The translations under genes were made by a program, and so were the position numbers. The notes under the pieces are model-generated. The model made no database searches and had not been told where the DNA came from. It worked only from the letters and a program-made list of their open reading frames with translations. From Paracoccaceae bacterium (GTDB lineage: Bacteria > Pseudomonadota > Alphaproteobacteria > Rhodobacterales > Rhodobacteraceae), in the NCBI GenBank assembly GCA_023260655.1, contig JALQUU010000003.1, positions 1-64,000 of the forward strand: a stretch of 64,000 nucleotides of DNA. The letters are read 5' to 3'. Positions 1 to 64,000 of this stretch are shown one piece after another. Numbering within the stretch: the stretch's first letter is position 1; each line of letters opens with the position of its first letter.

Positions 1-2
1 AA

Positions 3-1505
3 CCAAGGTCAAACCTGTGTATCGTAAATGGCGAAGTGTTCGTCACCGACGATGGCGCCGAAACCGACCTCGACTTGGGCCACTACGAACGCTTCACCGG
101 TGTCGCCGCCCGCAAAACGGATTCCATCTCCTCGGGCCGCATCTATTCCAACGTTCTGGAAAAGGAGCGCCGTGGCGACTACCTGGGCAAAACCATTCAG
201 GTGGTCCCCCACGTCACCAATGAAATCAAGAACTTCCTCCGCATCGGCGGCGACGAGGTCGATTTCATGCTCTGCGAGATCGGCGGCACGGTGGGCGACA
301 TCGAAGGCCTGCCCTTCTTCGAAGCCATCCGCCAATTCATACACGAACGCCCGCGCGGCGAATGCATCCTGATGCACCTCACACTCCTGCCCTATCTGGC
401 AGCCTCGGGCGAGTTGAAAACCAAACCGACCCAGCACTCGGTCAAGGAACTCCAGTCCATCGGTCTTGCGCCCGACGTTCTTGTATGCCGCTCCGAACAC
501 GCCATTCCGGAACGCGAACGCGAGAAGATCGCGCTCTTCTGCAACGTCCGCAAGGAAGCCGTGATCCCGGCCTATGACCTGAACTCGATCTACGAGGCTC
601 CCCTCGCCTATCACCGCGAAGGCCTCGACCAAGCCGTGCTCGACGCCTTCCAGATCAGCCCCGCCCCGCGCCCCGACCTCCGCAAATGGGAAGACGTTGT
701 AGACCGCATCCACAACACCGACGGCGAAGCCAATATCGCCATCGTCGGCAAATACACCCAACTCGAAGACGCCTATAAATCGATCAAGGAAGCCCTCGTG
801 CATGGTGGCATGGCCAACCGTGTGAAGGTAAACGTCTCTTGGGTCGACGCGGAGGTCTTCGACAAGGAAGACGCCGCCCCCTATCTCGAAGGCTACCACG
901 CCATCCTCGTGCCCGGCGGCTTCGGCGAGCGCGGCACGGAAGGCAAGATCAAAGCCGCCGAATTCGCCCGCACCCGCAAGATCCCCTACCTCGGCATCTG
1001 CCTCGGCATGCAGATGGCCGTGATCGAAGCGGCGCGGAACGTGGCAGGTGTGTCGCGCGCAGGCTCGGAAGAATTCGACTACGAAGCCGGCGAAAAGCGC
1101 TTCGAGCCCGTGGTCTACCACCTTAAGGAATGGATTCAGGGCAACCACAAGGTCGAGCGCAAAGCAACCGACGACAAAGGCGGCACGATGCGCCTCGGGG
1201 CCTATAACGCGACTTTGGCGTCGGGGTCGAAAGTGGCCGAAGTCTACGGCAGCACCCAGATCGAAGAACGCCACCGCCACCGCTACGAGGTGGACATCCG
1301 CTACCGCGAGAAGCTCGAAACCTGTGGATTAGCGTTTTCGGGCATGTCCCCCGATGGCCGCTTGCCGGAAATCGTCGAGTGGAAAGACCATCCGTGGTTC
1401 ATCGGTGTGCAGTTCCACCCGGAACTGAAGTCGAAACCCTTCGATCCCCACCCCCTCTTCCGCGATTTCGTCCGCGCCGCCGTCGAAACCTCGCGCTTGG
1501 TGTAA
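3..1505 (+). CDS. pyrG: CTP synthase, 5'-truncated by the window edge
   Basis: Makes CTP from UTP, ATP and glutamine in the cytosol (pyrimidine biosynthesis). The frame is open to the window edge; the track starts it at an internal GTG (36) that is not a real start. Family sequence begins at [20 protein letters not shown], part of the N-terminal synthetase domain, so about 55-70 residues including the P-loop are missing. The C-terminal glutamine amidotransferase domain is complete: the nucleophile Cys is in GICLGMQ (about residue 320 of the track ORF) and the His-Glu pair in QFHPE near the end. The first ~29 bases do not encode the expected conserved segment before HGEVF (see findings). A repeat/terminator-like element follows the TAA. 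Confidence 0.97.
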
Positions 1506-1507
1506 AA

Positions 1508-1572
1508 GGAGGGGGCGCTGCCCCCTCGGCCCGTTCGGGCCTCACCCCCGGGATATTTTTACCAATATGAAA
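1508..1572 (+). repeat. GC-hairpin + GGATATTT intergenic repeat, copy A
   Basis: Directly after the pyrG stop. It has a GGGGGCGCTGCCCCC hairpin, a second GGCCCGTTCGGGCC hairpin, then CCCCCGGGATATTTTT and an A-rich tail ending TGAAAG. It is one of eight related copies here and is the best candidate for the pyrG transcription terminator. Confidence 0.75.
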
Positions 1573-1684
1573 GCCGCGATCTGGAGCTCCCACTCCGGAT
1601 GGCCCGAATGCGTCACCGATCCGGCCCTTGACCTCGGCGGCTTTCGGACCATGATCGCGAGGCAAGCAGCAAGGAGGCCGGAAA

Positions 1685-1975
1685 ATGGCTAAGGGGTATT
1701 GGGTCGCGCATATGGATGTGACGGATCCGGTGGCGTACGATCGATACAAGTCCTTGAATGGCGTGGCTTTTGCCGAATTCGGCGCGCGGTTCCTGATCCG
1801 TGGCGGCCAGCAAGAGATCATCGAAGGCGCCTCGAAATCCCGGACTGTCGTGCTCGAGTTTCCAACCTATCAAGCCGCTCTCGAGTGCTATCACTCGCCG
1901 AGCTACCAGACCGCGATCAAGGAGCGGATCGGAGCCTCTGTGGGCGATCTGGTGATCGTTGAAGGCTACGAGTAA
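1685..1975 (+). CDS. DUF1330 family protein
   Basis: A 96-residue protein of the DUF1330 type, a small ferredoxin-like alpha/beta barrel fold. Typical features are the opening KGYWVAHMDVTDP, the middle FLIRGG, the VVLEFPTYQAA strand and the terminal LVIVEGYE. Biochemical function is not established for the family. It has a good AAGGAGG ribosome site about 12 nt upstream of ATG 1685. The next gene starts 6 nt after its stop, so it probably leads a three-gene unit with the TerB-like and PhnD-like genes. No signal peptide or membrane segment. Confidence 0.9.
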   Translation: MAKGYWVAHMDVTDPVAYDRYKSLNGVAFAEFGARFLIRGGQQEIIEGASKSRTVVLEFPTYQAALECYHSPSYQTAIKERIGASVGDLVIVEGYE

Positions 1976-1981
1976 GCCCGC

Positions 1982-2416
1982 ATGTTCAAAGACCTGCTTT
2001 CCCGTCTTCTGGCGTCGGCGCCTGCGCTGAGCGACCCTGATGCGCGGCTTGCCATGGCTGCGCTCCTGATCCGTTTGGCGCGCACCGACGGCCACTATGC
2101 GCCCGAGGAAATCGACCGGATCGACCGCATTCTGGAAGCGCGCTACGGCCTGGACCATGCGAGTGCTCAAGAATTGCGCCGCCATGGTGAGACGCTCGAA
2201 GAAGAAGCTCCGGACACCGTGCGCTTCACCCGCGCCATCAAGGAAGCCGTTCCCTATGAAGAGCGCTTGTCCGTCATCTCCGCTCTCTGGAGTGTCGCGC
2301 TTGCCGATGGTGTGCGGGATGCCGAAGAGGATGCTTTGATGCGGCTTGCGGCCAATCTTCTCGGGGTTTCCGACATCGACTCGGCGCGGGCGCGTCAAGG
2401 TGTTGCCCGCTCATGA
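1982..2416 (+). CDS. TerB-like (tellurite resistance B fold) protein
   Basis: A 144-residue all-helical cytosolic protein. The acidic motif LIRLARTDGHYAPEEIDRI in the first third and the repeated SVALADGVRDAEEDALMRL in the last third are the two DG-containing halves typical of the TerB/DjlA-N fold, thought to bind metal or act as an adaptor. There is no other ter gene in the window, so a tellurite role is not implied. Its TGA overlaps the ATG of the next gene (ATGA at 2413), indicating translational coupling. Confidence 0.85.
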   Translation: MFKDLLSRLLASAPALSDPDARLAMAALLIRLARTDGHYAPEEIDRIDRILEARYGLDHASAQELRRHGETLEEEAPDTVRFTRAIKEAVPYEERLSVISALWSVALADGVRDAEEDALMRLAANLLGVSDIDSARARQGVARS

Positions 2417-3168
2417 TCGCCTCGCTGCCGATGTATGACCGTCCGGAGATCGCTCCGGAAACGGACCGCTTCTGGGCCTTGATCCGCGCCTCCCTCTTGC
2501 GTCAAGGCGAACTGGCCCCAGAATCTCTGACGCGTGACTGCCGCCCGCTCTGGCAACACTGGCAAGACCCGGCGCTGGTTCTGTCGCAAACCTGCGGGTT
2601 GCCTTATCGCACGCGGCTACATGGCGAGGTTTCGTTGATCGCCACGCCAAATTTCGGCCTGCCCGGTTGCCCTCCCGGCTATTACACTTCGGTCTTGGTC
2701 ATGCGGCGCGAAAACGCCACCGAGCGGCCGGAAGATTGGGCTGAACTCACGCTTGCGCTCAATGATTTCGGGTCGCAATCCGGCTGGGCGGCACCGCAGA
2801 ACTTCATGTCGGATATGGGCTTGGGATTCACCCGCACTGTCACGACCGGGGCACATGCGGGTTCTGCCATGGCCGTTCTGGAAGGCATTGGCGACATCGC
2901 CGCGATTGACGCGCAAACCTGGCGGCTTCTCAAGCGGTACAAACCCGAGATGTCGGGCCTCGCGGAGGTCGGATTTACCGAGCCCACCCCCGGCCTTCCC
3001 TATATCTCGCGCGCCAATGTCGCGGTGGAAATCTATCATCACGCCCTCGTCGAGGCGCTGGACCAACTCACCGAATCCGAGCGGGCGGCCCTCGGCCTCG
3101 TCTCGATCGAGCGCATACCAAGCTCGGCCTATCTCGAAATCCCGACACCCGATCTGCCTCCACTTTAG
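2413..3168 (+). CDS. PhnD-like periplasmic-binding-fold protein without signal peptide
   Basis: A 251-residue protein with the layout of the phosphate/phosphonate (PhnD) substrate-binding family: a first lobe to about residue 75 (LSQTCGLPYRTRL), LVMRRENA strands, an FMSDMGLGF stretch, and a VLEGIGDIAAIDAQTW segment typical of the second lobe. Family members are usually secreted and paired with an ABC permease. Here there is no signal peptide, the start overlaps the TerB-like gene, and no permease is adjacent, so a cytosolic sensing or binding role is an inference. It ends in TAG about 120 nt before the ABC transporter operon. Confidence 0.75.
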   Translation: MIASLPMYDRPEIAPETDRFWALIRASLLRQGELAPESLTRDCRPLWQHWQDPALVLSQTCGLPYRTRLHGEVSLIATPNFGLPGCPPGYYTSVLVMRRENATERPEDWAELTLALNDFGSQSGWAAPQNFMSDMGLGFTRTVTTGAHAGSAMAVLEGIGDIAAIDAQTWRLLKRYKPEMSGLAEVGFTEPTPGLPYISRANVAVEIYHHALVEALDQLTESERAALGLVSIERIPSSAYLEIPTPDLPPL

Positions 3169-3228
3169 CAAGTGACCACAAGTCAATTCGGCGACAAAGC
3201 CCATAGTCCTGTCCGTTTCGACCGTTGC

Positions 3229-3240
3229 ATTTGATCAGTT
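3229..3240. promoter_or_regulatory. Possible operator, ATTTGATCA core
   Basis: ATTTGATCAGTT lies about 50 nt upstream of the ABC transporter ATPase start. Its first nine bases are identical to the palindrome ATTTGATCAAAT in front of the first glutamine-synthetase-like gene (6688). A shared regulator site is inference from this match only. Confidence 0.3.
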
Positions 3241-3288
3241 TTTCCGCCCTATTGGCCTGAACAAGAAAAACACTCTGGGGAAAACTTC

Positions 3289-4065
3289 GTGTCCGAGACC
3301 ACGCCGGTCATTCAGATCCGGGACTTGCACAAGTCCTATGGCGCGCTTGAGGTCATCAAGGGCGTCGACATCACGGCCCATCAAGGCCAAGTGGTTTCCC
3401 TGATCGGCTCGTCGGGCTCCGGCAAGTCCACCATCCTGCGCTGCTGCAACCTTCTCGAAGACAGCCAGCAAGGCGAGATCCTCTTCAAGGGTGAACCCGT
3501 GGTCTGGCGCGGTGAAGGCTTGGCGCGCCATCCGGCTGACGCCAAGCAGGTGCTGCGCATCCGCACCAATCTCTCGATGGTGTTCCAGCAGTTCAATCTG
3601 TGGTCCCACATGACCGTGCTGCAAAACGTCATGGAAGCCCCCCTCACCGTTCAGGGCCGCGACCGCGCCGAGGTCGAGGAAAAGGCCCGCGCCTATCTCG
3701 ACAAGGTCGGCATCGGCGACAAATGCGGGGCTTGGCCCGCGCAGTTGTCGGGTGGCCAGCAGCAGCGCGCCGCGATTGCCCGTGCGCTTTGCATGGAACC
3801 GCAAGCGCTTCTCTTCGACGAACCCACCTCCGCGCTCGACCCCGAGTTGGAGCAGGAAGTCGTCCGCGTCATCAAGGCCTTGGCCGAAGAAGGCCGCACC
3901 ATGCTGATCGTCACACATGATATGAAAATGGCAGCCGACGTGTCTGATCACGTCGTCTTCCTGCACCAGGGCCGGATCGAGGAAGAAGGTGCGCCGCAAG
4001 CGCTCTTCGGTGCTCCGAAATCCGAACGCCTGCAACAGTTCCTGTCGGCCACAGCCCCCGCCTGA
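3289..4065 (+). CDS. Polar amino acid-type ABC transporter ATPase
   Basis: A 258-residue ATP-hydrolysing subunit of a HisP/OccP/GlnQ-type importer, cytosolic face of the inner membrane. Visible motifs are Walker A GSSGSGKST (40-48), Q-loop VFQQFNLW, ABC signature LSGGQQQR (153-160), Walker B LLFDEP and the switch His in IVTHDM. The GTG start gives the family N-terminus (MSETTPVIQIRDLHKSYG). It is the first gene of a four-gene transporter operon (ATPase, binding protein, two permeases). From the downstream gamma-glutamyl ligase genes the cargo may be an amine or amino acid; the sequence alone does not show which. Confidence 0.95.
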   Translation: MSETTPVIQIRDLHKSYGALEVIKGVDITAHQGQVVSLIGSSGSGKSTILRCCNLLEDSQQGEILFKGEPVVWRGEGLARHPADAKQVLRIRTNLSMVFQQFNLWSHMTVLQNVMEAPLTVQGRDRAEVEEKARAYLDKVGIGDKCGAWPAQLSGGQQQRAAIARALCMEPQALLFDEPTSALDPELEQEVVRVIKALAEEGRTMLIVTHDMKMAADVSDHVVFLHQGRIEEEGAPQALFGAPKSERLQQFLSATAPA

Positions 4066-4112
4066 AGGGGCAGCCACAAGAAAACCGAAGTCCTCATTTA
4101 CGGGAGAGAACT

Positions 4113-4844
4113 ATGAAGAAACTGATCCTGACTGCTGCCGTTCTGGCCCTCTCGGCCGGCATGGGCATGGCCGCAAGCCACGGCAAGACTATCCGCCTCG
4201 GCACGGAGGGCGCCTACCCTCCCTACAACTTCATCAACGACAAGGGCGAGATCGACGGCTTCGAGCGCGAGCTTGGTGACGAGCTTTGCAAGCGCGCCGA
4301 ACTCACCTGCGAATGGGTTAAGAACGACTGGGATTCGATCATCCCGAACCTCGTTTCCGGCAACTACGACGTGATCATCGCTGGTATGTCCATCACCGCC
4401 GAGCGTGACCAGATCATCGACTTCTCGCAGGATTACTACCCGCCGACCGCCTCGACCTTCGTGGCCAAGTCTGCGGATGCAGACCTGAAGGGCGTCATCT
4501 CGGCCCAGACCTCGACCATCCAGGCAGGCTATGTCGCTGAATCCGGCGCAACGCTTCTCGAATTCGCAACCCCCGAAGAAACCGTGGCGGCTGTGCGTTC
4601 GGGCGAGGCCGATGCTGTCTTCGCTGACTGGGATTACCTCAAGCCCATCGTCGAAGCCTCGGGCGGCGAACTCGTCGTCGCAGGCGACCCCGTTCCGCTC
4701 GGTGGTGGCGTGGGCCTCGGCATCCGCGAGTCGGACAAGGAACTCCGCGACAAGCTCGATGGCGCGATCACCGCGATGAAGGCAGACGGTTCGCTGAACA
4801 CCCTTCTCAAGAAGTGGTTCGGCGACGAAACCGCGACCTACTGA
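4113..4844 (+). CDS. Amino acid ABC transporter periplasmic binding protein
   Basis: A 243-residue SBP_bac_3-type receptor that captures the substrate in the periplasm for the flanking ABC transporter. Residues 1-20 form a classic signal peptide (MKKLILTAAVLALSAG, then GMGMAA before SHGKT). The mature start TIRLGTEGAYPPYNF, the segment VSGNYDVIIAGMSIT and the late region SDKELRDKLDGAITAM are family hallmarks. A good Shine-Dalgarno (GGGAGA) precedes ATG 4113. A strong stem-loop follows the stop and probably protects this cistron, as binding proteins are usually made in excess of the permeases. Confidence 0.95.
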   Translation: MKKLILTAAVLALSAGMGMAASHGKTIRLGTEGAYPPYNFINDKGEIDGFERELGDELCKRAELTCEWVKNDWDSIIPNLVSGNYDVIIAGMSITAERDQIIDFSQDYYPPTASTFVAKSADADLKGVISAQTSTIQAGYVAESGATLLEFATPEETVAAVRSGEADAVFADWDYLKPIVEASGGELVVAGDPVPLGGGVGLGIRESDKELRDKLDGAITAMKADGSLNTLLKKWFGDETATY

Positions 4845-4855
4845 TACCAAGGAGC

Positions 4856-4881
4856 GTAGGGCGGGATCATCCCCGCCCTAC
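4856..4881 (+). promoter_or_regulatory. Intercistronic stem-loop between binding protein and permease
   Basis: A perfect 10-bp stem GTAGGGCGGG / CCCGCCCTAC with a 6-nt loop in the 45-nt gap. No T-run follows, so it is more likely an mRNA-stabilising or partially terminating hairpin than a full terminator. Confidence 0.6.
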
Positions 4882-4889
4882 ACCACTCG

Positions 4890-5774
4890 ATGTTCCAATA
4901 CTGCACCGATCCTTCCACTCTTGACGGGCTCGCTTGGCTGTCGTGCTACCTCACGACTGCAAAGCATGCTGCCTTCTATGTGTCCTTCGGAACGGTGCTG
5001 CTGCTTCTCGCCGTCACCGCCCCCGCCGCTCTGGGCATGGGCTTTCTCGGCGCTTCCGCCGCCCGCTCCCGCATCTTGCCGCTGTCGATCTTCGGCAAAG
5101 GCTATATCGCCATCGTGCGCGGCGTGCCCGACATCGCTTTCTTCCTCTTCTTCGTGATCGCGCTCGATCAGGGCATCGAATATTTGCGCCACATCACGCT
5201 CTGCCCCGACTGGGATCAACCGATCCGCCAAGGCAACGATTTCCTCGTCTGCCCCGCCGCGAAAGCCCCCTTGGGTACCTCGCCGCAATGGGTGCACGAG
5301 GTTTACGGCTTCAGCATTGCCGTCTTCACCTTCGCCCTCGTCTTCGGAGCCTTCGCCGCCAACGTGCTCTACGGTGCCATGCGCGCCGTGCCCCGCGCCC
5401 AGCTTGAAACCGCCGAAGCCTATGGCATGAACACCCGCCAGATCTTCTGGCGCATCCTTGTGCCGCAAATGTGGGTCTATGCGCTGCCGGGCCTCTCGAA
5501 CCTTTGGATGGTGCTGATCAAGGCCACGCCTCTCCTCTTCCTCCTCGGCGTCGAGGATATCGTCTACTGGGCGCGCGAGCTTGGCGGCACCAAGACCCCC
5601 CAGTTCACCGAATACCCGCATGGCGACTGGCGGATGTGGTATTTCCTCTTCCTGCTCGTGTTCTACCTCGCCTTCACCCGCATCTCCGAGATCGTGCTCG
5701 ACCGCCTCATGCAGCGCCTCACCCTTGGCCAAGCCACCATGGGCGGCGAAGCGCAACGAAAGGCCGCCGCATGA
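4890..5774 (+). CDS. Polar amino acid ABC transporter permease 1
   Basis: A 294-residue inner-membrane permease of the HisM/HisQ/ArtQ type. It has several hydrophobic helices, beginning with YVSFGTVLLLLAVTAPAALG. The ATPase-docking EAA loop is ETAEAYGMNTRQIFWRILVP around residues 171-190. It is longer than typical HisQ (~230), with an extra loop between the first helices (IEYLRHITLCPDWDQ onwards) carrying two Cys (CPDW and FLVCPAA). It overlaps the next permease by ATGA, so the two are translationally coupled and presumably form a heterodimer. Confidence 0.93.
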   Translation: MFQYCTDPSTLDGLAWLSCYLTTAKHAAFYVSFGTVLLLLAVTAPAALGMGFLGASAARSRILPLSIFGKGYIAIVRGVPDIAFFLFFVIALDQGIEYLRHITLCPDWDQPIRQGNDFLVCPAAKAPLGTSPQWVHEVYGFSIAVFTFALVFGAFAANVLYGAMRAVPRAQLETAEAYGMNTRQIFWRILVPQMWVYALPGLSNLWMVLIKATPLLFLLGVEDIVYWARELGGTKTPQFTEYPHGDWRMWYFLFLLVFYLAFTRISEIVLDRLMQRLTLGQATMGGEAQRKAAA

Positions 5775-6580
5775 GCTGCTGGGAAACCCTCGCCGATTAC
5801 GGCCTCCGCTCGCTCGGCATCGGCGAACGCCTCTTGCCGCGCACCAATTTCACGCTCTGCCAGCAATTCGTGCTGATCGGCTCCGGCATGATCTGGAACG
5901 TTTATTTCGGCGTGCTGGCCCTCTTCTCAGGCTTCTTTCTGGCAACGGGCCTCGCGCTCTCCAAAGCCGCGAAAAACCCCTTCCTGCGCAAACCCGCCGA
6001 ATGGTTCATCTTCGTCTTCCGCGGCTCGCCGCTCTTCATCCAGTTCTTCTTCGCCTATTTCCTGTTCCTCTCGCTGAAACAGGTCTACCCGATCCTCACG
6101 CCCCTCACCTCGGCCACCCTGGGCGCGCTCGTCGTGCTCTTCCTCAACACCGCCGCCTATTCCGCCGAGATTTTCTACGGCGCCCTGCAATCGGTGCCGA
6201 AGGGCGATATCGAAGCCGCCGACGCCTATGGCTTTTCGGGCTGGCCGCGCTTTCGCCAGATCATCTGGCCCACCATGCTCCGGCTCGCTTGGCCCGCCTA
6301 TACGAACGAAGCGATCTTTCTGTTCCACGCCACAACACTCGTGTTCTTCTCGGGCTTCCCGGCCGCGAAACAGAAGGGCGACGCGCTCTATTACGCGAAC
6401 TATTTCGCCGACAAGACCTTCAACCCCTTCATCCCCTACCCGATCCTCGCGGGCTATTTCATCCTGCTCACGCTTCTCCTGATCGGCCTCTTCGGCCTCA
6501 TCAACAAGCGCCTGAACCGCCACCTGCCCACCGCCCCCAAACGCGGCAAGCGGCCTCTGGTGCCGGGTTTCCTGCGCTAA
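5771..6580 (+). CDS. Polar amino acid ABC transporter permease 2
   Basis: A 269-residue partner permease. The track ORF begins at 5471, but the real start is ATG 5771, which overlaps the stop of permease 1 (ATGA) and begins MSCWETLADYG; the extra upstream part is an out-of-frame shadow of permease 1. It has an N-terminal helix VYFGVLALFSGFFLATGLAL, the EAA loop EAADAYGFSGWPRFRQIIWP, and a C-terminal helix before a basic tail. It closes the transporter operon; the next gene is about 130 nt away and has its own putative control site. Confidence 0.93.
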   Translation: MSCWETLADYGLRSLGIGERLLPRTNFTLCQQFVLIGSGMIWNVYFGVLALFSGFFLATGLALSKAAKNPFLRKPAEWFIFVFRGSPLFIQFFFAYFLFLSLKQVYPILTPLTSATLGALVVLFLNTAAYSAEIFYGALQSVPKGDIEAADAYGFSGWPRFRQIIWPTMLRLAWPAYTNEAIFLFHATTLVFFSGFPAAKQKGDALYYANYFADKTFNPFIPYPILAGYFILLTLLLIGLFGLINKRLNRHLPTAPKRGKRPLVPGFLR

Positions 6581-6687
6581 GGTCAGGCCCTAAGGCTGCC
6601 CGAAAAAGCGGCAACTGGCAGCGAACTCTCCCGAAAATAGCAAAGCTGCGTCTTCCCTCTTGCCACAAGCAGTGCGCCTGTCTAGGA

Positions 6688-6699
6688 TTTGATCAAATT
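6688..6699. promoter_or_regulatory. Palindromic possible operator ATTTGATCAAAT
   Basis: A perfect 12-bp palindrome 13 nt upstream of the ATG of the first glutamine-synthetase-like gene, so close that a bound protein would cover the transcript start or ribosome site. Nine bases are shared with the site before the transporter operon (3229). Confidence 0.35.
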
Positions 6700-6712
6700 C
6701 AACAGGTGAACC

Positions 6713-8059
6713 ATGTCTCCCTCGTCACTAAACTGGCTGCGTAAGAACCCGCAGGTCAGAACCATCCGTGTAGCCGCCGCCGACCTGAACGGTCAGCCCC
6801 GCGGTAAACGGGTTCCTACCCGCTTTGCCGATAGCGTCGTCGCAAACGGAACCCGCTTCCCCGTGTCCTCGCTCAATCTCGACATCTGGGGCGAAGACAT
6901 CGACGACAGCCCCCTCGTCTATGACAACGGCGATGCCGACGGTGTCCTCAAACCCACCGAGCGCGGCTTCATGCCGATGCCTTGGCTCGAAGCCCCCACC
7001 GCCCTCCTGCCGATCTGGATGTTCCGCGAAGATGGCCGCCCCTACGAAGGTGACCCCCGCCACGCACTCCGCGCTGTTGTAGACCGCTACAAGGCGCTTG
7101 GCCTCACCCCCGTCGTGGCGATGGAACTCGAATTCTATCTGATCGACGACTCGGGCAAATCGCTGCAAGTTCCCGTGTCGCCCCGCTCCGGAAAACGACG
7201 CAAAGCCGCCGAGATCCTCTCGATCCGCGCACTGGATGCTTTCGACACCTTCTTCACAGATCTCTACGACGCCTGCGAAGCCATGGATATCCCGGCCGAT
7301 ACGGCGATTTCCGAAGCAGGCCTCGGCCAGTTCGAACTGAACCTCATGCATCAGGAAGACGCTCTCCGCGCCGCCGACGATGCCTGGCTCTTCAAGATGC
7401 TGGTGAAAGGCATGGCCCGACGCCACGGTTTCGCCGCCTCCTTCATGGCCAAACCCTATGAGGATTACGCAGGCTCCGGCCTCCACACGCATTTCTCCGT
7501 GCTCGATTCCGATGGCCGCAACATCTTCGACGACGGCGGCCCCCAAGGCACCGATACGCTCCGCCATGCCGTCGGCGGATGCCTCGCCGCGATGCGCGAC
7601 AGCACGCTCATCTTCGCGCCCCACCTCAACAGCTACGAACGCCTCGCGGGCGGCTCGCATGCGCCCTCGGGCATCTCTTGGGCCTACGAGAACCGCACCT
7701 CCGCGATCCGCATTCCTTCGGGCAGCCACAAGGCGCGCCGGATCGAACACCGCGTCGCGGGCGGCGATGTGAACCCCTATCTCCTGCTCACCGCCATCCT
7801 CGGCGCGGCCCTCTGGGGCATCGAGAACGAGATCGAACCCGCCGCACCCATCACCGGCAACGCCTATGCGCTAGATCTGCCGCGCATGGCCGAAAGCTGG
7901 GGCGAAGCGATCGAGGCTTTCGAACAAAGCAGCATCGTCCCGCAATTCTTCTCGCCCGACATCATCCGCAACTTCCTCTCCACGAAGAAGCAGGAAATGC
8001 ACTACATGGGCGAGCTTGAACCCAACGAGCAGGTCGAAATCTACCTCGACACAGTGTGA
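6713..8059 (+). CDS. Glutamine synthetase-like gamma-glutamyl-amine ligase (PuuA-like), paralogue 1
   Basis: A 448-residue member of the glutamine synthetase superfamily, of the length and style of PuuA/GlnA-like ligases that join glutamate to amines using ATP. Metal- and substrate-site motifs are present: AMELEFYLI, GLGQFELNL, an FMAKPYEDYAGSGLHTHFSV core, and the glutamate loop NSYERLAGGSHAP followed by ENRTSAIRIP. The adenylylation loop typical of GlnA is not evident. With paralogue 2, a class I amidotransferase and a PuuB-like oxidase downstream, a polyamine or related amine is the likely substrate (inference). PuuA sensu stricto cannot be assigned by eye. Confidence 0.88.
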   Translation: MSPSSLNWLRKNPQVRTIRVAAADLNGQPRGKRVPTRFADSVVANGTRFPVSSLNLDIWGEDIDDSPLVYDNGDADGVLKPTERGFMPMPWLEAPTALLPIWMFREDGRPYEGDPRHALRAVVDRYKALGLTPVVAMELEFYLIDDSGKSLQVPVSPRSGKRRKAAEILSIRALDAFDTFFTDLYDACEAMDIPADTAISEAGLGQFELNLMHQEDALRAADDAWLFKMLVKGMARRHGFAASFMAKPYEDYAGSGLHTHFSVLDSDGRNIFDDGGPQGTDTLRHAVGGCLAAMRDSTLIFAPHLNSYERLAGGSHAPSGISWAYENRTSAIRIPSGSHKARRIEHRVAGGDVNPYLLLTAILGAALWGIENEIEPAAPITGNAYALDLPRMAESWGEAIEAFEQSSIVPQFFSPDIIRNFLSTKKQEMHYMGELEPNEQVEIYLDTV

Positions 8060-8124
8060 GCGGCCCCGCTTGCCCGAATGCGGCGAGCGGGATACCATGC
8101 TCCTATCCAAGAACTTGGTGACTC

Positions 8125-8802
8125 ATGAAAATCGGCATTTTGCAAACTGGCCACGTCGCGGATGAAATCCAAGCGACGCTCGGCGATTACTCGGACATGT
8201 TCGCCCGTCTTCTCGACGGGCAAAACTTTGAATTCATTGTCTATAACGTCGTAGACATGGATTTCCCCACAGGCCCCGAAGCCTGCGACGGTTGGCTCAT
8301 CACCGGCTCCCGCCACGGTGCCTATGAAGACCACCCCTTCATCCCCCCGCTAGAAAACCTGATCCGCGCCATCCGCGACGCAGGCCGCCCCCTGATCGGC
8401 GTCTGCTTCGGCCACCAGATCATCGCGCAGGCCTTGGGCGGCAAGGTCGAGAAGTTCAGCGGCGGCTGGTCCGTCGGGCGTCAGGAATATGATTTCGACG
8501 GCGAGAAAGTCGCGCTCAACGCGTGGCATCAGGATCAGGTAGTCGAACTCCCGCCCGGTGCCGAGGTTGTCGCGTCATCGGCCTTCTGCGCCAACGCCGC
8601 CCTCGTCTACGGCCCGAAAATCTTCACCGTTCAGGCCCACCCCGAATTCACCTCGGCCATGATCGAAGGCCTGATCGAACACCGTTCGGCGAAAGTGCCC
8701 GACACCCTCCGCGATAGGGCCTCCAGCAATCTGAAAACCCCCACCGACAACCAGCGCCTCGCGAAACGCATGGCGGCTGTCCTCAAGGGAGAAACAGCAT
8801 GA
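8125..8802 (+). CDS. Class I glutamine amidotransferase-like hydrolase (possible gamma-glutamyl hydrolase)
   Basis: A 225-residue stand-alone class I amidotransferase domain. The nucleophile Cys94 is in GVCFGHQ and the His-Glu dyad in VQAHPEF. Between two glutamine-synthetase-like ligases it could remove the gamma-glutamyl group from an oxidised product, as PuuD does, but it is shorter than PuuD (about 254) and looks closer to GMP-synthase-like stand-alone domains. Function is therefore inferred from context. Its TGA overlaps the ATG of the second ligase (8799), so the two are co-translated. Confidence 0.85.
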   Translation: MKIGILQTGHVADEIQATLGDYSDMFARLLDGQNFEFIVYNVVDMDFPTGPEACDGWLITGSRHGAYEDHPFIPPLENLIRAIRDAGRPLIGVCFGHQIIAQALGGKVEKFSGGWSVGRQEYDFDGEKVALNAWHQDQVVELPPGAEVVASSAFCANAALVYGPKIFTVQAHPEFTSAMIEGLIEHRSAKVPDTLRDRASSNLKTPTDNQRLAKRMAAVLKGETA

Positions 8803-10157
8803 CCGACTGGACCGAGAAACTCCCCGAGGCCGCGCGCACCTATCTGGAAAACCGCCGCCTCGACGAGGTGGAATGCATCATCTCCGACCTGCCCGGCATC
8901 GCCCGTGGCAAGGCCATGCCCGCGAATAAATTCGCCAAGCAGGAATATTTCCACCTGCCGGATTCGATCTTCTACCAGACCATCACCGGCGACTGGTCAG
9001 AAGCCGCAGGCGAAGAAGGCTTCATCGAACGGGACATGATCCTGAAGCCCGACTTCTCCACCGCCTCTGCCGCCCCATGGACCGCCGACTGGACGCTGCA
9101 AGTCATCCACGACGCCTATGACCGCAAAGGCCAGCCGATTTCCTACAGCCCCCGCAACGTGCTGAAGCGCGTGGTCGATCTCTACCACAAGCAGGGTTGG
9201 AAACCCGTGGTCGCGCCGGAGATGGAATTCTACCTCGTCGCCCGCAACCTCGACCCGGCCAGGGATATCGAACCGATGATGGGCCGCTCCGGCCGCCCTG
9301 CCGCCGCGCGCCAAGCCTATTCCATGTCCGCCGTCGATGAATTCGGCCCGGTGATCGACGACATCTATGACTTCGCCGAAGCCCAAGGCCTCGAAATCGA
9401 CGGCATCACGCAGGAAGGCGGCGCAGGCCAGCTGGAGATCAACCTCCGCCACGGCAGCCCCGTCAAACTCGCCGACGAAGTGTTCTACTTCAAACGCCTG
9501 ATCCGCGAAGCCGCGCTCCGCCACAACTGCTTCGCCACCTTCATGGCCAAACCCATCGCCAACGAACCGGGCTCGGCCATGCATATCCACCATTCGGTGA
9601 TCGATATGGAAACCGGGCAGAACCTCTTCTCCGGCCCGCAGGGCGGTGAAACGGACGCGTTTTTCCACTTTATCGGCGGCTTGCAAACCCACCTGCCCAA
9701 AGCCATCGCGGTGCTGGCACCCTACGTGAACAGCTACCGCCGCTACGTCCGCGACCACGCCGCCCCCATCAACCTCGCATGGGGCCGCGACAACCGCACG
9801 ACAGGCATCCGCGTGCCGCTTTCCGGCCCGGTCTCGCGCCGCGTGGAAAACCGTTTGGCAGGGATGGATTGCAACCCCTACCTCGGCATCGCCGTGTCGC
9901 TGGCCTGCGGCTACCTCGGCCTGATGGAAGAGAAACGCGCCGGGCCTTCGTTCAAGGGCGATGCATATGAAGGCGAAGAGGATATCCCCCGCGTCATGGG
10001 TGACGCGCTCGACCTCTTCGATGATGCCAAGGATCTGCACCAAGTTCTCGGCCCCGATTTCGCCCGTGTCTACACGATCGTGAAACGCGCCGAATACGAG
10101 GAGTTCCTGCAAGTCATCAGCCCTTGGGAACGCGAGCACTTGCTCCTGAACGTCTGA
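8799..10157 (+). CDS. Glutamine synthetase-like gamma-glutamyl-amine ligase, paralogue 2
   Basis: A 452-residue glutamine-synthetase-superfamily ligase, clearly divergent from paralogue 1 but with the same sites: APEMEFYLV, GAGQLEINLRHG, FMAKPIANEPGSAMHIHHSV, NSYRRYVRDHAAP and DNRTTGIRVP. The N-terminal EVECIISDLPGIARGKAMP is the beta-grasp part used by PuuA-like enzymes. It overlaps the amidotransferase gene by ATGA. Two divergent ligases in one operon suggest two amine substrates or sequential glutamylation; the sequence does not decide between them. Confidence 0.88.
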   Translation: MTDWTEKLPEAARTYLENRRLDEVECIISDLPGIARGKAMPANKFAKQEYFHLPDSIFYQTITGDWSEAAGEEGFIERDMILKPDFSTASAAPWTADWTLQVIHDAYDRKGQPISYSPRNVLKRVVDLYHKQGWKPVVAPEMEFYLVARNLDPARDIEPMMGRSGRPAAARQAYSMSAVDEFGPVIDDIYDFAEAQGLEIDGITQEGGAGQLEINLRHGSPVKLADEVFYFKRLIREAALRHNCFATFMAKPIANEPGSAMHIHHSVIDMETGQNLFSGPQGGETDAFFHFIGGLQTHLPKAIAVLAPYVNSYRRYVRDHAAPINLAWGRDNRTTGIRVPLSGPVSRRVENRLAGMDCNPYLGIAVSLACGYLGLMEEKRAGPSFKGDAYEGEEDIPRVMGDALDLFDDAKDLHQVLGPDFARVYTIVKRAEYEEFLQVISPWEREHLLLNV

Positions 10158-10205
10158 CCGGGCTGAGGGGCCGAGCCAACGGAGTGACCGGATAGCGTGA
10201 CGAAA

Positions 10206-10264
10206 AAGGGGGGCTCTTCCCCCCGCCTTCGGCTCCCCCCTGGATATTTTTGCAAAGCGAGAGA
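10206..10264 (+). repeat. GC-hairpin + GGATATTT intergenic repeat, copy B
   Basis: GGGGGGCTCTTCCCCCC hairpin, then CCCCCCTGGATATTTTTGCAAAGCGAGAGA, between the second ligase and the oxidoreductase. It may end the ligase transcript; the purine-rich tail could serve as the ribosome site of the next gene. Confidence 0.75.
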
Positions 10265-10272
10265 CGGGCGCA

Positions 10273-11577
10273 ATGAATCTTCTCCACAGCAATGACCGCC
10301 GCGGGCACTATCCCGAAAGCTGGTATGCAGCCACTACGACGCCTCTGGAGGCCTTCCCCTCGCTGAAAGGGGCTTTCAAAGCAGATGTGGTGGTGGTTGG
10401 AGGCGGCTACACGGGCCTCTCGACGGCGTTGGAGCTTGCAGAGCGCGGTTATGACGTGGCGCTTCTTGAAGCCCATCGTGTGGGCTTCGGGGCTTCGGGG
10501 CGGAATGGCGGGCAGTTGGGATCGGGGCAGCGGCTTGACCAGATGGCGCTCGAAAAAATGCTCGGAGAGCCCTCGGCAAAAGGCCTTTGGGAACTTGGCG
10601 AAGAGGCCAAGGCGCTTGTACGCTCCCGCATTGCCCGGCACGACATCGCTTGTGACGAGAAACCGGGTATTGCCTGGGCCGGGTTCAAACCCTCCGAGAC
10701 CGACTGGATGGCGCGCTATGCCGCGCATCTCCAACAGCGCTATGGCTATGCCCAGATCGAAGCACTTTCCCCCGAAGAGATGCAGGCGCTCTGCCCCTCG
10801 CCCGCCTATCATGGCGGGTTGATCGACCGGGGGGCAGGCCATCTCCATCCGCTGAATTTCGCATTAGGCTTGGCGCGTGCGGCGGCGGCGGCGGGTGTGC
10901 GGATCTACGAGCGCTCGGAAGTGCACCGGATCGATCGCGGTGCCAAGGTACGTGTTGCAACAGATGCGGGCCATATCGAAGCGGATTTTCTGGTGCTGGC
11001 CGCCAATGGCTATCTTGGCGGGCTTGATCGGAGAGTGGCCGCGCGGGTCATGCCCATCAACAATTTCATCGTCGCCACCGAACCCTTGGGGGACCGCGCT
11101 AGAGACGTTCTTCGCGAGCATGTAGCGCTTTGCGATACGAAATTCGTGGTGAACTACTTCCGGCTGTCGGCAGATAATCGGCTGCTTTTCGGCGGCGGCG
11201 AAAGCTACGGCTACAAATTCCCTTCGGATATCCGCGCCTTGGTCTCGAAACCCATGCTCGAGATCTTCCCCGCCCTCAAAGGCGTCCGGCTCGACTACGC
11301 CTGGGGTGGCACCTTGGCCATCACCACCCGCCGCTTGCCGCATTTCGCGCGGGTGGCCCCGAATATCCTCTCGGCAGGCGGCTATTCCGGCCATGGCGTG
11401 GGCACGGCGGTGCATGCAGGTGCGCTCATGGCGGAGGCCATCGCGGGTCAAGCCGAGAAGTTCGACATTATGGCGCGCCTTCCGCTCCCCCCCTTCCCCG
11501 GCGGGCCTGCACTCCGAACACCGCTCCTTGTTCTGGCGATGACGTGGTTTTCCCTCAGAGACCGGTTGGGGGTCTGA
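10273..11577 (+). CDS. FAD-dependent amine oxidoreductase (PuuB-like)
   Basis: A 434-residue DAO-superfamily flavoprotein. The dinucleotide-binding motif VVVGGGYTGLSTALELAERG is at 40-59, followed by GFGASGRNGGQLGSGQ, which is characteristic of gamma-glutamylputrescine oxidase-like enzymes, and a C-terminal GGYSGHGVGTAVHAG loop that closes on the flavin. It would oxidise the glutamylated amine to an aldehyde. No aldehyde dehydrogenase (PuuC) is found nearby, so that step would have to be encoded elsewhere. The start codon is clear, although copy B of the repeat supplies its upstream region. Confidence 0.9.
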   Translation: MNLLHSNDRRGHYPESWYAATTTPLEAFPSLKGAFKADVVVVGGGYTGLSTALELAERGYDVALLEAHRVGFGASGRNGGQLGSGQRLDQMALEKMLGEPSAKGLWELGEEAKALVRSRIARHDIACDEKPGIAWAGFKPSETDWMARYAAHLQQRYGYAQIEALSPEEMQALCPSPAYHGGLIDRGAGHLHPLNFALGLARAAAAAGVRIYERSEVHRIDRGAKVRVATDAGHIEADFLVLAANGYLGGLDRRVAARVMPINNFIVATEPLGDRARDVLREHVALCDTKFVVNYFRLSADNRLLFGGGESYGYKFPSDIRALVSKPMLEIFPALKGVRLDYAWGGTLAITTRRLPHFARVAPNILSAGGYSGHGVGTAVHAGALMAEAIAGQAEKFDIMARLPLPPFPGGPALRTPLLVLAMTWFSLRDRLGV

Positions 11578-11610
11578 ATTTTCTTGGCAAGACCCTCTCG
11601 GTTTTTTAGT

Positions 11611-11635
11611 TTTCCAGAAAATCATTTTCTGGAAA
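11611..11635. promoter_or_regulatory. 12-bp perfect inverted repeat upstream of the DegT-type gene
   Basis: TTTCCAGAAAAT-C-ATTTTCTGGAAA, 12-bp arms with one central base, 34 nt after the oxidoreductase stop. The right arm contains the only ribosome-site-like GGAAA before the predicted start at 11642. It could be an operator, a terminator of the oxidoreductase transcript, or a hairpin that hides the ribosome site. Confidence 0.5.
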
Positions 11636-11641
11636 TCCGAA

Positions 11642-12841
11642 ATTCTTCTCCCGAATGCTTATGACGCCGAGCCGATCCCCGAAGCCGCCCGCGCCGAGAT
11701 CGAGCGCTTGCTGCAATCGGGCGATCTCTTCCGCTACACCGCACCGGAAAATGCGCCCGTTGCCCTGCTGGAGCAGGAATTTGCGGCCCTTCTGGGCGCG
11801 CGATACGCGCTGGCGGTTTCCTCCTGTTCGGCGGCGCTCTTCCTGTCGCTGAAAGCGCTTGGTCTCAAACCCGGCGCGCGGATCCTGATACCCGCATTCA
11901 CCTTTGCCGCCGTGCCCTCCGCCATCGTCCATGCCGATTGCGTGCCGGTGCTCTGCGAGGTCGGCGAGAATTACCGCATCGACCTTGCGCATTTCCGCCA
12001 CCTGATGGACGACGGCGTGGAGGCTGTGATGATCTCGCATATGCGCGGCCACACTTCCGATATGGACGCGATCCTCGCTGAGGCCGAGGCTGGTGGCATT
12101 CCGGTGATCGAGGATGCCGCCCATTCGCTCGGCACCACGTGGAATGGCCGGAACATCGGCACGCTGGGCCGTATCGGTTGCTTCAGCTTCCAGTCCTACA
12201 AGCTGGTGAACGCGGGCGAAGGCGGGATCATGATTTCCGACGATGCCGATGCGATTGCCCGCGCGGTCATCATGTCGGGTGCCTATGAGCACAACTGGAA
12301 AAAGCATGGCATGAACGCCGATCTGGAAGCCGCCTTCGCGCGTTGGCAAAACCAGCTGCCGCTTTATAACCTGCGCCTTGGCAACCTCTCGGCCGCCGTC
12401 ATCCGCCCGCAATTGGCGGAAGTCGCCCGCCGCGTCCGCGATGGCCGCCGCAACCACGATCACACCGCCGCGCGCCTCAACGTCAGCCCATGGATCGAAG
12501 TGCCCGAGAAACTCGCCCCCGAAGAGCGCGCTCCGGATTCGATCCAGTTCAATCTCGTGGGCATGAACGATGCCGAAGTGGCCGCCTTCCAAGAAGCCGC
12601 GAACCAGCGCGGGGTGAAAGTGCAGGTCTTCGGGGCCAGCCGCGATAACGCTCGCGCCTTCTGGAACTGGCAATTCCTGCGCGATATCCCCGATCTGCCG
12701 CAAACCCGTGCCATGCTGATGAAAGCCTGCGACGTGCGCCTGCCCGCCCGCCTCACGCTTGCGGAATGTGACCTGATTGCCCAAGCCCTTGTGCGCGCCG
12801 CGCAAGATGTGATGGGCAATCTGCGCGCGTTTGGCACCTGA
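11642..12841 (+). CDS. DegT/DnrJ/EryC1/StrS-type PLP aminotransferase, non-canonical or lost start
   Basis: PLP enzyme of the sugar-aminotransferase type. SSCSAALFLSLKALGLKPG, IPVIEDAAHSLG and the lysine segment CFSFQSYKLVNAGEGG (Schiff-base Lys) are all present. The track starts at TTG 11708, but the same frame reads LLPNAYDAEPIPEAARAEIERLLQSGD upstream, which looks like genuine N-terminal family sequence. From the in-frame stop at 11540 to 11708 there is no ATG, GTG or TTG. I therefore propose ATT 11642 (GGAA 7 nt upstream), giving 399 residues; alternatively an ATG was lost by mutation. Its place after a PuuB-like gene is unusual. It converges on the LysR gene with no gap. Confidence 0.8.
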   Translation: MLLPNAYDAEPIPEAARAEIERLLQSGDLFRYTAPENAPVALLEQEFAALLGARYALAVSSCSAALFLSLKALGLKPGARILIPAFTFAAVPSAIVHADCVPVLCEVGENYRIDLAHFRHLMDDGVEAVMISHMRGHTSDMDAILAEAEAGGIPVIEDAAHSLGTTWNGRNIGTLGRIGCFSFQSYKLVNAGEGGIMISDDADAIARAVIMSGAYEHNWKKHGMNADLEAAFARWQNQLPLYNLRLGNLSAAVIRPQLAEVARRVRDGRRNHDHTAARLNVSPWIEVPEKLAPEERAPDSIQFNLVGMNDAEVAAFQEAANQRGVKVQVFGASRDNARAFWNWQFLRDIPDLPQTRAMLMKACDVRLPARLTLAECDLIAQALVRAAQDVMGNLRAFGT

Positions 12842-13810
12842 TCAGGGCGCGATCTTCACCCGCGCTTCCATCCAAGGGTGCGCTTCCACCATGGGGCGCA
12901 CCACCACTTCGGCCAGAACGGGCTTCAGCTTGTTGGCGACCCGCAGAGGCATATCGCCCAAGATTCCCTTCCGCGCGCTCACACTGATCGAACGCGTCAG
13001 CGGCTCGAAGGGCAGATCCATGATCTCCACCTGATCGCGGAAGCGTTTGGCCCGTGCCAAGGCGAGCGGTGTCAGGATCGTCCAGCCCGCCCCCTGTGCC
13101 ACCATCGCCAGAATAGCGTGGTAACTGTCCAACTCGAAACGCTGTGAAAGCGTCAGGTTCTGCCGCGCCAGATGCGAGGCCAAAAGCCGCCCCATGTAAT
13201 GGCGCGTGGTATATTGCACCAAGGGCAGTTGCTTGAGTTGCTTCAACGTATCGCGATCCGCGCGAATGGCCCCTTTCGGTGCCGCCACCACGAAACCTTC
13301 CGTCAGAAGCGGGTGCACTTCCATCCAGTCCGCTTGCGCGCCCATGTCCGAGGCCACGATTACATCCAAGGCCCGCGCATCCAACTGGTCATGTAGGTAA
13401 TGCGAAGCCCCTGTTTCCAAGAGGAACTGCGCGCCTTTCAGATCGGCGGCCAATTGCGTCAGCAAGCGCGGCGTCACGTCCGCTTCAAAGTCCTCGATCA
13501 TCCCCAAGCGGAACCGCGTCAGCACCGACATATCGGCCATCGCCAATTCCGCCCGCGCCTGTGCCGCCTCGTTCAGGATCGCACTCGCACGGCGTCGGAA
13601 CAACTCGCCCGCAGGCGTCAGCACCACAGGGCGCGCGTTCCGCTGCAAGAGCGTCGCCCCTACAGCGCCTTCAAGATTCGTCAATTGTTGGGAAATAGCA
13701 GAGGGCGACGCATCGAGGCGGCGCGCGGCGGCCGAGATAGACGCCTCTTCCGCCGTCGCCACGAACACCTCGATGCCCCAGAGGGTGATCCTGCCGGGGC
13801 TGTCGACCAT
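12842..13810 (-). CDS. LysR-family transcriptional regulator
   Basis: A 322-residue regulator. The N-terminal winged helix-turn-helix (about 10-70) reads FVATAEEASISAAARRLDASPSAISQQLTNLE, the standard LysR recognition helix region. The remainder is the two-lobed effector domain. It lies convergent to the amine-catabolic cluster and upstream of phaR on the same strand, so it could control either or neither; nothing in the sequence links it to a site. Its stop abuts the stop of the DegT-type gene without spacer. Confidence 0.92.
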   Translation of the reverse strand: MVDSPGRITLWGIEVFVATAEEASISAAARRLDASPSAISQQLTNLEGAVGATLLQRNARPVVLTPAGELFRRRASAILNEAAQARAELAMADMSVLTRFRLGMIEDFEADVTPRLLTQLAADLKGAQFLLETGASHYLHDQLDARALDVIVASDMGAQADWMEVHPLLTEGFVVAAPKGAIRADRDTLKQLKQLPLVQYTTRHYMGRLLASHLARQNLTLSQRFELDSYHAILAMVAQGAGWTILTPLALARAKRFRDQVEIMDLPFEPLTRSISVSARKGILGDMPLRVANKLKPVLAEVVVRPMVEAHPWMEARVKIAP

Positions 13811-13819
13811 TCTCTGTCC

Positions 13820-14392
13820 TTACTTGTCCATCTTGCTCAGCTTGGCCTGCAAATCGGCCAACTGCTTCTTGATCGCATCGAGCCCGTCATCCGGCTCGGC
13901 GGCAGGCTCTTCCTTCGCGGGGGCGCTCCAGCCCCCCTTCATGGCCTGCATTCCGGTCATGCCCTGCGTCATCGCTTTCAGGAAAGCTTCCTGCTGCGCT
14001 TGCATCACTTCGAACCCCGGCATCTTCGCCATAGGGTTCGCCTTGGTCATGTTCTCCATCATCTTAGACTGGCCATCGCGCATCATGTCGAAGGTGGATT
14101 GCAGGAATTGCGGCACGAAGGATTGCGCTTGGCTCGTGTAGCTCCGCACCAGATCGGTGAGGATATTCACGGGCAGCATGGTCTCGCCACGGCTTTCGTG
14201 CTCGGCAATGATCTGCAACAGATATTGCCGTGTGAGGTCATCGCCGGATTTCAGATCGACGATCTGAACTTCCCGACCTTCGCGGATGAAACCCGCGATA
14301 TCGTCCAGCGTCACGTAATCGCTGGTTTCGGTGTTATAGAGCCGGCGGCTCGCATAACGCTTGATGAGTAGTGGTTTGTTGGCGTCTGCCAC
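13820..14392 (-). CDS. phaR: PHB synthesis repressor PhaR
   Basis: A 190-residue regulator that represses phasin and related genes and is released by binding nascent PHB. The N-terminal domain has the hallmark LLIKRYASRRLYNTETSDYV and FIREGREVQIVDLKSGDD; the C-terminal half is Met/Gln-rich and ends in a short coiled coil (AIKKQLADLQAKLSKM). The track ORF starts at 14512, but the family start is GTG 14392 (VADANKPLL) with GGAGGGAG just upstream. A perfect CTGC-N3-GCAG site 22 nt before the start indicates autoregulation. Confidence 0.95.
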   Translation of the reverse strand: MADANKPLLIKRYASRRLYNTETSDYVTLDDIAGFIREGREVQIVDLKSGDDLTRQYLLQIIAEHESRGETMLPVNILTDLVRSYTSQAQSFVPQFLQSTFDMMRDGQSKMMENMTKANPMAKMPGFEVMQAQQEAFLKAMTQGMTGMQAMKGGWSAPAKEEPAAEPDDGLDAIKKQLADLQAKLSKMDK

Positions 14393-14413
14393 GAAACTCT
14401 CCCTCCCGTGAGG

Positions 14414-14424
14414 CTGCGGTGCAG
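14414..14424. promoter_or_regulatory. PhaR operator, phaR promoter
   Basis: CTGCGGTGCAG, a perfect match to CTGC-N3-GCAG, the type of site reported for Rhodobacter PhaR. It lies 22 nt upstream of the phaR GTG start. Confidence 0.7.
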
Positions 14425-14489
14425 CAAAGCCTAAGCCACCCGCCCGCCCTATGGCAAGCTGTGTTTGCCCCTGCGGCATTCGCGACAGG

Positions 14490-14521
14490 ATGGAAAAGGA
14501 AAGGCGGGCCATGGGCCCGCC
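14490..14521 (-). terminator. Terminator after phaP
   Basis: Read on the minus strand, a 9-bp perfect stem AGGCGGGCC / GGCCCGCCT with a 3-nt loop is followed by TTCCTTTTCC. It lies about 65 nt after the phaP stop and separates phaP from phaR transcription. Confidence 0.7.
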
Positions 14522-14586
14522 TTGTCGCGTGTCACGTTCTTATAGGGAGGGGAGGAGAGAACGTGGCCTCGCGGCATCCCTTAGAA

Positions 14587-15030
14587 TTACTTCGCTGCAA
14601 CTTTTTTGGCTGCGGCGGTGGCTTCCTTAGTTGCTTTCTGGACAGCAGCCGATGCTTCTTCAGCAACGTCTTTGCCAGCAGCCATCAGGATTTCCACGGT
14701 GTCCATCTGGAGCTTCTTCGCGACTTCAGCGAAAGCAGCCATGTTTTCTGCAGCAACTTCAGCAGCAGCCGAAGCGAAGTCGGTCATTGCTTTTGCGTAG
14801 TCTGCGGGCTCTGCCTGAACCTTGGCGATTGCCGAGATCTTGGTGAGGGTGTCTTTGGTCCACTTCGAGGAGATGTCCGAGGACTTCTCAGCAGCGGTCA
14901 GAGCAACCGAAGCAAGCTTCTCGTTGAGAACTGCAGCGTTCTTGGCAGCGCCTTCGAATGCTTTGGTGTCAACCGGGAACGCGCCCATCATGTCTTTCAT
15001 GATCGCGGTGAAATCTTGTGCTTTGGTCAT
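14587..15030 (-). CDS. phaP: Phasin, PHB granule surface protein
   Basis: A 147-residue phasin that coats PHB granules and limits their size. ATG 15030 (MTKAQDFTAIMKDMMGAFPVD) is the family start; the longer track ORF to 15096 runs through the operator region. The protein is almost entirely amphipathic helix, rich in Ala/Lys/Glu, has no Cys, and ends in an Ala-Lys repeat tail (EATAAAKKVAAK). It sits downstream of phaC on the same strand but has its own promoter region with two perfect PhaR operators and one near match, in line with strong PHB-dependent induction. Confidence 0.95.
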   Translation of the reverse strand: MTKAQDFTAIMKDMMGAFPVDTKAFEGAAKNAAVLNEKLASVALTAAEKSSDISSKWTKDTLTKISAIAKVQAEPADYAKAMTDFASAAAEVAAENMAAFAEVAKKLQMDTVEILMAAGKDVAEEASAAVQKATKEATAAAKKVAAK

Positions 15031-15073
15031 TGGAGTATTCCTTTGCTGCGCCTTGCCGGGCCCACCCCGGTTT

Positions 15074-15085
15074 CTGCGTATGCAA
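15074..15085. promoter_or_regulatory. Degenerate PhaR half-operator, phaP promoter
   Basis: CTGCGTATGCAA fits CTGC-N4-GCAG with one mismatch in the last base. It is the site nearest to the phaP start (44 nt). Confidence 0.45.
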
Positions 15086-15097
15086 AAGAGATACATG

Positions 15098-15108
15098 CTG
15101 CATCGCAG
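15098..15108. promoter_or_regulatory. PhaR operator 1, phaP promoter
   Basis: CTGCATCGCAG, a perfect CTGC-N3-GCAG. It is part of a larger inverted repeat in which TGCTGCATCGCAGAAAA (15097-15113) pairs with TTTTCTGCGATGCAGCA. Confidence 0.75.
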
Positions 15109-15125
15109 AAAATCAACCCCTTTTT

Positions 15126-15136
15126 CTGCGATGCAG
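15126..15136. promoter_or_regulatory. PhaR operator 2, phaP promoter
   Basis: CTGCGATGCAG, the exact inverse of operator 1, centred 28 bp from it and 26 bp from the phaC stop. The 17-bp arms with a short A/C/T spacer could hold two PhaR units or also form a hairpin that ends phaC transcription. Confidence 0.75.
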
Positions 15137-15161
15137 CAATACTTCTGATTGTGACGCCAAA

Positions 15162-16955
15162 TCAGGCATTTGGGTCTGCCGCTACGTAAGTCCCGGGGGC
15201 ATCACAGAGCACCGGATGCGCAGAATCGCCCGGCTGCCGCGCGGAAATCATCTCGCCCGAACGCCCGGCCAGCCAAGCCTCCCAACGCGGCCACCAGCTG
15301 CCCGCATGATGCTCCGCCTTGGCCTTCCACTCGGCCGCCGGAAGGCTCAAATCTTTATTGGTATAATGGCCATACTTCTTTTTCGTCGGCGGATTGATGA
15401 TGCCCGCGATGTGGCCGGACTCGGAGAGAATGAAGGTCTTGTCCTTCGATCCCATCTTCTGCGCTCCGCGATAGCTGTCCACCCAAGCCGCGATATGGTC
15501 GGTCTCGCAGGCAATCAGGCAAACCGGAACCTCCACATCCTTGATCTGCAACTTCTGGCTTACGAACTCGATCCCGCCATCAGCAAATTTGTTGCCCTGG
15601 CAAAGCCCGCGCAGATATTCCATCGACATTTTCGCCGGCAGGTTCGTGCCATCCCCGTTCCAGAACAGCAGGTCGAAAGCGGGCGGCTTCTCGCCCATCA
15701 TGTAGTTCCGGATGGCCGGTTGATAGATCAGGTCGTTCGAGCGCAGGAACGAGAAGGTCCGCGCCATGATGAACGAGCGCAGCACCCCGTTATCCTCCAC
15801 TTCCTTCGCGATCCCGTCGATGAAATCGTCCTGAAGGAAGGGCGTAAACTCGCCCTGCTCCGAGAAATCGGTCAGCGTGGTAAAGAAGGTGGCCGACTTC
15901 ACCGTTTCATCGCCCCGCGCCTTCAAGAGCGCCAGCGTCATCGAAAGCGTCGTGCCCGCGATGCAATAGCCCACCGCATTCACCTGTTTCTCACCGGTGA
16001 TCGCCTTGATCTCGCGGAACGCTGTCAGATAGCCGTCCTCGATGTAATCGCCCATCCCCACATCGCGATAGCTCGCATCGGGGTTCACCCAGCTCACCAC
16101 GAACAGCGTATAGCCCTGATCGACGATCCAGCGGATCAGGCTGTTTTCGGGCTTCAGGTCCATGATGTAGAACTTGTTGATCCACGGCGGGAAAATCACG
16201 ATCGGCGTCGCATGCACCTTCTCCGTGGTCGGCGTGTACTGGATCAGCTCCAGCATCCGGTTGCGGAACACCACCTTCCCCGGTGCCGTGGCAATATTCT
16301 CGCCGATCTTGAACGCATCGTCATCGGCCAGCCGCACCAGCATCTCGCCACGGTTATGCTCCAGATCATGCACGAGGTTCTCGAGACCCTTCACAAGGCT
16401 CTCCCCCTTCGTCTGCACCGCACGCTCCAAAGCATCCGGGTTGGTGCCGAGGAAGTTCGTCGGCGCCATCATATCCACGACCTGCTGCGCGAAATACGCG
16501 AGCTTGCGCTTCTCCTTCGGCTCTAGCCCATCCACATCCTCAACAGCCTGCCGGATCGCCGCCGAGTTCATCAGGTACTGCTGCTTGATGTAGTTGAAGT
16601 AGGGATTCGTTTCCCAGAGGGGATTCGCAAAGCGCCGATCCTTGGGCGAATGGTCCTCCGGCGCCTTACCCCCGTCTTTCACCAAGGCCTGCTGCGCCTC
16701 GAAGAAATGTTTCACCGTATTGGTCCAGTAGGTCGCCTGATGCTCGAACACCCGTGCCGGATTCGCCATCATTTCCTGCCAATAGCCCACAGCGGCCTTG
16801 GAAACGAGCTCGGGATCGGGGGCATTCAACTCGTCCCGCGCCGGCTGCCGCCCCGACAGCGCCTTGATCAGACGCTGCGAAAGCTCCTCCATTTTCGCAA
16901 AATTAGCTGCGAGTTTCTCACGATTTTCGCCTGCGACACTGTCTTTTGTTGTCAT
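15162..16955 (-). CDS. phaC: Class I polyhydroxyalkanoate synthase
   Basis: A 597-residue polymerase that links (R)-3-hydroxybutyryl-CoA into PHB at the granule surface. The lipase-like box is GYCIAG with nucleophile Cys331; the catalytic Asp is in IACETDHIAAW and the His in ESGHIAGIINPP. Length and the N-terminal NPLWETNPYFNYIKQQYLMNS segment fit class I. The start at ATG 16955 (MTTKDSVAG, with GAGGGAAG upstream) is preferred over the longer track ORF, which runs into the divergent promoter. It is divergent from phaZ across about 103 bp with a PhaR operator in between. Confidence 0.97.
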   Translation of the reverse strand: MTTKDSVAGENREKLAANFAKMEELSQRLIKALSGRQPARDELNAPDPELVSKAAVGYWQEMMANPARVFEHQATYWTNTVKHFFEAQQALVKDGGKAPEDHSPKDRRFANPLWETNPYFNYIKQQYLMNSAAIRQAVEDVDGLEPKEKRKLAYFAQQVVDMMAPTNFLGTNPDALERAVQTKGESLVKGLENLVHDLEHNRGEMLVRLADDDAFKIGENIATAPGKVVFRNRMLELIQYTPTTEKVHATPIVIFPPWINKFYIMDLKPENSLIRWIVDQGYTLFVVSWVNPDASYRDVGMGDYIEDGYLTAFREIKAITGEKQVNAVGYCIAGTTLSMTLALLKARGDETVKSATFFTTLTDFSEQGEFTPFLQDDFIDGIAKEVEDNGVLRSFIMARTFSFLRSNDLIYQPAIRNYMMGEKPPAFDLLFWNGDGTNLPAKMSMEYLRGLCQGNKFADGGIEFVSQKLQIKDVEVPVCLIACETDHIAAWVDSYRGAQKMGSKDKTFILSESGHIAGIINPPTKKKYGHYTNKDLSLPAAEWKAKAEHHAGSWWPRWEAWLAGRSGEMISARQPGDSAHPVLCDAPGTYVAADPNA

Positions 16956-16979
16956 GTTAAATCTTCCCTCGTATTCTCG

Positions 16980-16990
16980 CTGCCATGCAG
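16980..16990. promoter_or_regulatory. PhaR operator in the phaC/phaZ divergent promoter
   Basis: CTGCCATGCAG, a perfect CTGC-N3-GCAG, 25 nt from the phaC ATG and 69 nt from the phaZ ATG. One bound dimer could affect both directions. Confidence 0.7.
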
Positions 16991-17058
16991 CATCCCGGCC
17001 ACCGTTTCGGAGGGGGCAGTTGCCGGACAGATGCACGATGTAACCAAGGAGACGCTTG

Positions 17059-18351
17059 ATGCGCTACATGGCCACTTACGACCTGATGGAAACCGTGCGT
17101 AATACAAATCAATGGTTGGGTGCCTCCGCCCTCGCCATGGCATCGTATCCGGTTTTCAGCATGGTGCCAAACCCTGCTTTGCAATGGATGGCCGCCTGGG
17201 GCGAAGTGACCGAGCGTACTTTCTCGCGCATGGTCGCCAAACCCGACTGGGGCATCCGCACCTTCACCGATGACGGCAAAGACCACCTTGTCAAAATCGA
17301 GCCTGTTGTGGAAAAGCCCTTCGGTGACCTGATCCACTTCCGCGTCTCCGGCCGCCACACCCGCCCGCGCAAGGTTCTCCTCGTCGCGCCGATGTCGGGA
17401 CACTACGCCACCCTCCTGCGCTCCACCGTCAAATCCCTGATCGTGGATTGCGAGGTCTATATCACCGACTGGCACAACGCCCGTGACATCCCCGTGTCCG
17501 AAGGCAAGTTTGACGTCGAGGATTACACCCTCTACCTCGTCGATTTCATGAAGCACCTCGGCCCCGACACCCATGTCATCGCCGTCTGCCAGCCCGCGCC
17601 CCTCACCCTCGCCGCCACCGCCTATCTGGCCGAGATGGAGCCCGAGGCACAGCCCCGCACCCTCACCCTCATCGGCGGCCCGATCGACCCCAACGCCGCG
17701 CCCACCGAAGTCACCGACTTCGGCCACCGCGTCACCATGGGCCAGCTCGAAGAGATGATGATCCAGCGCGTCGGCTACAAATACAAAGGCGTGGGCCGCA
17801 AGGTCTATCCGGGCCTCCTGCAGCTGTCGTCCTTCATGTCGATGAACACCGATCGCCACGGCAAAGCCTTCATGGACCAGATCCAGGCCGTCGCCAAAGG
17901 CGAAGCCTCTGACCACGACGCCCATAACCGCTTCTATGACGAATATCTCGCCGTCATGGACATGACTGCGGAATTCTACCTCTCCACCGTCGATCGCGTC
18001 TTCAAGAAAGCCGAAATCGCCGCGAATACCTTTACCATCAAGGGCCACAAGGTCGACATCGGCAAGATCACCAATGTCGCCGTAAAAACCGTCGAAGGTG
18101 CCAATGACGATATCTCGGCCCCCGGCCAGTGCGTCGCCGCCCTCAACCTCTGCACGGGCCTGCCCGACAGCATGAAAGCCAGCCACCTCGAACCGGGTGC
18201 AGGCCATTACGGCATCTTCGCCGGCAAATCCTGGCGCAACAACATCCGCCCGCTGGTGCTCGATTTCATCGACACCCACTCCGGCCCCCGCACCAACGCG
18301 AAAGCGGCAAAGCCGAAAGCCGCAGCAGGCGCCAGCGTGGTCAAACTCTAA
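17059..18351 (+). CDS. phaZ: Intracellular PHB depolymerase
   Basis: A 430-residue i-PhaZ that degrades native PHB granules. It has no signal peptide. The nucleophile is Cys177 in AVCQPAP, replacing the Ser of secreted depolymerases; the C-terminal ASHLEPGAGHYGIFAGKSWR carries the likely His. ATG 17059 is chosen over the adjacent TTG 17056 because AAGGAG lies 7 nt before it. It is divergent from phaC and followed by a strong terminator. An Ala/Lys-rich tail (AKAAKPKAAAGAS) follows the catalytic fold. Confidence 0.95.
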   Translation: MRYMATYDLMETVRNTNQWLGASALAMASYPVFSMVPNPALQWMAAWGEVTERTFSRMVAKPDWGIRTFTDDGKDHLVKIEPVVEKPFGDLIHFRVSGRHTRPRKVLLVAPMSGHYATLLRSTVKSLIVDCEVYITDWHNARDIPVSEGKFDVEDYTLYLVDFMKHLGPDTHVIAVCQPAPLTLAATAYLAEMEPEAQPRTLTLIGGPIDPNAAPTEVTDFGHRVTMGQLEEMMIQRVGYKYKGVGRKVYPGLLQLSSFMSMNTDRHGKAFMDQIQAVAKGEASDHDAHNRFYDEYLAVMDMTAEFYLSTVDRVFKKAEIAANTFTIKGHKVDIGKITNVAVKTVEGANDDISAPGQCVAALNLCTGLPDSMKASHLEPGAGHYGIFAGKSWRNNIRPLVLDFIDTHSGPRTNAKAAKPKAAAGASVVKL

Positions 18352-18374
18352 CCACACCGCGCTTCATGTTCCCG

Positions 18375-18404
18375 AAAACCCCGCTCCGGCGGGGTTTTCT
18401 TTTG
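18375..18404 (+). terminator. Rho-independent terminator of phaZ
   Basis: AAAACCCCGC-TCCG-GCGGGGTTTT perfect 10-bp stem followed by CTTTT, 24 nt after the phaZ stop. Confidence 0.85.
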
Positions 18405-18458
18405 CACCCATGGGAGTCGCGCCCTCCGGAGCTCTTGGGAGTCGCGCCCCCCGGCGCT

Positions 18459-18507
18459 CTTGCTTTCCGAAATATCCTGGGGTCCGGGGCAGCGCCCCGG
18501 TCCAAGG
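18459..18507 (-). repeat. GC-hairpin + GGATATTT intergenic repeat, copy C
   Basis: On the minus strand, directly after the GFA gene stop: CCGGGGCGCTGCCCCGG hairpin, CCCCAGGATATTTCGGAAAGCAAGAG. Same order and orientation relative to the gene end as copies A, E and H. Confidence 0.7.
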
Positions 18508-18509
18508 CC

Positions 18510-18998
18510 TCACATCTCGTCGTTCCGGCTGGGGGTCGCGAGCACTTTCGGCACATTCGGCGTGCCATCGTTCTCCATCGCATGGCCCTCGAAGAGCGGC
18601 AGATGTGCCGGAACCAGCGTCTCCGCCCTGCCCGCCTCTAGGAAAATATGCTTGTCCGTTTCTGGCCGGATCACGATCCAGTTCGGATCATCGAGCGTGC
18701 CCGCATAGATCCCCGCCGCTCCTGCAAAGCGCTCGAAGGTTTGGAACAGCTTCGTGCCGCAGTTCTCGCAGAAATGGATATGGATCTCTTTCCCGCTCCC
18801 CGTCGACACATGGGTGTACACCTTCGGCACCCCGCGCGTCACCACGATGTCATCCCACGCCACGGCAGCCTGCACCATATAAGCCGCCCCCGTCGATCTC
18901 TGGCAGAAACGGCAATGGCACATCGTCACCCGCGCAGGCCGCTTTTCCACCGCATAGCGCACCGCCCCGCACAGGCACCCGCCCTCTGCTCTCTCCAT
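18510..18998 (-). CDS. GFA (glutathione-dependent formaldehyde-activating-like) family protein
   Basis: A 162-residue zinc protein of the GFA/CENP-V fold. Metal Cys motifs are GCLCGAVRY at the N-terminus, CHCRFCQRSTGAA near residues 27-40 and HFCENCGTKL around residue 80. Family members include thiol-adduct enzymes, but most are of unknown substrate. The track starts at 19007; ATG 18998 is preferred because GGAG lies 9 nt upstream of it and directly abuts the earlier ATG. It stands alone between phaZ and the BKACE gene, with copy C of the repeat as its end. Confidence 0.9.
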   Translation of the reverse strand: MERAEGGCLCGAVRYAVEKRPARVTMCHCRFCQRSTGAAYMVQAAVAWDDIVVTRGVPKVYTHVSTGSGKEIHIHFCENCGTKLFQTFERFAGAAGIYAGTLDDPNWIVIRPETDKHIFLEAGRAETLVPAHLPLFEGHAMENDGTPNVPKVLATPSRNDEM

Positions 18999-19127
18999 TC
19001 CCGGCATCTCCTTGCTTCACGCTGCCCGTTGTTCCTGTCAACACAGCGGATTCTCCCCGCCATCACAAGCCCACACCCTTGACCAACCCCACACAGAAGG
19101 CTCTCCTCTCCCCCAGAGGAGAGCCCC

Positions 19128-19997
19128 ATGCCCACCACCTTTCTCGAATGCGCCCTGAACGGCCCATGGTCCCGCGCCAAACAGCCCCTGATGCCCATCA
19201 CCCCCGAAGAACTCATCGCGGAAGGCATCGCCTGCGCCCGCGCCGGTGCCACTGTGATCCATCTGCACGTCTATGACCCCGCCACGGGCCGCCAATGGGA
19301 AAACCCCGAAGCCTACGCCCGCGTCATAGAAGGCATCCGCGCCGTGGAAGACGTGATCGTCTACCCCACGCTCCCCCTCGCAGGTTCCCTCGACGCCCCG
19401 CGCCCCATGACCCCCGAAGAACGCTTCGCCACAGTGGAAATCCTCGCCCGCCAAGGCCTCCTCGAATGGGCGGTGATCGACCCCGGCTCCACCCAACTCA
19501 CCGCGTTTTCAGACCTCCCCGATGGCCCGCCCGGCTTCCTCTACCGCAACAGCGAAGAAGAACTCCGCCACGGCCTCACCCTCGCCCGCACCCACGGTTT
19601 CCATCCGTCCTACGCAATCTACGAACCGGGGTTCCTGCGCTTGGGCGCGGCGCTCGCGCGCAGCATCGGCAGCCCCACACCGATCTACCGCTTCATGTTC
19701 TCTGATGGCTTCACCTACGGTTTCCCGCCCCGCGCCTATGCGCTCGACGCCTATCTCGCGCTCTTGCAGGAATGCCACGCAGGCGCGCCGTGGATGGTCG
19801 CAGGCCTGCAGGTCGAACTAAGCCCGATATTAGAGGCCACCCTCGCCAAAGGCGGCCACATCCGCGTCGGCCTCGAAGACGCGCCGTTCTACAGCCTCAC
19901 AGGCAACCTCGCCCAAACCGAAGCCGCTGCAACGAAGATCAAGAACGCAGGCTATGGCCTTGGAACTGCAAAAGAACTGCGCGCTCTGATGCGTTGA
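19128..19997 (+). CDS. BKACE family (DUF849) beta-keto acid cleavage enzyme
   Basis: A 289-residue TIM-barrel protein of the DUF849/Kce type, which condenses a beta-keto acid with acetyl-CoA and cleaves it. Family marks are ECALNGPWSR at the start, the Zn-binding His pair in VIHLHVYDP (about 43-51), the LLEWAVIDPGS segment and the late GGHIRVGLEDAPFY. Substrate cannot be read from sequence. It is preceded by a purine-rich stretch and followed closely by a convergent broken hydrolase gene. Family members are common in amine and carnitine breakdown, which could tie it to the nearby amine cluster (inference). Confidence 0.9.
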   Translation: MPTTFLECALNGPWSRAKQPLMPITPEELIAEGIACARAGATVIHLHVYDPATGRQWENPEAYARVIEGIRAVEDVIVYPTLPLAGSLDAPRPMTPEERFATVEILARQGLLEWAVIDPGSTQLTAFSDLPDGPPGFLYRNSEEELRHGLTLARTHGFHPSYAIYEPGFLRLGAALARSIGSPTPIYRFMFSDGFTYGFPPRAYALDAYLALLQECHAGAPWMVAGLQVELSPILEATLAKGGHIRVGLEDAPFYSLTGNLAQTEAAATKIKNAGYGLGTAKELRALMR

Positions 19998-20705
19998 TCA
20001 TTTCAGCACATAGGGTTGCTTCATCCACGCCCGCAGCACATCTGTCACCACCTCGGGCTGCTCCAATGTCGGTAAATGGCCCGCCCCTTCGATGATCTCC
20101 AGCTTCGCGTAAGGGATCAGTTCCGCCATGAACGTATGTCGCCGCACTGGCGTCAATCCGTCATGCTCGCCACACAGCACCAAGGCCGGAGCCTTGATCC
20201 GCCGCAGCGTCGCCTACTGATCCTTCCGGCGCTGCAAGGCGCGGCACTGGCGGATAAACACCTCCGGCCCCATGCTCCGCCCCATCTCCGCCACGACGTT
20301 CATGATCTGCAACCGTTGCGGCCCCGGCGCCAGATGGTCAGGCTTCAGAATGGCCCGCATCATCTCCTCGAACCGCCCCGCCTTCGCCCCCACAATCAAC
20401 GGCTCATAAGCCGAGGCCGATTGCGGCGTTTCCGCCAGCGGGTTCGTATCCATCAAGGCGATCCGCGTCACCCGCTCGGGCGCGCGGCGGATGATCTCCA
20501 TGGCGATGATCCCGCCCATACTCAGGCCCGCCAGAGCAAACTTCTGCGGCAACCCGGAAAGAATAGCGCTCGCGATCCCCTCGATCCGCTCGCCCAAAGC
20601 ATTGGGCACCACCGTCACTGGCATATCGCGCGACAACGCGTTGATTTGCGGCGCGAAAAGTCGCGCGTCGCACATCATTCCCGGCACCAGTACAAGTGGC
20701 TCCAT
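19998..20705 (-). pseudogene. Alpha/beta hydrolase interrupted by an in-frame TAG
   Basis: Two track ORFs (20214-20705 and 19998-20183) are one reading frame separated only by a TAG at 20214-20216. Together they read as one hydrolase of 235 residues: oxyanion start LVLVPGMMCDARLF, nucleophile elbow AGLSMGG, then after the stop the acid LCGEHDGLTP and the His of EGAGHLPTLE. The amber codon follows KDQ and precedes ATLRRIKAPALVL; CAG to TAG is the simplest change. The Ser is on one side and Asp/His on the other, so neither half could be an active enzyme. Read-through or sequencing error cannot be excluded. Confidence 0.85.
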
Positions 20706-20761
20706 GCCCGCCCCCTATCCTTTTGGCCCACAATCGCAGAATGGCCTGCAAGGTCAACAGG

Positions 20762-21730
20762 TCAGAGGCCTTTTGCCCAATCCACAATCGCCTGAACCGC
20801 CCCATCGGTGTTTCCGGGTGACATGATATCCCCCGCCACCACATGCAGATAGGGATCAACATCCGCCCCCGAGGGCGCCTCCACCATGGTCACATTCCCG
20901 CCCCAACGCGCTGCAACCTCGCGCGTCGCTTCGGCCTTCACTACGCGGTCGGCATCGTTGAAATAGAGCATCAAGGGCACCTTGATCGCCCCGTGTTCGG
21001 CATCGCGCGCGGCCTTCGCCACCCGCGCCATCGGCAACGTCGCCACCATCGGATAGTCCGTGGTCCAGTGCATCGCCTGCCCCGGATTACGTGGCTCGAA
21101 ACTCCGCCTCTCCCCCACCAAGAGCGGCACCCAAGAACGCGCTGCCGGGAAGGTCAGCAAAGGGGCTGCCGGATTGTTCACCGCGAAATTGGGCGAAATC
21201 ATCACAACGCCCGCCACCCCTTCCGCCAGATCAGGCTGGGTCATCGCCAGCGTCGCAATCGAACCGCCTGTGGAGGTCGCGATCACAATCACCCGTTCGC
21301 CCACCTCCCGCGCCACGGCCAAAGCTTCCGAGGCGTCGATCATCCAATCCGTGCCCGAAGCTTCTCCCATCGCGTCCGGAGACGTGCGCCCGTGCCCTGC
21401 AAATCGCGTGAACACAAGGTTCGCCCCCAGCGCCTCCGCCACCTTGTCCGGCACCGGCCTCACCTCTTCTGATGAAGCCGAAAATCCATGCAAATACAAA
21501 ATACTTACAGGAGTCTTCTCACGTGACGCATGAGAAAATATTACCCGTTTCTCTTCACCCGCCCGCAGGTCCGAAAACACTGCCTCTCGCGCCTCGAATT
21601 GCTCCGCCGTCACTGCGCCACTCCGCGCCGTAAGGTCCAGCGGCTCGTACGGCCCGAAGGCCCAAAGCCCCGCCGCCAGCGCCACCAAAAGCAGCACCAA
21701 CCGCCACACCCATCGCATCAACCAGCGCAT
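20762..21730 (-). CDS. Membrane-anchored alpha/beta hydrolase
   Basis: A 322-residue hydrolase with one N-terminal membrane helix (LVLLLVALAAGLWAF). The rest is an alpha/beta-hydrolase fold: LYLHGFSASSEEV, nucleophile elbow IATSTGGS, acid in YFNDADRV and His in DPYLHVV. ATG 21730 is preferred over the track start at 21754, as GAGGTG precedes it; it overlaps the upstream hydrolase gene by 13 nt, so the two are co-translated. The catalytic domain is probably periplasmic. Substrate unknown. Confidence 0.85.
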   Translation of the reverse strand: MRWLMRWVWRLVLLLVALAAGLWAFGPYEPLDLTARSGAVTAEQFEAREAVFSDLRAGEEKRVIFSHASREKTPVSILYLHGFSASSEEVRPVPDKVAEALGANLVFTRFAGHGRTSPDAMGEASGTDWMIDASEALAVAREVGERVIVIATSTGGSIATLAMTQPDLAEGVAGVVMISPNFAVNNPAAPLLTFPAARSWVPLLVGERRSFEPRNPGQAMHWTTDYPMVATLPMARVAKAARDAEHGAIKVPLMLYFNDADRVVKAEATREVAARWGGNVTMVEAPSGADVDPYLHVVAGDIMSPGNTDGAVQAIVDWAKGL

Positions 21731-22461
21731 GCCAGCACCTCTTCGACCGAGCATTCAATCAGCGCCAAGCACTCGGGGTTCGAGAACCGATGGTCCGCCC
21801 CCTTCACCAGTGTCAGCCGCATATCCGGCCCCTCGGCATGCGCCAGCAACCGATGCGCCACGCTCTGATCCACATCCGCATCCGCCGTCCCTTGCAGGAA
21901 CCGCACAGGGAAGGGCAACGCCAAAGGCGCGCGCAGCACCAGATGCTCCCGCCCATCCTCGATGAGCTTGCGCGTGATCACATAAGGCCCCTCGGAATAT
22001 TCCGACGGCAACTCCACCCGCCCCCGCTGCAAAAGCTGATCCCGCTCTGCCGCCGAGAAACCCGCCCACATACTGTCTTCCGTGAAATCCGGAGCCGCCG
22101 CGATGGTCACAAGCCCCGCCAACCGCTCCGGCATGGCACGCACCACCAGTAGCGAAATCCACCCCCCCATTGACGAGCCAACCAGCACCTGCGGCCCCTC
22201 GGTCAGATGCGTGATCGCCGCCTTCGCGTCATTCGCCCAATCGCCGATGCAGCCATCGAGGAAGTCCTCCGAAGACGCCCCGTGCCCCGAATAGTCGAAC
22301 CGCAAGAAGGCCCGCCCCGTCCGCTTGGCCCAGTCCTCCAAAGCCTGCGCCTTGGTGCCCGTCATGTCCGAACGGAACCCGCCCAAGAACACCACGCCCG
22401 GCCCTTTGCCAGCCGTCCGCTCATAGGCAATCCGCCGCCCGTTCGCTTCGAGAAATTCCAT
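21718..22461 (-). CDS. Alpha/beta hydrolase
   Basis: A 247-residue soluble hydrolase. Motifs are VVFLGGFRSDMTG, RFDYSGHGAS, nucleophile elbow VGSSMGGW, the acid loop LQGTADADV and the His in KGADHRFS. The track ORF begins at 22875, but the first 138 codons are low-complexity antisense of the neighbouring gene; ATG 22461 starts MEFLEANGRRIAYER and overlaps the creatininase-like gene stop (ATGA). The arrangement suggests a three-gene unit: creatininase-like hydrolase, this hydrolase, membrane hydrolase. It resembles carboxylesterases of the YqiA/BD-FAE style; substrate unknown. Confidence 0.85.
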   Translation of the reverse strand: MEFLEANGRRIAYERTAGKGPGVVFLGGFRSDMTGTKAQALEDWAKRTGRAFLRFDYSGHGASSEDFLDGCIGDWANDAKAAITHLTEGPQVLVGSSMGGWISLLVVRAMPERLAGLVTIAAAPDFTEDSMWAGFSAAERDQLLQRGRVELPSEYSEGPYVITRKLIEDGREHLVLRAPLALPFPVRFLQGTADADVDQSVAHRLLAHAEGPDMRLTLVKGADHRFSNPECLALIECSVEEVLACAG

Positions 22462-23276
22462 CAGCCCCTCCGAAAATCCACGCCACCCGTGCCCGCACCG
22501 CGCAAATCGGCAGGCGCCGCCCAGGTCTCGGGGTTCACAATCAACGCGGCCAAGGCCTCCGCCCCGGCCTCCAGCATCGCCTCGCCCTTCGCCGCCGTCG
22601 AACGCGCGGGATTGCCCGCCACGCCGTTCGCGGTAATCGCTGCAAAAGGCCGCCAGCGGTAGGATGCCTTCCCTGCCGCCAAGAACCGCCCGCCATCCAT
22701 GCCCTGCGCAAGCCCCGCCAGATCGGACGTGTCCACCAAAGCAGGCTCGCACACCATCATCATCGAGGTCTCCGCCTCGCAGGCATGCATCACGCCCTTC
22801 TGGTCCTCCAGATGCCGCGAAAGATCCTCGCCCGCCTCGGTCACATAGGTCGTGCCCACCAAAGTGGCCCCGCAATCCACCGCCAATTCATCGCAAATCT
22901 GCTGCATCGCAATCATATTGCCGCCGTGGCTGTTCGAGATGAGGATATCCCTGAACCCTTGCCGCACCAGCGCCGCCACCAGATCCCCCACCAGCGCACG
23001 GAAGGTCGCATGGCTCACCGTCAAGGTGCCGCCAAACGGCATGTGATGCTCGGAAAGCCCCGACCACACTACAGGCGTCACCACCACCGGGCGCTTCGGA
23101 TAGGCCTTTCGCGCCGCGCGCACGGCAATCTCATGGCCAAGCCGCGTGTCCGTCATCGTAGGCAAATGCGGCCCGTGCTGCTCGATCGAGGCGATAGGCA
23201 GGATCACCACCGCATTCGCCTCCGCCAAAGCGCGCACCTCCTGCGCCTTGAGCCGCTGCCACTCTACATCCGCCAT
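22461..23276 (-). CDS. Creatininase family amidohydrolase
   Basis: A 271-residue member of the creatininase/MftE family of metal-dependent amidohydrolases. Metal ligands are seen in PIASIEQHGPHLP (Glu, His), the TDTRLG Asp region, NSHGGNM (His) and the Glu of HACEAETS. ATG 23276 (MADVEWQRL) is the family start; the track extends it upstream to 23396 across the thrS leader. Family members hydrolyse cyclic amides or act in cofactor maturation, so the substrate is unclear. It leads the co-translated hydrolase unit and is divergent from thrS. Confidence 0.88.
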   Translation of the reverse strand: MADVEWQRLKAQEVRALAEANAVVILPIASIEQHGPHLPTMTDTRLGHEIAVRAARKAYPKRPVVVTPVVWSGLSEHHMPFGGTLTVSHATFRALVGDLVAALVRQGFRDILISNSHGGNMIAMQQICDELAVDCGATLVGTTYVTEAGEDLSRHLEDQKGVMHACEAETSMMMVCEPALVDTSDLAGLAQGMDGGRFLAAGKASYRWRPFAAITANGVAGNPARSTAAKGEAMLEAGAEALAALIVNPETWAAPADLRGAGTGGVDFRRG

Positions 23277-23437
23277 GATCCGAACCCCCTGTTGCTTCCA
23301 AAACATCGTGGCCCCAGTTCGGCGCGGGCGCAAGCCGCTCCCCGTTGACTTTGCCCGCCACACGGCGCAAACCGCGCCCACACATATTACCCGCAACCGG
23401 GCGTTCCGTGGGCGCCAAACCGACGAAGAGAGCCGCT

Positions 23438-25384
23438 ATGGCCCAGATTTCCCTCACCTTCCCCGATGGCAATGTGCGCGAGTATCCCGCAGGCATCACC
23501 CCTGCCGAGGTCGCAACCTCCATCGCTCCGTCGCTGGCCAAAGCCGCGATTTCCGCGCAAGTGAACGGCGCACATTGGGATCTCCAGTGGCCGATCAATG
23601 AAAGCGCCGCCCTCGCGATCAACACGATGAAAGACGATGGCCCCGCCCTCGAACTCATCCGTCACGACCTCGCCCATATCATGGCCCGCGCCGTGCAGGA
23701 AATCTGGCCCGACGTGAAAGTCACCATCGGCCCCGTGCGCGATCAGGGCTGGTTCTACGATTTCGACCGCGCCGAGCCCTTCACGCCCGAAGATCTTGGC
23801 CAGATCGAAGCCAAGATGAAGCAGATCATCGCCGCCCGCGAACCGGTGAAAACCGAAGTCTGGGACCGTGCGCGCGCCATCGCCCATTACGAGGCCGCAG
23901 GCGAGCCCTTCAAGGTAGAGCTGATCAACCGCATTCCCGAAGGCGAAGACCTGCGGATGTACTGGCACGGCAACTGGCAGGATCTCTGCCGCGGCCCGCA
24001 CCTCCAGCACACCGGCCAAGTCCCCGCTGACGGCTTCAAGCTGATGAACGTGGCCGGTGCCTACTGGCTGGGCGATTCCACGCGCCCCATGCTCCAGCGC
24101 ATCTATGGCGTCGCGTTCAAGAACCGCGATGATCTCAAAGCCCACCTCACCATGCTCGAAGAGGCCGCCAAGCGCGACCACCGTAAGCTTGGCCGCGAGA
24201 TGGATCTCTTCCACATGCAGGAAGAAGCCCCCGGCCAGATCTTCTGGCACCCGAACGGCTGGACCATCTACACCGAGCTGCAAGACTACATGCGCCGCCA
24301 GCAAAAGCGCGGCGGCTATGTCGAGGTGAACACGCCCCAAGTGGTGAACCGCGTTCTCTGGGAGAAGTCCGGCCACTGGGCCAACTACCAAGAGAACATG
24401 TTCATCGTCGAGGTCGAGGAAGAGCACGCCAAGCAGAAGACCGTGAACGCGCTGAAGCCGATGAACTGCCCCTGCCACGTGCAGATCTTCAACGTCGGCC
24501 TGAAGTCCTATCGCGAACTGCCGCTCCGCATGGCCGAATTCGGCTCCTGCAACCGCTACGAACCCTCGGGCGCGCTTCACGGCATCATGCGCGTGCGCGG
24601 CTTCACGCAGGACGACGCGCATATCTTCTGCCGCGAAGACCAGATCGAAAGCGAAACCAAGCGCTTCATCGAATTCCTGTCGCGCATCTACCGCGATCTG
24701 GGCTTCGACAAGTTCCGCATCAAATTCTCCACCCGCCCCGAAAAGCGCGCGGGCACCGACGAGATCTGGGACAAGGCCGAAGCGGCTCTCGCCAATGCCA
24801 CCAAAGCGGCCGGCTATGATTTCGAACTCAGCCCCGGCGAAGGCGCCTTCTACGGCCCGAAACTCGAGTTCGTCCTCACCGACGCCATCGGTCGTGACTG
24901 GCAGTGCGGCACACACCAAGTGGACTTCGTGCTCCCCGAGCGTCTCGATGCAGTCTACATCGGCGAAGACGGAGCCAAGCACCGCCCCGTCATGCTCCAC
25001 CGCGCCACCTTGGGCAGCTTCGAGCGTTTCATCGGCATCCTGATCGAAAGCCACGCGGGCAAACTGCCCTTCTGGCTCGCACCGCGCCAAGTCGTCGTCG
25101 CTTCCATCGTCTCGGATGCGGATGACTACTGCGCCGAAGTGGCCGAGATGCTGATCAACGCAGGCGTCCGCGCCGAGGTCGATCTGCGTAACGAGAAGAT
25201 CAACTACAAAGTCCGCGAACATTCGGTCGGCAAGGTGCCTGTCATCCTCGCCATCGGTGCCCGCGAAGTGGCCGAGCGCACGGTTACGCTGCGCCGCCTC
25301 GGTGAAAACCAGACCCGCACCGTCGCCCTCGACGGGGTCGTGGCGGCACTGGCCACCGAAGCCACCCCGCCCGACCTGGCCTGA
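23438..25384 (+). CDS. thrS: Threonyl-tRNA synthetase
   Basis: A 648-residue class II synthetase charging tRNA-Thr. Domain order: TGS domain (1-62, [17 protein letters not shown]), editing domain with the HDLAH motif and CRGPHLQHT, then the catalytic core with [10 protein letters not shown] and [12 protein letters not shown], and the C-terminal anticodon-binding domain from about 545. ATG 23438 is the family start rather than the upstream TTG used by the track. No leader operator hairpin was recognised. Confidence 0.97.
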
Positions 25385-25431
25385 TCAAGAAACTCGCGCC
25401 CTGGCAACACACCGGGGCGCGCAGCCTGCCC

Positions 25432-27243
25432 TCAGAACCGAACGTTGAAACCCACCGTTGCGGCATGATTGACGCGGCCGGAGCTGAGTTGTACGGTGTA
25501 GGAACTGCCGAACTTGGCATTTTTCGACAAATCCACACTCAGCCCTGCATCCACCACCAAGGCATCCCGCGCCACAGGCACACCCGCCACCGTGAAAGCC
25601 GTGCCCCCGGCAAAAGCATGGCTCGCCCCCGGTGCATCACCAAACGCATGCCGCCAGCCGATCCCGCCCGAAAGCGTGGCCTTGTTCCGCCCCAGATCAA
25701 GCGGCATTTCACCCCGCACACCCAGCGTGGTGAAGGTGGTCTTGACCGATTGCTTGCCACTCGTCAGCGCCGCAGCACCCCCCGCCTCGGAATAACCGTC
25801 TGTCATGAGGTTCACATAGGTTAGGTTGGCGTAAGGCTCGATCCGCCCCTTCGCGGTCTCGATCGTATACGCCGCCTCGGTAAAGGCTTGGAAGCTGCGC
25901 GCCTTATAGGAGGCCGACAGGCTGTCCGCGAACCCCGTGAAGGCCACATTGCGAGAGGTATCAAGCGCGTGCCACCCGTAAGAAAGCCCGCCCTTCAGCG
26001 AAAACGCCCCCCAAGTCCTGCCCGCATAGGCCCCGAGCGTATAGCTCTCCACCTTGCCCGAAGACATCCGGTCCGAAACGTCGAGGCCACTGCGGGAAAA
26101 CCCGCCCATCACCCCGAACGTAACGTTCTCGTTCACCTCCGCATCGGCCCCGATCATCAACCCGCCAATCGTCCGCCCCAGCGTCGCGGCATTGCCGTCA
26201 CCGCCCCACTGGTTCCAACTGCCGATCCCCTGCACCCAAAGCCCGGCCTCATCGGGCGCTCCACGCAACCGCCCCAGCGCCGCCTCACGCGCGAAACGGC
26301 TGTCTTCGATCAAAGCCGTCTGCGCCGAACCATGGATTTCCCCCGATAGCTGATCCAGCGCCACCGGAGCTTCCGTGTTGGAGAGGTTCAGAACCGCCGT
26401 ATGCAGCGCCCCCGCCCCGATCGACATAACGCCCCCACAGGTGGCGTCCTGATTGAACGTCAGGCTCAGCGCCGTGCACGGCGCCGCCGGAGCCACTAGT
26501 GCCGAAGTGATATGCACATGATCGGCATCGTAGCTGTCGGAGAAGGTCAGGAAGGCATAGTCATCCGTCACACTGTCGAAGGAGCCCGTCACCGTCGTAT
26601 CGGCGCGCACCACCGTATAGATCGTGCCCGGCGCATAGGTCGTGCCATCATCCGTGCCGTTTTCCGGCGTCACATGGATGGTGCCACCGTCGATCTGCAC
26701 AAATCGCAAGGAGTCGATGAAGTCGTTATTCACGCCAAAGGCATTGCCCCCGTCATTCAACTCGACTTCCAAAACCGAGCCCGCCGCGAGGGTCAGGTTC
26801 CCCGTCAGGAGCGAACTGATCGAACTGGCCCCGCCAACCGGATCACCCGCCGCCAGCGTCGCACCGGGATTGACGGTCACATTCCCGCTGATCACGCCAG
26901 TCCCACCCAAGGTGCTCCCGCCCAGCGCAAAGACAGTCGGATTGGTCAAAACCCCCGTCACAATCGCGCGCCCGTTATTCACTTCGAAATCGCCCGTGCC
27001 CGAGTTTGACCCGTCAAACACCAGCGTGCCCAGATCGGTGAATTCGATATCGCCCGTGCCGATGATATCGTTGCGGATTTCGGTCACAAAACCCGCCCCC
27101 GCCGCCGTGCCGTCGCCAACGCGCAAAGTGATATCATTCGCACCTATATTGATGTCGTCCCCGGTCAGCACATAGCCATCGGCGGCAAACTGCATCCCTT
27201 CATCCACATTGATTGCGCCCCCCGCCGCATCAACGCTCACCAA
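25432..27243 (-). pseudogene. Autotransporter with outer-membrane beta-barrel, 5'-truncated
   Basis: A 603-residue C-terminal part of a type Va autotransporter. The N-terminal ~270 residues are passenger repeats (TGDIEFTDLGTLVFDGSNSG, STLGGTGVISGNVTVNPGATL). The barrel begins near GLWVQGIGSWNQWGG (about 350) and ends VGFNVRF with the C-terminal Phe used for BAM assembly. There is no signal peptide and no plausible start: the frame runs SFAAPGGLVSVDAAGG and stops just upstream. At the same place an opposite-strand HvfC-type gene is also cut, so this gene lost its 5' half in a rearrangement or the contig is misjoined. A truncated product could not be exported. Confidence 0.8.
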
Positions 27244-27254
27244 ACCGCCCGGCG

Positions 27255-27667
27255 CGGCGAAGCTCGACCAAGCCCTCCGCGAAAGCTACCACGCCGCTGA
27301 TAACACACGGTTTTCATTGGAAAATATCGAAGGCCAACCGCTCGAAACCCTCACCTTCCGCTTCGCCCCCTCGGCCCAAATCATCGCCTTCGACCACCCC
27401 GTTTTCAGCATCTGGACCCACCTGCAAACCGGCGCTCCAATCCGCGGAAACGCTCCCGAAACCGTCCTCATAGCCCGCGCCGATTACTCGCCCGCGCCCT
27501 ATCTCCTTCCCCCCGCCGAGGCCGCCTTCATCACCGCCCTCTCCCAAGGCCACCCCCTTGGAGTGGCACACGAATCCACGCTCGCACATCACCCCGACTT
27601 CGACCCAACCCCGGCACTTTCCCTGCTCTTCTCCTCGGGCGCCCTCACTTCAGGGAACCCCACATGA
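27255..27667 (+). pseudogene. HvfC/BufC-type (DUF2063) protein, 5'-truncated
   Basis: The C-terminal half of a DUF2063/HvfC-like protein. Family-like sequence begins at about KLDQALRESYHAAD and continues with SAQIIAFDHPVFSIW, ETVLIARADYSPAPYLL and AAFITALSQGHPLG. The N-terminal DNA-binding-like domain is missing and the track start (27209) lies inside the truncated autotransporter. It overlaps the DoxX gene by ATGA. In intact loci HvfC follows DUF2282 and DUF692 genes, in copper-responsive bufferin (RiPP) operons; both are absent here. Confidence 0.75.
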
Positions 27668-28197
27668 TCACCCTGCGAAACCGCCTTCTCGCCCCGCTCG
27701 CCAATCTCGAGCCACTCCTTCCTCTCCTCGCCCGCCTCATCTTCGCCGCCACCCTAGCCGGCTACTTCTGGGCCTCCGCCCTCACCAAACTTGGCCCCTC
27801 CCCGTGGCAACCCTCCACCGGTGCCTACGCCCAGATCCTGCCGCGCCTTTTCGAGCGCGTAGGCTATGACGCCTCGCAACTCTCACCCCCCCAACATCTT
27901 CTCGTGATTTCAGGCACTTGGGCGGAGTTCCTCCTCCCCGCGCTCCTCCTCATCGGGCTCTACACCCGCGCCGCAGCGCTCGGGATGATCGGCTTCATCT
28001 TCGTGCAAACCCTGACCGATCTCTTCGGCCACGGCGCGCTTTCCCAACCCGAAACCCTCGGCGCATGGTTCGACCGTGCGCCAGACAGCCTGATCCTCGA
28101 TCAACGCGCCTTCTGGTTACTTTTGCTTAGTATTTTGGTGATCAAAGGGGCTGGTGCGGCGTCGGTGGATGCGTGGCTTACGCGTCGTCTTCCATAG
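27664..28197 (+). CDS. DoxX family membrane protein
   Basis: A 177-residue DoxX-type integral membrane protein with four hydrophobic segments: LARLIFAATLAGYFWASAL, LLVISGTWAEFLLPALLLIGL, ALGMIGFIFVQTLTDLFG and AFWLLLLSILVIKGAG. It starts within the stop of the truncated HvfC-type gene (ATGA), the standard HvfABC-DoxX order, so it is the surviving last gene of that operon. DoxX proteins in these operons are thought to help redox or metal homeostasis. Its end overlaps the convergent gene below by 20 nt. Confidence 0.9.
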   Translation: MITLRNRLLAPLANLEPLLPLLARLIFAATLAGYFWASALTKLGPSPWQPSTGAYAQILPRLFERVGYDASQLSPPQHLLVISGTWAEFLLPALLLIGLYTRAAALGMIGFIFVQTLTDLFGHGALSQPETLGAWFDRAPDSLILDQRAFWLLLLSILVIKGAGAASVDAWLTRRLP

Positions 28198-28546
28198 CCC
28201 GCATATGGGGCACCAAAGCGGCCAGAATGGCGCCCGCTCCGATGAACACCAAGGGAGCCATGGTAAAGGCCGTGTATCCGTACCCGAGTAACAGCAAAAA
28301 AAACGCCGCCGCCATCAGCGCAGCACCGAAATAAGCCCCCCGAAGGCTCAACACACCGCCGAGGATGGCAAGAACCGGTGCTAAATAATGCGCCTCCCAC
28401 CGGAACGGAGACAGCACCGCTTCCCCTTCTTGCCCCGCTTGGTCGGAAAAGAGCCCGATATTGCCACTGTTCTGCGCCAGAAAGCCGCCAACCCAGAATG
28501 CCGCAACACCCCCAACGATCCCTAACATCAAGGCAACATTACGCAT
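28178..28546 (-). CDS. Hypothetical four-helix membrane protein
   Basis: 122 residues, not assigned to a family. Four hydrophobic stretches: MLGIVGGVAAFWVGGFLA, YLAPVLAILGGVLSL, YFGAALMAAAFFLLLLGYG and MAPLVFIGAGAILAAL. The short loop between helices 1 and 2 is polar (NSGNIGLFSDQAGQEGEA). It overlaps the DoxX gene end on the opposite strand and stands alone. The coding potential rests on the helix pattern and the clean start at 28546; function unknown. Confidence 0.65.
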   Translation of the reverse strand: MRNVALMLGIVGGVAAFWVGGFLAQNSGNIGLFSDQAGQEGEAVLSPFRWEAHYLAPVLAILGGVLSLRGAYFGAALMAAAFFLLLLGYGYTAFTMAPLVFIGAGAILAALVPHMRAMEDDA

Positions 28547-28602
28547 TTCGGCTCCCCAAATCTTAACGAACCCTAGGCAAGTTTAGAGTTGGAAGAAAGC
28601 CT

Positions 28603-28923
28603 TCACACTTCGTTAACTTGTGTCTGTGTCGTCGCAGTCCAACCGAGGAACATCTTGCCATCCTCGCGCAGGAAAAGCGGCCGTTTCATCAGCGCAGGAT
28701 GGGCTTTCAACAGCTCCAAAACAGGCCGCGCCTGCTCTTCCGCGCTCAATCCACGCCACGTCGTCGAGCGCGTATTGAGCAGATCGTCCGTAAATTCAGC
28801 AAATGCCCGCTCCAGAATCGCATCGGTCAGCGGTTCTTCACGAACATCTAAAAATTTCGCTTCTGGAAGAGATTTCAATGCCTTACGGCACGTATCACAA
28901 TTTTTTAGGCCAAAAATCTGCAT
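28603..28923 (-). CDS. ArsC/Spx-family thioredoxin-fold protein
   Basis: A 106-residue protein of the ArsC/YffB/Spx fold. The opening MQIFGLKNCDTCRKALKSLP carries the CxxC motif; LNTRSTTWRGLSAEE and MKRPLFLREDGKMFLGW are typical of the YffB-like branch (RPLF segment). ATG 28923 is chosen over the longer track ORF since GGAG lies 7 nt upstream. YffB-like proteins are thought to be glutathione-dependent thiol reductases; an arsenate role is not implied. Confidence 0.85.
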   Translation of the reverse strand: MQIFGLKNCDTCRKALKSLPEAKFLDVREEPLTDAILERAFAEFTDDLLNTRSTTWRGLSAEEQARPVLELLKAHPALMKRPLFLREDGKMFLGWTATTQTQVNEV

Positions 28924-29114
28924 GGTCGGCTCCTTTTTTTGGCGCAACGCGAAATTCAAACCCGCTTGTCGCTTGATTTTTGTAAAAGCCGTGTAATCCT
29001 CTTTGGCGTGACTTGGAACTAAGGTCTTCGCCTCCCGTAAGCGCCGACCCCAACTATCCGGTGACATGGGCCCCGACATCCCGGGGAGATAGAAGACTGA
29101 AAGGAGGCACGGTT

Positions 29115-29321
29115 ATGCCTACCGGCACCGTGAAATGGTTCAATACCACTAAAGGCTACGGCTTCATTGCCCCCGATGGCGGCGGCAAAGACGTTTTCGT
29201 TCATATCTCGGCCGTCGAACGTTCCGGTCTCACCGGGTTGGCGGACAATCAGAAAGTCAGCTTCGAGATGCGCGAAGGCCGCGATGGCCGCCAGATGGCT
29301 TCGGATTTGAAGATCCTCTAA
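29115..29321 (+). CDS. Cold-shock domain protein
   Basis: A 68-residue single CSD protein that binds single-stranded RNA/DNA. RNP1 is KGYGFIAP and RNP2 DVFVHISAVE. ATG 29115 has AAGGAGG 9 nt upstream; the track ORF from 29013 includes the leader. The leader (about 29000-29114) is long enough to hold cold-responsive structure, but none was worked out. A hairpin follows the stop. Confidence 0.95.
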   Translation: MPTGTVKWFNTTKGYGFIAPDGGGKDVFVHISAVERSGLTGLADNQKVSFEMREGRDGRQMASDLKIL

Positions 29322-29326
29322 CGAAA

Positions 29327-29352
29327 AAGCCGGATGCTTGAAGCACCCGGCC
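29327..29352 (+). terminator. Hairpin after the cold-shock gene
   Basis: GCCGG-a-TGCTT-ga-AGCA-c-CCGGC stem directly after the stop. No T-run on the plus strand, but A-rich sequence (ACGAAAAAG) precedes it, so it would act better for the opposite-strand gene. Confidence 0.5.
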
Positions 29353-29390
29353 TACGCTCTCTGGGCGGTACCCCTTCGGCGCCGCCTTTC

Positions 29391-29684
29391 TTATTCGTAG
29401 TAGCAGCCCTTCTCGCCCACCGGGCAAACCATCTTGCGCTGCGGCTTGCGCGCCACATACTTCACCTTGCGCGGTGCAGACGTCGCCTTCACTTGCTGGT
29501 AGCTCATCGTATGGTTCGGCGTACCGCAGCAGATCACGCCATCAATGGAAATCGGCTGAAGGCCGGAAAGGCAGTAGTTTGCCGACGCATGGTAGGGATA
29601 GATTTTCGCATCCATCGCACTCGCTGGCAGCGCCGCCAACACAGCCAGCCCGAAGCCCGAGATCATGGCAGCTTTGATACCCAT
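29391..29684 (-). CDS. Small secreted Cys-containing protein
   Basis: 97 residues, no family recognised. ATG 29684 is preferred (GGGAG 8 nt upstream) over the track start 29717. Residues 1-23 are a signal peptide (AAMISGFGLAVLAALPASAM, cleavage near ASA-MDA). The mature part has Cys residues in NYCLSG, VICCGTP, VCPVG and KGCYYE, likely disulfides in the periplasm, and a basic centre (APRKVKYVARKPQRK). Function unknown. Confidence 0.7.
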   Translation of the reverse strand: MGIKAAMISGFGLAVLAALPASAMDAKIYPYHASANYCLSGLQPISIDGVICCGTPNHTMSYQQVKATSAPRKVKYVARKPQRKMVCPVGEKGCYYE

Positions 29685-29786
29685 CGAATTGTCTCCCATT
29701 GCAAACGCCGCAAACACAGTGATTGCACTGAGTTAACCGCGAACTCGGAAGGCCGTCCAGCGAAAATTAGTCTTTTGGCTATGAGA

Positions 29787-30197
29787 TTATACCATTCGGA
29801 TTGACAGACGCAACAAAGCGACCCCCGCCCAAGCCGAAACACCAGTCAGCACGGTGCCCCAAGCCAGATCCAGCGCCACCATTTTCCAAGACCAAAGCTT
29901 TAGCGTTGCCATATTGGTGAACTCGTAGGTGCCGTAAGCCAGCGCCCCCACGACCGCCCCTTTTACCAGCGCATCTCCTGGCGCTCCGGCCACAAACGCA
30001 GGCCAGGACACGAGCCATACCAGCCCTGCGATATAGGCAACGTAAAACAGCGCCGCCGCCCCGTAGAGCGGCTGAGGCCGCATGATCTCGCCAATGTAGG
30101 TTTCATACAAAGGCGCCAGAACGCGCGTCAGCATGAGCGCGTCAAGCACAAGAAACACCGCAACGGTGATAACGAAAAGCCAGAAAGCCACGGACAT
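29787..30197 (-). CDS. DUF2177 family membrane protein
   Basis: A 136-residue integral membrane protein with four hydrophobic helices. Family signatures include LDALMLTRVLAPLYETYIGEIM early and ALAYGTYEFTNMATLKLWSW in the third quarter. Function of the family is unknown. It follows thyX on the same strand after a 44-nt gap containing an inverted repeat. Confidence 0.88.
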   Translation of the reverse strand: MSVAFWLFVITVAVFLVLDALMLTRVLAPLYETYIGEIMRPQPLYGAAALFYVAYIAGLVWLVSWPAFVAGAPGDALVKGAVVGALAYGTYEFTNMATLKLWSWKMVALDLAWGTVLTGVSAWAGVALLRLSIRMV

Positions 30198-30209
30198 TCC
30201 CCCTCAAAC

Positions 30210-30239
30210 TAAAGCGGATACGTCCGTTGGCGCGCTTTA
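30210..30239. repeat. TAAAGCG...CGCTTTA inverted repeat
   Basis: Seven-bp arms TAAAGCG / CGCTTTA around a 16-nt loop between the thyX stop and DUF2177. The arms resemble the outer ends of the 104-bp element (CGCTTTA), but no other part of that element is present. May be a weak terminator. Confidence 0.4.
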
Positions 30240-30241
30240 GA

Positions 30242-31153
30242 TCACTCTTTGTCGATAAGCGCCCGGAACTCCCGCCATTCGCCCTTCGACATGCCAGAAT
30301 TCTCTTCGGTCACCGCTTCACCGCGGATCATGCGGCGGATGCAGTCCAGCCCGGTTTTCGAAACAGCCGCACCGCCCATGCGGTAATCCTCGAAGGCCGC
30401 ATAGGTCTGGGGCACCCAATCCGCCACGATCTTGCACATCGCTTCCGCATAAACGCGGATTTCGTACTGTGCATGGGCATCCGCCCGAAGTCGCAGGAAA
30501 TGCAAGAGGTTATGCAGATCGGTCTTCCAGTACCACTGCGTGTAGATATTCGCAGGCAGGTTCATCCGCGCCAATTCGCGCGCCAAACCTTGCTGACCAT
30601 CCTGGCTGATCATTGCCTCGTAATGGTCATAGGCCCGCGTGCAATCCTCGCGCAGCCAGCGCAGCACACGCTCGGCCTCCTCGCCCGTCAGTGCCTCGCC
30701 CCGGCCCTGGTTGTTGATCACCGATTGTGCCGCCAGCGCATCCTGCGACGGGATGTAGAACTCGCGATCCAGAATCGAATAGCGCGCCGAATATTCGTTC
30801 ACATTGGCGGTCCGGTGGCGGATCCACTGGCGCGCCACGAACACGGGCAGCTTCACATGTAGCTTGATTTCGCACATCTCGAAGGGCGTCGAATGCCAAT
30901 GCCGCATCAGATAACGGATCAGGCCCGCGTCATTCTGAACGCTCTTGGTGCCCTTGCCGTAAGAAACTCGCGCCGCTTGGCAGATCGCCGCGTCGTCGCC
31001 CATGTAGTCGATCACCCGCACGAAGCCGTGGTCGAGAACCGGATGCGCCGTGTAAAGGTGCTTCTCCATGCCTTCGGAAACCACGCGCAACGTCGAACGT
31101 GTCTCCTGACGTTCTGCTTCGATTTCTGCCAGCTGCTCCGGGGTAATCGGCAT
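30242..31153 (-). CDS. thyX: Flavin-dependent thymidylate synthase
   Basis: A 303-residue ThyX that methylates dUMP to dTMP using FADH2 and methylene-tetrahydrofolate. The signature [15 protein letters not shown] (RHR-x7-S) binds FAD and dUMP. ATG 31153 ([14 protein letters not shown]) has GAGGAG 6 nt upstream; the track start 31171 is an upstream GTG. No thyA is seen in the window. Confidence 0.96.
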
Positions 31154-31340
31154 GAACGTCTCCTCTTTCACGACTCGCTTGGGCCTACATATTGCCCAGC
31201 CAGCAGCTTAATGCCACTGCCCCGTGTGACGCAGGACGCACCTTGCCACTAAAACCGCCGAGAACGCCTATCCTTATTGGCATTTTACCTATCCCTTTAG
31301 AAATTGTCGCCAAACAGGAAATCCCGCAGAGGGCAGGGCA

Positions 31341-32411
31341 GTGCTTCAGAAAAAACTCGGCAGTTTGGCCGTTATCGCGTTCCTTTCCGCCTGCGGTGGC
31401 TCCAACCCCTTCATCGACAATTCGGACACGACGGACACCGGAACCGGCACTGGCACGACCGATGGCACGCCGATCACCTCGGATCGCACTGTGCCGCCCG
31501 GAACCGCAAGCCCCACCCCCGCAGCTGGCATCTTCCGCCGCGAGCCCACCTCGGACGAGGACAACAGGTTCGGTGATGGGGCGGCCCAGAGCATCGTCTA
31601 CGATTCCGGCACCGACAGCTTCACCATCACCGGCCTCGCCTTTGACGGCAACAACACCTACACCCGTAGCACCGCCGTCAGCAGCCTTGGCCCCTACGCG
31701 GTCTACGAGGCAGCTTCGCAATATCCGGATGCGGTTACCAGCAGCCCGATCAACCAGATGACCCACCGCGCCGTCTATGGCGTCTCGACTGGCGGCGATG
31801 TCGAATTCGCGATTGTCCGTACCGGAGCCTATATCGCCTACGGTTTCGGCGGCTTCATCTACCAGCGCAATGGCGGTGTTACTCTGCCCACGGCAGGCCA
31901 AGCCAGCTATTCAGGCCCCTATGCAGGCCTGCGCGGTTTCGTCGGCAAGTGCGGCATCGAGTATTCGACTGCCGACATGGCCATCGACATCGATTTCGAC
32001 GCCTTCACTGCAAAATCCGGTGCAGAACAAGCCGCCGTGCGCGGTCGCCTGACCAACCGCGAAATCTACGATGTCAACGGCAATAATATCACCCGCGACA
32101 TCCTCGACGCTCTCGAAGCCGAATACGCAGGGATGACCTACAACAGCCTGCCTACTGTCGTCTTCGAAGTCGGCCCCAGCGTGATGGACGCGAACGGCGA
32201 AATCGTCGGCAATGTCGGCAACTCGCTGAACACCCCGAATGGCGCGATCACCTTCGAGGAAGGCAAGTATTACGCCCTCATCTCCGGGGATGCCACGCAG
32301 GGTAATGCCAGCAACATCGTCGGCGTGCTCGTCTTCGAAACTACGCAAGACCAGCGTTTCGAAAACGTCACCGTACACGAAACCGGCGGCTTCATCCTCG
32401 GGCGCAACTAA
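31341..32411 (+). CDS. Surface lipoprotein with TbpB-like beta-barrel, probable Slam substrate
   Basis: A 356-residue lipoprotein. GTG start, signal peptide LGSLAVIAFLSAC with lipobox LSAC-G (lipidated Cys18), then a Thr/Gly/Asp-rich linker (DTTDTGTGTGTTDGTP). The folded part is all beta; ITFEEGKYYALISGD and ASNIVGVLVFETT near the C-terminus resemble the last strands of transferrin-binding-protein-like barrels. Three nt separate it from the Slam-type gene, the standard pairing in which Slam moves the lipoprotein to the cell surface. What it binds is unknown; the Slam partner is frameshifted here. Confidence 0.8.
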   Translation: MLQKKLGSLAVIAFLSACGGSNPFIDNSDTTDTGTGTGTTDGTPITSDRTVPPGTASPTPAAGIFRREPTSDEDNRFGDGAAQSIVYDSGTDSFTITGLAFDGNNTYTRSTAVSSLGPYAVYEAASQYPDAVTSSPINQMTHRAVYGVSTGGDVEFAIVRTGAYIAYGFGGFIYQRNGGVTLPTAGQASYSGPYAGLRGFVGKCGIEYSTADMAIDIDFDAFTAKSGAEQAAVRGRLTNREIYDVNGNNITRDILDALEAEYAGMTYNSLPTVVFEVGPSVMDANGEIVGNVGNSLNTPNGAITFEEGKYYALISGDATQGNASNIVGVLVFETTQDQRFENVTVHETGGFILGRN

Positions 32412-32414
32412 CCC

Positions 32415-33769
32415 ATGCGGCGCACCTTGCAGTTCGCGGCGCTCTGCGTCGCCCTCTGCATCTCGGGCACGGGGCAGGCGCGGGCCGAAACACTCAACGC
32501 CGCCGATTTCCACACCAAGGCCGTCGAGGCGCTGGCTGCGGGCGATGCCCATACAGCGCTCGCCATGGCCGAGGCCCTCCTCGCCCGCGATCCGCAGGAT
32601 TTCGACGCCGATCTCCTCCGCGCCCGAGCCGCCCGCGAATTGGGTCAGACCGCGGATGCCCTCAGCGCCTCGGAAACCGCATGGGGGCTTGCAGCTACCG
32701 ATTTAGAGCGCCATGCCGCCGCCCTCGTGCGCGCTCAGGTGCTATCTTCTGTTGACCGCCGCACCGCCGCGCAGCTCTGGCTCCGCCGTGCCGTGCAATA
32801 TGCGCCCGACCCCGCCTCCCGCGCCCGCGCCATCCGCGATTTCCGCTATGTTCGCGCCCGCAATCCCGTCTCCGTCGATCTTCGCTTCGGCCTCACGCCG
32901 CGCTCGAATATCAACAACGGCTCGGTGCATTCCTCGGCGCGGCTCTTCGATCTGCCCTTCGAATTCCAGCTCTCCGGCACCGCGCAAGCCCTCTCCGGCC
33001 TTGAAACCTCTGCCGGGGCAAGCCTCCGCTACCGCATTTCCGAGGCCCCCACCCACGCCACCGATCTGCGCGTCTCGCTCGACAGCCGCAGCTACACCCT
33101 TTCCAAAGAGGCCCGCGCACTCGCCCCAGCCGCACGCGGATCGGATTACGGCCAGATCAACCTGAGCGCCGGCCTCCTGCACCGCTGGTCCGATCCGACA
33201 GGCCGCCGCGAATGGCTCGTCGGCGCCGATCTTGGCCGCCTCTGGTATGGCGGCGCCCCCTACGCCGATGTCGCGCGCCTTACGGGCGGGGTGAACCTCG
33301 CGCTCCCCAACAGCCAGCGCCTCTCCATCGCGCTCACCGAGGAACGCAACCGCGGCCCGCTTGCTCCCTCCTCCGATGTTTCCCGCGTCGCTCTCGGCTG
33401 GTCCGCCCCCCTGCCCTCCGGCCCCATGCTTTCCGTCTCGGCCACCCTGACCGACAGCGCCTCCGCCACCTCCAGCGCCGACTACCGCGACCTCTCTCTC
33501 GGGCTCGATATCGCGCCACGCCGCCAGTTCTTCGGTGCGGAAGCGACTTTCTCACTCGACCTGCGCGGCAGCGACTACCCCGCCAACCCCTTCGCCGCAG
33601 GCCCCCGCCATGACCGCGAAGTGGCGGCCTCTCTCTGGCCTTGCCGAAAGCCGAATATCTCGGCTTCAAACCCGTAGTCACGCTCTCGGCCCGCAAGAAC
33701 CGCTCGAACGTCGCGATCTACGAAACCCGCGATATCGGCCGCTCGCTCGGGTTCTGTTCCGCCTTTTGA
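32415..33769 (+). pseudogene. Slam-type surface lipoprotein assembly modifier, frameshifted near the C-terminus
   Basis: Outer-membrane protein with signal peptide (LCVALCISGTGQARA), TPR-like N-terminal domain (about 30-145) and a DUF560/Slam barrel beginning near VSVDLRFGLTPRSNINNGS. The track ORF ends at 33677 with a stray tail WPCRKPNISASNP. In the other frame the end reads KAEYLGFKPVVTLSARKN ... NVAIYETRDI ... LGFCSAF, a good barrel end with terminal Phe, stopping at 33769. The switch lies at a (CT)4 tract (33629-33636); removing one CT restores the frame. So the last strands, with the BAM signal, are lost in this reading. Phase variation, mutation or sequencing error are all possible. 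Confidence 0.8.
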
Positions 33770-33837
33770 TTGGCTTCCGGTCTCGACATCCGGCCCCGTT
33801 TCCCTAATCTCTGCCCGAAGAACAAAGCGAGGGCGCG

Positions 33838-34266
33838 ATGCAAATCAAATATCTCCACACAATGGTCCGGGTGAAGGATCTCGAAAAGTCGATGGCTTTC
33901 TACAAGCTTCTCGGCCTCAAGAAGACACGCCAGTATGACAGCGAAGAAGGCCGCTTCACGCTGATCTTCCTTGCCCCGCCTGAGCAAGAAGAGTGCCCGG
34001 TCGAACTCACCTATAACTGGGACGGCGACGATGGCCTGCCCTCCGACAGCCGCCATTTCGGCCACCTCGCCTATGCCGTGGAAAACATCTACGACATGTG
34101 CCAGCACCTGATGGATAACGGCGTCACCATCAACCGCCCGCCCCGCGATGGCCGCATGGCTTTCGTCCGTTCGCCCGACAATGTCTCGATCGAACTGCTC
34201 CAGATGGGCGATCCGCTGCCGAAAGCCGAGCCTTGGGCCTCGATGCCCAGCACCGGTCACTGGTAA
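33838..34266 (+). CDS. gloA: Lactoylglutathione lyase (glyoxalase I)
   Basis: A 142-residue vicinal-oxygen-chelate protein that detoxifies methylglyoxal as its glutathione hemithioacetal. Two beta-alpha-beta-beta-beta modules: YLHTMVRVKDLEKSMAFYKLLGLK first, HFGHLAYAVENIYDMCQHL second. Metal ligands fit His7, Glu (ECPVELTYNW), His (RHFGHLAY) and Glu (NVSIELLQ). Good start at ATG 33838 with GAGGGCG upstream. Stands alone after the Slam-type gene. Confidence 0.9.
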   Translation: MQIKYLHTMVRVKDLEKSMAFYKLLGLKKTRQYDSEEGRFTLIFLAPPEQEECPVELTYNWDGDDGLPSDSRHFGHLAYAVENIYDMCQHLMDNGVTINRPPRDGRMAFVRSPDNVSIELLQMGDPLPKAEPWASMPSTGHW

Positions 34267-34308
34267 CCGTTAGGGCGCGGGGCGAACTCCCCGCGCGCTT
34301 TCCCCGCC

Positions 34309-34818
34309 TCAGTAGATGTATCGGATCTGGTCGGCCCAGTAGCGTTCCATCCGCTTCGGCCCTACCGTCACATCTTCAAGACTCGCCGCCTGCAGAATAC
34401 CCCGCGCCGAGATCCCTTCGGCTTGCCGCGCAAAGAGCGCCGCCACCAACTCGCAGATCGTCCGCCCCTTGGCTGTCAACCGCACCCGCACCGAACGGCG
34501 ATCCACTTCGCAGCGCTGGTGGTGCATATAACCCGCCTCGACGAGCTTCTTCAGGTTATAGTTCACTTTCGAACCCTGATAATACCCGCGCGACTTCAAC
34601 TCGCCCGCCGACACTTCCTGCTCGCCCACATTGAACAGCAAAAGTGCTTGCACCGCGTTGATTTCAATAACCCCCACGCGCTCGAACTCGTCCTTGATCA
34701 CATCAAGAAGCAAGCGGTGCAGGCGTTCGATCAGGCTCAGGGCCTCTAGGTATCCCGTCATGAGGCCAATGTCCCCTTGCGGGGTATCGGGGGCCTGAAA
34801 AGAGGAATGAATACTCAT
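34309..34818 (-). CDS. MarR-family winged-helix regulator, LdtR-like
   Basis: A 169-residue regulator. Long N-terminal helix YLEALSLIERLHRLLLDVIKDEFER, then INAVQALLLFNVGEQEVSAGELKSRGYYQGSKVNYNLKKLVEAGYM as the HTH and DRRSVRVRLTAKG as the wing. This pattern closely resembles LdtR of Rhizobiales, which controls an L,D-transpeptidase; the assignment is by recall of motifs. The upstream leader (34819-34860) has short inverted repeats possibly used for autoregulation. It ends 43 nt from convergent gloA. Confidence 0.85.
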   Translation of the reverse strand: MSIHSSFQAPDTPQGDIGLMTGYLEALSLIERLHRLLLDVIKDEFERVGVIEINAVQALLLFNVGEQEVSAGELKSRGYYQGSKVNYNLKKLVEAGYMHHQRCEVDRRSVRVRLTAKGRTICELVAALFARQAEGISARGILQAASLEDVTVGPKRMERYWADQIRYIY

Positions 34819-34915
34819 GTTTGTCTCCGTGCTGTCCGCTCGGACACGAGTTCTGACGGCAAAACCCGAAGATCGGGTTAAACCGGAGGCATTCCACTAA
34901 AATCCGAAGTATTCT

Positions 34916-35173
34916 CTAGGCGTTGATCAGGCGACGGATGCGCGCCACCAGATCGGCATGGGCTTCAGGCGCGCCCATCTGGCCGGTCACCCACTGGTAA
35001 AGGTCCTGATCGTTCTCGTCGAGGAGCGCCTCGTAGCGATCGAGCCCGGCCGCATCCATCCCGCCCAGTTCTGCCTCGGCGAAGCGCGACAGGATGATAT
35101 CCATTTCCTTGATCCCGCGCCGTATCGAGCGCATGCCAAGGCGTTTCAGCCGGATTTCCCGCGTTTCCGTCAT
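34916..35173 (-). CDS. sdhE: SdhE family FAD assembly factor
   Basis: An 85-residue protein that helps attach FAD covalently to succinate dehydrogenase. The signature RRGIKEMD (RGxxE) follows RLKRLGMRS; DLYQWVTGQMGAPE is the usual end region. It overlaps the upstream HTH gene by ATGA. The sdh operon itself is not in the window. Confidence 0.92.
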   Translation of the reverse strand: MTETREIRLKRLGMRSIRRGIKEMDIILSRFAEAELGGMDAAGLDRYEALLDENDQDLYQWVTGQMGAPEAHADLVARIRRLINA

Positions 35174-35580
35174 TCCTCGCGCTCCTGCACTTTGAATTCA
35201 CGCAGCGCCTTTTCTACCCGACCGATCTTCTTTGCAAGAGCCTCGGCCTCGTCGCGGAGCGCCGCAAGGTCCGCCAGCGCTTTTGCCAGCTCAGGCGAGG
35301 AACCGCCCGCCTCTGGCATCGCTACACCCTCGCCTTCACCGTTCAGAAGCCACACCACCGAAACGCCCAGCATGCCCGCCATCGTGGTCAACCGGTTTGC
35401 GCGGGGATCGGCGCGGTCATCTTCCCAATCTTCCAGCGTCGAGGTCTTCACACCCAACCGCTTCGCCAACTGTTTCGGCGTCATATCCGCCGCCTCACGC
35501 GCCGCGGCAATCCGGTCTCCCAACGTTGCCACATCCGCTGCATAGTAACCTTGGGCGCTCATGTGCTCGTTGTCAGCCAT
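35170..35580 (-). CDS. XRE-type HTH regulator
   Basis: A 136-residue protein with an N-terminal helix-turn-helix (about 20-75: LGDRIAAAREAADMTPKQLAKRLGVKTSTLEDWEDDRADP) and a C-terminal coiled coil (ALADLAALRDEAEALAKKIGRVEKAL), probably for dimerisation. It is translationally coupled to sdhE (ATGA). Divergent from the aspartate aminotransferase gene across about 78 nt; targets unknown. Confidence 0.88.
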   Translation of the reverse strand: MADNEHMSAQGYYAADVATLGDRIAAAREAADMTPKQLAKRLGVKTSTLEDWEDDRADPRANRLTTMAGMLGVSVVWLLNGEGEGVAMPEAGGSSPELAKALADLAALRDEAEALAKKIGRVEKALREFKVQEREE

Positions 35581-35628
35581 TGCTCTTCTCCTTGTCCACT
35601 TGCTTGGGATTTCGGCGCACCCTATTAG

Positions 35629-36861
<1,233 letters not shown>

Positions 36862-36909
36862 TCACCGACTGCGTAAACAGTGCTTGGTGAGCGGACGTAA
36901 GGAGAAGGC

Positions 36910-37335
36910 ATGGCGGGGGAATTGCCCGAGTATTATTTTCGGGTTTGGGAAAACGGCGCGTTCGTTTTCCGTGTCGATACGGAAAACCGTCAACGTCGGA
37001 TCGAGATGGATCAGATCGCGACGGCAAACATCCGCAATGGCGATATAAAACCGCAAGGGGATCGCCAGCTCACCGAGGAAGACATCTCGGTCATCCGTGA
37101 CTGGATGGAGCAGCGTCTCGCCACGCTCGCCGCCCGCGACATCGACGATATCCACCGCGCGGTCGACTACCTCAACCAGACAACCCACTGGGCGCAGTCA
37201 AAAGCCACTGACGCCCAGTTAGATCTGGTCACCGATTCTCTCCTGCTCGCGATGCATGATCTTCGCTCGGTGTTGGTCCGGAAAAGGGCCGACAGGCTCC
37301 TTGCGAATTACGAAGCGCGCACCCAAGCCGAATAA
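36910..37335 (+). CDS. Conserved-looking hypothetical protein
   Basis: 141 residues, no family recognised. GTAAGGAGA lies 6 nt upstream of ATG. Mixed strand/helix N-terminus (YYFRVWENGAFVFRVDTENRQRRIEMDQIATANIRNGDI), then a long helical, charged C-terminal part (RDWMEQRLATLAARDIDDIHRAV...). No signal peptide or membrane helix. It could be co-transcribed with aatA (48 nt gap). Function unknown. Confidence 0.75.
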   Translation: MAGELPEYYFRVWENGAFVFRVDTENRQRRIEMDQIATANIRNGDIKPQGDRQLTEEDISVIRDWMEQRLATLAARDIDDIHRAVDYLNQTTHWAQSKATDAQLDLVTDSLLLAMHDLRSVLVRKRADRLLANYEARTQAE

Positions 37336-37338
37336 GGC

Positions 37339-38686
37339 TCAGGCAGCGCGCTCCAATCTGGGTAGGGACTGCCGCCAGAAGCGTAGCATCATGAACCCGC
37401 CAGCCACGGCCAGCCCCGCCGCTAGCCCCAGCCAAACGCCCACACCTTCCCAGCCCACAACAAAGGCCAGCACGTAAGCCATGGGCGCACCCACGCCCCA
37501 ATAGGCAATCGTGGCGATAATCATCGGCACGCGGGTATCCTGCACCCCGCGCAACAGGCCCAGCGCCATCACCTGCGCCGAATCCGCCGCTTGGAAAAGC
37601 GCCGCCGCCGCCATCAGGGTCACGCCAATCACGATCACCGCCGCGCGGTCGGGATCGTCCGGCGCAAGGAAAAGCCCGATCAGCAAGTTCGGAATGGTCA
37701 GGAAGGTGATCACCGTCAGCACCACGAAAACGAGCGACAGGAAAATCACCGTCGAAGCCCCTGTCCGCAGTTCCGCCAAGTCCCCTGCCCCGAGCGACCG
37801 CCCGGAGCGGATCGTCGCCACGTTGCTCAACCCCACATGCAGCATGAAGGTCATCGACGAGAGTTGCAGTGCAATCCCGTGCGCCGCCAGCGGCACAGTG
37901 CCGAGCCACCCCATCATCAAGGACGCGGCCGAGAACAGCCCCACCTCCGCAATATTCGTGATGCCGATCGGCCAGCCCAAGCGGAACACCCGCCACAAGG
38001 CTTCCCAATCCGCCCGCCAGAACCGCACGAACAACTCATGTTCCGGCACCGCGCGAATCGCATAGGCCACGATCACCACCATCGAGGCGAGTTGCGCCGC
38101 CAGCGAGGCCCAAGCCGAGCCCGCAAGCCCCATCTCCGGCGCTCCGAAATGCCCGAAGATCAGCACGTAGTTCAGCGCGGCATTCACCGCGACCGCCGCC
38201 AGTGTCGCCCACAGCACGATCTGCGTGCGTTCCAGCGCCGAAAGGTAGCTCTTCAGCACCATCACCATCAGCGCCGGAAAGATCGACCACCCCGCAATGG
38301 CGAGATACAAGCCCGCACCCTCTGCCAGCGCTGGTCCCTGCCCCAGAGCACCCAGCACCCCCTCGGCCGAAAGCAGCGCCGGAAGCGTCAGCACCCCGTA
38401 GACCATGGCAATCCAGATCGCCATCCGCGTCACCCGGCGGACCTGCTGCGCCTGCCCCGAGGTCTCGGCTTCCGCCACCATCGGCATCAGGGCCCAGGCA
38501 AAGCCAGACCCGAAGATGAAGAGGATGAAGAAATAGGTCGAGCCAAGCACCTGCGCGGCCAGCGCTTCCACGTCATACCAGCAGCATGAGTGAATCCGTG
38601 AGCCAGATCGAGGTTTGCGCCAGATGGCTGCCAATGAGCGGCAGGCCCAGGGTGAGAATGGATTTAACATGTTCATTACGGGTCAT
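37339..38686 (-). pseudogene. MATE-family efflux pump (NorM-like), frameshifted near the N-terminus
   Basis: Multidrug/Na+ antiporter of the MATE family, about 449 residues if intact. The real start is ATG 38686: MTRNEHVKSILTLGLPLIGSHLAQ ... TDSLMLLV then TGA at 38573-38575. The other frame continues with WYDVEALAAQVLGSTYFF and the rest of a normal 12-helix pump. NorM-type proteins read TD..MLGWYDVEALAA here, so two bases (a GG of CTGGGCTGG) appear lost near 38580-38585. The track ORF start (38676) is in the wrong frame for the first 31 residues. The pump is therefore broken unless this is a sequencing error. Confidence 0.82.
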
Positions 38687-38730
38687 GAGATAGCGCTAAC
38701 CCTGCTCGGAAGCACTTTCAAGCCACGCCG

Positions 38731-39669
38731 TCACGCCGCCCGCATCAAAAGCTGGAGTGCTGCCAAGGCCACCACGGCCCCCGAGATGATTTCCAAAGCC
38801 GACATCGCCCGCAGAATCCCGCGCCCTTCCGCGATCTGCGCCAGCACCCCTTCCCGCATCGTCACGGCGGCCAAGGCGACCAAAAGCGTCACCGACGCCG
38901 TGCCAAGGCCCATGGCGAAAACACCTGCGATACCCGCCGCATGGATGCCCATTTTCGCCGTAATGATCAGCAAGAAAATCGCCCCCGTGCAGGGCCGGAT
39001 CGCTACCGCGCCAATCAAGAGAAGCGCATCCCGCAACGAATGTACCTCTGCTACCTGCTCCAGCGTCGGCCCATGGGCATGGCCGAAGCCGCAATTCGCG
39101 TCATGCACATGGTCATGGCCATGCTCATGCCCCGCGCCATGCTCTGCCTCGGGCCGGAACGCCCCGAAAGCCCGCCGGATGCCCCGAGCCAGAAGCCAGA
39201 ACCCGACCCCCGCGATCGCCGCATAGGAAACCGACGCAAACCAATCCTCCGCCGCGCCTTCCAGCGCCGTTTTGCCAAGTTGCAAAACCCAGATCCCGAA
39301 ATACACAAGCAAAACGGCCGATCCGGCCTGCGCCAAGCTCGACGCCACCGAAAGCGCCCCCAAGCGCGTCAGAGAAACTCGCTGCGCCATGCCATAGCCG
39401 CCGATCAGGATCTTGCCGTGCCCCGGCCCCGCCGCATGGAAAAAACCGTAGGCAAAGCACAACACCAAGAGAGAGAACAACGCTCCGGGCTGGCCCGCCT
39501 TCAACGCTCGCACGATCCGCGCCATAGCGGTTTGCGCCTCGTGCTGGCCTTCCGCGGCCCAACGGTCCAGCACCGCCATTCCGCCCAACCCCCATAGCCA
39601 CACCGCTACAGCCAGAACCGCCGCCACAGGTAACAGCCAAGCAAGCCGCCCCGCGCTCACTTCCCGCAT
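38731..39669 (-). CDS. NicO/RcnA-type nickel/cobalt transporter
   Basis: A 312-residue inner-membrane metal transporter. Family motif [15 protein letters not shown] in an early helix; a cytosolic or periplasmic His-rich loop [25 protein letters not shown] around 194-218; a later helix with [16 protein letters not shown]. It overlaps the DUF1007 gene by 13 nt; the DUF1007-NicO pair is a known combination for Ni/Co or Zn. Direction (uptake or export) cannot be told from the sequence. Confidence 0.9.
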
Positions 39670-40289
39670 TCGACCCTCACAACATCCGCAAATGCTTCGC
39701 CAACTTCCGGGTATTCGTCGTCATTCTTCGGCGGGTTCTTATAAAGCTCCTCTTCGACCAGCGTATAAGCCTTGTCGAGATCCGCCGCTTCGATCCCCAC
39801 CGTGCACCCCTCGGGTGCCGTTACCCGCCCTTGCAAATCGTAAGCCGTGTAGAACGTCGGATCATAAGCGCGCAGCGTGAGCGCTGAAACCGGCTCCACA
39901 AAACGCCTCACATGGCCCGAAACCAGCATCCCGTTCTCGAGCACTGTCTGCGTGCCAACAGGGGCTCCAAGCACAAGCGCATCCCCACTCGGCCCCACCG
40001 CGTAAAGATCGCCCTGAAACCCCTCAATCCAGTTCAGATCGAAGCCCTTCACCGTCTGCAACTCAGCGTCCGTCAGAAACCCGTCCGCATCCGGATCAAG
40101 CCCCATGTCTTCGAGGATCAGCAGCGAATAAAGTTCGTCATAGGCCCAAGTCACCTCGAGCTCAGTCACCTGCCCCGCATCGTTCGTGCGCAATGTCATG
40201 GAGATATCGACAAACACATGCGGATGCGCCGAAAGTGGCGTTGCAGTGCATAGGAAAAGGGCGGTGCAAGCGGCGCGAAAATCCATCAT
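39657..40289 (-). CDS. DUF1007 family periplasmic protein
   Basis: A 210-residue secreted protein with signal peptide [20 protein letters not shown] (mature end likely at AHPHVFVD, an N-terminal His motif able to bind metal). The acidic loop [14 protein letters not shown] looks like an EF-hand-type site. DUF1007 proteins accompany NicO transporters as probable metal chaperones. ATG 40289 or 40286 rather than the track start 40331, which precedes the signal peptide by 14 residues. Confidence 0.88.
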
Positions 40290-40361
40290 GGCTTTTCTTA
40301 CTCCGCCGTTTCCATCCGGCAAAGCCCCCACGCATTAGCCACGCAGCTTCCCGCCTAAATC

Positions 40362-40856
40362 CTACTCAGCCGAATGTTCAGCCAACCCGCGGCGCGCCCG
40401 CAGCGGCGTAACGATCCCCGGCGGCGGTGTATCGTTTTCGCTGAAAAGCTCAGGCAGCAACCGCTCCAGATCCATCCGCAAACGTTTGATATCCCGCTGG
40501 GATTGCTCCTCCGCCAGATCAAGCTCCATTGCATGGGCTTTCAAATCCTCCACCACGGCCCGCGCATCGTTCAGCCGTTCCGAGAAGGTCTCGATCTCCT
40601 CATGCCGCTGCCGCAAGAACAGCCGCGCCCGCGACACCTTCTCTTCCGAATAGACCCGCGCCAGATCACGCGATGCAAAGCTCATCCGTGCCGCGATTTC
40701 CAGAAGCTCCGGCCCCAGGCTGTCCAGATCGGGATGACGGCGCAAGAAAGCCAACCGCTCCTTCACCGCGTCGAATTCCGAGACCAAACGGAACGCCGTC
40801 GCACGATCCGCCGCATGGGCAATGAGATAGGCCCGCGTCACGTCCCGCATATTCAT
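40362..40856 (-). CDS. Hypothetical coiled-coil protein
   Basis: 164 residues, no family recognised. Mostly helical and charged; the middle and C-terminal parts (IETFSERLNDARAVVEDLKAHAMELDLAEEQSQRDIKRLRMDLERLL, about residues 87-133) form a heptad coiled coil. No membrane segment or signal. Stands alone on the minus strand; function unknown. Confidence 0.65.
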   Translation of the reverse strand: MNMRDVTRAYLIAHAADRATAFRLVSEFDAVKERLAFLRRHPDLDSLGPELLEIAARMSFASRDLARVYSEEKVSRARLFLRQRHEEIETFSERLNDARAVVEDLKAHAMELDLAEEQSQRDIKRLRMDLERLLPELFSENDTPPPGIVTPLRARRGLAEHSAE

Positions 40857-40877
40857 GTCGAATTTCCGGTGCGACTG

Positions 40878-41138
40878 CTACAGCGCCAGCATCCGTGCAT
40901 TGGCTGGCAGAAAGAACATCAACCCGACCGTCAGCACAGCGAGCCCTATTTCGGCCCACATGCCCGCCGCAGGCACCGCCGCGCCATCCAGCACCAGCCC
41001 GAGTTCAGGCCAGTTCCAAAGCCCGACCGCCGCCCCGAGGCGCTGCACAGACACCCTGACCGCCAGAGCCACCATCAACCCTAGAGAAACCCGGTGCCCC
41101 AAACCCAAAAACAATCGAAACGCGTGCGCCACAGCCAT
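40878..41138 (-). CDS. Small hypothetical membrane protein
   Basis: 86 residues with two probable membrane segments (GLMVALAVRVSVQRLGAAVGLW and IGLAVLTVGLMFFLPANA), no family recognised. It lies 21 nt upstream of the coiled-coil gene on the same strand and may share its transcript. The 129-nt region before it is AT-rich with a palindrome AATTTCCC-AA-GGGAAAATT at 41200-41218, a possible operator. Confidence 0.55.
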   Translation of the reverse strand: MAVAHAFRLFLGLGHRVSLGLMVALAVRVSVQRLGAAVGLWNWPELGLVLDGAAVPAAGMWAEIGLAVLTVGLMFFLPANARMLAL

Positions 41139-41267
41139 CGCCGTCGTCCCCCCAGAACAGACAGATACTTTCGGATATACTATTAAGCCTAGGAGGTATA
41201 ATTTCCCAAGGGAAAATTTACCTTAAGTCACTGAAAAAACTTGATTGATTCTACAATGGAAACAGTT

Positions 41268-41702
41268 TCAGGCTTTGCCCGGTTTTCCGCTGAAAATCCC
41301 GACGATCAGCGAAAGCAATATGCAACCTGTGAACAGGTAAAGCCCCCAAGCAGGCTCCACATGCCCCAACCCGATCCCCTTGGCCAAGGTAATATAGATC
41401 GCGATCAGGAAAATATCGGCCATCGCAAGCTTCCCCAGAACGCCCAGAACCGGTACCGCCCGCGAATCCAGCCAGCCGATATGCACCAAGGCCAGCCCGA
41501 GGGTTTTCAGCATCGGCGCGAAAATCGCGAAGAAGGTCACCACCAGCGCCAGCACCACATCGCTCTGCCATAGCGATTGCAGCCCCGTCACCACACTGAT
41601 TTCCGACAGCCCGAAAATCGGTAAAAGCCATGCCCGCATTAAAGGCGCGAACCACGAAACTGGAAACAGCACCAATAGCGCAAGATTGAGCCAGCGCAGC
41701 AC
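41268..41702 (-). CDS. Paraquat-inducible protein A (PqiA-domain) membrane protein
   Basis: A 144-residue protein equal to one PqiA membrane domain. Helices: LNLALLVLFPVSWFAPLM, VVLALVVTFFAIFAPMLKTLGLALV, LGKLAMADIFLIAIYI and YLFTGCILLSLIVGI; KLAMADIFL is the common family motif. E. coli PqiA has two such domains and partners MCE proteins. Here it is close to MlaFE genes, a reasonable context for lipid transport, although no MCE protein is present. It starts 3 nt after the stop of the upstream small membrane gene. Confidence 0.85.
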   Translation of the reverse strand: MLRWLNLALLVLFPVSWFAPLMRAWLLPIFGLSEISVVTGLQSLWQSDVVLALVVTFFAIFAPMLKTLGLALVHIGWLDSRAVPVLGVLGKLAMADIFLIAIYITLAKGIGLGHVEPAWGLYLFTGCILLSLIVGIFSGKPGKA

Positions 41703-41705
41703 CGC

Positions 41706-41987
41706 TCAGAGGCCCCGCATCAGGTCGGTGATCATCAAAATCCCGCTCACGAGGATGAGCATCGGATCGATGTTCAAGAGCCGCAAAACCCCCACGGCAT
41801 CGAAAAGGACCAGAAACACCGCCGCCGTTGTGAGGTTGGTATTGCGAAAGGCCCGCCGCGTTTCGGCATCCATCTCCTCGCCCCGCCGCCGCGCCGAATA
41901 GAGCGGCCAGCCGGTCACCAGCAGCACCGTCCCCTGAAGCAACGGGAACAACGCGAAAGAGAGCCAAAGCGGAATGGTTTCAATCAT
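41706..41987 (-). CDS. Small hypothetical membrane protein
   Basis: 93 residues with three hydrophobic segments (IPLWLSFALFPLLQGTVLLVTGW, TNLTTAAVFLVLFDAVGVLRLL, PMLILVSGILMITDLM) and a charged loop SARRRGEEMDAETRRAFRN. No family recognised. It is upstream of the PqiA-domain gene with a 3-nt spacing, so the two are likely co-translated and may act together in the membrane. Confidence 0.7.
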   Translation of the reverse strand: MIETIPLWLSFALFPLLQGTVLLVTGWPLYSARRRGEEMDAETRRAFRNTNLTTAAVFLVLFDAVGVLRLLNIDPMLILVSGILMITDLMRGL

Positions 41988-42039
41988 CTCAAGGCCTTTT
42001 TTCCCACGCTAGAAGCTGGGCGCGCCCCTTACAAGCGGC

Positions 42040-42786
42040 TTAACGCAGGGTCTCGATCGGCCCTTCAGGGCGTCCGTGGATAAACTGGTCAACGTAAGCG
42101 TCCCCGCTCTCGTCCAACTGCCCGACAGGCCCCACCCAACGGATTTTCCCGCCGTGCAGCATCGCCACCGTATCGGCAATCGCGCGCACCGAAGTCATGT
42201 CATGCGTGATCGTCATCGCGGTTGCACCCATCTCGGTCACGATCTCGCGGATCAGGTCATTGATGACGCCTGACATGATCGGATCAAGCCCCGTCGTCGG
42301 CTCGTCGAAGAAGATGATCTCCGGCTCCGCCGCAATGGCCCGCGCCAAGGAAACCCGCTTCTGCATGCCCCCCGAAAGCTCCGCCGGAAACTTCTCCGCC
42401 ACATCCGGCGAAAGCCCCACACGGCGCAACTTCTCGATGGCGATTTCGCGCGCTTCCGCCTTCGGTCGCTTCAACGCTCCCCGCATCAGCCGGAACGCCA
42501 CGTTCTGCCACACAGGCAGCGAGTCAAAAAGCGCCCCGCCCTGAAACAACATCCCGAACCGCGCCAGAAACGCGTCACGGTCGCCATCCTGCACCGGAAC
42601 GTCATCCACCGTGATCGTGCCACTATCCAGCGTCACCAGCCCCAGCACGCATTTCAACAGAACAGACTTCCCCGTCCCCGAGCCACCAATGATCACACAA
42701 GACGTGCCCGTCGACACTTCAAGGTTCACCCCCCGAAGCACATGGTTCGACCCGAAGGCCTTATGAACATCCGTGAGCGTGATCAT
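42040..42786 (-). CDS. mlaF: MlaF-like ABC transporter ATPase (phospholipid transport)
   Basis: A 248-residue ATPase of the MlaF/Ttg2A type. Walker A GGSGTGKSVLL, Q-loop MLFQGGALFDSLPV (characteristic of the family), signature LSGGMQKR, Walker B IIFFDEPTTGLDP, and a switch His in TITHDM. The track ORF to 42978 extends upstream into mlaE; ATG 42786 ([12 protein letters not shown]) overlaps the mlaE stop by ATGA. With mlaE it maintains outer-membrane lipid asymmetry or imports lipids; MlaD (MCE) is not adjacent. Confidence 0.92.
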   Translation of the reverse strand: MITLTDVHKAFGSNHVLRGVNLEVSTGTSCVIIGGSGTGKSVLLKCVLGLVTLDSGTITVDDVPVQDGDRDAFLARFGMLFQGGALFDSLPVWQNVAFRLMRGALKRPKAEAREIAIEKLRRVGLSPDVAEKFPAELSGGMQKRVSLARAIAAEPEIIFFDEPTTGLDPIMSGVINDLIREIVTEMGATAMTITHDMTSVRAIADTVAMLHGGKIRWVGPVGQLDESGDAYVDQFIHGRPEGPIETLR

Positions 42787-43559
42787 GCTGAAAAGAAAAG
42801 CTCCGTCAGAATGTAATTCGCCGCGAGGATCAGCACGCTTGCCGCCACCACCGCCGATTTCGTCGCGCGGCCCACGCCTTGCGCCCCGCGCCCCGATTGC
42901 ATCCCGTGATAGCAGCCCATCAAGGCCACGAGGAAGCCAAAGACCGCCCCTTTCACGAGGCCCGAAGCCACGTCCCATGTCTCCAGAAAGTCCACGGTGT
43001 TGCGCAGATAGGTTGCGGAATTGAAATCAAGCCGCGTCACCCCCACGATCCAGCCGCCCAAAATGCCGATGGAATCCCCCACCGCCACCAGAACCGGCAC
43101 CGCCAGCGTCGCCGCCAGAACCCGCGGCAGGGTCAGGTATTTCATCGGGTTCGTCGAAAGCGTCACCAAAGCGTCGATCTGCTCGGTCACTTTCATCGTG
43201 CCGATTTCGGCGGCAATCGACGAGGCCACCCGCGCCGCCACCATCAACCCGCCCAGCACAGGCCCCAACTCGCGTACCATGCCGATGGCCACGATCGAAG
43301 GCACCACCGCTTCGGCATTGAACCGCGCGCCCCCCGCATAGATCTGCAAGGCCAATGCGCCGCCCGTGAAAAGCGCCGTCAACCCGACCACCGGCAGCGA
43401 AAGCCAACCGATCTGTACCAGAGCCTGCAGGAATTCCCGCGTGTAAAACGGCGGGCGCATAAGATGGCTCACCGTCTCGCCCGCAAAGATCGCGATCCGC
43501 CCCACATTCGCGAGGCTCCCCAGCACCGTCCTGCCCAGACGGGCCAGCACCCCGATCAT
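42783..43559 (-). CDS. mlaE: MlaE-like permease (phospholipid transport)
   Basis: A 258-residue inner-membrane permease of the MlaE family. Marks: the [35 protein letters not shown]-terminal region, [28 protein letters not shown] (the family core) and a late helix [17 protein letters not shown]. It overlaps alr and mlaF by ATGA on both sides, so alr-mlaE-mlaF are one translationally coupled unit. Confidence 0.93.
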
Positions 43560-44593
43560 ACCTCGCCCTCGTAGCGCCGCTCGTAGCGCGCCCCGAGCGA
43601 AGTCAGGATCTCATAACCGATAGTGCCCGCATTCGCTGCCAGATGATCCGCCCGCTGATGCTTGTTCAAAACCTCGAGCGCCGGCGGCACCTCAGCCAGA
43701 TCCGTCACATCCACGGTGATCAGATCCATCGAAATCCGCCCCACAATAGGGCAAGCGCGTTCTCCGGCGAAGAGCGAAGTCTTCGCCCCCATCGCGCGGT
43801 ACAACCCGTCGGCATAGCCCGCCGCCACTGTCGCGATCCGCGAGGGCCGCGTGGCGGTCCATGTGTTGGAATAGCCCACGGTCTCGCCCACGGCCACATC
43901 GCGCACCTGGATCACAGGCAACGCCAGATGCACCGCCGCCCGGCCATCGGTGAAAGGATCCGCGCCATGCAGGCCAATCCCCGGCCGCGTGAAATCGAAA
44001 TGGTAATCGCGCCCGAGAAGTATCCCGCCCGTCGCCGAAAGCGAACGCGGCACATCAATCCCTGCCGTCATCTCCTTGAAAACCTTGAGCTGACGCGCGT
44101 TCATCACATGGCCCGGATCATCCGCGCAGGCGAGGTGCGACATCACGAACCGCGGCTTCGGCATCTCGATCTGCCGCAAGCCCGCCCAATCCGCAGGCTC
44201 GAGCCCCAAACGGTTCATTCCCGTATCGAGCTGGATCGCGAAGGGATGGCCCGGCAAGGCCTCCAGATGGCGCAACACCTGATCGAGCGAATTGAGCACA
44301 GGCGTCAGCGCGGCCGAAGCAATGCGCCGCCCGTCCCCCTCCATATGCCCACCCAGCACATTGATCTCCGGCCCCTCGCCCAAGGCTGCGCGCAGCGCCA
44401 CGCCCTCTTCGGCCAGCGCCACGAAAAACCGCCGCGCACCCTTCAAGGCCAAGGCGCGCGCCACAGGCCCCGCGCCACAGCCATAAGCATCCGCCTTGAC
44501 CACCGCTGCGCTTTCGCAGTTGGTAATGGCATCCAGAGCGGCCCAATTGGCCGCCATTGCGGAAAGATCGACGGTAAGAACAGGTGCGGTCAT
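43556..44593 (-). CDS. alr: Alanine racemase
   Basis: A 345-residue PLP enzyme making D-alanine for peptidoglycan. The Schiff-base Lys is in [11 protein letters not shown] (about residue 34) and the second catalytic Tyr in [14 protein letters not shown]-type substrate segments include [10 protein letters not shown] and RPGIGLHG. First gene of alr-mlaE-mlaF with ATGA overlap. Divergent from radA; copy D of the GGATATTT repeat sits between the two starts. Confidence 0.95.
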
Positions 44594-44649
44594 GATGGCT
44601 CGTTCATGCCAGAGGAGGCGGCAAGGTCAAGAAAAAAGGGCGTAGCCTC

Positions 44650-44690
44650 TATTTCTCTTTCCCAAATATCCCCGCCGGAGGCGGAGAACC
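44650..44690 (-). repeat. GC-hairpin + GGATATTT intergenic repeat, copy D
   Basis: On the minus strand GCCTCCGGCGGGGATATTTGGGAAAGAGAAA lies between the divergent alr and radA genes. The hairpin is short (GCCTCCGGC); this copy is not directly behind a gene end, unlike most others. Confidence 0.6.
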
Positions 44691-44753
44691 GCGCCCCGCC
44701 CGCGCCCCATCTCCCGTCTGGACGCCCCCGCCGCTTTCGGCAATATCTTCTCC

Positions 44754-46115
44754 ATGGCCAAGAAATCTCCCTCCTTCACCTGTTCGGAATGCGGTGCGGT
44801 GCACACCCGCTGGTCCGGGCGCTGCGATGCCTGCGGGGCATGGAACACGATCGTCGAGGAACGCCCCCTCACCGAAGGCGCAGGTGCCCTCGGCGGCAAG
44901 CGCGGCGCGCATGTGCCCCTCACCGATCTCGCCTCCGAGGAAGCCCCGCCGCCGCGCACCTGCTCCGGCCTTGAGGAACTTGACCGTGTTCTGGGCGGCG
45001 GCTTGGTGCCCGCCTCTGCCATCCTCGTCGGCGGAGATCCCGGCATCGGGAAATCGACGCTCCTCTTGCAAGCCGCCGCGCGCTTCGCCGAAGCGGGCCT
45101 CTCTACCGTTTACGTCTCGGGCGAAGAAGCATCCGCCCAAGTCCGAATGCGCGCCCAGCGCCTCGGCCTTGGCAAAGCCCCTGTGCGCCTCGCCGCCGAA
45201 ACCAACCTCCGCGACATTCTCTCCACCTTGGAAGCCGAACGCCCCGGCCTTGTCATCATCGACTCGATCCAGACCATGTGGGTCGACACCGTCGAAAGCG
45301 CGCCCGGCTCCGTCAGCCAAGTCCGTGCCGCTGCACATGAGCTTGTCACCTTCGCCAAAAGGCGCGGCTGCTCGGTGATCCTCGTCGGCCACGTCACCAA
45401 GGAAGGCCAGATCGCTGGCCCCCGCGTGGTCGAGCATATGGTCGATTGCGTGCTCTATTTCGAAGGCGAGCGCGGCCACCAGTTCCGCATCCTCCGCGCG
45501 GTGAAAAACCGCTTCGGCCCTGCCGCCGAAATCGGTGTCTTCGAAATGACGGGCGGCGGCCTTGCCCAAGTCACCAACCCCTCCGCGCTTTTCCTCTCCG
45601 AACGCGGCCAACCCGCTGCCGGCTCGGTGGTTTTCGCAGGCATCGAAGGTACGCGCCCCGTTCTGGTCGAAATCCAGGCCCTCGTCGCCCCAACACCCCA
45701 AGCCCAGCCCCGCCGCTCGGTCGTGGGATGGGACGGCCAGCGCCTCGCCATGATCCTCGCGGTTCTCGAAGCCCGCTGCGGCATCCTCTTCGCAGGCCTA
45801 GACGTCTATCTCAACGTCGCAGGCGGGTTGAAGATCAGCGAACCCGCCGCCGACCTCGCCGTCGCCGCCGCCCTGCTCTCCGCGCGGGAAGATGCGCCGC
45901 TCCCTCCAGAAACAGTGATTTTCGGCGAAATCAGCCTCTCCGGCGCGCTCAGACCCGTCGGCCAGATGGAAAACAGGTTGAAAGAAGCGCAAAAACTTGG
46001 TTTCACCACTGCGATTGTGCCTGCGGGCGGCAAAGGCGTTTCTGTGGCCGGTATGGCTACCACGGAAATGTCTGATCTCGCCGCCTTTGTAGGCGAAACG
46101 TTCGGAGCGGGCTGA
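44754..46115 (+). CDS. radA: DNA repair protein RadA (branch-migration ATPase)
   Basis: A 453-residue RadA that drives branch migration in recombination. Order: C4 zinc finger CSECGAVHTRWSGRCDACG (about 10-28), RecA-like core with Walker A GGDPGIGKST (about 85-94), the RadA-specific KNRFG motif in AVKNRFG, and a C-terminal Lon-protease-like domain (APLPPETVIFGEISLSGALRPV). ATG 44754 is clear. Followed by cvpA after 22 nt. Confidence 0.96.
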   Translation: MAKKSPSFTCSECGAVHTRWSGRCDACGAWNTIVEERPLTEGAGALGGKRGAHVPLTDLASEEAPPPRTCSGLEELDRVLGGGLVPASAILVGGDPGIGKSTLLLQAAARFAEAGLSTVYVSGEEASAQVRMRAQRLGLGKAPVRLAAETNLRDILSTLEAERPGLVIIDSIQTMWVDTVESAPGSVSQVRAAAHELVTFAKRRGCSVILVGHVTKEGQIAGPRVVEHMVDCVLYFEGERGHQFRILRAVKNRFGPAAEIGVFEMTGGGLAQVTNPSALFLSERGQPAAGSVVFAGIEGTRPVLVEIQALVAPTPQAQPRRSVVGWDGQRLAMILAVLEARCGILFAGLDVYLNVAGGLKISEPAADLAVAAALLSAREDAPLPPETVIFGEISLSGALRPVGQMENRLKEAQKLGFTTAIVPAGGKGVSVAGMATTEMSDLAAFVGETFGAG

Positions 46116-46137
46116 GGTCCGGCCAAAGGGGGCTGAC

Positions 46138-46698
46138 ATGGAAGGCTTTACCATCATCGACGGCGTCGTCGGTCTGGTCATTGTCGTATCGGCGATACTT
46201 GCCTACTCGCGCGGTCTCGTGCGTGAAGGCCTCGCGATCCTCGGCTGGATCGTGGCCGCCATCGTCGGCGTCATGTTTGCCAATCAGGCAGCGCCCCTGA
46301 TCAAGGAAATCCCCGTCGTTGGCGGCATGATCGCGGATAGCTGCGAGCTTTCGGTTCTCGGCGGCTTTGCCGCGATTTTCGCCATTGTTCTCGTGGTCTT
46401 CTCGCTCTTCACGCCGCTCTTCTCCAGCCTCGTGCAGCGCTCCATCCTCGGCGGCCTTGATCAGGGTCTGGGCTTCCTCTTCGGCGTCCTGCGCGGCGTC
46501 CTATTGGTCGGCGCGGCCTTCTTCGTCTATCAAACCATCGTAACCTCGCAAGACATCTCCATGGTCGACGACAGCCGCTCGGCCCGCGTCTTCGCCCGCC
46601 TCACCGGCAGCTTCGAAGAGCAAAACCCCGATCAGGCCCTTGGCTGGGTCACCCGCCAGTACGAGAACCTCGTTTCCACCTGCGACGCCCCGACCTGA
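46138..46698 (+). CDS. cvpA: CvpA family membrane protein
   Basis: A 186-residue inner-membrane protein with four helices: VVGLVIVVSAILAYSRGL, ILGWIVAAIVGVMFA, LGGFAAIFAIVLVVFSLF and LFGVLRGVLLVGAAFFVY. The RGLVREGLAILGW segment is typical. CvpA next to purF is a conserved order seen in many Proteobacteria, where it was linked to colicin V production and envelope maintenance. It lies between radA and purF, all on the plus strand. Confidence 0.93.
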   Translation: MEGFTIIDGVVGLVIVVSAILAYSRGLVREGLAILGWIVAAIVGVMFANQAAPLIKEIPVVGGMIADSCELSVLGGFAAIFAIVLVVFSLFTPLFSSLVQRSILGGLDQGLGFLFGVLRGVLLVGAAFFVYQTIVTSQDISMVDDSRSARVFARLTGSFEEQNPDQALGWVTRQYENLVSTCDAPT

Positions 46699-46784
46699 TC
46701 TTCGGTCGTATCCAACCGTGACAGTCTGGTGACAACACCCTATAGGGAGGTCAACCAGACCCCAGACGGATTCGGAGGCCTCCT

Positions 46785-48269
46785 GTGACCGATAACGTAA
46801 CCGCTCGGCAAATGCCCCTTTCCCACCCCTTCGATGACGACAAACTGCGCGAAGAGTGCGGGGTTTTCGGGGTGTTGGGCGTGTCAGACGCCGCGAATTT
46901 CGTCGCCCTCGGCCTCCACGCGCTCCAGCATCGCGGCCAAGAAGCAGGCGGGATCGTCGCACATGATCCGGTCCAAGGTTTCAACTCCGCCCACCGTTTC
47001 GGCTATGTCCGTGACAATTTCACCAACGCCTCCCTGATGCAAACTCTGCCCGGCCCGCTGGCGATCGGCCATGTGCGCTACTCGACCGCAGGCAAGAAAG
47101 GCGCTGTCATCCGTGACGTCCAGCCCTTCTTCGGTGAGTTCTCCATGGGTGGCGCAGCCATCGCGCATAACGGCAACATCACCAACGCCAACGCATTGCG
47201 TCGCGAATTGATCGAGCGCGGCTCGATCTTCCAGTCCTCCTCGGACTCCGAATGCATCATCCATCTGATGGCCCGCTCGCTCCAGCGCACGATCCCCGAA
47301 CGCATGGAAGACGCGCTCCGCCGCGTCGAAGGTGCCTTCTCCGTCGTCGCCATGACCCGCACGAAACTCATCGGCGTCCGCGACCCCCTCGGCGTCCGCC
47401 CGCTGGTGCTGGGCCGCATCGGCGAAGACGGCTGGGCACTCTCGTCGGAAACCTGCGCCCTCGACATCATCGGTGCCGAATACATTCGCGAAATCGAACC
47501 CGGCGAGATGGTTGTCATCGATGCGAACAAGGGCCTCGAAAGCCACTTCCCCTTCCGCAAACAATCGCCCCGCTTCTGCATCTTCGAACACGTCTATTTC
47601 TCGCGCCCCGACAGCATCATCGGTGGCCGCTCGGTCTATGAAACCCGCCGCCAGATCGGCGTGGAACTGGCCCGCGAAGCCGCCGTCGAGGCCGATCTCG
47701 TCTGCCCCGTTCCGGATAGCGGCACCCCCGCCGCCATCGGCTACGCCCATGAATCCGGCATTCCCTTCGGCATGGGCATCATCCGCAACCAGTACATGGG
47801 CCGGACCTTCATCGAACCCACCGAGCAGATCCGCAACATGGGCGTGCGCCTCAAGCTCAACGTCAACCGCGCCCTGATCCGCGGCAAACGCGTGGTTCTC
47901 GTGGACGATTCCGTTGTCCGCGGCACCACCTCGCGCAAGATCAAGGAAATGATCCTCGATGCAGGTGCCGCCGAAGTCCACTTCCGCATCGCCTCCCCGC
48001 CCACCGCCTGGCCCTGCTTCTACGGCGTTGATACGCCGGAGCGGGAAAAACTCCTCGCCGCGACCATGTCAGAAGACGAGATGCGCGATCACCTCGGTGT
48101 CGACAGCCTCAAATTCATCTCTCTCGACGGCCTCTACCGCGCCGCAGGCGAAGCTGGTGGTCGCAACGCCAAATGCCCGCAATATTGCGACGCCTGCTTC
48201 TCCGGCGAATATCCCGTGGCACCGTCGGATATGATCGAAAAGGGCTTTCAGGTGAAAGCGGCGGAATAA
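46785..48269 (+). CDS. purF: Amidophosphoribosyltransferase
   Basis: A 494-residue enzyme of the first committed step of purine synthesis (PRPP plus glutamine to phosphoribosylamine). The N-terminal nucleophile is Cys25 in LREECGVFGV, so a 24-residue propeptide would be removed. The glutamine amidotransferase domain is followed by the PRTase domain with the PRPP loop VVLVDDSVVRGTTSRK. GTG 46785 is used with GGAGG 6 nt upstream; ATG 46812 is an alternative. The C-terminal MIEKGFQVKAAE region is complete. Confidence 0.96.
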   Translation: MTDNVTARQMPLSHPFDDDKLREECGVFGVLGVSDAANFVALGLHALQHRGQEAGGIVAHDPVQGFNSAHRFGYVRDNFTNASLMQTLPGPLAIGHVRYSTAGKKGAVIRDVQPFFGEFSMGGAAIAHNGNITNANALRRELIERGSIFQSSSDSECIIHLMARSLQRTIPERMEDALRRVEGAFSVVAMTRTKLIGVRDPLGVRPLVLGRIGEDGWALSSETCALDIIGAEYIREIEPGEMVVIDANKGLESHFPFRKQSPRFCIFEHVYFSRPDSIIGGRSVYETRRQIGVELAREAAVEADLVCPVPDSGTPAAIGYAHESGIPFGMGIIRNQYMGRTFIEPTEQIRNMGVRLKLNVNRALIRGKRVVLVDDSVVRGTTSRKIKEMILDAGAAEVHFRIASPPTAWPCFYGVDTPEREKLLAATMSEDEMRDHLGVDSLKFISLDGLYRAAGEAGGRNAKCPQYCDACFSGEYPVAPSDMIEKGFQVKAAE

Positions 48270-48271
48270 GA

Positions 48272-48334
48272 GAAGGGGGCGCTGCCCCCTCTGCCTTCGG
48301 CATTCACCCCCGGGATATTTGGAAAAGCGAGAGA
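48272..48334 (+). repeat. GC-hairpin + GGATATTT intergenic repeat, copy E
   Basis: Directly behind the purF stop: AGGGGGCGCTGCCCCCT hairpin, TGCCTTCGGCA hairpin, CACCCCCGGGATATTTGGAAAAGCGAGAGA. The last part touches the ribosome site of the next gene. Confidence 0.75.
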
Positions 48335-48341
48335 TTGAAAA

Positions 48342-48866
48342 ATGAGCCTGCTCGATCTCGACAACCGTTGGCGCAGGTTGCAGGAACTCGGCGGGCCGGT
48401 GGACATCGGCTTCGAGGAACCGGAGGTCTGGCCGCACGGTGAACGTGGCGAGGCACCGGTTCTCGAAATCGGCGAGGATCGCCTCTCAGCCGATCTCTGC
48501 CGCCTGGGAGAACGCCGTTTCCTGCGCTGTATCGTCCACATCGGGATCGAAGGCTCTGATGGCGAAGTCGCTCTCCTCGCGCCTTGGGCCGAAGTGACGC
48601 ATGAAGCCTTCTACGCCTATGTGGCCCATGCTTTCGAAGGCGCTCCGCTGCCGGCCGCATCTGATGCTTTGCTCGCAAACGCACTGCCGGATGCCGAGCT
48701 TGGGTCGAGTATCCTCTTGGCGTTCGATACCGAAGGAACGCGGCCCCTCGCCAAGGTCGATGCCTATGCGAAACCTATTTCCTTCGATGCTCTGCTTGAC
48801 CTTTATTCCGAACTCGACCACGACCTCCGGCCAATACTGAGCAGCAAAGAAGCGCCATCCATATAA
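48342..48866 (+). CDS. DUF2199-like hypothetical protein
   Basis: 174 residues. The arrangement RRFLRCIVHIGIEG ... LAPWAEVTHEAFYAYVAHAFEG ... ALLANALPDAELGSSILLAFDTEGTRPLAKVD resembles DUF2199 proteins by eye (FFIRG..., WVSLSE..F, LP.Y...L.LKT, RP), but the fit is weak. Soluble, acidic, no signal peptide. It follows purF after copy E of the repeat. Function unknown. Confidence 0.65.
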   Translation: MSLLDLDNRWRRLQELGGPVDIGFEEPEVWPHGERGEAPVLEIGEDRLSADLCRLGERRFLRCIVHIGIEGSDGEVALLAPWAEVTHEAFYAYVAHAFEGAPLPAASDALLANALPDAELGSSILLAFDTEGTRPLAKVDAYAKPISFDALLDLYSELDHDLRPILSSKEAPSI

Positions 48867-48912
48867 CGATCTGTGGGCGCACCTATTCTGCATCCACGCA
48901 AAGGAGTTAGAC

Positions 48913-49560
48913 ATGTCTCGCAAGATTGCCCTGATCACTGGCTCCTCCCGAGGCCTCGGCGCAGCCCTCGCAGAAGCGCTTGCGCCCGAGTATCATATCG
49001 TCGCCGTCGCGCGCACCGTCGGTGCTCTGGAAGAGCTGGACGACCGGATCAAGGCCAAGGGTGGCGACGCGACGCTCGCACCCATGGATGTCACCTTAAA
49101 AGACGCAATGGCCCAGCTTTGCCGCGCAATCTACGAGCGTTGGGGCAAAATCGATCTCTGGGCCCACACAGCAATTCACGTGGCGCCGCTCTCTCCGGCG
49201 AACTTCCTCGATGCCAAGGACTGGGAGAAATCCGTTGCACTCAACGTCTCCGCCACAGGCATGCTGATCCCCTTCATCTCGCCTCTTCTTGAAGAAAGCG
49301 GCACGGCACTCTTTTTCGACGATCCGAGACATGGCGAGAAATTCTTCGGGGCCTATGGAGCCACCAAGGCCGCGCAAACCGCCCTCGCGCAATCCTGGTC
49401 CCTTGAAACCGCCAAGACAGGCCCGCGCGTCCGGATCGTTACGCCTGAACCCATGGCCACCGCAACGCGCGCCCGGTTCTTCCCTGGTGAAGATCGCTCT
49501 GTGCTTGCGCATCCGCGAGACGTCGCCGCCCGCATCCTGCAGGATCTGCAACTCCAATAA
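48913..49560 (+). CDS. Short-chain dehydrogenase/reductase
   Basis: A 215-residue SDR. Rossmann motif ALITGSSRGLGAALAEAL (TGxxxGxG) at 6-23, an AHTAIHVAPLSP segment in place of the usual NNAG, and YGATKAAQTAL with the catalytic Tyr/Lys pair (YxxxK). The usual Ser before the Tyr is not obvious (ALFFDDPRHG). SDRs close to purF/radA occur widely in Rhodobacteraceae. Substrate unknown. AAAGGAG precedes ATG 48913. Confidence 0.85.
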   Translation: MSRKIALITGSSRGLGAALAEALAPEYHIVAVARTVGALEELDDRIKAKGGDATLAPMDVTLKDAMAQLCRAIYERWGKIDLWAHTAIHVAPLSPANFLDAKDWEKSVALNVSATGMLIPFISPLLEESGTALFFDDPRHGEKFFGAYGATKAAQTALAQSWSLETAKTGPRVRIVTPEPMATATRARFFPGEDRSVLAHPRDVAARILQDLQLQ

Positions 49561-49613
49561 ATTTCGCTTTCGGAAATATCCTGGGGTCCGGGGCAGCGCC
49601 CCGGGTCTCTCCG
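49561..49613 (-). repeat. GC-hairpin + GGATATTT intergenic repeat, copy F
   Basis: On the minus strand CCGGGGCGCTGCCCCGG, CCCCAGGATATTTCCGAAAGCGAAAT. It starts in the base after the stop of the SDR gene but is oriented against it, towards the next gene's upstream side. Confidence 0.7.
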
Positions 49614-49669
49614 CCCTTGCTCCATCGCACACCCTCCTTTAGGACGGGTTTTACGAGCAGGAGGGCTCC

Positions 49670-50452
49670 ATGCGAATTCTGATTACCAATGACGATGGCA
49701 TCAACGCACCCGGTCTGATCGTCCTGCACAAAATCGCCACCGAACTTGCTGGGCCCAATGGCGAGGTCTGGACAGTTGCTCCCGCCTTCGAGCAATCCGG
49801 TGTTGGCCATTGCATCAGCTACACCCATCCCATGATGGTCGCCAAGTTGGACGAGCGCCGCTTTGCCGCCGAGGGAAGCCCTGCGGATTGCGTGCTGGCT
49901 GGGCTGCATGACGTGATGAAAGAAACGCCCCCCGATCTCGTGCTCTCCGGTGTGAACCGCGGAAATAACTCGGCTGAAAACGCGCTCTATTCCGGCACGC
50001 TCGGCGGAGCGATGGAAGCGGCGCTGCAGGGCATTCCAGCCATTGCGCTCTCGCAATATCTCGGTCCGAACAATTACCAGATCGATAACCCCTTCGAGGC
50101 CGCCGAGGTCCATGGTGCGGAACTCATCCGGAAGCTCCTGCCCTCACTTCTCGCGGACCGGCAGGATTACCGCTTGTTTTACAACGTCAATTTCCCGCCC
50201 GAGCCTGCAGATCGCGTGCGCGGCATCAAGGTCACCACGCAGGGTTTCCGCCGCCATACCCGTTTCTCAGTCGAGCCGCATCTCTCGCCCTCGGGCCGCC
50301 GTTTCCTCTGGATCAAGGGTGGCGAGCAGCATCGCCCCACCGAACCCGGCTCTGACGCCCATGCCAATCTCGACGGCTATATCTCCGTCACACCGATGCG
50401 GGCCGATCTCACCGACCACACGCTTCTGGAGGAGCTTCGCGCCATAGAATGA
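49670..50452 (+). CDS. surE: 5'/3'-nucleotidase SurE
   Basis: A 260-residue metal-dependent nucleotidase/phosphatase. The opening [13 protein letters not shown] carries the Asp-Asp metal ligands; [25 protein letters not shown] supplies the second part of the active site. Starts at ATG 49670 after CAGGAGG. Overlaps pcm by ATGA; surE-pcm-nlpD is a classical operon for stationary-phase survival. Confidence 0.96.
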
Positions 50453-51096
50453 GCCCCGAGGACGCAGAGCGCAAAATGCAATTCCTCTTCGCACTCCGCT
50501 CCCGCGGCGTGACGGATGCCCGCGTTCTCGGTGCCATGGAAAAGATCGATCGCGGCCCCTTCGTGCGCGGTCTTTTCGCGGAACGCGCCTATGACGACAC
50601 CCCCCTGCCCATCGCCTGCGGGCAAACGATTTCCCAGCCTTCCGTCGTCGGCCTCATGACGCAAGCCCTCGAGGTTTCCCCACGTGACAAGGTGCTCGAA
50701 GTGGGCACAGGCTCGGGCTATCAGGCGGCAGTTTTGTCGCAACTGGCTCGTCGCGTTTACACCGTTGATCGCCATCCCCGCCTCGTCCGCGAAGCCCGCG
50801 TGCTCTTCGATGAGTTGGGCCTGACCAACATCACCTCCCTCACCGCAGACGGTTGCTTCGGCCTCTCCGAACAGGCCCCGTTCGACCGTATCCTCGTCAC
50901 TGCCGCCGCCGAAGATCCGCCCGGCCCCCTCCTCGCACAGCTCAAGGAAGGCGGCATCATGGTGCTGCCCGTCGGGCAAAGTGACACCGTCCAGCACCTG
51001 ATCCGTGTCCGCCGGACCGCCAGCGGCTTCGATTATGACGAGCTCCGTCCCGTCCGTTTCGTGCCGCTTGTCGAAGGCGTGGCGCGCGAAACGTGA
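50449..51096 (+). CDS. pcm: Protein-L-isoaspartate O-methyltransferase
   Basis: A 215-residue methyltransferase that repairs isoaspartyl damage in proteins using S-adenosylmethionine. Motifs: [28 protein letters not shown] (substrate loop), and [15 protein letters not shown] (SAM-binding motif I) around residues 83-97. Overlaps surE by ATGA; nlpD follows after about 90 nt. Confidence 0.95.
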
Positions 51097-51185
51097 CAAC
51101 CCCTTTAAAACCCGTTATTCTGAACTCAAATTGGCTCAAAGCCTAAAGCTCCGGGTACACGGGGCAAAAAAGAGGATATCGAGAG

Positions 51186-52373
51186 ATGACATTCCGCACC
51201 GGACGTATCGCGCCGCCCGCGCTCACGGCAGCCATGCTTGTTCTTGTCGCAGGCTGCACCAAGCCTCTGGATTTCGATCTGCGCGGCAATTTCGGCAATG
51301 CGCTCACCACATCCGAGGCCGCTCGCAATGCCACGGCAGCACGCCCTGCGCCTGACGCGCGCGGCGTCATCTCCTACCCCGGCTATCAGGTGGTCGTGGC
51401 GCGCCGCGGCGACACGGTGCAATCCGCTGCGGCCCGCGTCGGCGTTGATGCCGGCGAGTTGGCGCGCTTCAACGGCATCCAGTCCGGTGACGACCTCCGC
51501 GAAGGGGAAGTTCTCGCCCTGCCGAAGCGGATCGCCGAAATCACCCCTGCCGGGCAAACCGCAGCCCAACCGGGTTCGGTTGACATCACGACGCTGGCTT
51601 CCGGCGCGATCGACCGCGCTGGCCCCTCGGTGCAAACCTCTACCCTGCCCCCCGCCACCCAAACGGCCGCTGCAGCTCCCGCCGCCATCGAACCGATCCG
51701 CCACAAGGTGCAGCGCGGTGAAACCACCTATACCGTCGCCCGGCTCTACAACGTTCCGGTGCGCGGCCTTGCCGAATGGAACGGTCTCGGCCCCGATTTC
51801 GCGATCCGCGAAGGCCAGTATCTCCTGATCCCGATCGCGAACCAGCCAGCGCCCGCAACGGCGGCAGCCACCACCGCGCCCGGCCAAGGCTCGCCAACAC
51901 CTGTTCCGCCCTCCGCCACCCAGCCGCTGCCGCAGGAAAAAACCGCGGCCGCGGCCGCTGCACAGGCCGCGCCCACCACCGCACCAAACCTCGGCAAAAC
52001 CCAGACCGCCGCCAGCGCGGGCGGGGGTAAAATGGCCATGCCGCTCAACGGCAAGATTATCCGTGACTACAAGAAGGGCACCAACGAAGGCATCGACATT
52101 CAGGCCGCCTCCGGCTCGCCCATCGTCGCCGCCGATGCTGGCACCGTTGCCGCGATCACCGCAGACGCCGATCAGGTGCCAATCGTCGTGGTGAAACACG
52201 CAGGCAACCTCCTCAGCGTCTACGCGAATGTGGAAGGCATTACCGTCAAGAAAGGCGATAGCGTCTCGCGCGGCCAGACCATCGCGAAGGTCCGCTCGGG
52301 GGCTTCCAACTACCTGCATTTCGAAGTGCGCAAAGGCTTCGACAGCGTCGACCCGAATCCCTACCTGCGCTGA
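51186..52373 (+). CDS. nlpD: NlpD-type lipoprotein, LysM plus degenerate M23 domain
   Basis: A 395-residue envelope lipoprotein. Lipobox LVAGC (Cys around residue 23), LysM 1 (about 62-110, VVVARRGDTVQSAAARVGV), LysM 2 (about 175-222, HKVQRGETTYTVARLYNV), Ala/Pro/Thr linker, then a C-terminal LytM/M23 domain. The catalytic His of HxxxD is replaced (NEGIDIQA) and the last motif is YLHFEVR with one His, so it probably activates amidases rather than cutting peptidoglycan itself, as E. coli NlpD does. Third gene of surE-pcm-nlpD; a strong terminator follows. Confidence 0.92.
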   Translation: MTFRTGRIAPPALTAAMLVLVAGCTKPLDFDLRGNFGNALTTSEAARNATAARPAPDARGVISYPGYQVVVARRGDTVQSAAARVGVDAGELARFNGIQSGDDLREGEVLALPKRIAEITPAGQTAAQPGSVDITTLASGAIDRAGPSVQTSTLPPATQTAAAAPAAIEPIRHKVQRGETTYTVARLYNVPVRGLAEWNGLGPDFAIREGQYLLIPIANQPAPATAAATTAPGQGSPTPVPPSATQPLPQEKTAAAAAAQAAPTTAPNLGKTQTAASAGGGKMAMPLNGKIIRDYKKGTNEGIDIQAASGSPIVAADAGTVAAITADADQVPIVVVKHAGNLLSVYANVEGITVKKGDSVSRGQTIAKVRSGASNYLHFEVRKGFDSVDPNPYLR

Positions 52374-52385
52374 ACGCCACCGAAC

Positions 52386-52412
52386 AAAAAAGCGCCCCTC
52401 GGGGTGCTTTTT
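52386..52412 (+). terminator. Rho-independent terminator of the surE-pcm-nlpD operon
   Basis: AAAAAAGCgCCCC-tc-GGGGtGCTTTTTT; the T-run follows on both strands, so it works in both directions and could end DUF815 transcripts too. Confidence 0.9.
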
Positions 52413-52426
52413 TCGTTTGAAGGCCT

Positions 52427-52530
52427 TAGAGCATTTCGAGAAAAAGTTGATAGACTTTTTCGCTTAGGAAATGCGGCAAGTCAAAAGCTTAAAGCGTTTC
52501 GCTGTTTCAACAAAACAGCGAAACGCTTTA
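52427..52530. repeat. 104-bp double-hairpin element, copy 1
   Basis: TAGAGCATTTCG...AAACGCTTTA. First hairpin: GCATTTC / GAAATGC closing AAAAAGT / ACTTTTT; second hairpin: AAAGCGTTTCGCTGTTT / AAACAGCGAAACGCTTT. It lies between the nlpD terminator and the DUF815 gene, whose TAA stop is formed by its right end (TTA at 52528-52530). Copy 2 is at 63781. Confidence 0.85.
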
Positions 52531-53370
52531 GATCCGGACGCCCTTGCGCCCAGCGAGATCCGTGAAGAACTGCCACGCAACGCGGCCCGAACGGCTCCCC
52601 CGCGTGGCCTGCCATTCGATGGCCTCCGCCCGCATTTCCTCGTCCCCGATCGCCACACCATAAGCATCGCAATAACCCCGGATCATCGCCAGATACTGGT
52701 CCTGATCGCAGGGATGGAACCCGAGCCAAAGGCCGAAACGATCCGAGAGGGAAACCTTCTCCTCCACCGCTTCCCCGGGATTGATCGCCGAAGACCGCTC
52801 GTTCTCGATCATATCGCGTGGCATCAGGTGGCGACGGTTCGATGTGGCATAGAACAGCACATTATCCGGCCGCCCTTCGATCCCGCCATCCAGAACCGCT
52901 TTCAAGCTCTTGTAATGCTGGTCGTCATGGCTGAACGAAAGGTCATCGCAGAAGAGCAGGAACCGCTCGTCAGGCGCCGCCCGCAACAGGTTCAAGAGCC
53001 GCGCCACCGAGGGCAAATCCTCGCGCTGCAACTCGATGATCTTCAGGCCCAGCCCTTGGCGGCGCACTTCGCCATGCACGGCCTTCACAAGGCTCGACTT
53101 GCCCATGCCCCGCGCGCCCCAAAGCAGTGCGTTATTCGCAGGCATGCCGCGCGCAAACTGCAGCGTGTTCGACAGAAGCGTATCGCGCGAGCGATCGACC
53201 CCGATCAACAGCCCGATATCCACCCGCGAGACCTTCGTAACAGGCTCCAAGCGATCGGGGCTCGTGTGCCAGACAAAGGCATCCGCCGACGTGAAATCCG
53301 GCGCAGCCATCGGCGCCGGGGCCATCCGCTCAAGCGCGGCGGCGATCCGGTTCAACTCGGCTTCGCTCAT
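52528..53370 (-). CDS. DUF815 family P-loop ATPase
   Basis: A 280-residue AAA+-like ATPase. Walker A LLWGARGMGKSSLV (about 82-95) and Walker B RFLLFCDDLSF are clear; TSNRRHLMPRDMIEN and a late RSGRVAWQFFTDLAGR are typical of DUF815. Function is not established for the family. The start overlaps tatC stop by ATGA, so tatA-tatB-tatC-DUF815 form one unit. The stop is provided by the 104-bp repeat. Confidence 0.9.
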   Translation of the reverse strand: MSEAELNRIAAALERMAPAPMAAPDFTSADAFVWHTSPDRLEPVTKVSRVDIGLLIGVDRSRDTLLSNTLQFARGMPANNALLWGARGMGKSSLVKAVHGEVRRQGLGLKIIELQREDLPSVARLLNLLRAAPDERFLLFCDDLSFSHDDQHYKSLKAVLDGGIEGRPDNVLFYATSNRRHLMPRDMIENERSSAINPGEAVEEKVSLSDRFGLWLGFHPCDQDQYLAMIRGYCDAYGVAIGDEEMRAEAIEWQATRGSRSGRVAWQFFTDLAGRKGVRI

Positions 53371-54380
53371 GCCTTGCCATCCTTCTCGGCAGCTTCCTTG
53401 GCCAAATCCTCGTCGAACTCGCGGACAAGCAGGTCGTCGAATTCCTCTTCCGGATCGGCGGCCTTGGCGGCAGCAGGCGCATCCGCCTCGTCTTCATCGT
53501 CGTAATAGCCCTCGGCCCGCAACCGCGCCTCGCGCTTATTCTCGACGATCCGGACCAGCCAGATCGAAATCTCGTAAAGACCGTAAACCACCACAAAGAG
53601 AATCAACTGCGTCGTAACATCCGGCGGAGTCACGATGGCGGCAAGGATGAGAATGCCGACGATGGCGTATTTCCGCACCGCACCCAGCCCTTCGGCGCTC
53701 ACCAAACCCGCCTTGCCCATCAGGGTCAAAAGCACGGGAAGCTGGAAGCACATGCCGAAAGCGAGGATGAATTTCAGCGTGATATCAAGGCTTTCGTTCA
53801 CCTTACCGAAGAAGGTGATCTTGATGCCCTCATTCGTGGTCGGCACAACGGCAGCCCCATCGGGGATCGCAGCACCCGACGCTTCACCCGCACGGCTCAA
53901 GAGGTTCGCGAAGATCGACGACACATCGGCGAAGCCCAGGAAAAAAGCCATCGCCAGCGGCGTCACCACGAAATGCGCAAAAGACGCGCCCAGCATGAAC
54001 ATAAAGGGCGAGGCGATCAGGAATGGCAGGAACGCGCCCTTCTCCGAGCGGTAAAGCCCCGGTGCCACAAAGCGCCAGAGCTGGTAGGAAATCATCGGAA
54101 ACGCCAAGGCGAAGCCGAAGACCATCGAAATCCGGAAGAGCGTGAACAGGTATTCCTGCGGGCTCGTGTATTGCATTGTAGGCGACGGATCGCCCAGCGC
54201 ACGCAGCGTTGCCTCGATGGGGCCCAGCAAGAATTGCAGGATCGGTTCGGCCACCAAGAAAGCCAGGACCATACCGACGATGAACGCCATCACAGCGTTG
54301 ATCAGCCGCGTTCTCAGCTCCGCAAGATGCTCGATCAGCGGGGCGCTGGAATCCTCCAGATCGTCTTTGCCACGTGTCAT
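53367..54380 (-). CDS. tatC: Sec-independent protein translocase TatC
   Basis: A 337-residue polytopic core of the Tat system that binds twin-arginine signals and builds the export pore. N-terminal [15 protein letters not shown] is the family start; six helices follow, with [24 protein letters not shown] typical. Long for TatC (~250): the C-terminal ~65 residues are an acidic, Ala-rich tail ([24 protein letters not shown]). Overlaps tatB and DUF815 by ATGA. Confidence 0.95.
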
Positions 54381-54847
54381 GTAGTGCTGTCCCCAGAGGC
54401 AGGCTTGGGTGCCGGATCGGCAGCGGCAATCGCGCCGGGATCATCGCCCGCCGAATTGGCGGCCGCAGCCTCCGCCTCGGCTTTCTTTTTCAACGCATGC
54501 TGCGCCGTGGCCTCGTGGATCTTCCGTGTAGCCTCGGCCCGATCTTCCGCGAGCTTCGCGGTTTCCGATCCGGGCTGCCATTTACGGAAGCTCTCCGTCG
54601 CCTCGTTCAGCTTGTCGAGCCCCATCTTCTTGGGGTCTGTGGCGGCTTTGAGAGAGGTGGTCACGTCTTTGACGCCCGCCTCGTCCGCCGCCTGATCCAT
54701 TGCCCGGCTGAATTCCCGCGCCATCCCGCGCGCCTTGCCCATAAACTGCCCCGCCTTGCGGAACAGAATGGGCAAATCTTTCGGCCCCACCACGATCAAC
54801 GCGACGATGCCGATGAGCAGAAGCTCGCTCCAGCCGATATCGAGCAT
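54377..54847 (-). CDS. tatB: Sec-independent protein translocase TatB
   Basis: A 156-residue subunit with one N-terminal helix ([22 protein letters not shown]) and a long amphipathic helix ([31 protein letters not shown]). The C-terminal part is Ala-rich and disordered. Between tatA (6 nt after) and tatC (ATGA overlap). Binds Tat precursors with TatC. Confidence 0.94.
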
Positions 54848-54852
54848 TGGAC

Positions 54853-55065
54853 TTACGCCTTGTCCTTCTCGGTTTCAGGCGTCACATCGCGCGCCGCAGC
54901 CGCGTTGTCCTCGATCTCCTTGGAGCCTTCCGACACGCCTTTCTTGAAGGCGGTGATGCCCTTGCCGACTTCGCCCATCAGCGAGCTGATCTTGCCGCGT
55001 CCGAAGAGCACCAGCACCACAACGGCGATGAGAAGAAGGCCCGGAAGGCCGATATTGTTGAGCAT
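54853..55065 (-). CDS. tatA: Sec-independent protein translocase TatA
   Basis: A 70-residue TatA. ATG 55065 ([26 protein letters not shown]) is the family start; the track ORF from 55110 adds unrelated residues. One membrane helix, then the [24 protein letters not shown] amphipathic helix. First gene of tatABC-DUF815; the operon promoter should lie in 55066-55250, where I recognise no clear site. Confidence 0.94.
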
Positions 55066-55254
55066 AGCTTTTCTCCCTGTCCGGTCCCGCGCGATGAAGC
55101 TGCGGGCCATCCGTATTCATGCCGTTCCTATGTAATGGGTCGCGGAAGGCGTTAAAAGGCTCAAAGGCGCTCAAGCCCGCGTTTTTTCGGCGCATGCTAG
55201 TGCAATACAGGCGGAACGGCGCCGCATTCCCTCGAAAGCTGGCTTTGCCTCTAC

Positions 55255-55294
55255 CGTCGGATGCCTCCGGCGGGGATATTTTTCAAAGCGAAAT
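55255..55294 (+). repeat. GC-hairpin + GGATATTT intergenic repeat, copy G
   Basis: GTCGGATGCCTCCGGCGGGGATATTTTTCAAAGCGAAATGAT, plus strand, ending 3 nt before the stop of the minus-strand hydrolase. It separates the tat promoter region from that gene. Confidence 0.65.
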
Positions 55295-55296
55295 GA

Positions 55297-56172
55297 TTAG
55301 AGGAAGGCTTTGATCGCCGCCGCAACGCGATCCGGGGCTTGGTGCAAGAGCCAGTGATCGGTGCCGGGGATTGAAAGCCGTGTCAGATCGGGCACGTAGT
55401 CTTCCAGATCATCGGCGGCTTCCGGCAAAAGCGCGCGGTCACCTTCGCCCCAGATCAGAAGATGCGGGCAAGCGATACGCATCCGGCTCGGGTTCGGGGC
55501 GGGCAGGTCGCGGATCGGTTGGCCGGGCTTTGCCACTTGCACGGGCGAAGCCCGGTACCAATTGACCATGCCTTGCAGCCGCCCGGGGCGGGACCATTCG
55601 GTTCTGTAAGCCTCCAGCCTGTCGCCGCTGATCCAAGCCATATCCATATTGGCCGAGAACAAGGCGCGCAGTTTGGCAAAGCCATCGGCCGCCAGAAGAT
55701 CCTCCGAGCCGTCGCGCCGGAGCCAGTCGATATATTGCGAGGCTGCCGATTGCGCGCCTCCTGCCGCCAGGGCCCGCTGGAACGGGCCGGGATGCACCCC
55801 GTTCAGCACTACGAGTTTCGCCACAAGTTCAGGGCGCAGGATCGCCAAGCCATAGGCAATCGCCGCCCCCCAGTCATGCCCGACTACCGCAATCGGCCCC
55901 TTCCCCAGCGCTTCGATCAGGCGCGCCATATCGGCGACGAGCCGCGAGGGGGCGTAGTGTTCTTTGCCTAGCGGCGCAGAGCTTTGCCCATAGCCGCGCT
56001 GATCCGGCGCGATGCAGCGGAACTGGCCCTGAAGCGCTTCCGCGACCTCAGTCCAAGCGCCCGAATATTCCGGAAACCCGTGCAAGAACAGCACGGGCGG
56101 CAAGTCTTGCGCCCCCCAAGCCAAAGCGTGGAAGCGCTCGCCCTCTAGTTCAAACCATAAAGACTCTGCCAT
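55297..56172 (-). CDS. Alpha/beta hydrolase, epoxide hydrolase-like
   Basis: A 291-residue hydrolase with an aspartate nucleophile: VVGHDWGAAIAYG (GHDWG motif, Asp at about residue 103). HGFPEYSGAW is the oxyanion motif used by epoxide hydrolases and haloalkane dehalogenases; EWSRPGRLQGMVNWYR is the cap; the His is in GTDHWLLHQAP. ATG 56172 (MAESLWFELEG) with GAGGATC upstream is chosen over the track's 56277. Substrate unknown. Confidence 0.9.
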   Translation of the reverse strand: MAESLWFELEGERFHALAWGAQDLPPVLFLHGFPEYSGAWTEVAEALQGQFRCIAPDQRGYGQSSAPLGKEHYAPSRLVADMARLIEALGKGPIAVVGHDWGAAIAYGLAILRPELVAKLVVLNGVHPGPFQRALAAGGAQSAASQYIDWLRRDGSEDLLAADGFAKLRALFSANMDMAWISGDRLEAYRTEWSRPGRLQGMVNWYRASPVQVAKPGQPIRDLPAPNPSRMRIACPHLLIWGEGDRALLPEAADDLEDYVPDLTRLSIPGTDHWLLHQAPDRVAAAIKAFL

Positions 56173-56309
56173 ACCCGATCCTCCCCACCCCATCGGACCT
56201 CGGGCAGCCCCAACAATCAAGCCCGGAAAACACGCTCTGATTTGACCCCCGTCAAGGAAATGGCCCGCAAGTTGCATTATCCTGTCGGGACATGAAAAAG
56301 GAGAAATGC

Positions 56310-57239
56310 ATGGCCGATGCCCCCGAGATGTCCCCCGCCGTGGCTGAGGCCCCAGCCAATACGCCTGCGCCGAAGAAGCGGAGCCGTCCCAAGCCTGTGG
56401 ATGAACAGGTGCGCCAAGCGTTCGAAAGCGGCGAATACCCCTACGCCGACCGGATGTCGCGCACGGTTTACGAGCACCAGAAGGCCAAATTGCAGGCCGA
56501 ATTGCTCAAGGTGCAGATATGGGCGCAGGACACCGGGCAGAAATTCGTGATCCTCTTCGAAGGGCGCGATGCGGCGGGAAAAGGCGGCACGATCAAGCGT
56601 TTCATGGAGCATCTCAACCCCCGCTTCGCCCGCGTGGTGGCGCTGAACAAGCCCTCCGAATTGGAGCGCGGCCAATGGTATTACCAACGATATATCGAGC
56701 ACCTGCCCACCGCAGGCAAAATGGTGTTCTACGACCGCTCCTGGTACAACCGCGCTGGCGTCGAGCGGGTCATGGGGTTTTGCGAACCCACCGAATATCT
56801 CGAATTCATGCGCCAGACCCCCGAACTTGAACGCATGTTCACCCGTTCCGGCATCAGGCTCTACAAATACTGGTTCTCGGTCACGCAGGGCGAGCAGCGC
56901 AGCCGCTTTTCCGCCCGAGCCACCGACCCCCTGAAACAGTGGAAGCTTTCGCCAATCGACAAAGCCTCGCTCAACAAATGGGCCGAGTATACCGAGGCCA
57001 AGGAGGCGATGTTTTTCTACACCGACATCGCCGATGCGCCCTGGACCGTCATCAAGTCAGACGACAAGAAGCGCGCACGCATTAATTGTATGCTGCATTT
57101 CCTGAATTCCATCGACTACCCCGGAAAGGACACGCATCTGGTGCATGCGCCAGACCCGATGATCGTCAGCCGCGCAGCCCATGCGATCCACCGCTCCGAG
57201 CATATCCTTGGCGCAGAGCTTACCGAACCTACCCCCTGA
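56310..57239 (+). CDS. ppk2: Polyphosphate kinase 2
   Basis: A 309-residue PPK2 that transfers phosphate between polyphosphate and nucleotides. Walker A GRDAAGKGGTI, the RERVG-type ALNKPSELERGQWYYQRY loop and Walker B FYDRSWYNRAGVERVMG are diagnostic. ATG 56310 (MADAPEMSPAV) fits AAGGAG 7 nt upstream better than the track start 56292. The N-terminal ~35 residues are Ala/Pro-rich. Stands alone; followed by an AT-rich gap before valS. Confidence 0.95.
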   Translation: MADAPEMSPAVAEAPANTPAPKKRSRPKPVDEQVRQAFESGEYPYADRMSRTVYEHQKAKLQAELLKVQIWAQDTGQKFVILFEGRDAAGKGGTIKRFMEHLNPRFARVVALNKPSELERGQWYYQRYIEHLPTAGKMVFYDRSWYNRAGVERVMGFCEPTEYLEFMRQTPELERMFTRSGIRLYKYWFSVTQGEQRSRFSARATDPLKQWKLSPIDKASLNKWAEYTEAKEAMFFYTDIADAPWTVIKSDDKKRARINCMLHFLNSIDYPGKDTHLVHAPDPMIVSRAAHAIHRSEHILGAELTEPTP

Positions 57240-57753
57240 CAACCGAGCGCCACCCAGGTGAGGTGGCGCTGACACTCGCAGAGAAGTGCAGGAGATATCG
57301 TCAGAGAAATTTCCTCAAAACCCTGAATTATCGCGATTTTTTTCAATGCGACGCGCGATAGCCTGGCGTGATTTCTCTTCTCGAAAATCGGGCCAAAAGA
57401 CATCTAGGAGCCAGTACCCGACAGCATCCAGAACAGCGACTTGGACACGTCTCCGTCTGGGTGGAAGTTCGAAATCATCGTACATTGACCACTCCTGACT
57501 CAACCTTAATACGACTAGGGCAAAAACCTGTTTAGGTGGGCGGGCGGTAAACCCAAACGAGTATACCTCTGCTTTCTTATACAACACTAACGAGCATTGT
57601 TCGCTCGAAAATCACCCTTACGAATATTTGACTATGCAACGAATTTCTTTGATATGCTTTAGGTTAGGTAAAAAACTGGCCGTTTCGGGCGCTTCCCCTC
57701 AGGCGCGGCTTCCGGTAGAGGAGGCTCGATCAGAAAAAAAGGGCCCCATCGCG
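57240..57753. other. AT-richer gap between ppk2 and valS
   Basis: A 514-nt gap that is visibly more AT-rich than the rest of the window (for example 57480-57680). Apart from the small minus-strand ORF below I find no gene, tRNA or T-box-like structure. It probably carries the valS promoter and leader. Confidence 0.6.
57315..57485 (-). CDS. Possible 56-residue basic protein
   Basis: MYDDFELPPRRRRVQVAVLD then VGYWLLDVFWPDFREEKSRQAIARRIEKN. AGGAG lies 7 nt before ATG 57485. Two halves: a basic stretch and a short hydrophobic segment, then a charged helix. Part of the longer track ORF 57315-57587. No family recognised; coding is supported by the ribosome site and lack of a better reading only. 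Confidence 0.4.
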   Translation of the reverse strand: MYDDFELPPRRRRVQVAVLDAVGYWLLDVFWPDFREEKSRQAIARRIEKNRDNSGF

Positions 57754-60700
57754 ATGGAAAAGACCTTCGACGCCGCTGCCGCCGAATCACGCATCTCCGC
57801 TCTGTGGGAGGAAACCAACGCTTTCGCCGCAGGGGCTAATGCCCGCCCCGGTGCCGAAAGCTTCTGCGTGATGATCCCGCCGCCGAACGTCACCGGTTCT
57901 TTGCACATGGGCCATGCCTTCAACAATACCCTGCAAGACATTCTCGTGCGTTGGCACCGGATGCAGGGCCATGACACGCTCTGGCAACCGGGGACCGACC
58001 ACGCGGGTATCGCCACGCAAATGGTCACCGAACGCGAAATGGCCAAGAACGGCGAACCCTCGCGCCGCGAAATGGGCCGCGATGCCTTCACGCTTCGCGT
58101 GTGGGAGCAGAAGAAGAAGTCGCGCGGGACGATCATTGGCCAGTTGAAGCGCCTCGGTGCCTCCGCCGATTGGTCGCGCGAAGCCTTCACCATGTCGGGT
58201 GCTCCCGCAGCGCCTGCTGGCGAGGAAGGCAACTTCCATGACGCCGTGATCAAGGTCTTCGTCGATCTCTACAACAAGGGCTTCATCTATCGCGGCAAGC
58301 GCCTCGTGAATTGGGACCCCCATTTCGAAACCGCCATCTCCGATCTCGAAGTCGAGAATATCGAGGTCGACGGCCATATGTGGCACTTCAAATATCCGCT
58401 CGCGGGCGGAGCCACCTATGAATACGTGGAGAAGGACGCAGAGGGGAACGTCACCCTCCGCGAAACCCGCGACTATATCTCCATTGCCACCACCCGCCCC
58501 GAAACCATGCTGGGCGATGGTGCCGTCGCCGTGCACCCCTCGGACGAGCGCTATGCCGCCATCGTGGGCCAGCTCTGCGAAATCCCCGTGGGCCCGAAAG
58601 AGCACCGCCGCCTCATCCCGATCATCACCGATGAATACCCAGACCCCACCTTCGGCTCTGGCGCGGTGAAGATCACCGGCGCGCATGACTTCAACGACTA
58701 TGGCGTCGCCAAGCGCGGCGGCATCCCCTGCTACCGCCTGATGGATACCAAAGGCGCAATGCGCGCCGATGGGCCCACCTACGCCGAAAGCGCGAAAATC
58801 GCAGGCGAAGTGGCGCGCGGTGAACGCACGCTCACCGAGGCCGAAACCGACGCGCAAAACCTCGTGCCGGATCATCTCCGAGGCCTTGACCGCATGGAAG
58901 CCCGCACGCGCGTGGTTGCGGAAATCACCGCCGAAGGCCTCGCCGTGATGACCCGCGCCGATGACGCGCGATTGGGCAAAGCCGCCGTGAAGCCCGACGC
59001 GGAAGGCGCGGATGCGCCCGTGGCGCTCGTGGAAGCCAAGAAGATCATGCAGCCCTTTGGCGATCGCTCGAAGGTCGTGATCGAACCCATGCTCACCGAC
59101 CAATGGTTCGTCGACACCGCCAAGATCGTCGGCCCTGCCCTCGATGCCGTGAAAACCGGCAAGGTGAAGATCATCCCCGAGAGCGGCGAGAAAACCTATT
59201 ACCACTGGCTCGAAAACATCGAGCCGTGGTGCATCTCGCGCCAGCTCTGGTGGGGTCACCAGATCCCCGTGTGGTATGGCATCGGCACGCATGCCACCAA
59301 GTTCAAGGATGACGAGGGCGATGGCGCACTCGATCAGGTGGAAATGTTCCGCCTCCTCCTCGACGGTGCCTTCGACCAGCGCGATCCGGCCTATCACTGC
59401 GCCGCCGATTTCGGCGCGGTCGCGGGCAAATTCGCCGCAGACCTCGCAAACCTCCCCGCCCCGCTCCACGCAGCCCGCGTCGTGGAAGTCGCGAGCAAGG
59501 CCGAGGCAAAAGAGGTCCTGACCCGCTCGCTCGCTTCCTACGAAACCACCCAGGACCCGACCAAGCTCGTCTACCCGGTCTGGCGCGAAGAAGACGTGCT
59601 CGACACGTGGTTCTCCTCGGGCCTCTGGCCCATCGGCACCCTTGGCTGGCCCGAACAAACCCCGGAACTCGCGAAATATTTCCCGACCTCTGTACTCATC
59701 ACCGGGGCAGACATCCTCTTCTTCTGGGTCGCCCGGATGATGATGATGCAACTCGCCGTCGTCGATGAAATCCCCTTCCACACCGTCTACCTGCACGGCC
59801 TCGTGCGCGACGCGAAGGGCAAGAAGATGTCGAAGTCCTTGGGCAACGTCATCGACCCGCTGGAAATCATCGACGAATACGGTGCCGACGCGCTCCGCTT
59901 CACCAATGCCGCCATGGCCTCCCTCGGCGGTGTGCTGAAGCTCGACACCCAACGCATCGCGGGCTACCGCAACTTCGGTACCAAGCTCTGGAACGCCTCC
60001 CGCTTTGCCGAAATGAACGGCGTCTGGGAAGGCCACACCACCCAAGCCAACCCGCCGAAAGCCACCGCCACGGTGAACCGCTGGATCATCGGCGAAACCG
60101 CCCGTGTGCGCGAAGCCGTGGATACCGCGCTTGCCGATTACCGCTATAACGACGCCGCCGATGCGCTCTACAAATTCGTCTGGGGCAAGGTTTGCGACTG
60201 GTATGTCGAGTTTGCCAAGCCCCTCCTGATGGACGCAGGCGATACCGAGCGCGCCGAAACCCGCGCCGTGATGGCTTGGGTGCTCGACCAGTGCATGATC
60301 CTCCTCCACCCGATGATGCCCTTCATCACCGAAGAGCTCTGGCCCCAAACCGGCACCCGCCCGAAGATGCTCGTGCATGCCGATTGGCCCAGCTTCTCGG
60401 CCGTCGATCTGGCCGATGCAGAGGCCGACCGTGAAATGGGCTGGGTCATCGGCCTCATCGAAGAGGTCCGCTCCACCCGCGCGCAGATGCACGTACCCGC
60501 AGGCCTCCATGTGCCGCTCGCCGTCACGGGCTTCGGTGCCGAGGCAAAAGCCGCGTGGAGCCGCAACGAAGTGCTGATCAAGCGCCTCGCCCGCGTCGAA
60601 AGCCTGACGGAAGTTCAGGAATTCCCGAAAGGCACCGCCACCATCGCCGCCGAAGGCACCACTTTCGGCTTGCCCCTCGCAGGGATCATCGACGTCGCCG

Positions 60701-60900
60701 AAGAGAAAACCCGCCTGCAAAAGAGCCTCGAGAAACTTGCCAAGGAAATCGGTGGGCTCGAAGGCCGCCTGAAGAACCCGAAATTCGTCGAAAGCGCGCC
60801 TGAAGAGGTGGTCGAGGAAACGCGGGAACAGGCGGCACAAAAGGCCGAGGAAGCCGCCATCCTGAAAGCCGCCCTTCAGCGGCTGGCCGAGATCGGCTAA
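57754..60900 (+). CDS. valS: Valyl-tRNA synthetase
   Basis: A 1048-residue class I synthetase charging tRNA-Val. HIGH-type motif [16 protein letters not shown] (about 42-57), the editing domain inserted in the middle ([17 protein letters not shown]), KMSKS motif [14 protein letters not shown], and a C-terminal coiled coil ([22 protein letters not shown]). Longer than E. coli ValS (951), with inserts around residues 400-560 that are common in alphaproteobacterial enzymes. ATG 57754 ([14 protein letters not shown]) is preferred; the track start 57628 reads through an AT-rich leader. Confidence 0.96.
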
Positions 60901-60919
60901 GTCAGATCGGGTAAGAAAC

Positions 60920-60990
60920 AGGGGGGCTGTCTGCCCCCCTCGCCCGTTCCGGGCTCACCCCCCGAGGATATTTTCAAAAGCGAAATGAAT
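60920..60990 (+). repeat. GC-hairpin + GGATATTT intergenic repeat, copy H
   Basis: GGGGGGCTGTCTGCCCCCC, CCCGTTCCGGG hairpins, CACCCCCCGAGGATATTTTCAAAAGCGAAATGAAT, directly behind the valS stop and ahead of the minus-strand broken gene. Confidence 0.75.
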
Positions 60991-60992
60991 TA

Positions 60993-61553
60993 TCAGAGCA
61001 GATAATCGCCCCGTTCGAGGGCTCCCGCGAGGGGTTTTGCAAAGCCCACGCGCGATTTGACGAGCGGTTTTGGCGGGTTCGCTCTGGAGCGGATCTCGCC
61101 TGCGCGCATGTTCAAAAAGCCGTTTGGAGACCAGCTCATCAACTCGCAGAAGAGCCGCGTGATCCGGTCTTGCTCTTTGCGGTTCCGGAATCCGCGCGAC
61201 ATTTTAAGGCGGTGCTTGGTGCGATCCTGATCCATCCAAGGCACTTCGAAAGCAATGCCTTCGATCACGAAGTCTAGCCCCGGCACCGAGGCATCGAGTT
61301 CCTCAAGAAATGGCCCGTCCAAGACTGTCGAGCCATCGGGCCTCGAAAAGGCGATCCGCCTGCCGTGATGGACCATGATGAACTAGGTATCGCCTCTGTG
61401 CTGGCCCGGTGCAAAGACGATCCGGATTTCCGGGTCATCGGTGCGGATCATCCGGCCTGTCATCGGGGCAGATGGCCACTCATCCTCGGCCCAGAACGTA
61501 AGCCCGCAAGATGTCTGGAAGCGATGCGCCTCGGTGATCGGCACCCACCCCAT
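60993..61553 (-). pseudogene. Hypothetical gene interrupted by an in-frame TAG
   Basis: Reading from ATG 61553 (MGWVPITEAHRFQTSCGLTF), 3 nt after the crotonase stop, the frame runs 56 codons to TAG at 61383-61385 and continues without another stop as FIMVHHGRRIAFSRPDGSTVLDG ... GALERGDYLL to 60993. The track splits it into two ORFs (61383-61928 frame and 60993-61376). The spacing of 9 nt and equal frame show one gene of 186 residues with codon 57 as TAG; CAG to TAG is the simplest origin. No family recognised. Co-transcribed with the crotonase. Confidence 0.7.
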
Positions 61554-61555
61554 GT

Positions 61556-62362
61556 TCAGCGTAGCTTGAAGGCCGGAGCGCGGTTTTGCAGGTTCGCCGC
61601 GATCTGTTCGAGTTGATCGGGCTTGCCGATGAGATCCGTCTGCTCGCGGCTTTCGGCATAAAGCACATCTGCCTGCGACGCCCCGCTTTCGGCCAGTTGC
61701 AAAAGCCGCTTCGCCGCGCGCATCGCCGTGGGGGATTTCGAAGCAATCGTCGTGGCGAGCGCTGTTGCAGCCTCCAGAGGCGTGTCGGAAAGTTCGGTCA
61801 CCATCCCCCAGTCCAGCGCTTGGGGCGCAAGGATCGGTTCGGCGGTGAAGGTCATGCGGCGGATCACATCCGAGCGCGCGAGTTTCGGGAGAAGCACCAT
61901 CCCGCCCATATCCGGCACGAGGCCCCATTTCATTTCCATGATGGCGAGTTTGGTTTCGGGATGGGCAATGCGGATATCGGCCCCCAGCGCCAGTTGGAAG
62001 CCAGCCCCAAACGCTACGCCATGCACAGCCGCGATCACCGGCACCGGCACGCGCTGCCAGACCATCGCAACTTCCTGCATCAGGTTCGCATCGTCATGGG
62101 TGCGTGGCATCACCCGATCTTCCGGATCGGTCGCGGCGAACTTGGCGAATGACGCCACATCGAGCCCCGCGCAGAACCCGCGCCCCTCGCCCGAGATCAC
62201 CACGGCGCGCAGATCGGTGAGCCCCATCAGGTGCCGCCCCGCTGCCACCACGGATTCCGCCATATCGGGATCGACCGCGTTCATCTTGTCGGCGCGCGTC
62301 AGGCGTACTTGTGCAATATGGTTTTCAATCGTGATCGTCACGCGTTCCGGGTTGATCGTCAT
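61556..62362 (-). CDS. Crotonase-family enoyl-CoA hydratase/isomerase
   Basis: A 268-residue crotonase. Oxyanion-hole motifs AVVISGEGRGFCAGLDVASFA (about 53-73) and VHGVAFGAGFQLALGADIRIA (about 114-134) and the catalytic-region MEMKWGLVPDMGGMVLLPKL are clear. Typical substrate would be a short-chain acyl-CoA; the exact one cannot be told. Followed 2 nt later by the amber-interrupted gene. ATG 62362 is followed by INPERVTITIENHIAQV. Confidence 0.92.
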   Translation of the reverse strand: MTINPERVTITIENHIAQVRLTRADKMNAVDPDMAESVVAAGRHLMGLTDLRAVVISGEGRGFCAGLDVASFAKFAATDPEDRVMPRTHDDANLMQEVAMVWQRVPVPVIAAVHGVAFGAGFQLALGADIRIAHPETKLAIMEMKWGLVPDMGGMVLLPKLARSDVIRRMTFTAEPILAPQALDWGMVTELSDTPLEAATALATTIASKSPTAMRAAKRLLQLAESGASQADVLYAESREQTDLIGKPDQLEQIAANLQNRAPAFKLR

Positions 62363-62424
62363 CGGGGCCTCCTCCGCTTTGCCCCGAGAGTGGCAAAGCG
62401 GAGGCGCCTCGGGAAGAGGGAACG

Positions 62425-62595
62425 CTACGGCACCACCTGATCGATGGCCCGCATCATGCCCAAAGACTTGTCATAGACAAGCGTAAGCACGCGCTTCACC
62501 GGCGGCGCTTTCACCACCACCGGCACCGATCGCAGCGCCCCTGCCGCCAAGCTCGTCGCAAGAAACATCCGCCGTGTGAGTTTGGTCTCTGCCAT
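62425..62595 (-). CDS. Small protein with twin-arginine signal
   Basis: 56 residues, too short for the ORF track. MAETKLTRRMFLATSLAAGALRSVPVVVK: TRRMFLAT is a Tat-like twin-arginine motif followed by a hydrophobic stretch and Ala-rich cleavage region. The remainder (VKRVLTLVYDKSLGMMRAIDQVVP) is about 25 residues. GGGGAG lies 7 nt before ATG 62595; stop is TAG. Similar tiny Tat-signal proteins occur in Rhodobacteraceae beside oxidoreductases, but I cannot name it. It lies divergent from the HisC-like gene and ahead of the crotonase. Confidence 0.65.
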   Translation of the reverse strand: MAETKLTRRMFLATSLAAGALRSVPVVVKAPPVKRVLTLVYDKSLGMMRAIDQVVP

Positions 62596-62676
62596 GGCAA
62601 ATCTCCCCTAACAGGGGCTCAGCTTCGCATATCGCGCCCTCTTGCCGGATGGGAAAGGATCGGCTTATCTCCCCGC

Positions 62677-63783
62677 ATGACAAAGCCTCGCTACACCCCG
62701 CTCGTGAACACCCTTCCCGCGACTGTGCCCTTCGTCGGCCCCGAGGCGCAGGAGCGCCGCATGGGCCGCGCCTTTGCCGCCCGCATCGGTGCGAATGAAA
62801 GCGTGTTCGGCCCCTCGCCGCGCGCGATTGCCGCGATGGAAGCGGCAGCGCGCGAGATCTGGATGTATGGCGATCCCGAAAGCCACGATCTGCGCACGGG
62901 CCTTGCCGCCCATCACGGCGTGGGGATGGAGAATATCGTCGTCGGCGAAGGCATCGACGGGCTTCTGGGATATCTCGTGCGGCTTCTCGTGGCGGAAGGC
63001 GATGCGGTGGTCACCTCGGACGGCGCCTATCCCACCTTCAACTACCACGTCGCAGGCTTCGGCGGCACGCTCCACAAGGTGCCTTACAAAGGCGATCACG
63101 AAGACCCGATGGCGCTTTTTGCCAAGGCGCGGGAAGTGGATGCGAAACTCGTCTACCTCGCCAACCCCGACAACCCCATGGGCAGCAGCTACTCTGGGGC
63201 CGAGATCGTCAAAGCTATGGACGCGCTGCCCGAAGGCACGCTTCTGGTGCTCGACGAGGCCTATATCGAACTGGCCCCCGAAGGCACGACGGCGCCCATC
63301 GAGATCGAGGATCCCCGCGTAATCCGCATGCGCACCTTCTCCAAAGGTCACGGCATGGCCGGCGCGCGTGTGGGCTATGCGCTCGGGGCGGCCGATTTGA
63401 TCCGTTCCTTCGAGAAAGTCCGCAACCATTTCGGCATGAACCGCGCTGCACAGATCGGGGCGCTGGCCTCGCTTGGGGATCCCGACTGGATCGCGCATGT
63501 CCGCAGCGAAGTCGAGAAGGCCCGCGCCCGTATCGGCGCGATTGCCGCCGAAAACGGCCTCACCGCCCTGCCCTCGGCCACCAATTTCGTCGCGGTCGAT
63601 TGCGGCGCGGATGGCGCTTTTGCCAAGAAGGTGCTCGACGGGCTAATCTCCAGTGGCGTCTTCGTGCGTATGCCTTTCGTCGCCCCGCAAAACCGCTGCA
63701 TCCGCGTGAGTTGCGGCACGCCTGCCGATCTCGACGCTTTCGCCGCCGCCCTGCCCCTCGCCCTGAGTGACGCCCACGCCTAG
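62677..63783 (+). CDS. HisC-like PLP aminotransferase
   Basis: A 368-residue class I/II aminotransferase of the histidinol-phosphate type. Marks: ARIGANESVFGPSPRA, NPDNPMGSSYSG, LLVLDEAYIELAPEG, and the Schiff-base Lys in RTFSKGHGMAGARVGYA (about residue 219). The last Arg region is RCIRVSCGTP. Could act on histidinol phosphate, aromatic amino acids or a related substrate; an isolated copy suggests a secondary role. Its TAG stop is part of the 104-bp repeat that follows. Confidence 0.9.
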   Translation: MTKPRYTPLVNTLPATVPFVGPEAQERRMGRAFAARIGANESVFGPSPRAIAAMEAAAREIWMYGDPESHDLRTGLAAHHGVGMENIVVGEGIDGLLGYLVRLLVAEGDAVVTSDGAYPTFNYHVAGFGGTLHKVPYKGDHEDPMALFAKAREVDAKLVYLANPDNPMGSSYSGAEIVKAMDALPEGTLLVLDEAYIELAPEGTTAPIEIEDPRVIRMRTFSKGHGMAGARVGYALGAADLIRSFEKVRNHFGMNRAAQIGALASLGDPDWIAHVRSEVEKARARIGAIAAENGLTALPSATNFVAVDCGADGAFAKKVLDGLISSGVFVRMPFVAPQNRCIRVSCGTPADLDAFAAALPLALSDAHA

Positions 63784-63884
63784 AGCATTTCGAGAAAAAG
63801 TTGTAGACTTTTTCGGTTAAGAAATGCGTCAAATCATAAGCTTAAAGCGTTTCTGCCGTTCCAACATCAAAGCGAAACGCTTTA
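63781..63884. repeat. 104-bp double-hairpin element, copy 2
   Basis: TAGAGCATTTCG...AAACGCTTTA, close in sequence and equal in length to copy 1 at 52427, with a few substitutions and one or two single-base gaps. Its left end supplies the TAG stop of the HisC-like gene (63781-63783) and its right end the TAA stop of the minus-strand membrane gene (63882-63884). Confidence 0.85.
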
Positions 63885-64000
63885 AGCCGCTTGCGGTGTC
63901 TTGCGGCGGAAGAACCCACCCAGAAGGACTAGCAAGAGCCGCGCGGCCAGCCAGCCCAGCACAAGGCCCACGCCTGCGAAGACCGCGCCCGCGAAGCTCA
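63882..64000 (-). CDS. Membrane protein, partial (runs off the window)
   Basis: Read on the minus strand from the window edge: SFAGAVFAGVGLVLGWLAARLLLVLLGGFFRRKTPQAA and stop TAA at 63882-63884. One or two hydrophobic helices and a basic end, typical of the C-terminus of an inner-membrane protein. Too little is present to name a family. Confidence 0.6.
   Translation of the reverse strand, partial: SFAGAVFAGVGLVLGWLAARLLLVLLGGFFRRKTPQAA

Follow-up and report, generated by a model that had tools for sequence, protein, structure and literature searches.

A truncated autotransporter gene abuts the remnant of a bufferin cluster in a Paracoccaceae genome

Two broken genes beside thrS

The window analysed here comprises bases 1–64000 of an 84,353-bp contig (C199), from an assembly of 2.67 Mb in 265 contigs with 77.5% completeness and 4.35% contamination, and is therefore probably a metagenome-assembled genome. 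The ThyX encoded in the window shares about 80% identity with Pseudorhodobacter and 77% with Paracoccus, which makes membership of the Rhodobacteraceae very probable. Downstream of the threonyl-tRNA synthetase gene thrS, the locus contains the 3′ part of an autotransporter gene on the minus strand, the C-terminal half of a BufC/HvfC gene on the plus strand, and a complete doxX gene, followed by two minus-strand genes (Table 1). The ends of thrS and of the autotransporter fragment converge, and a stem-loop between them is a possible transcription terminator, although it has no T run.

Table 1. Coordinates of the features at the locus, given as positions in the window
Feature	Position	Strand	Evidence
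thrS (threonyl-tRNA synthetase), left syntenic flank	23438..25384	+	Pfam domains; protein identity 92% to G003, 89% to G002
Stem-loop	25393..25424	.	RNA fold −22.5 kcal/mol, z −3.2
Autotransporter 3′ fragment (C-terminal passenger part and β-domain; 5′ part with signal peptide gone)	25432..27261	-	
Autotransporter β-domain PF03797, intact	25498..26241	-	Pfam E 9.7e-66
Breakpoint	27257..27261	.	GCGAA, explicable from either parent; flush junction
C-terminal (RRE-type) half of BufC/HvfC, DUF2063 half gone, stop-free inside	27257..27667	+	Sequence identity; no DUF2063 match
DoxX (HvfX-like), complete	27664..28197	+	PF07681 E 2e-7, over cut-off; NF050144 E 3e-7, below cut-off
Small membrane protein, right syntenic flank	28178..28546	-	Position and strand shared with G003 and G002
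ArsC/Spx-family protein, right syntenic flank	28603..28923	-	

The autotransporter fragment shares with classical type V autotransporters a complete 12-strand β-domain (the PF03797 match covers profile positions 1–254 of 255), a C-terminal F and a passenger segment of the form F-x4-G-x-V-x-VD...GMQFAxDGY. It differs from whole members of this class in the absence of the signal peptide and of the 5′ part of the passenger, its relatives extending up to 900 residues further upstream (L054). No hydrophobic leader of the Sec type was found when the open frame was read, and the leaderless protein should therefore not be exported, as judged from its sequence. The model for the autotransporter serine peptidase EprS (NF051851) aligns at profile positions 456–988 only, and its score of 278 bits falls short of the cut-off of 1700. 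The gene is absent from all three congeners, and matches occur in 14 of 397 genomes of the family, a count that includes the window's own genome, the other 13 being 23–47% identical. The best matches in GTDB are found in Phyllobacterium phragmitis (57%), a Notoacmeibacter MAG (54%) and Pseudovibrio (48%). A plasmid source was considered and rejected, all matches to plasmid records falling below 60%. The GC content at third codon positions is 0.74 in the autotransporter fragment, 0.73 in doxX and 0.82 in thrS. The autotransporter likely arrived horizontally.

On the plus strand, what remains of bufC corresponds to the last 136 codons of a gene whose G003 homologue encodes 264 residues, with DUF2063 (PF09836) at residues 22–112; the PF09836 profile finds no match in the remnant, which is 51% identical to the G003 protein and 43% to that of G002 (over 133–135 residues). 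BufC occurs in 282 of the 397 family genomes, and the roughly 150 matches listed are near full length. Relaxed selection on the remnant was considered, and no clear signal emerged: dN/dS is about 0.35 against G003, close to the value of 0.32 between the intact congeners. Elsewhere in the family, one BufC homologue (L136; G209:C11:2372-3100) contains a single internal TAG stop, a possible case of independent decay of the same cluster.

The two homologies meet almost exactly. TTG at 27243 is the first start in the open frame of the autotransporter fragment; the frame itself reaches back to 27285 and opens in antisense BufC sequence (LSRRAWSSFAAPGG...). Homology to autotransporters ends at a conserved F codon (27261–27259), 18 bp past this TTG; the autotransporters of Phyllobacterium, Pseudovibrio and a Pseudomonadales MAG align starting at this codon, and copies on Sinorhizobium plasmids align from residue 1 of a query that starts at the same F. 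The residues LSRRAWSS that precede it in the frame are antisense BufC and have no convincing match among the autotransporter relatives. On the opposite strand, homology to BufC/HvfC begins at 27257, with an A codon (27257–27259), where the motif YLPDVARLELALRRSYHAAD, common to about 40 relatives, is PGAAKLDQALRESYHAAD in the window. The homologies thus abut with no filler and with an overlap of at most about five bases (GCGAA), which could be due to chance. The sequence bears out the junction, which is placed within about five bases, at 27257–27261. The initial annotation had described a minus-strand autotransporter without signal peptide, with its frame ending at about 27243, and a half-length HvfC/BufC gene starting within 20 bp of it, both truncated at a single point. 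Its coordinates, its gene names and the 20-bp spacing proved correct, the real boundary lying slightly to the right of 27243.

The ancestral locus and its missing genes

Bufferins are Sec-exported peptides that chelate copper and are modified by an MNIO enzyme, BufB, which acts together with a DUF2063-RRE partner, BufC (PMC12452194). The Buf1 type of cluster is composed of BufA (DUF2282), BufB (MNIO/DUF692), BufC (DUF2063-RRE) and DoxX (PMC12452194). Such a cluster is found intact in two genomes of the same genus, G003 (contig C150) and G002 (contig C1), in the order thrS(+), bufA/DUF2282(+), bufB/DUF692(+), bufC(+), doxX(+), small membrane protein(−) and ArsC/Spx-like(−), with thrS directly before bufA and nothing else within the block from thrS to doxX. 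In G003 the interval encodes BufA (PF10048, E 2.6e-23), BufB (PF05114, E 1e-98; 360 bits on the NF050167 BufB model, cut-off 310) and a full BufC (PF09836).

The window follows this arrangement on both sides of the junction. Positions 22153–25377 align with 1–3227 of the G003 contig and positions 27248–31221 with 5072–9125, in identical orientation, and G002 shows the same colinear pattern for thrS and the downstream genes; the window differs from both congeners only between the thrS stop and the break in bufC. In common with a Buf1-type cluster, the locus thus keeps the position, the gene order and the downstream DoxX (over the PF07681 cut-off) of the two congeners, as well as the C-terminal half of BufC. 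Unlike such a cluster, it no longer encodes the precursor, the MNIO enzyme or the DUF2063 domain, and carries an antisense autotransporter fragment instead. The window is nearer to G003 than to G002 in thrS, both by protein identity and by synonymous divergence (dS 0.78 for window–G003, 0.97 for window–G002 and 1.15 for G003–G002), and hence the intact order is ancestral and that of the window derived.

The colinear flanks bear directly on two explanations of the junction. One is an inversion or translocation within the genome that brought two distant loci together, as would fit two gene halves lying on opposite strands. It is extremely improbable: both flanks match the thrS–buf–doxX locus in order and orientation, over several kilobases to the left and to the right, so that an inversion is not needed; no congener carries the autotransporter elsewhere; and the missing halves are found nowhere else in the assembled genome, the query for the autotransporter 5′ half being a weak one. 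The initial annotation had proposed that an inversion or deletion had fused two loci; of these the deletion fits the preferred reading given below, whereas the inversion and the fusion of two loci are not supported, the flanks being colinear with G003 and G002.

The other explanation is a contig that misjoins autotransporter sequence to the buf locus while the real genome keeps an intact bufABC, an artefact that the initial annotation had offered as giving the same picture. The fragmentation and contamination of the assembly speak for it, as does the contig of the sister species G001, which likewise stops nearby, beginning inside doxX at window position 27895 (L168, G001:C458), 640 bp to the right of the junction. 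Both sides of the insert, however, derive from one ancestral locus, whose order and orientation they preserve, and two false joins in concert would be needed to produce a chimera. The boundary is sharp, a repeat search at the junction found no long repeat able to mislead an assembler or to mediate joining, and no orphan contig with the missing bufA or bufB exists in the assembly. A misjoin is accordingly unlikely, and the event is, with good confidence, real.

The missing genes were also sought in the rest of the assembly. BufA (DUF2282, PF10048) is absent from the locus and from the assembled genome, while the control genome, Caulobacter, was positive. The BufB sequence of G003 (PF05114) finds a homologue with 80% identity in G002 and nothing in the window's genome (G000), and no other MNIO gene was found elsewhere in the 77.5%-complete assembly. 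The peptide and its modifying enzyme are thus missing both at the locus and from the assembly, in agreement with the loss of the two that had been proposed at the outset. A 900-residue N-terminal query from Pseudovibrio, a weak test as it comes from another genus and covers a fast-diverging region, matched no autotransporter 5′ part in the genome or its congeners. The genome-wide search suggested by the initial annotation therefore recovered neither this half nor a DUF2282–DUF692 pair. Since 22.5% of the genome is unassembled, these absences are only suggestive.

Insertion, deletion or replacement

In insertion and deletion scars, as well as in the products of homology-facilitated illegitimate recombination, unrelated genes meet flush or with a few bases at the joint, while the flanks stay colinear. 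The junction described here has both features, and differs in that no homologous anchor or donor was found for it.

We consider a local and recent replacement in two steps the probable origin of the locus. A whole autotransporter gene would first have entered between thrS and bufA, pointing left, away from bufA. A single illegitimate deletion, extending from inside the autotransporter passenger to about codon 129 of bufC, would then have taken away the signal peptide and 5′ passenger of the autotransporter together with the promoter of the buf operon, BufA, BufB and the DUF2063 half of BufC. The result would be two headless genes facing apart, with doxX severed from its original promoter, which has probably been lost. 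In this history one deletion accounts for both truncations.

Some observations count against it. The interval between the stop of thrS and the break in bufC (~25384–27257) measures 1872 bp in the window, against 1846 bp in G003 and 1786 bp in G002. This near-equality of the gained and replaced segments may be a coincidence, but it is also a possible hint of a one-step replacement, in which incoming DNA carrying the autotransporter 3′ part alone was joined beside thrS and inside bufC, so that one event, illegitimate or homology-facilitated, exchanged about 1.8 kb and the autotransporter was never whole at the locus. Such a replacement would make the similar lengths less of a coincidence, and it agrees with the failure of the weak Pseudovibrio query to find a 5′ part in the genome or its congeners and with the fact that the intermediate expected from the two-step history (thrS – whole autotransporter – bufABC) was found in no genome. 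Against it, two novel joints would be needed together, whereas an insertion and a deletion are ordinary steps, and the left joint is a tidy one, lying where two genes converge, as though an entire gene had formerly occupied the place. A one-step replacement is thus rather unlikely. A stronger version, in which the illegitimate uptake of foreign DNA beside thrS was a swap reflecting selection against the bufferin cluster and not neutral decay, is decidedly improbable. The incompleteness of the assembly (77.5%, 265 contigs, MAG-like) and the start of the sister contig inside doxX also weigh against the insertion and subsequent deletion that we prefer.

Two arrangements in other genomes were examined, and both were set aside. 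One, in Ensifer adhaerens (L084, L131), resembled the expected intermediate: an autotransporter is located a few kilobases from bufABC, with sigma-factor and NrsF-like genes between them. The intervening regulator genes and the different type of passenger, which is endonuclease/phosphatase-like, point to chance adjacency. In Pollutimonas (L100) an autotransporter lies beside thrS, in a different order and orientation.

Age and consequences of the break

Both broken frames, of 609 and 136 codons, are free of stops. Under simulated neutral decay, the probability that they would remain so drops below 2% by 0.1 substitutions per site with substitutions alone; if indels are added at 10% of the substitution frequency, it is 0.25% at 0.02. 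The event is therefore probably recent. Neighbouring genes differ between the window and the sister species G001 by a dS of 0.18–0.64, and the break is probably younger than the split between the two, unless some frame is under selection. DoxX is intact and has been conserved relative to G001 (dN/dS 0.08 over the last 97 codons), a value that reflects mostly the time before the break. In the G001 assembly, which is 95% complete, thrS and everything to the left of it are missing, and the start of its contig within doxX may indicate that the region is hard to assemble or variable between strains.

With BufA, BufB and the DUF2063 half of BufC lost, this bufferin should not be made, as far as the gene content allows a prediction. 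The locus looks like an ordinary, well-preserved scar of gene loss, in which both broken genes are still readable. With the ancestral order intact in close relatives, it offers a clean case of the recent loss of a bufferin cluster, and shows one route by which such clusters are lost. BufC is not found in about 29% of the family genomes sampled, so that loss or absence of the cluster is common. For annotation, the locus is a caution that calls of “HvfC” and “autotransporter” may be dead ends, as they are here, and that a lone DoxX can be the relic of an operon.

A tRNA search of the 64-kb window found none. Further to the right, a plus-strand gene at 32415–33677, which encodes TPR repeats and an outer-membrane barrel and adjoins a lipoprotein gene (31341–32411), resembles the surface lipoprotein assembly modulators. 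It is frameshifted near its 3′ end, at about 33.6 kb, through either a real mutation or an assembly error, and the corresponding frame in G001 is apparently intact.
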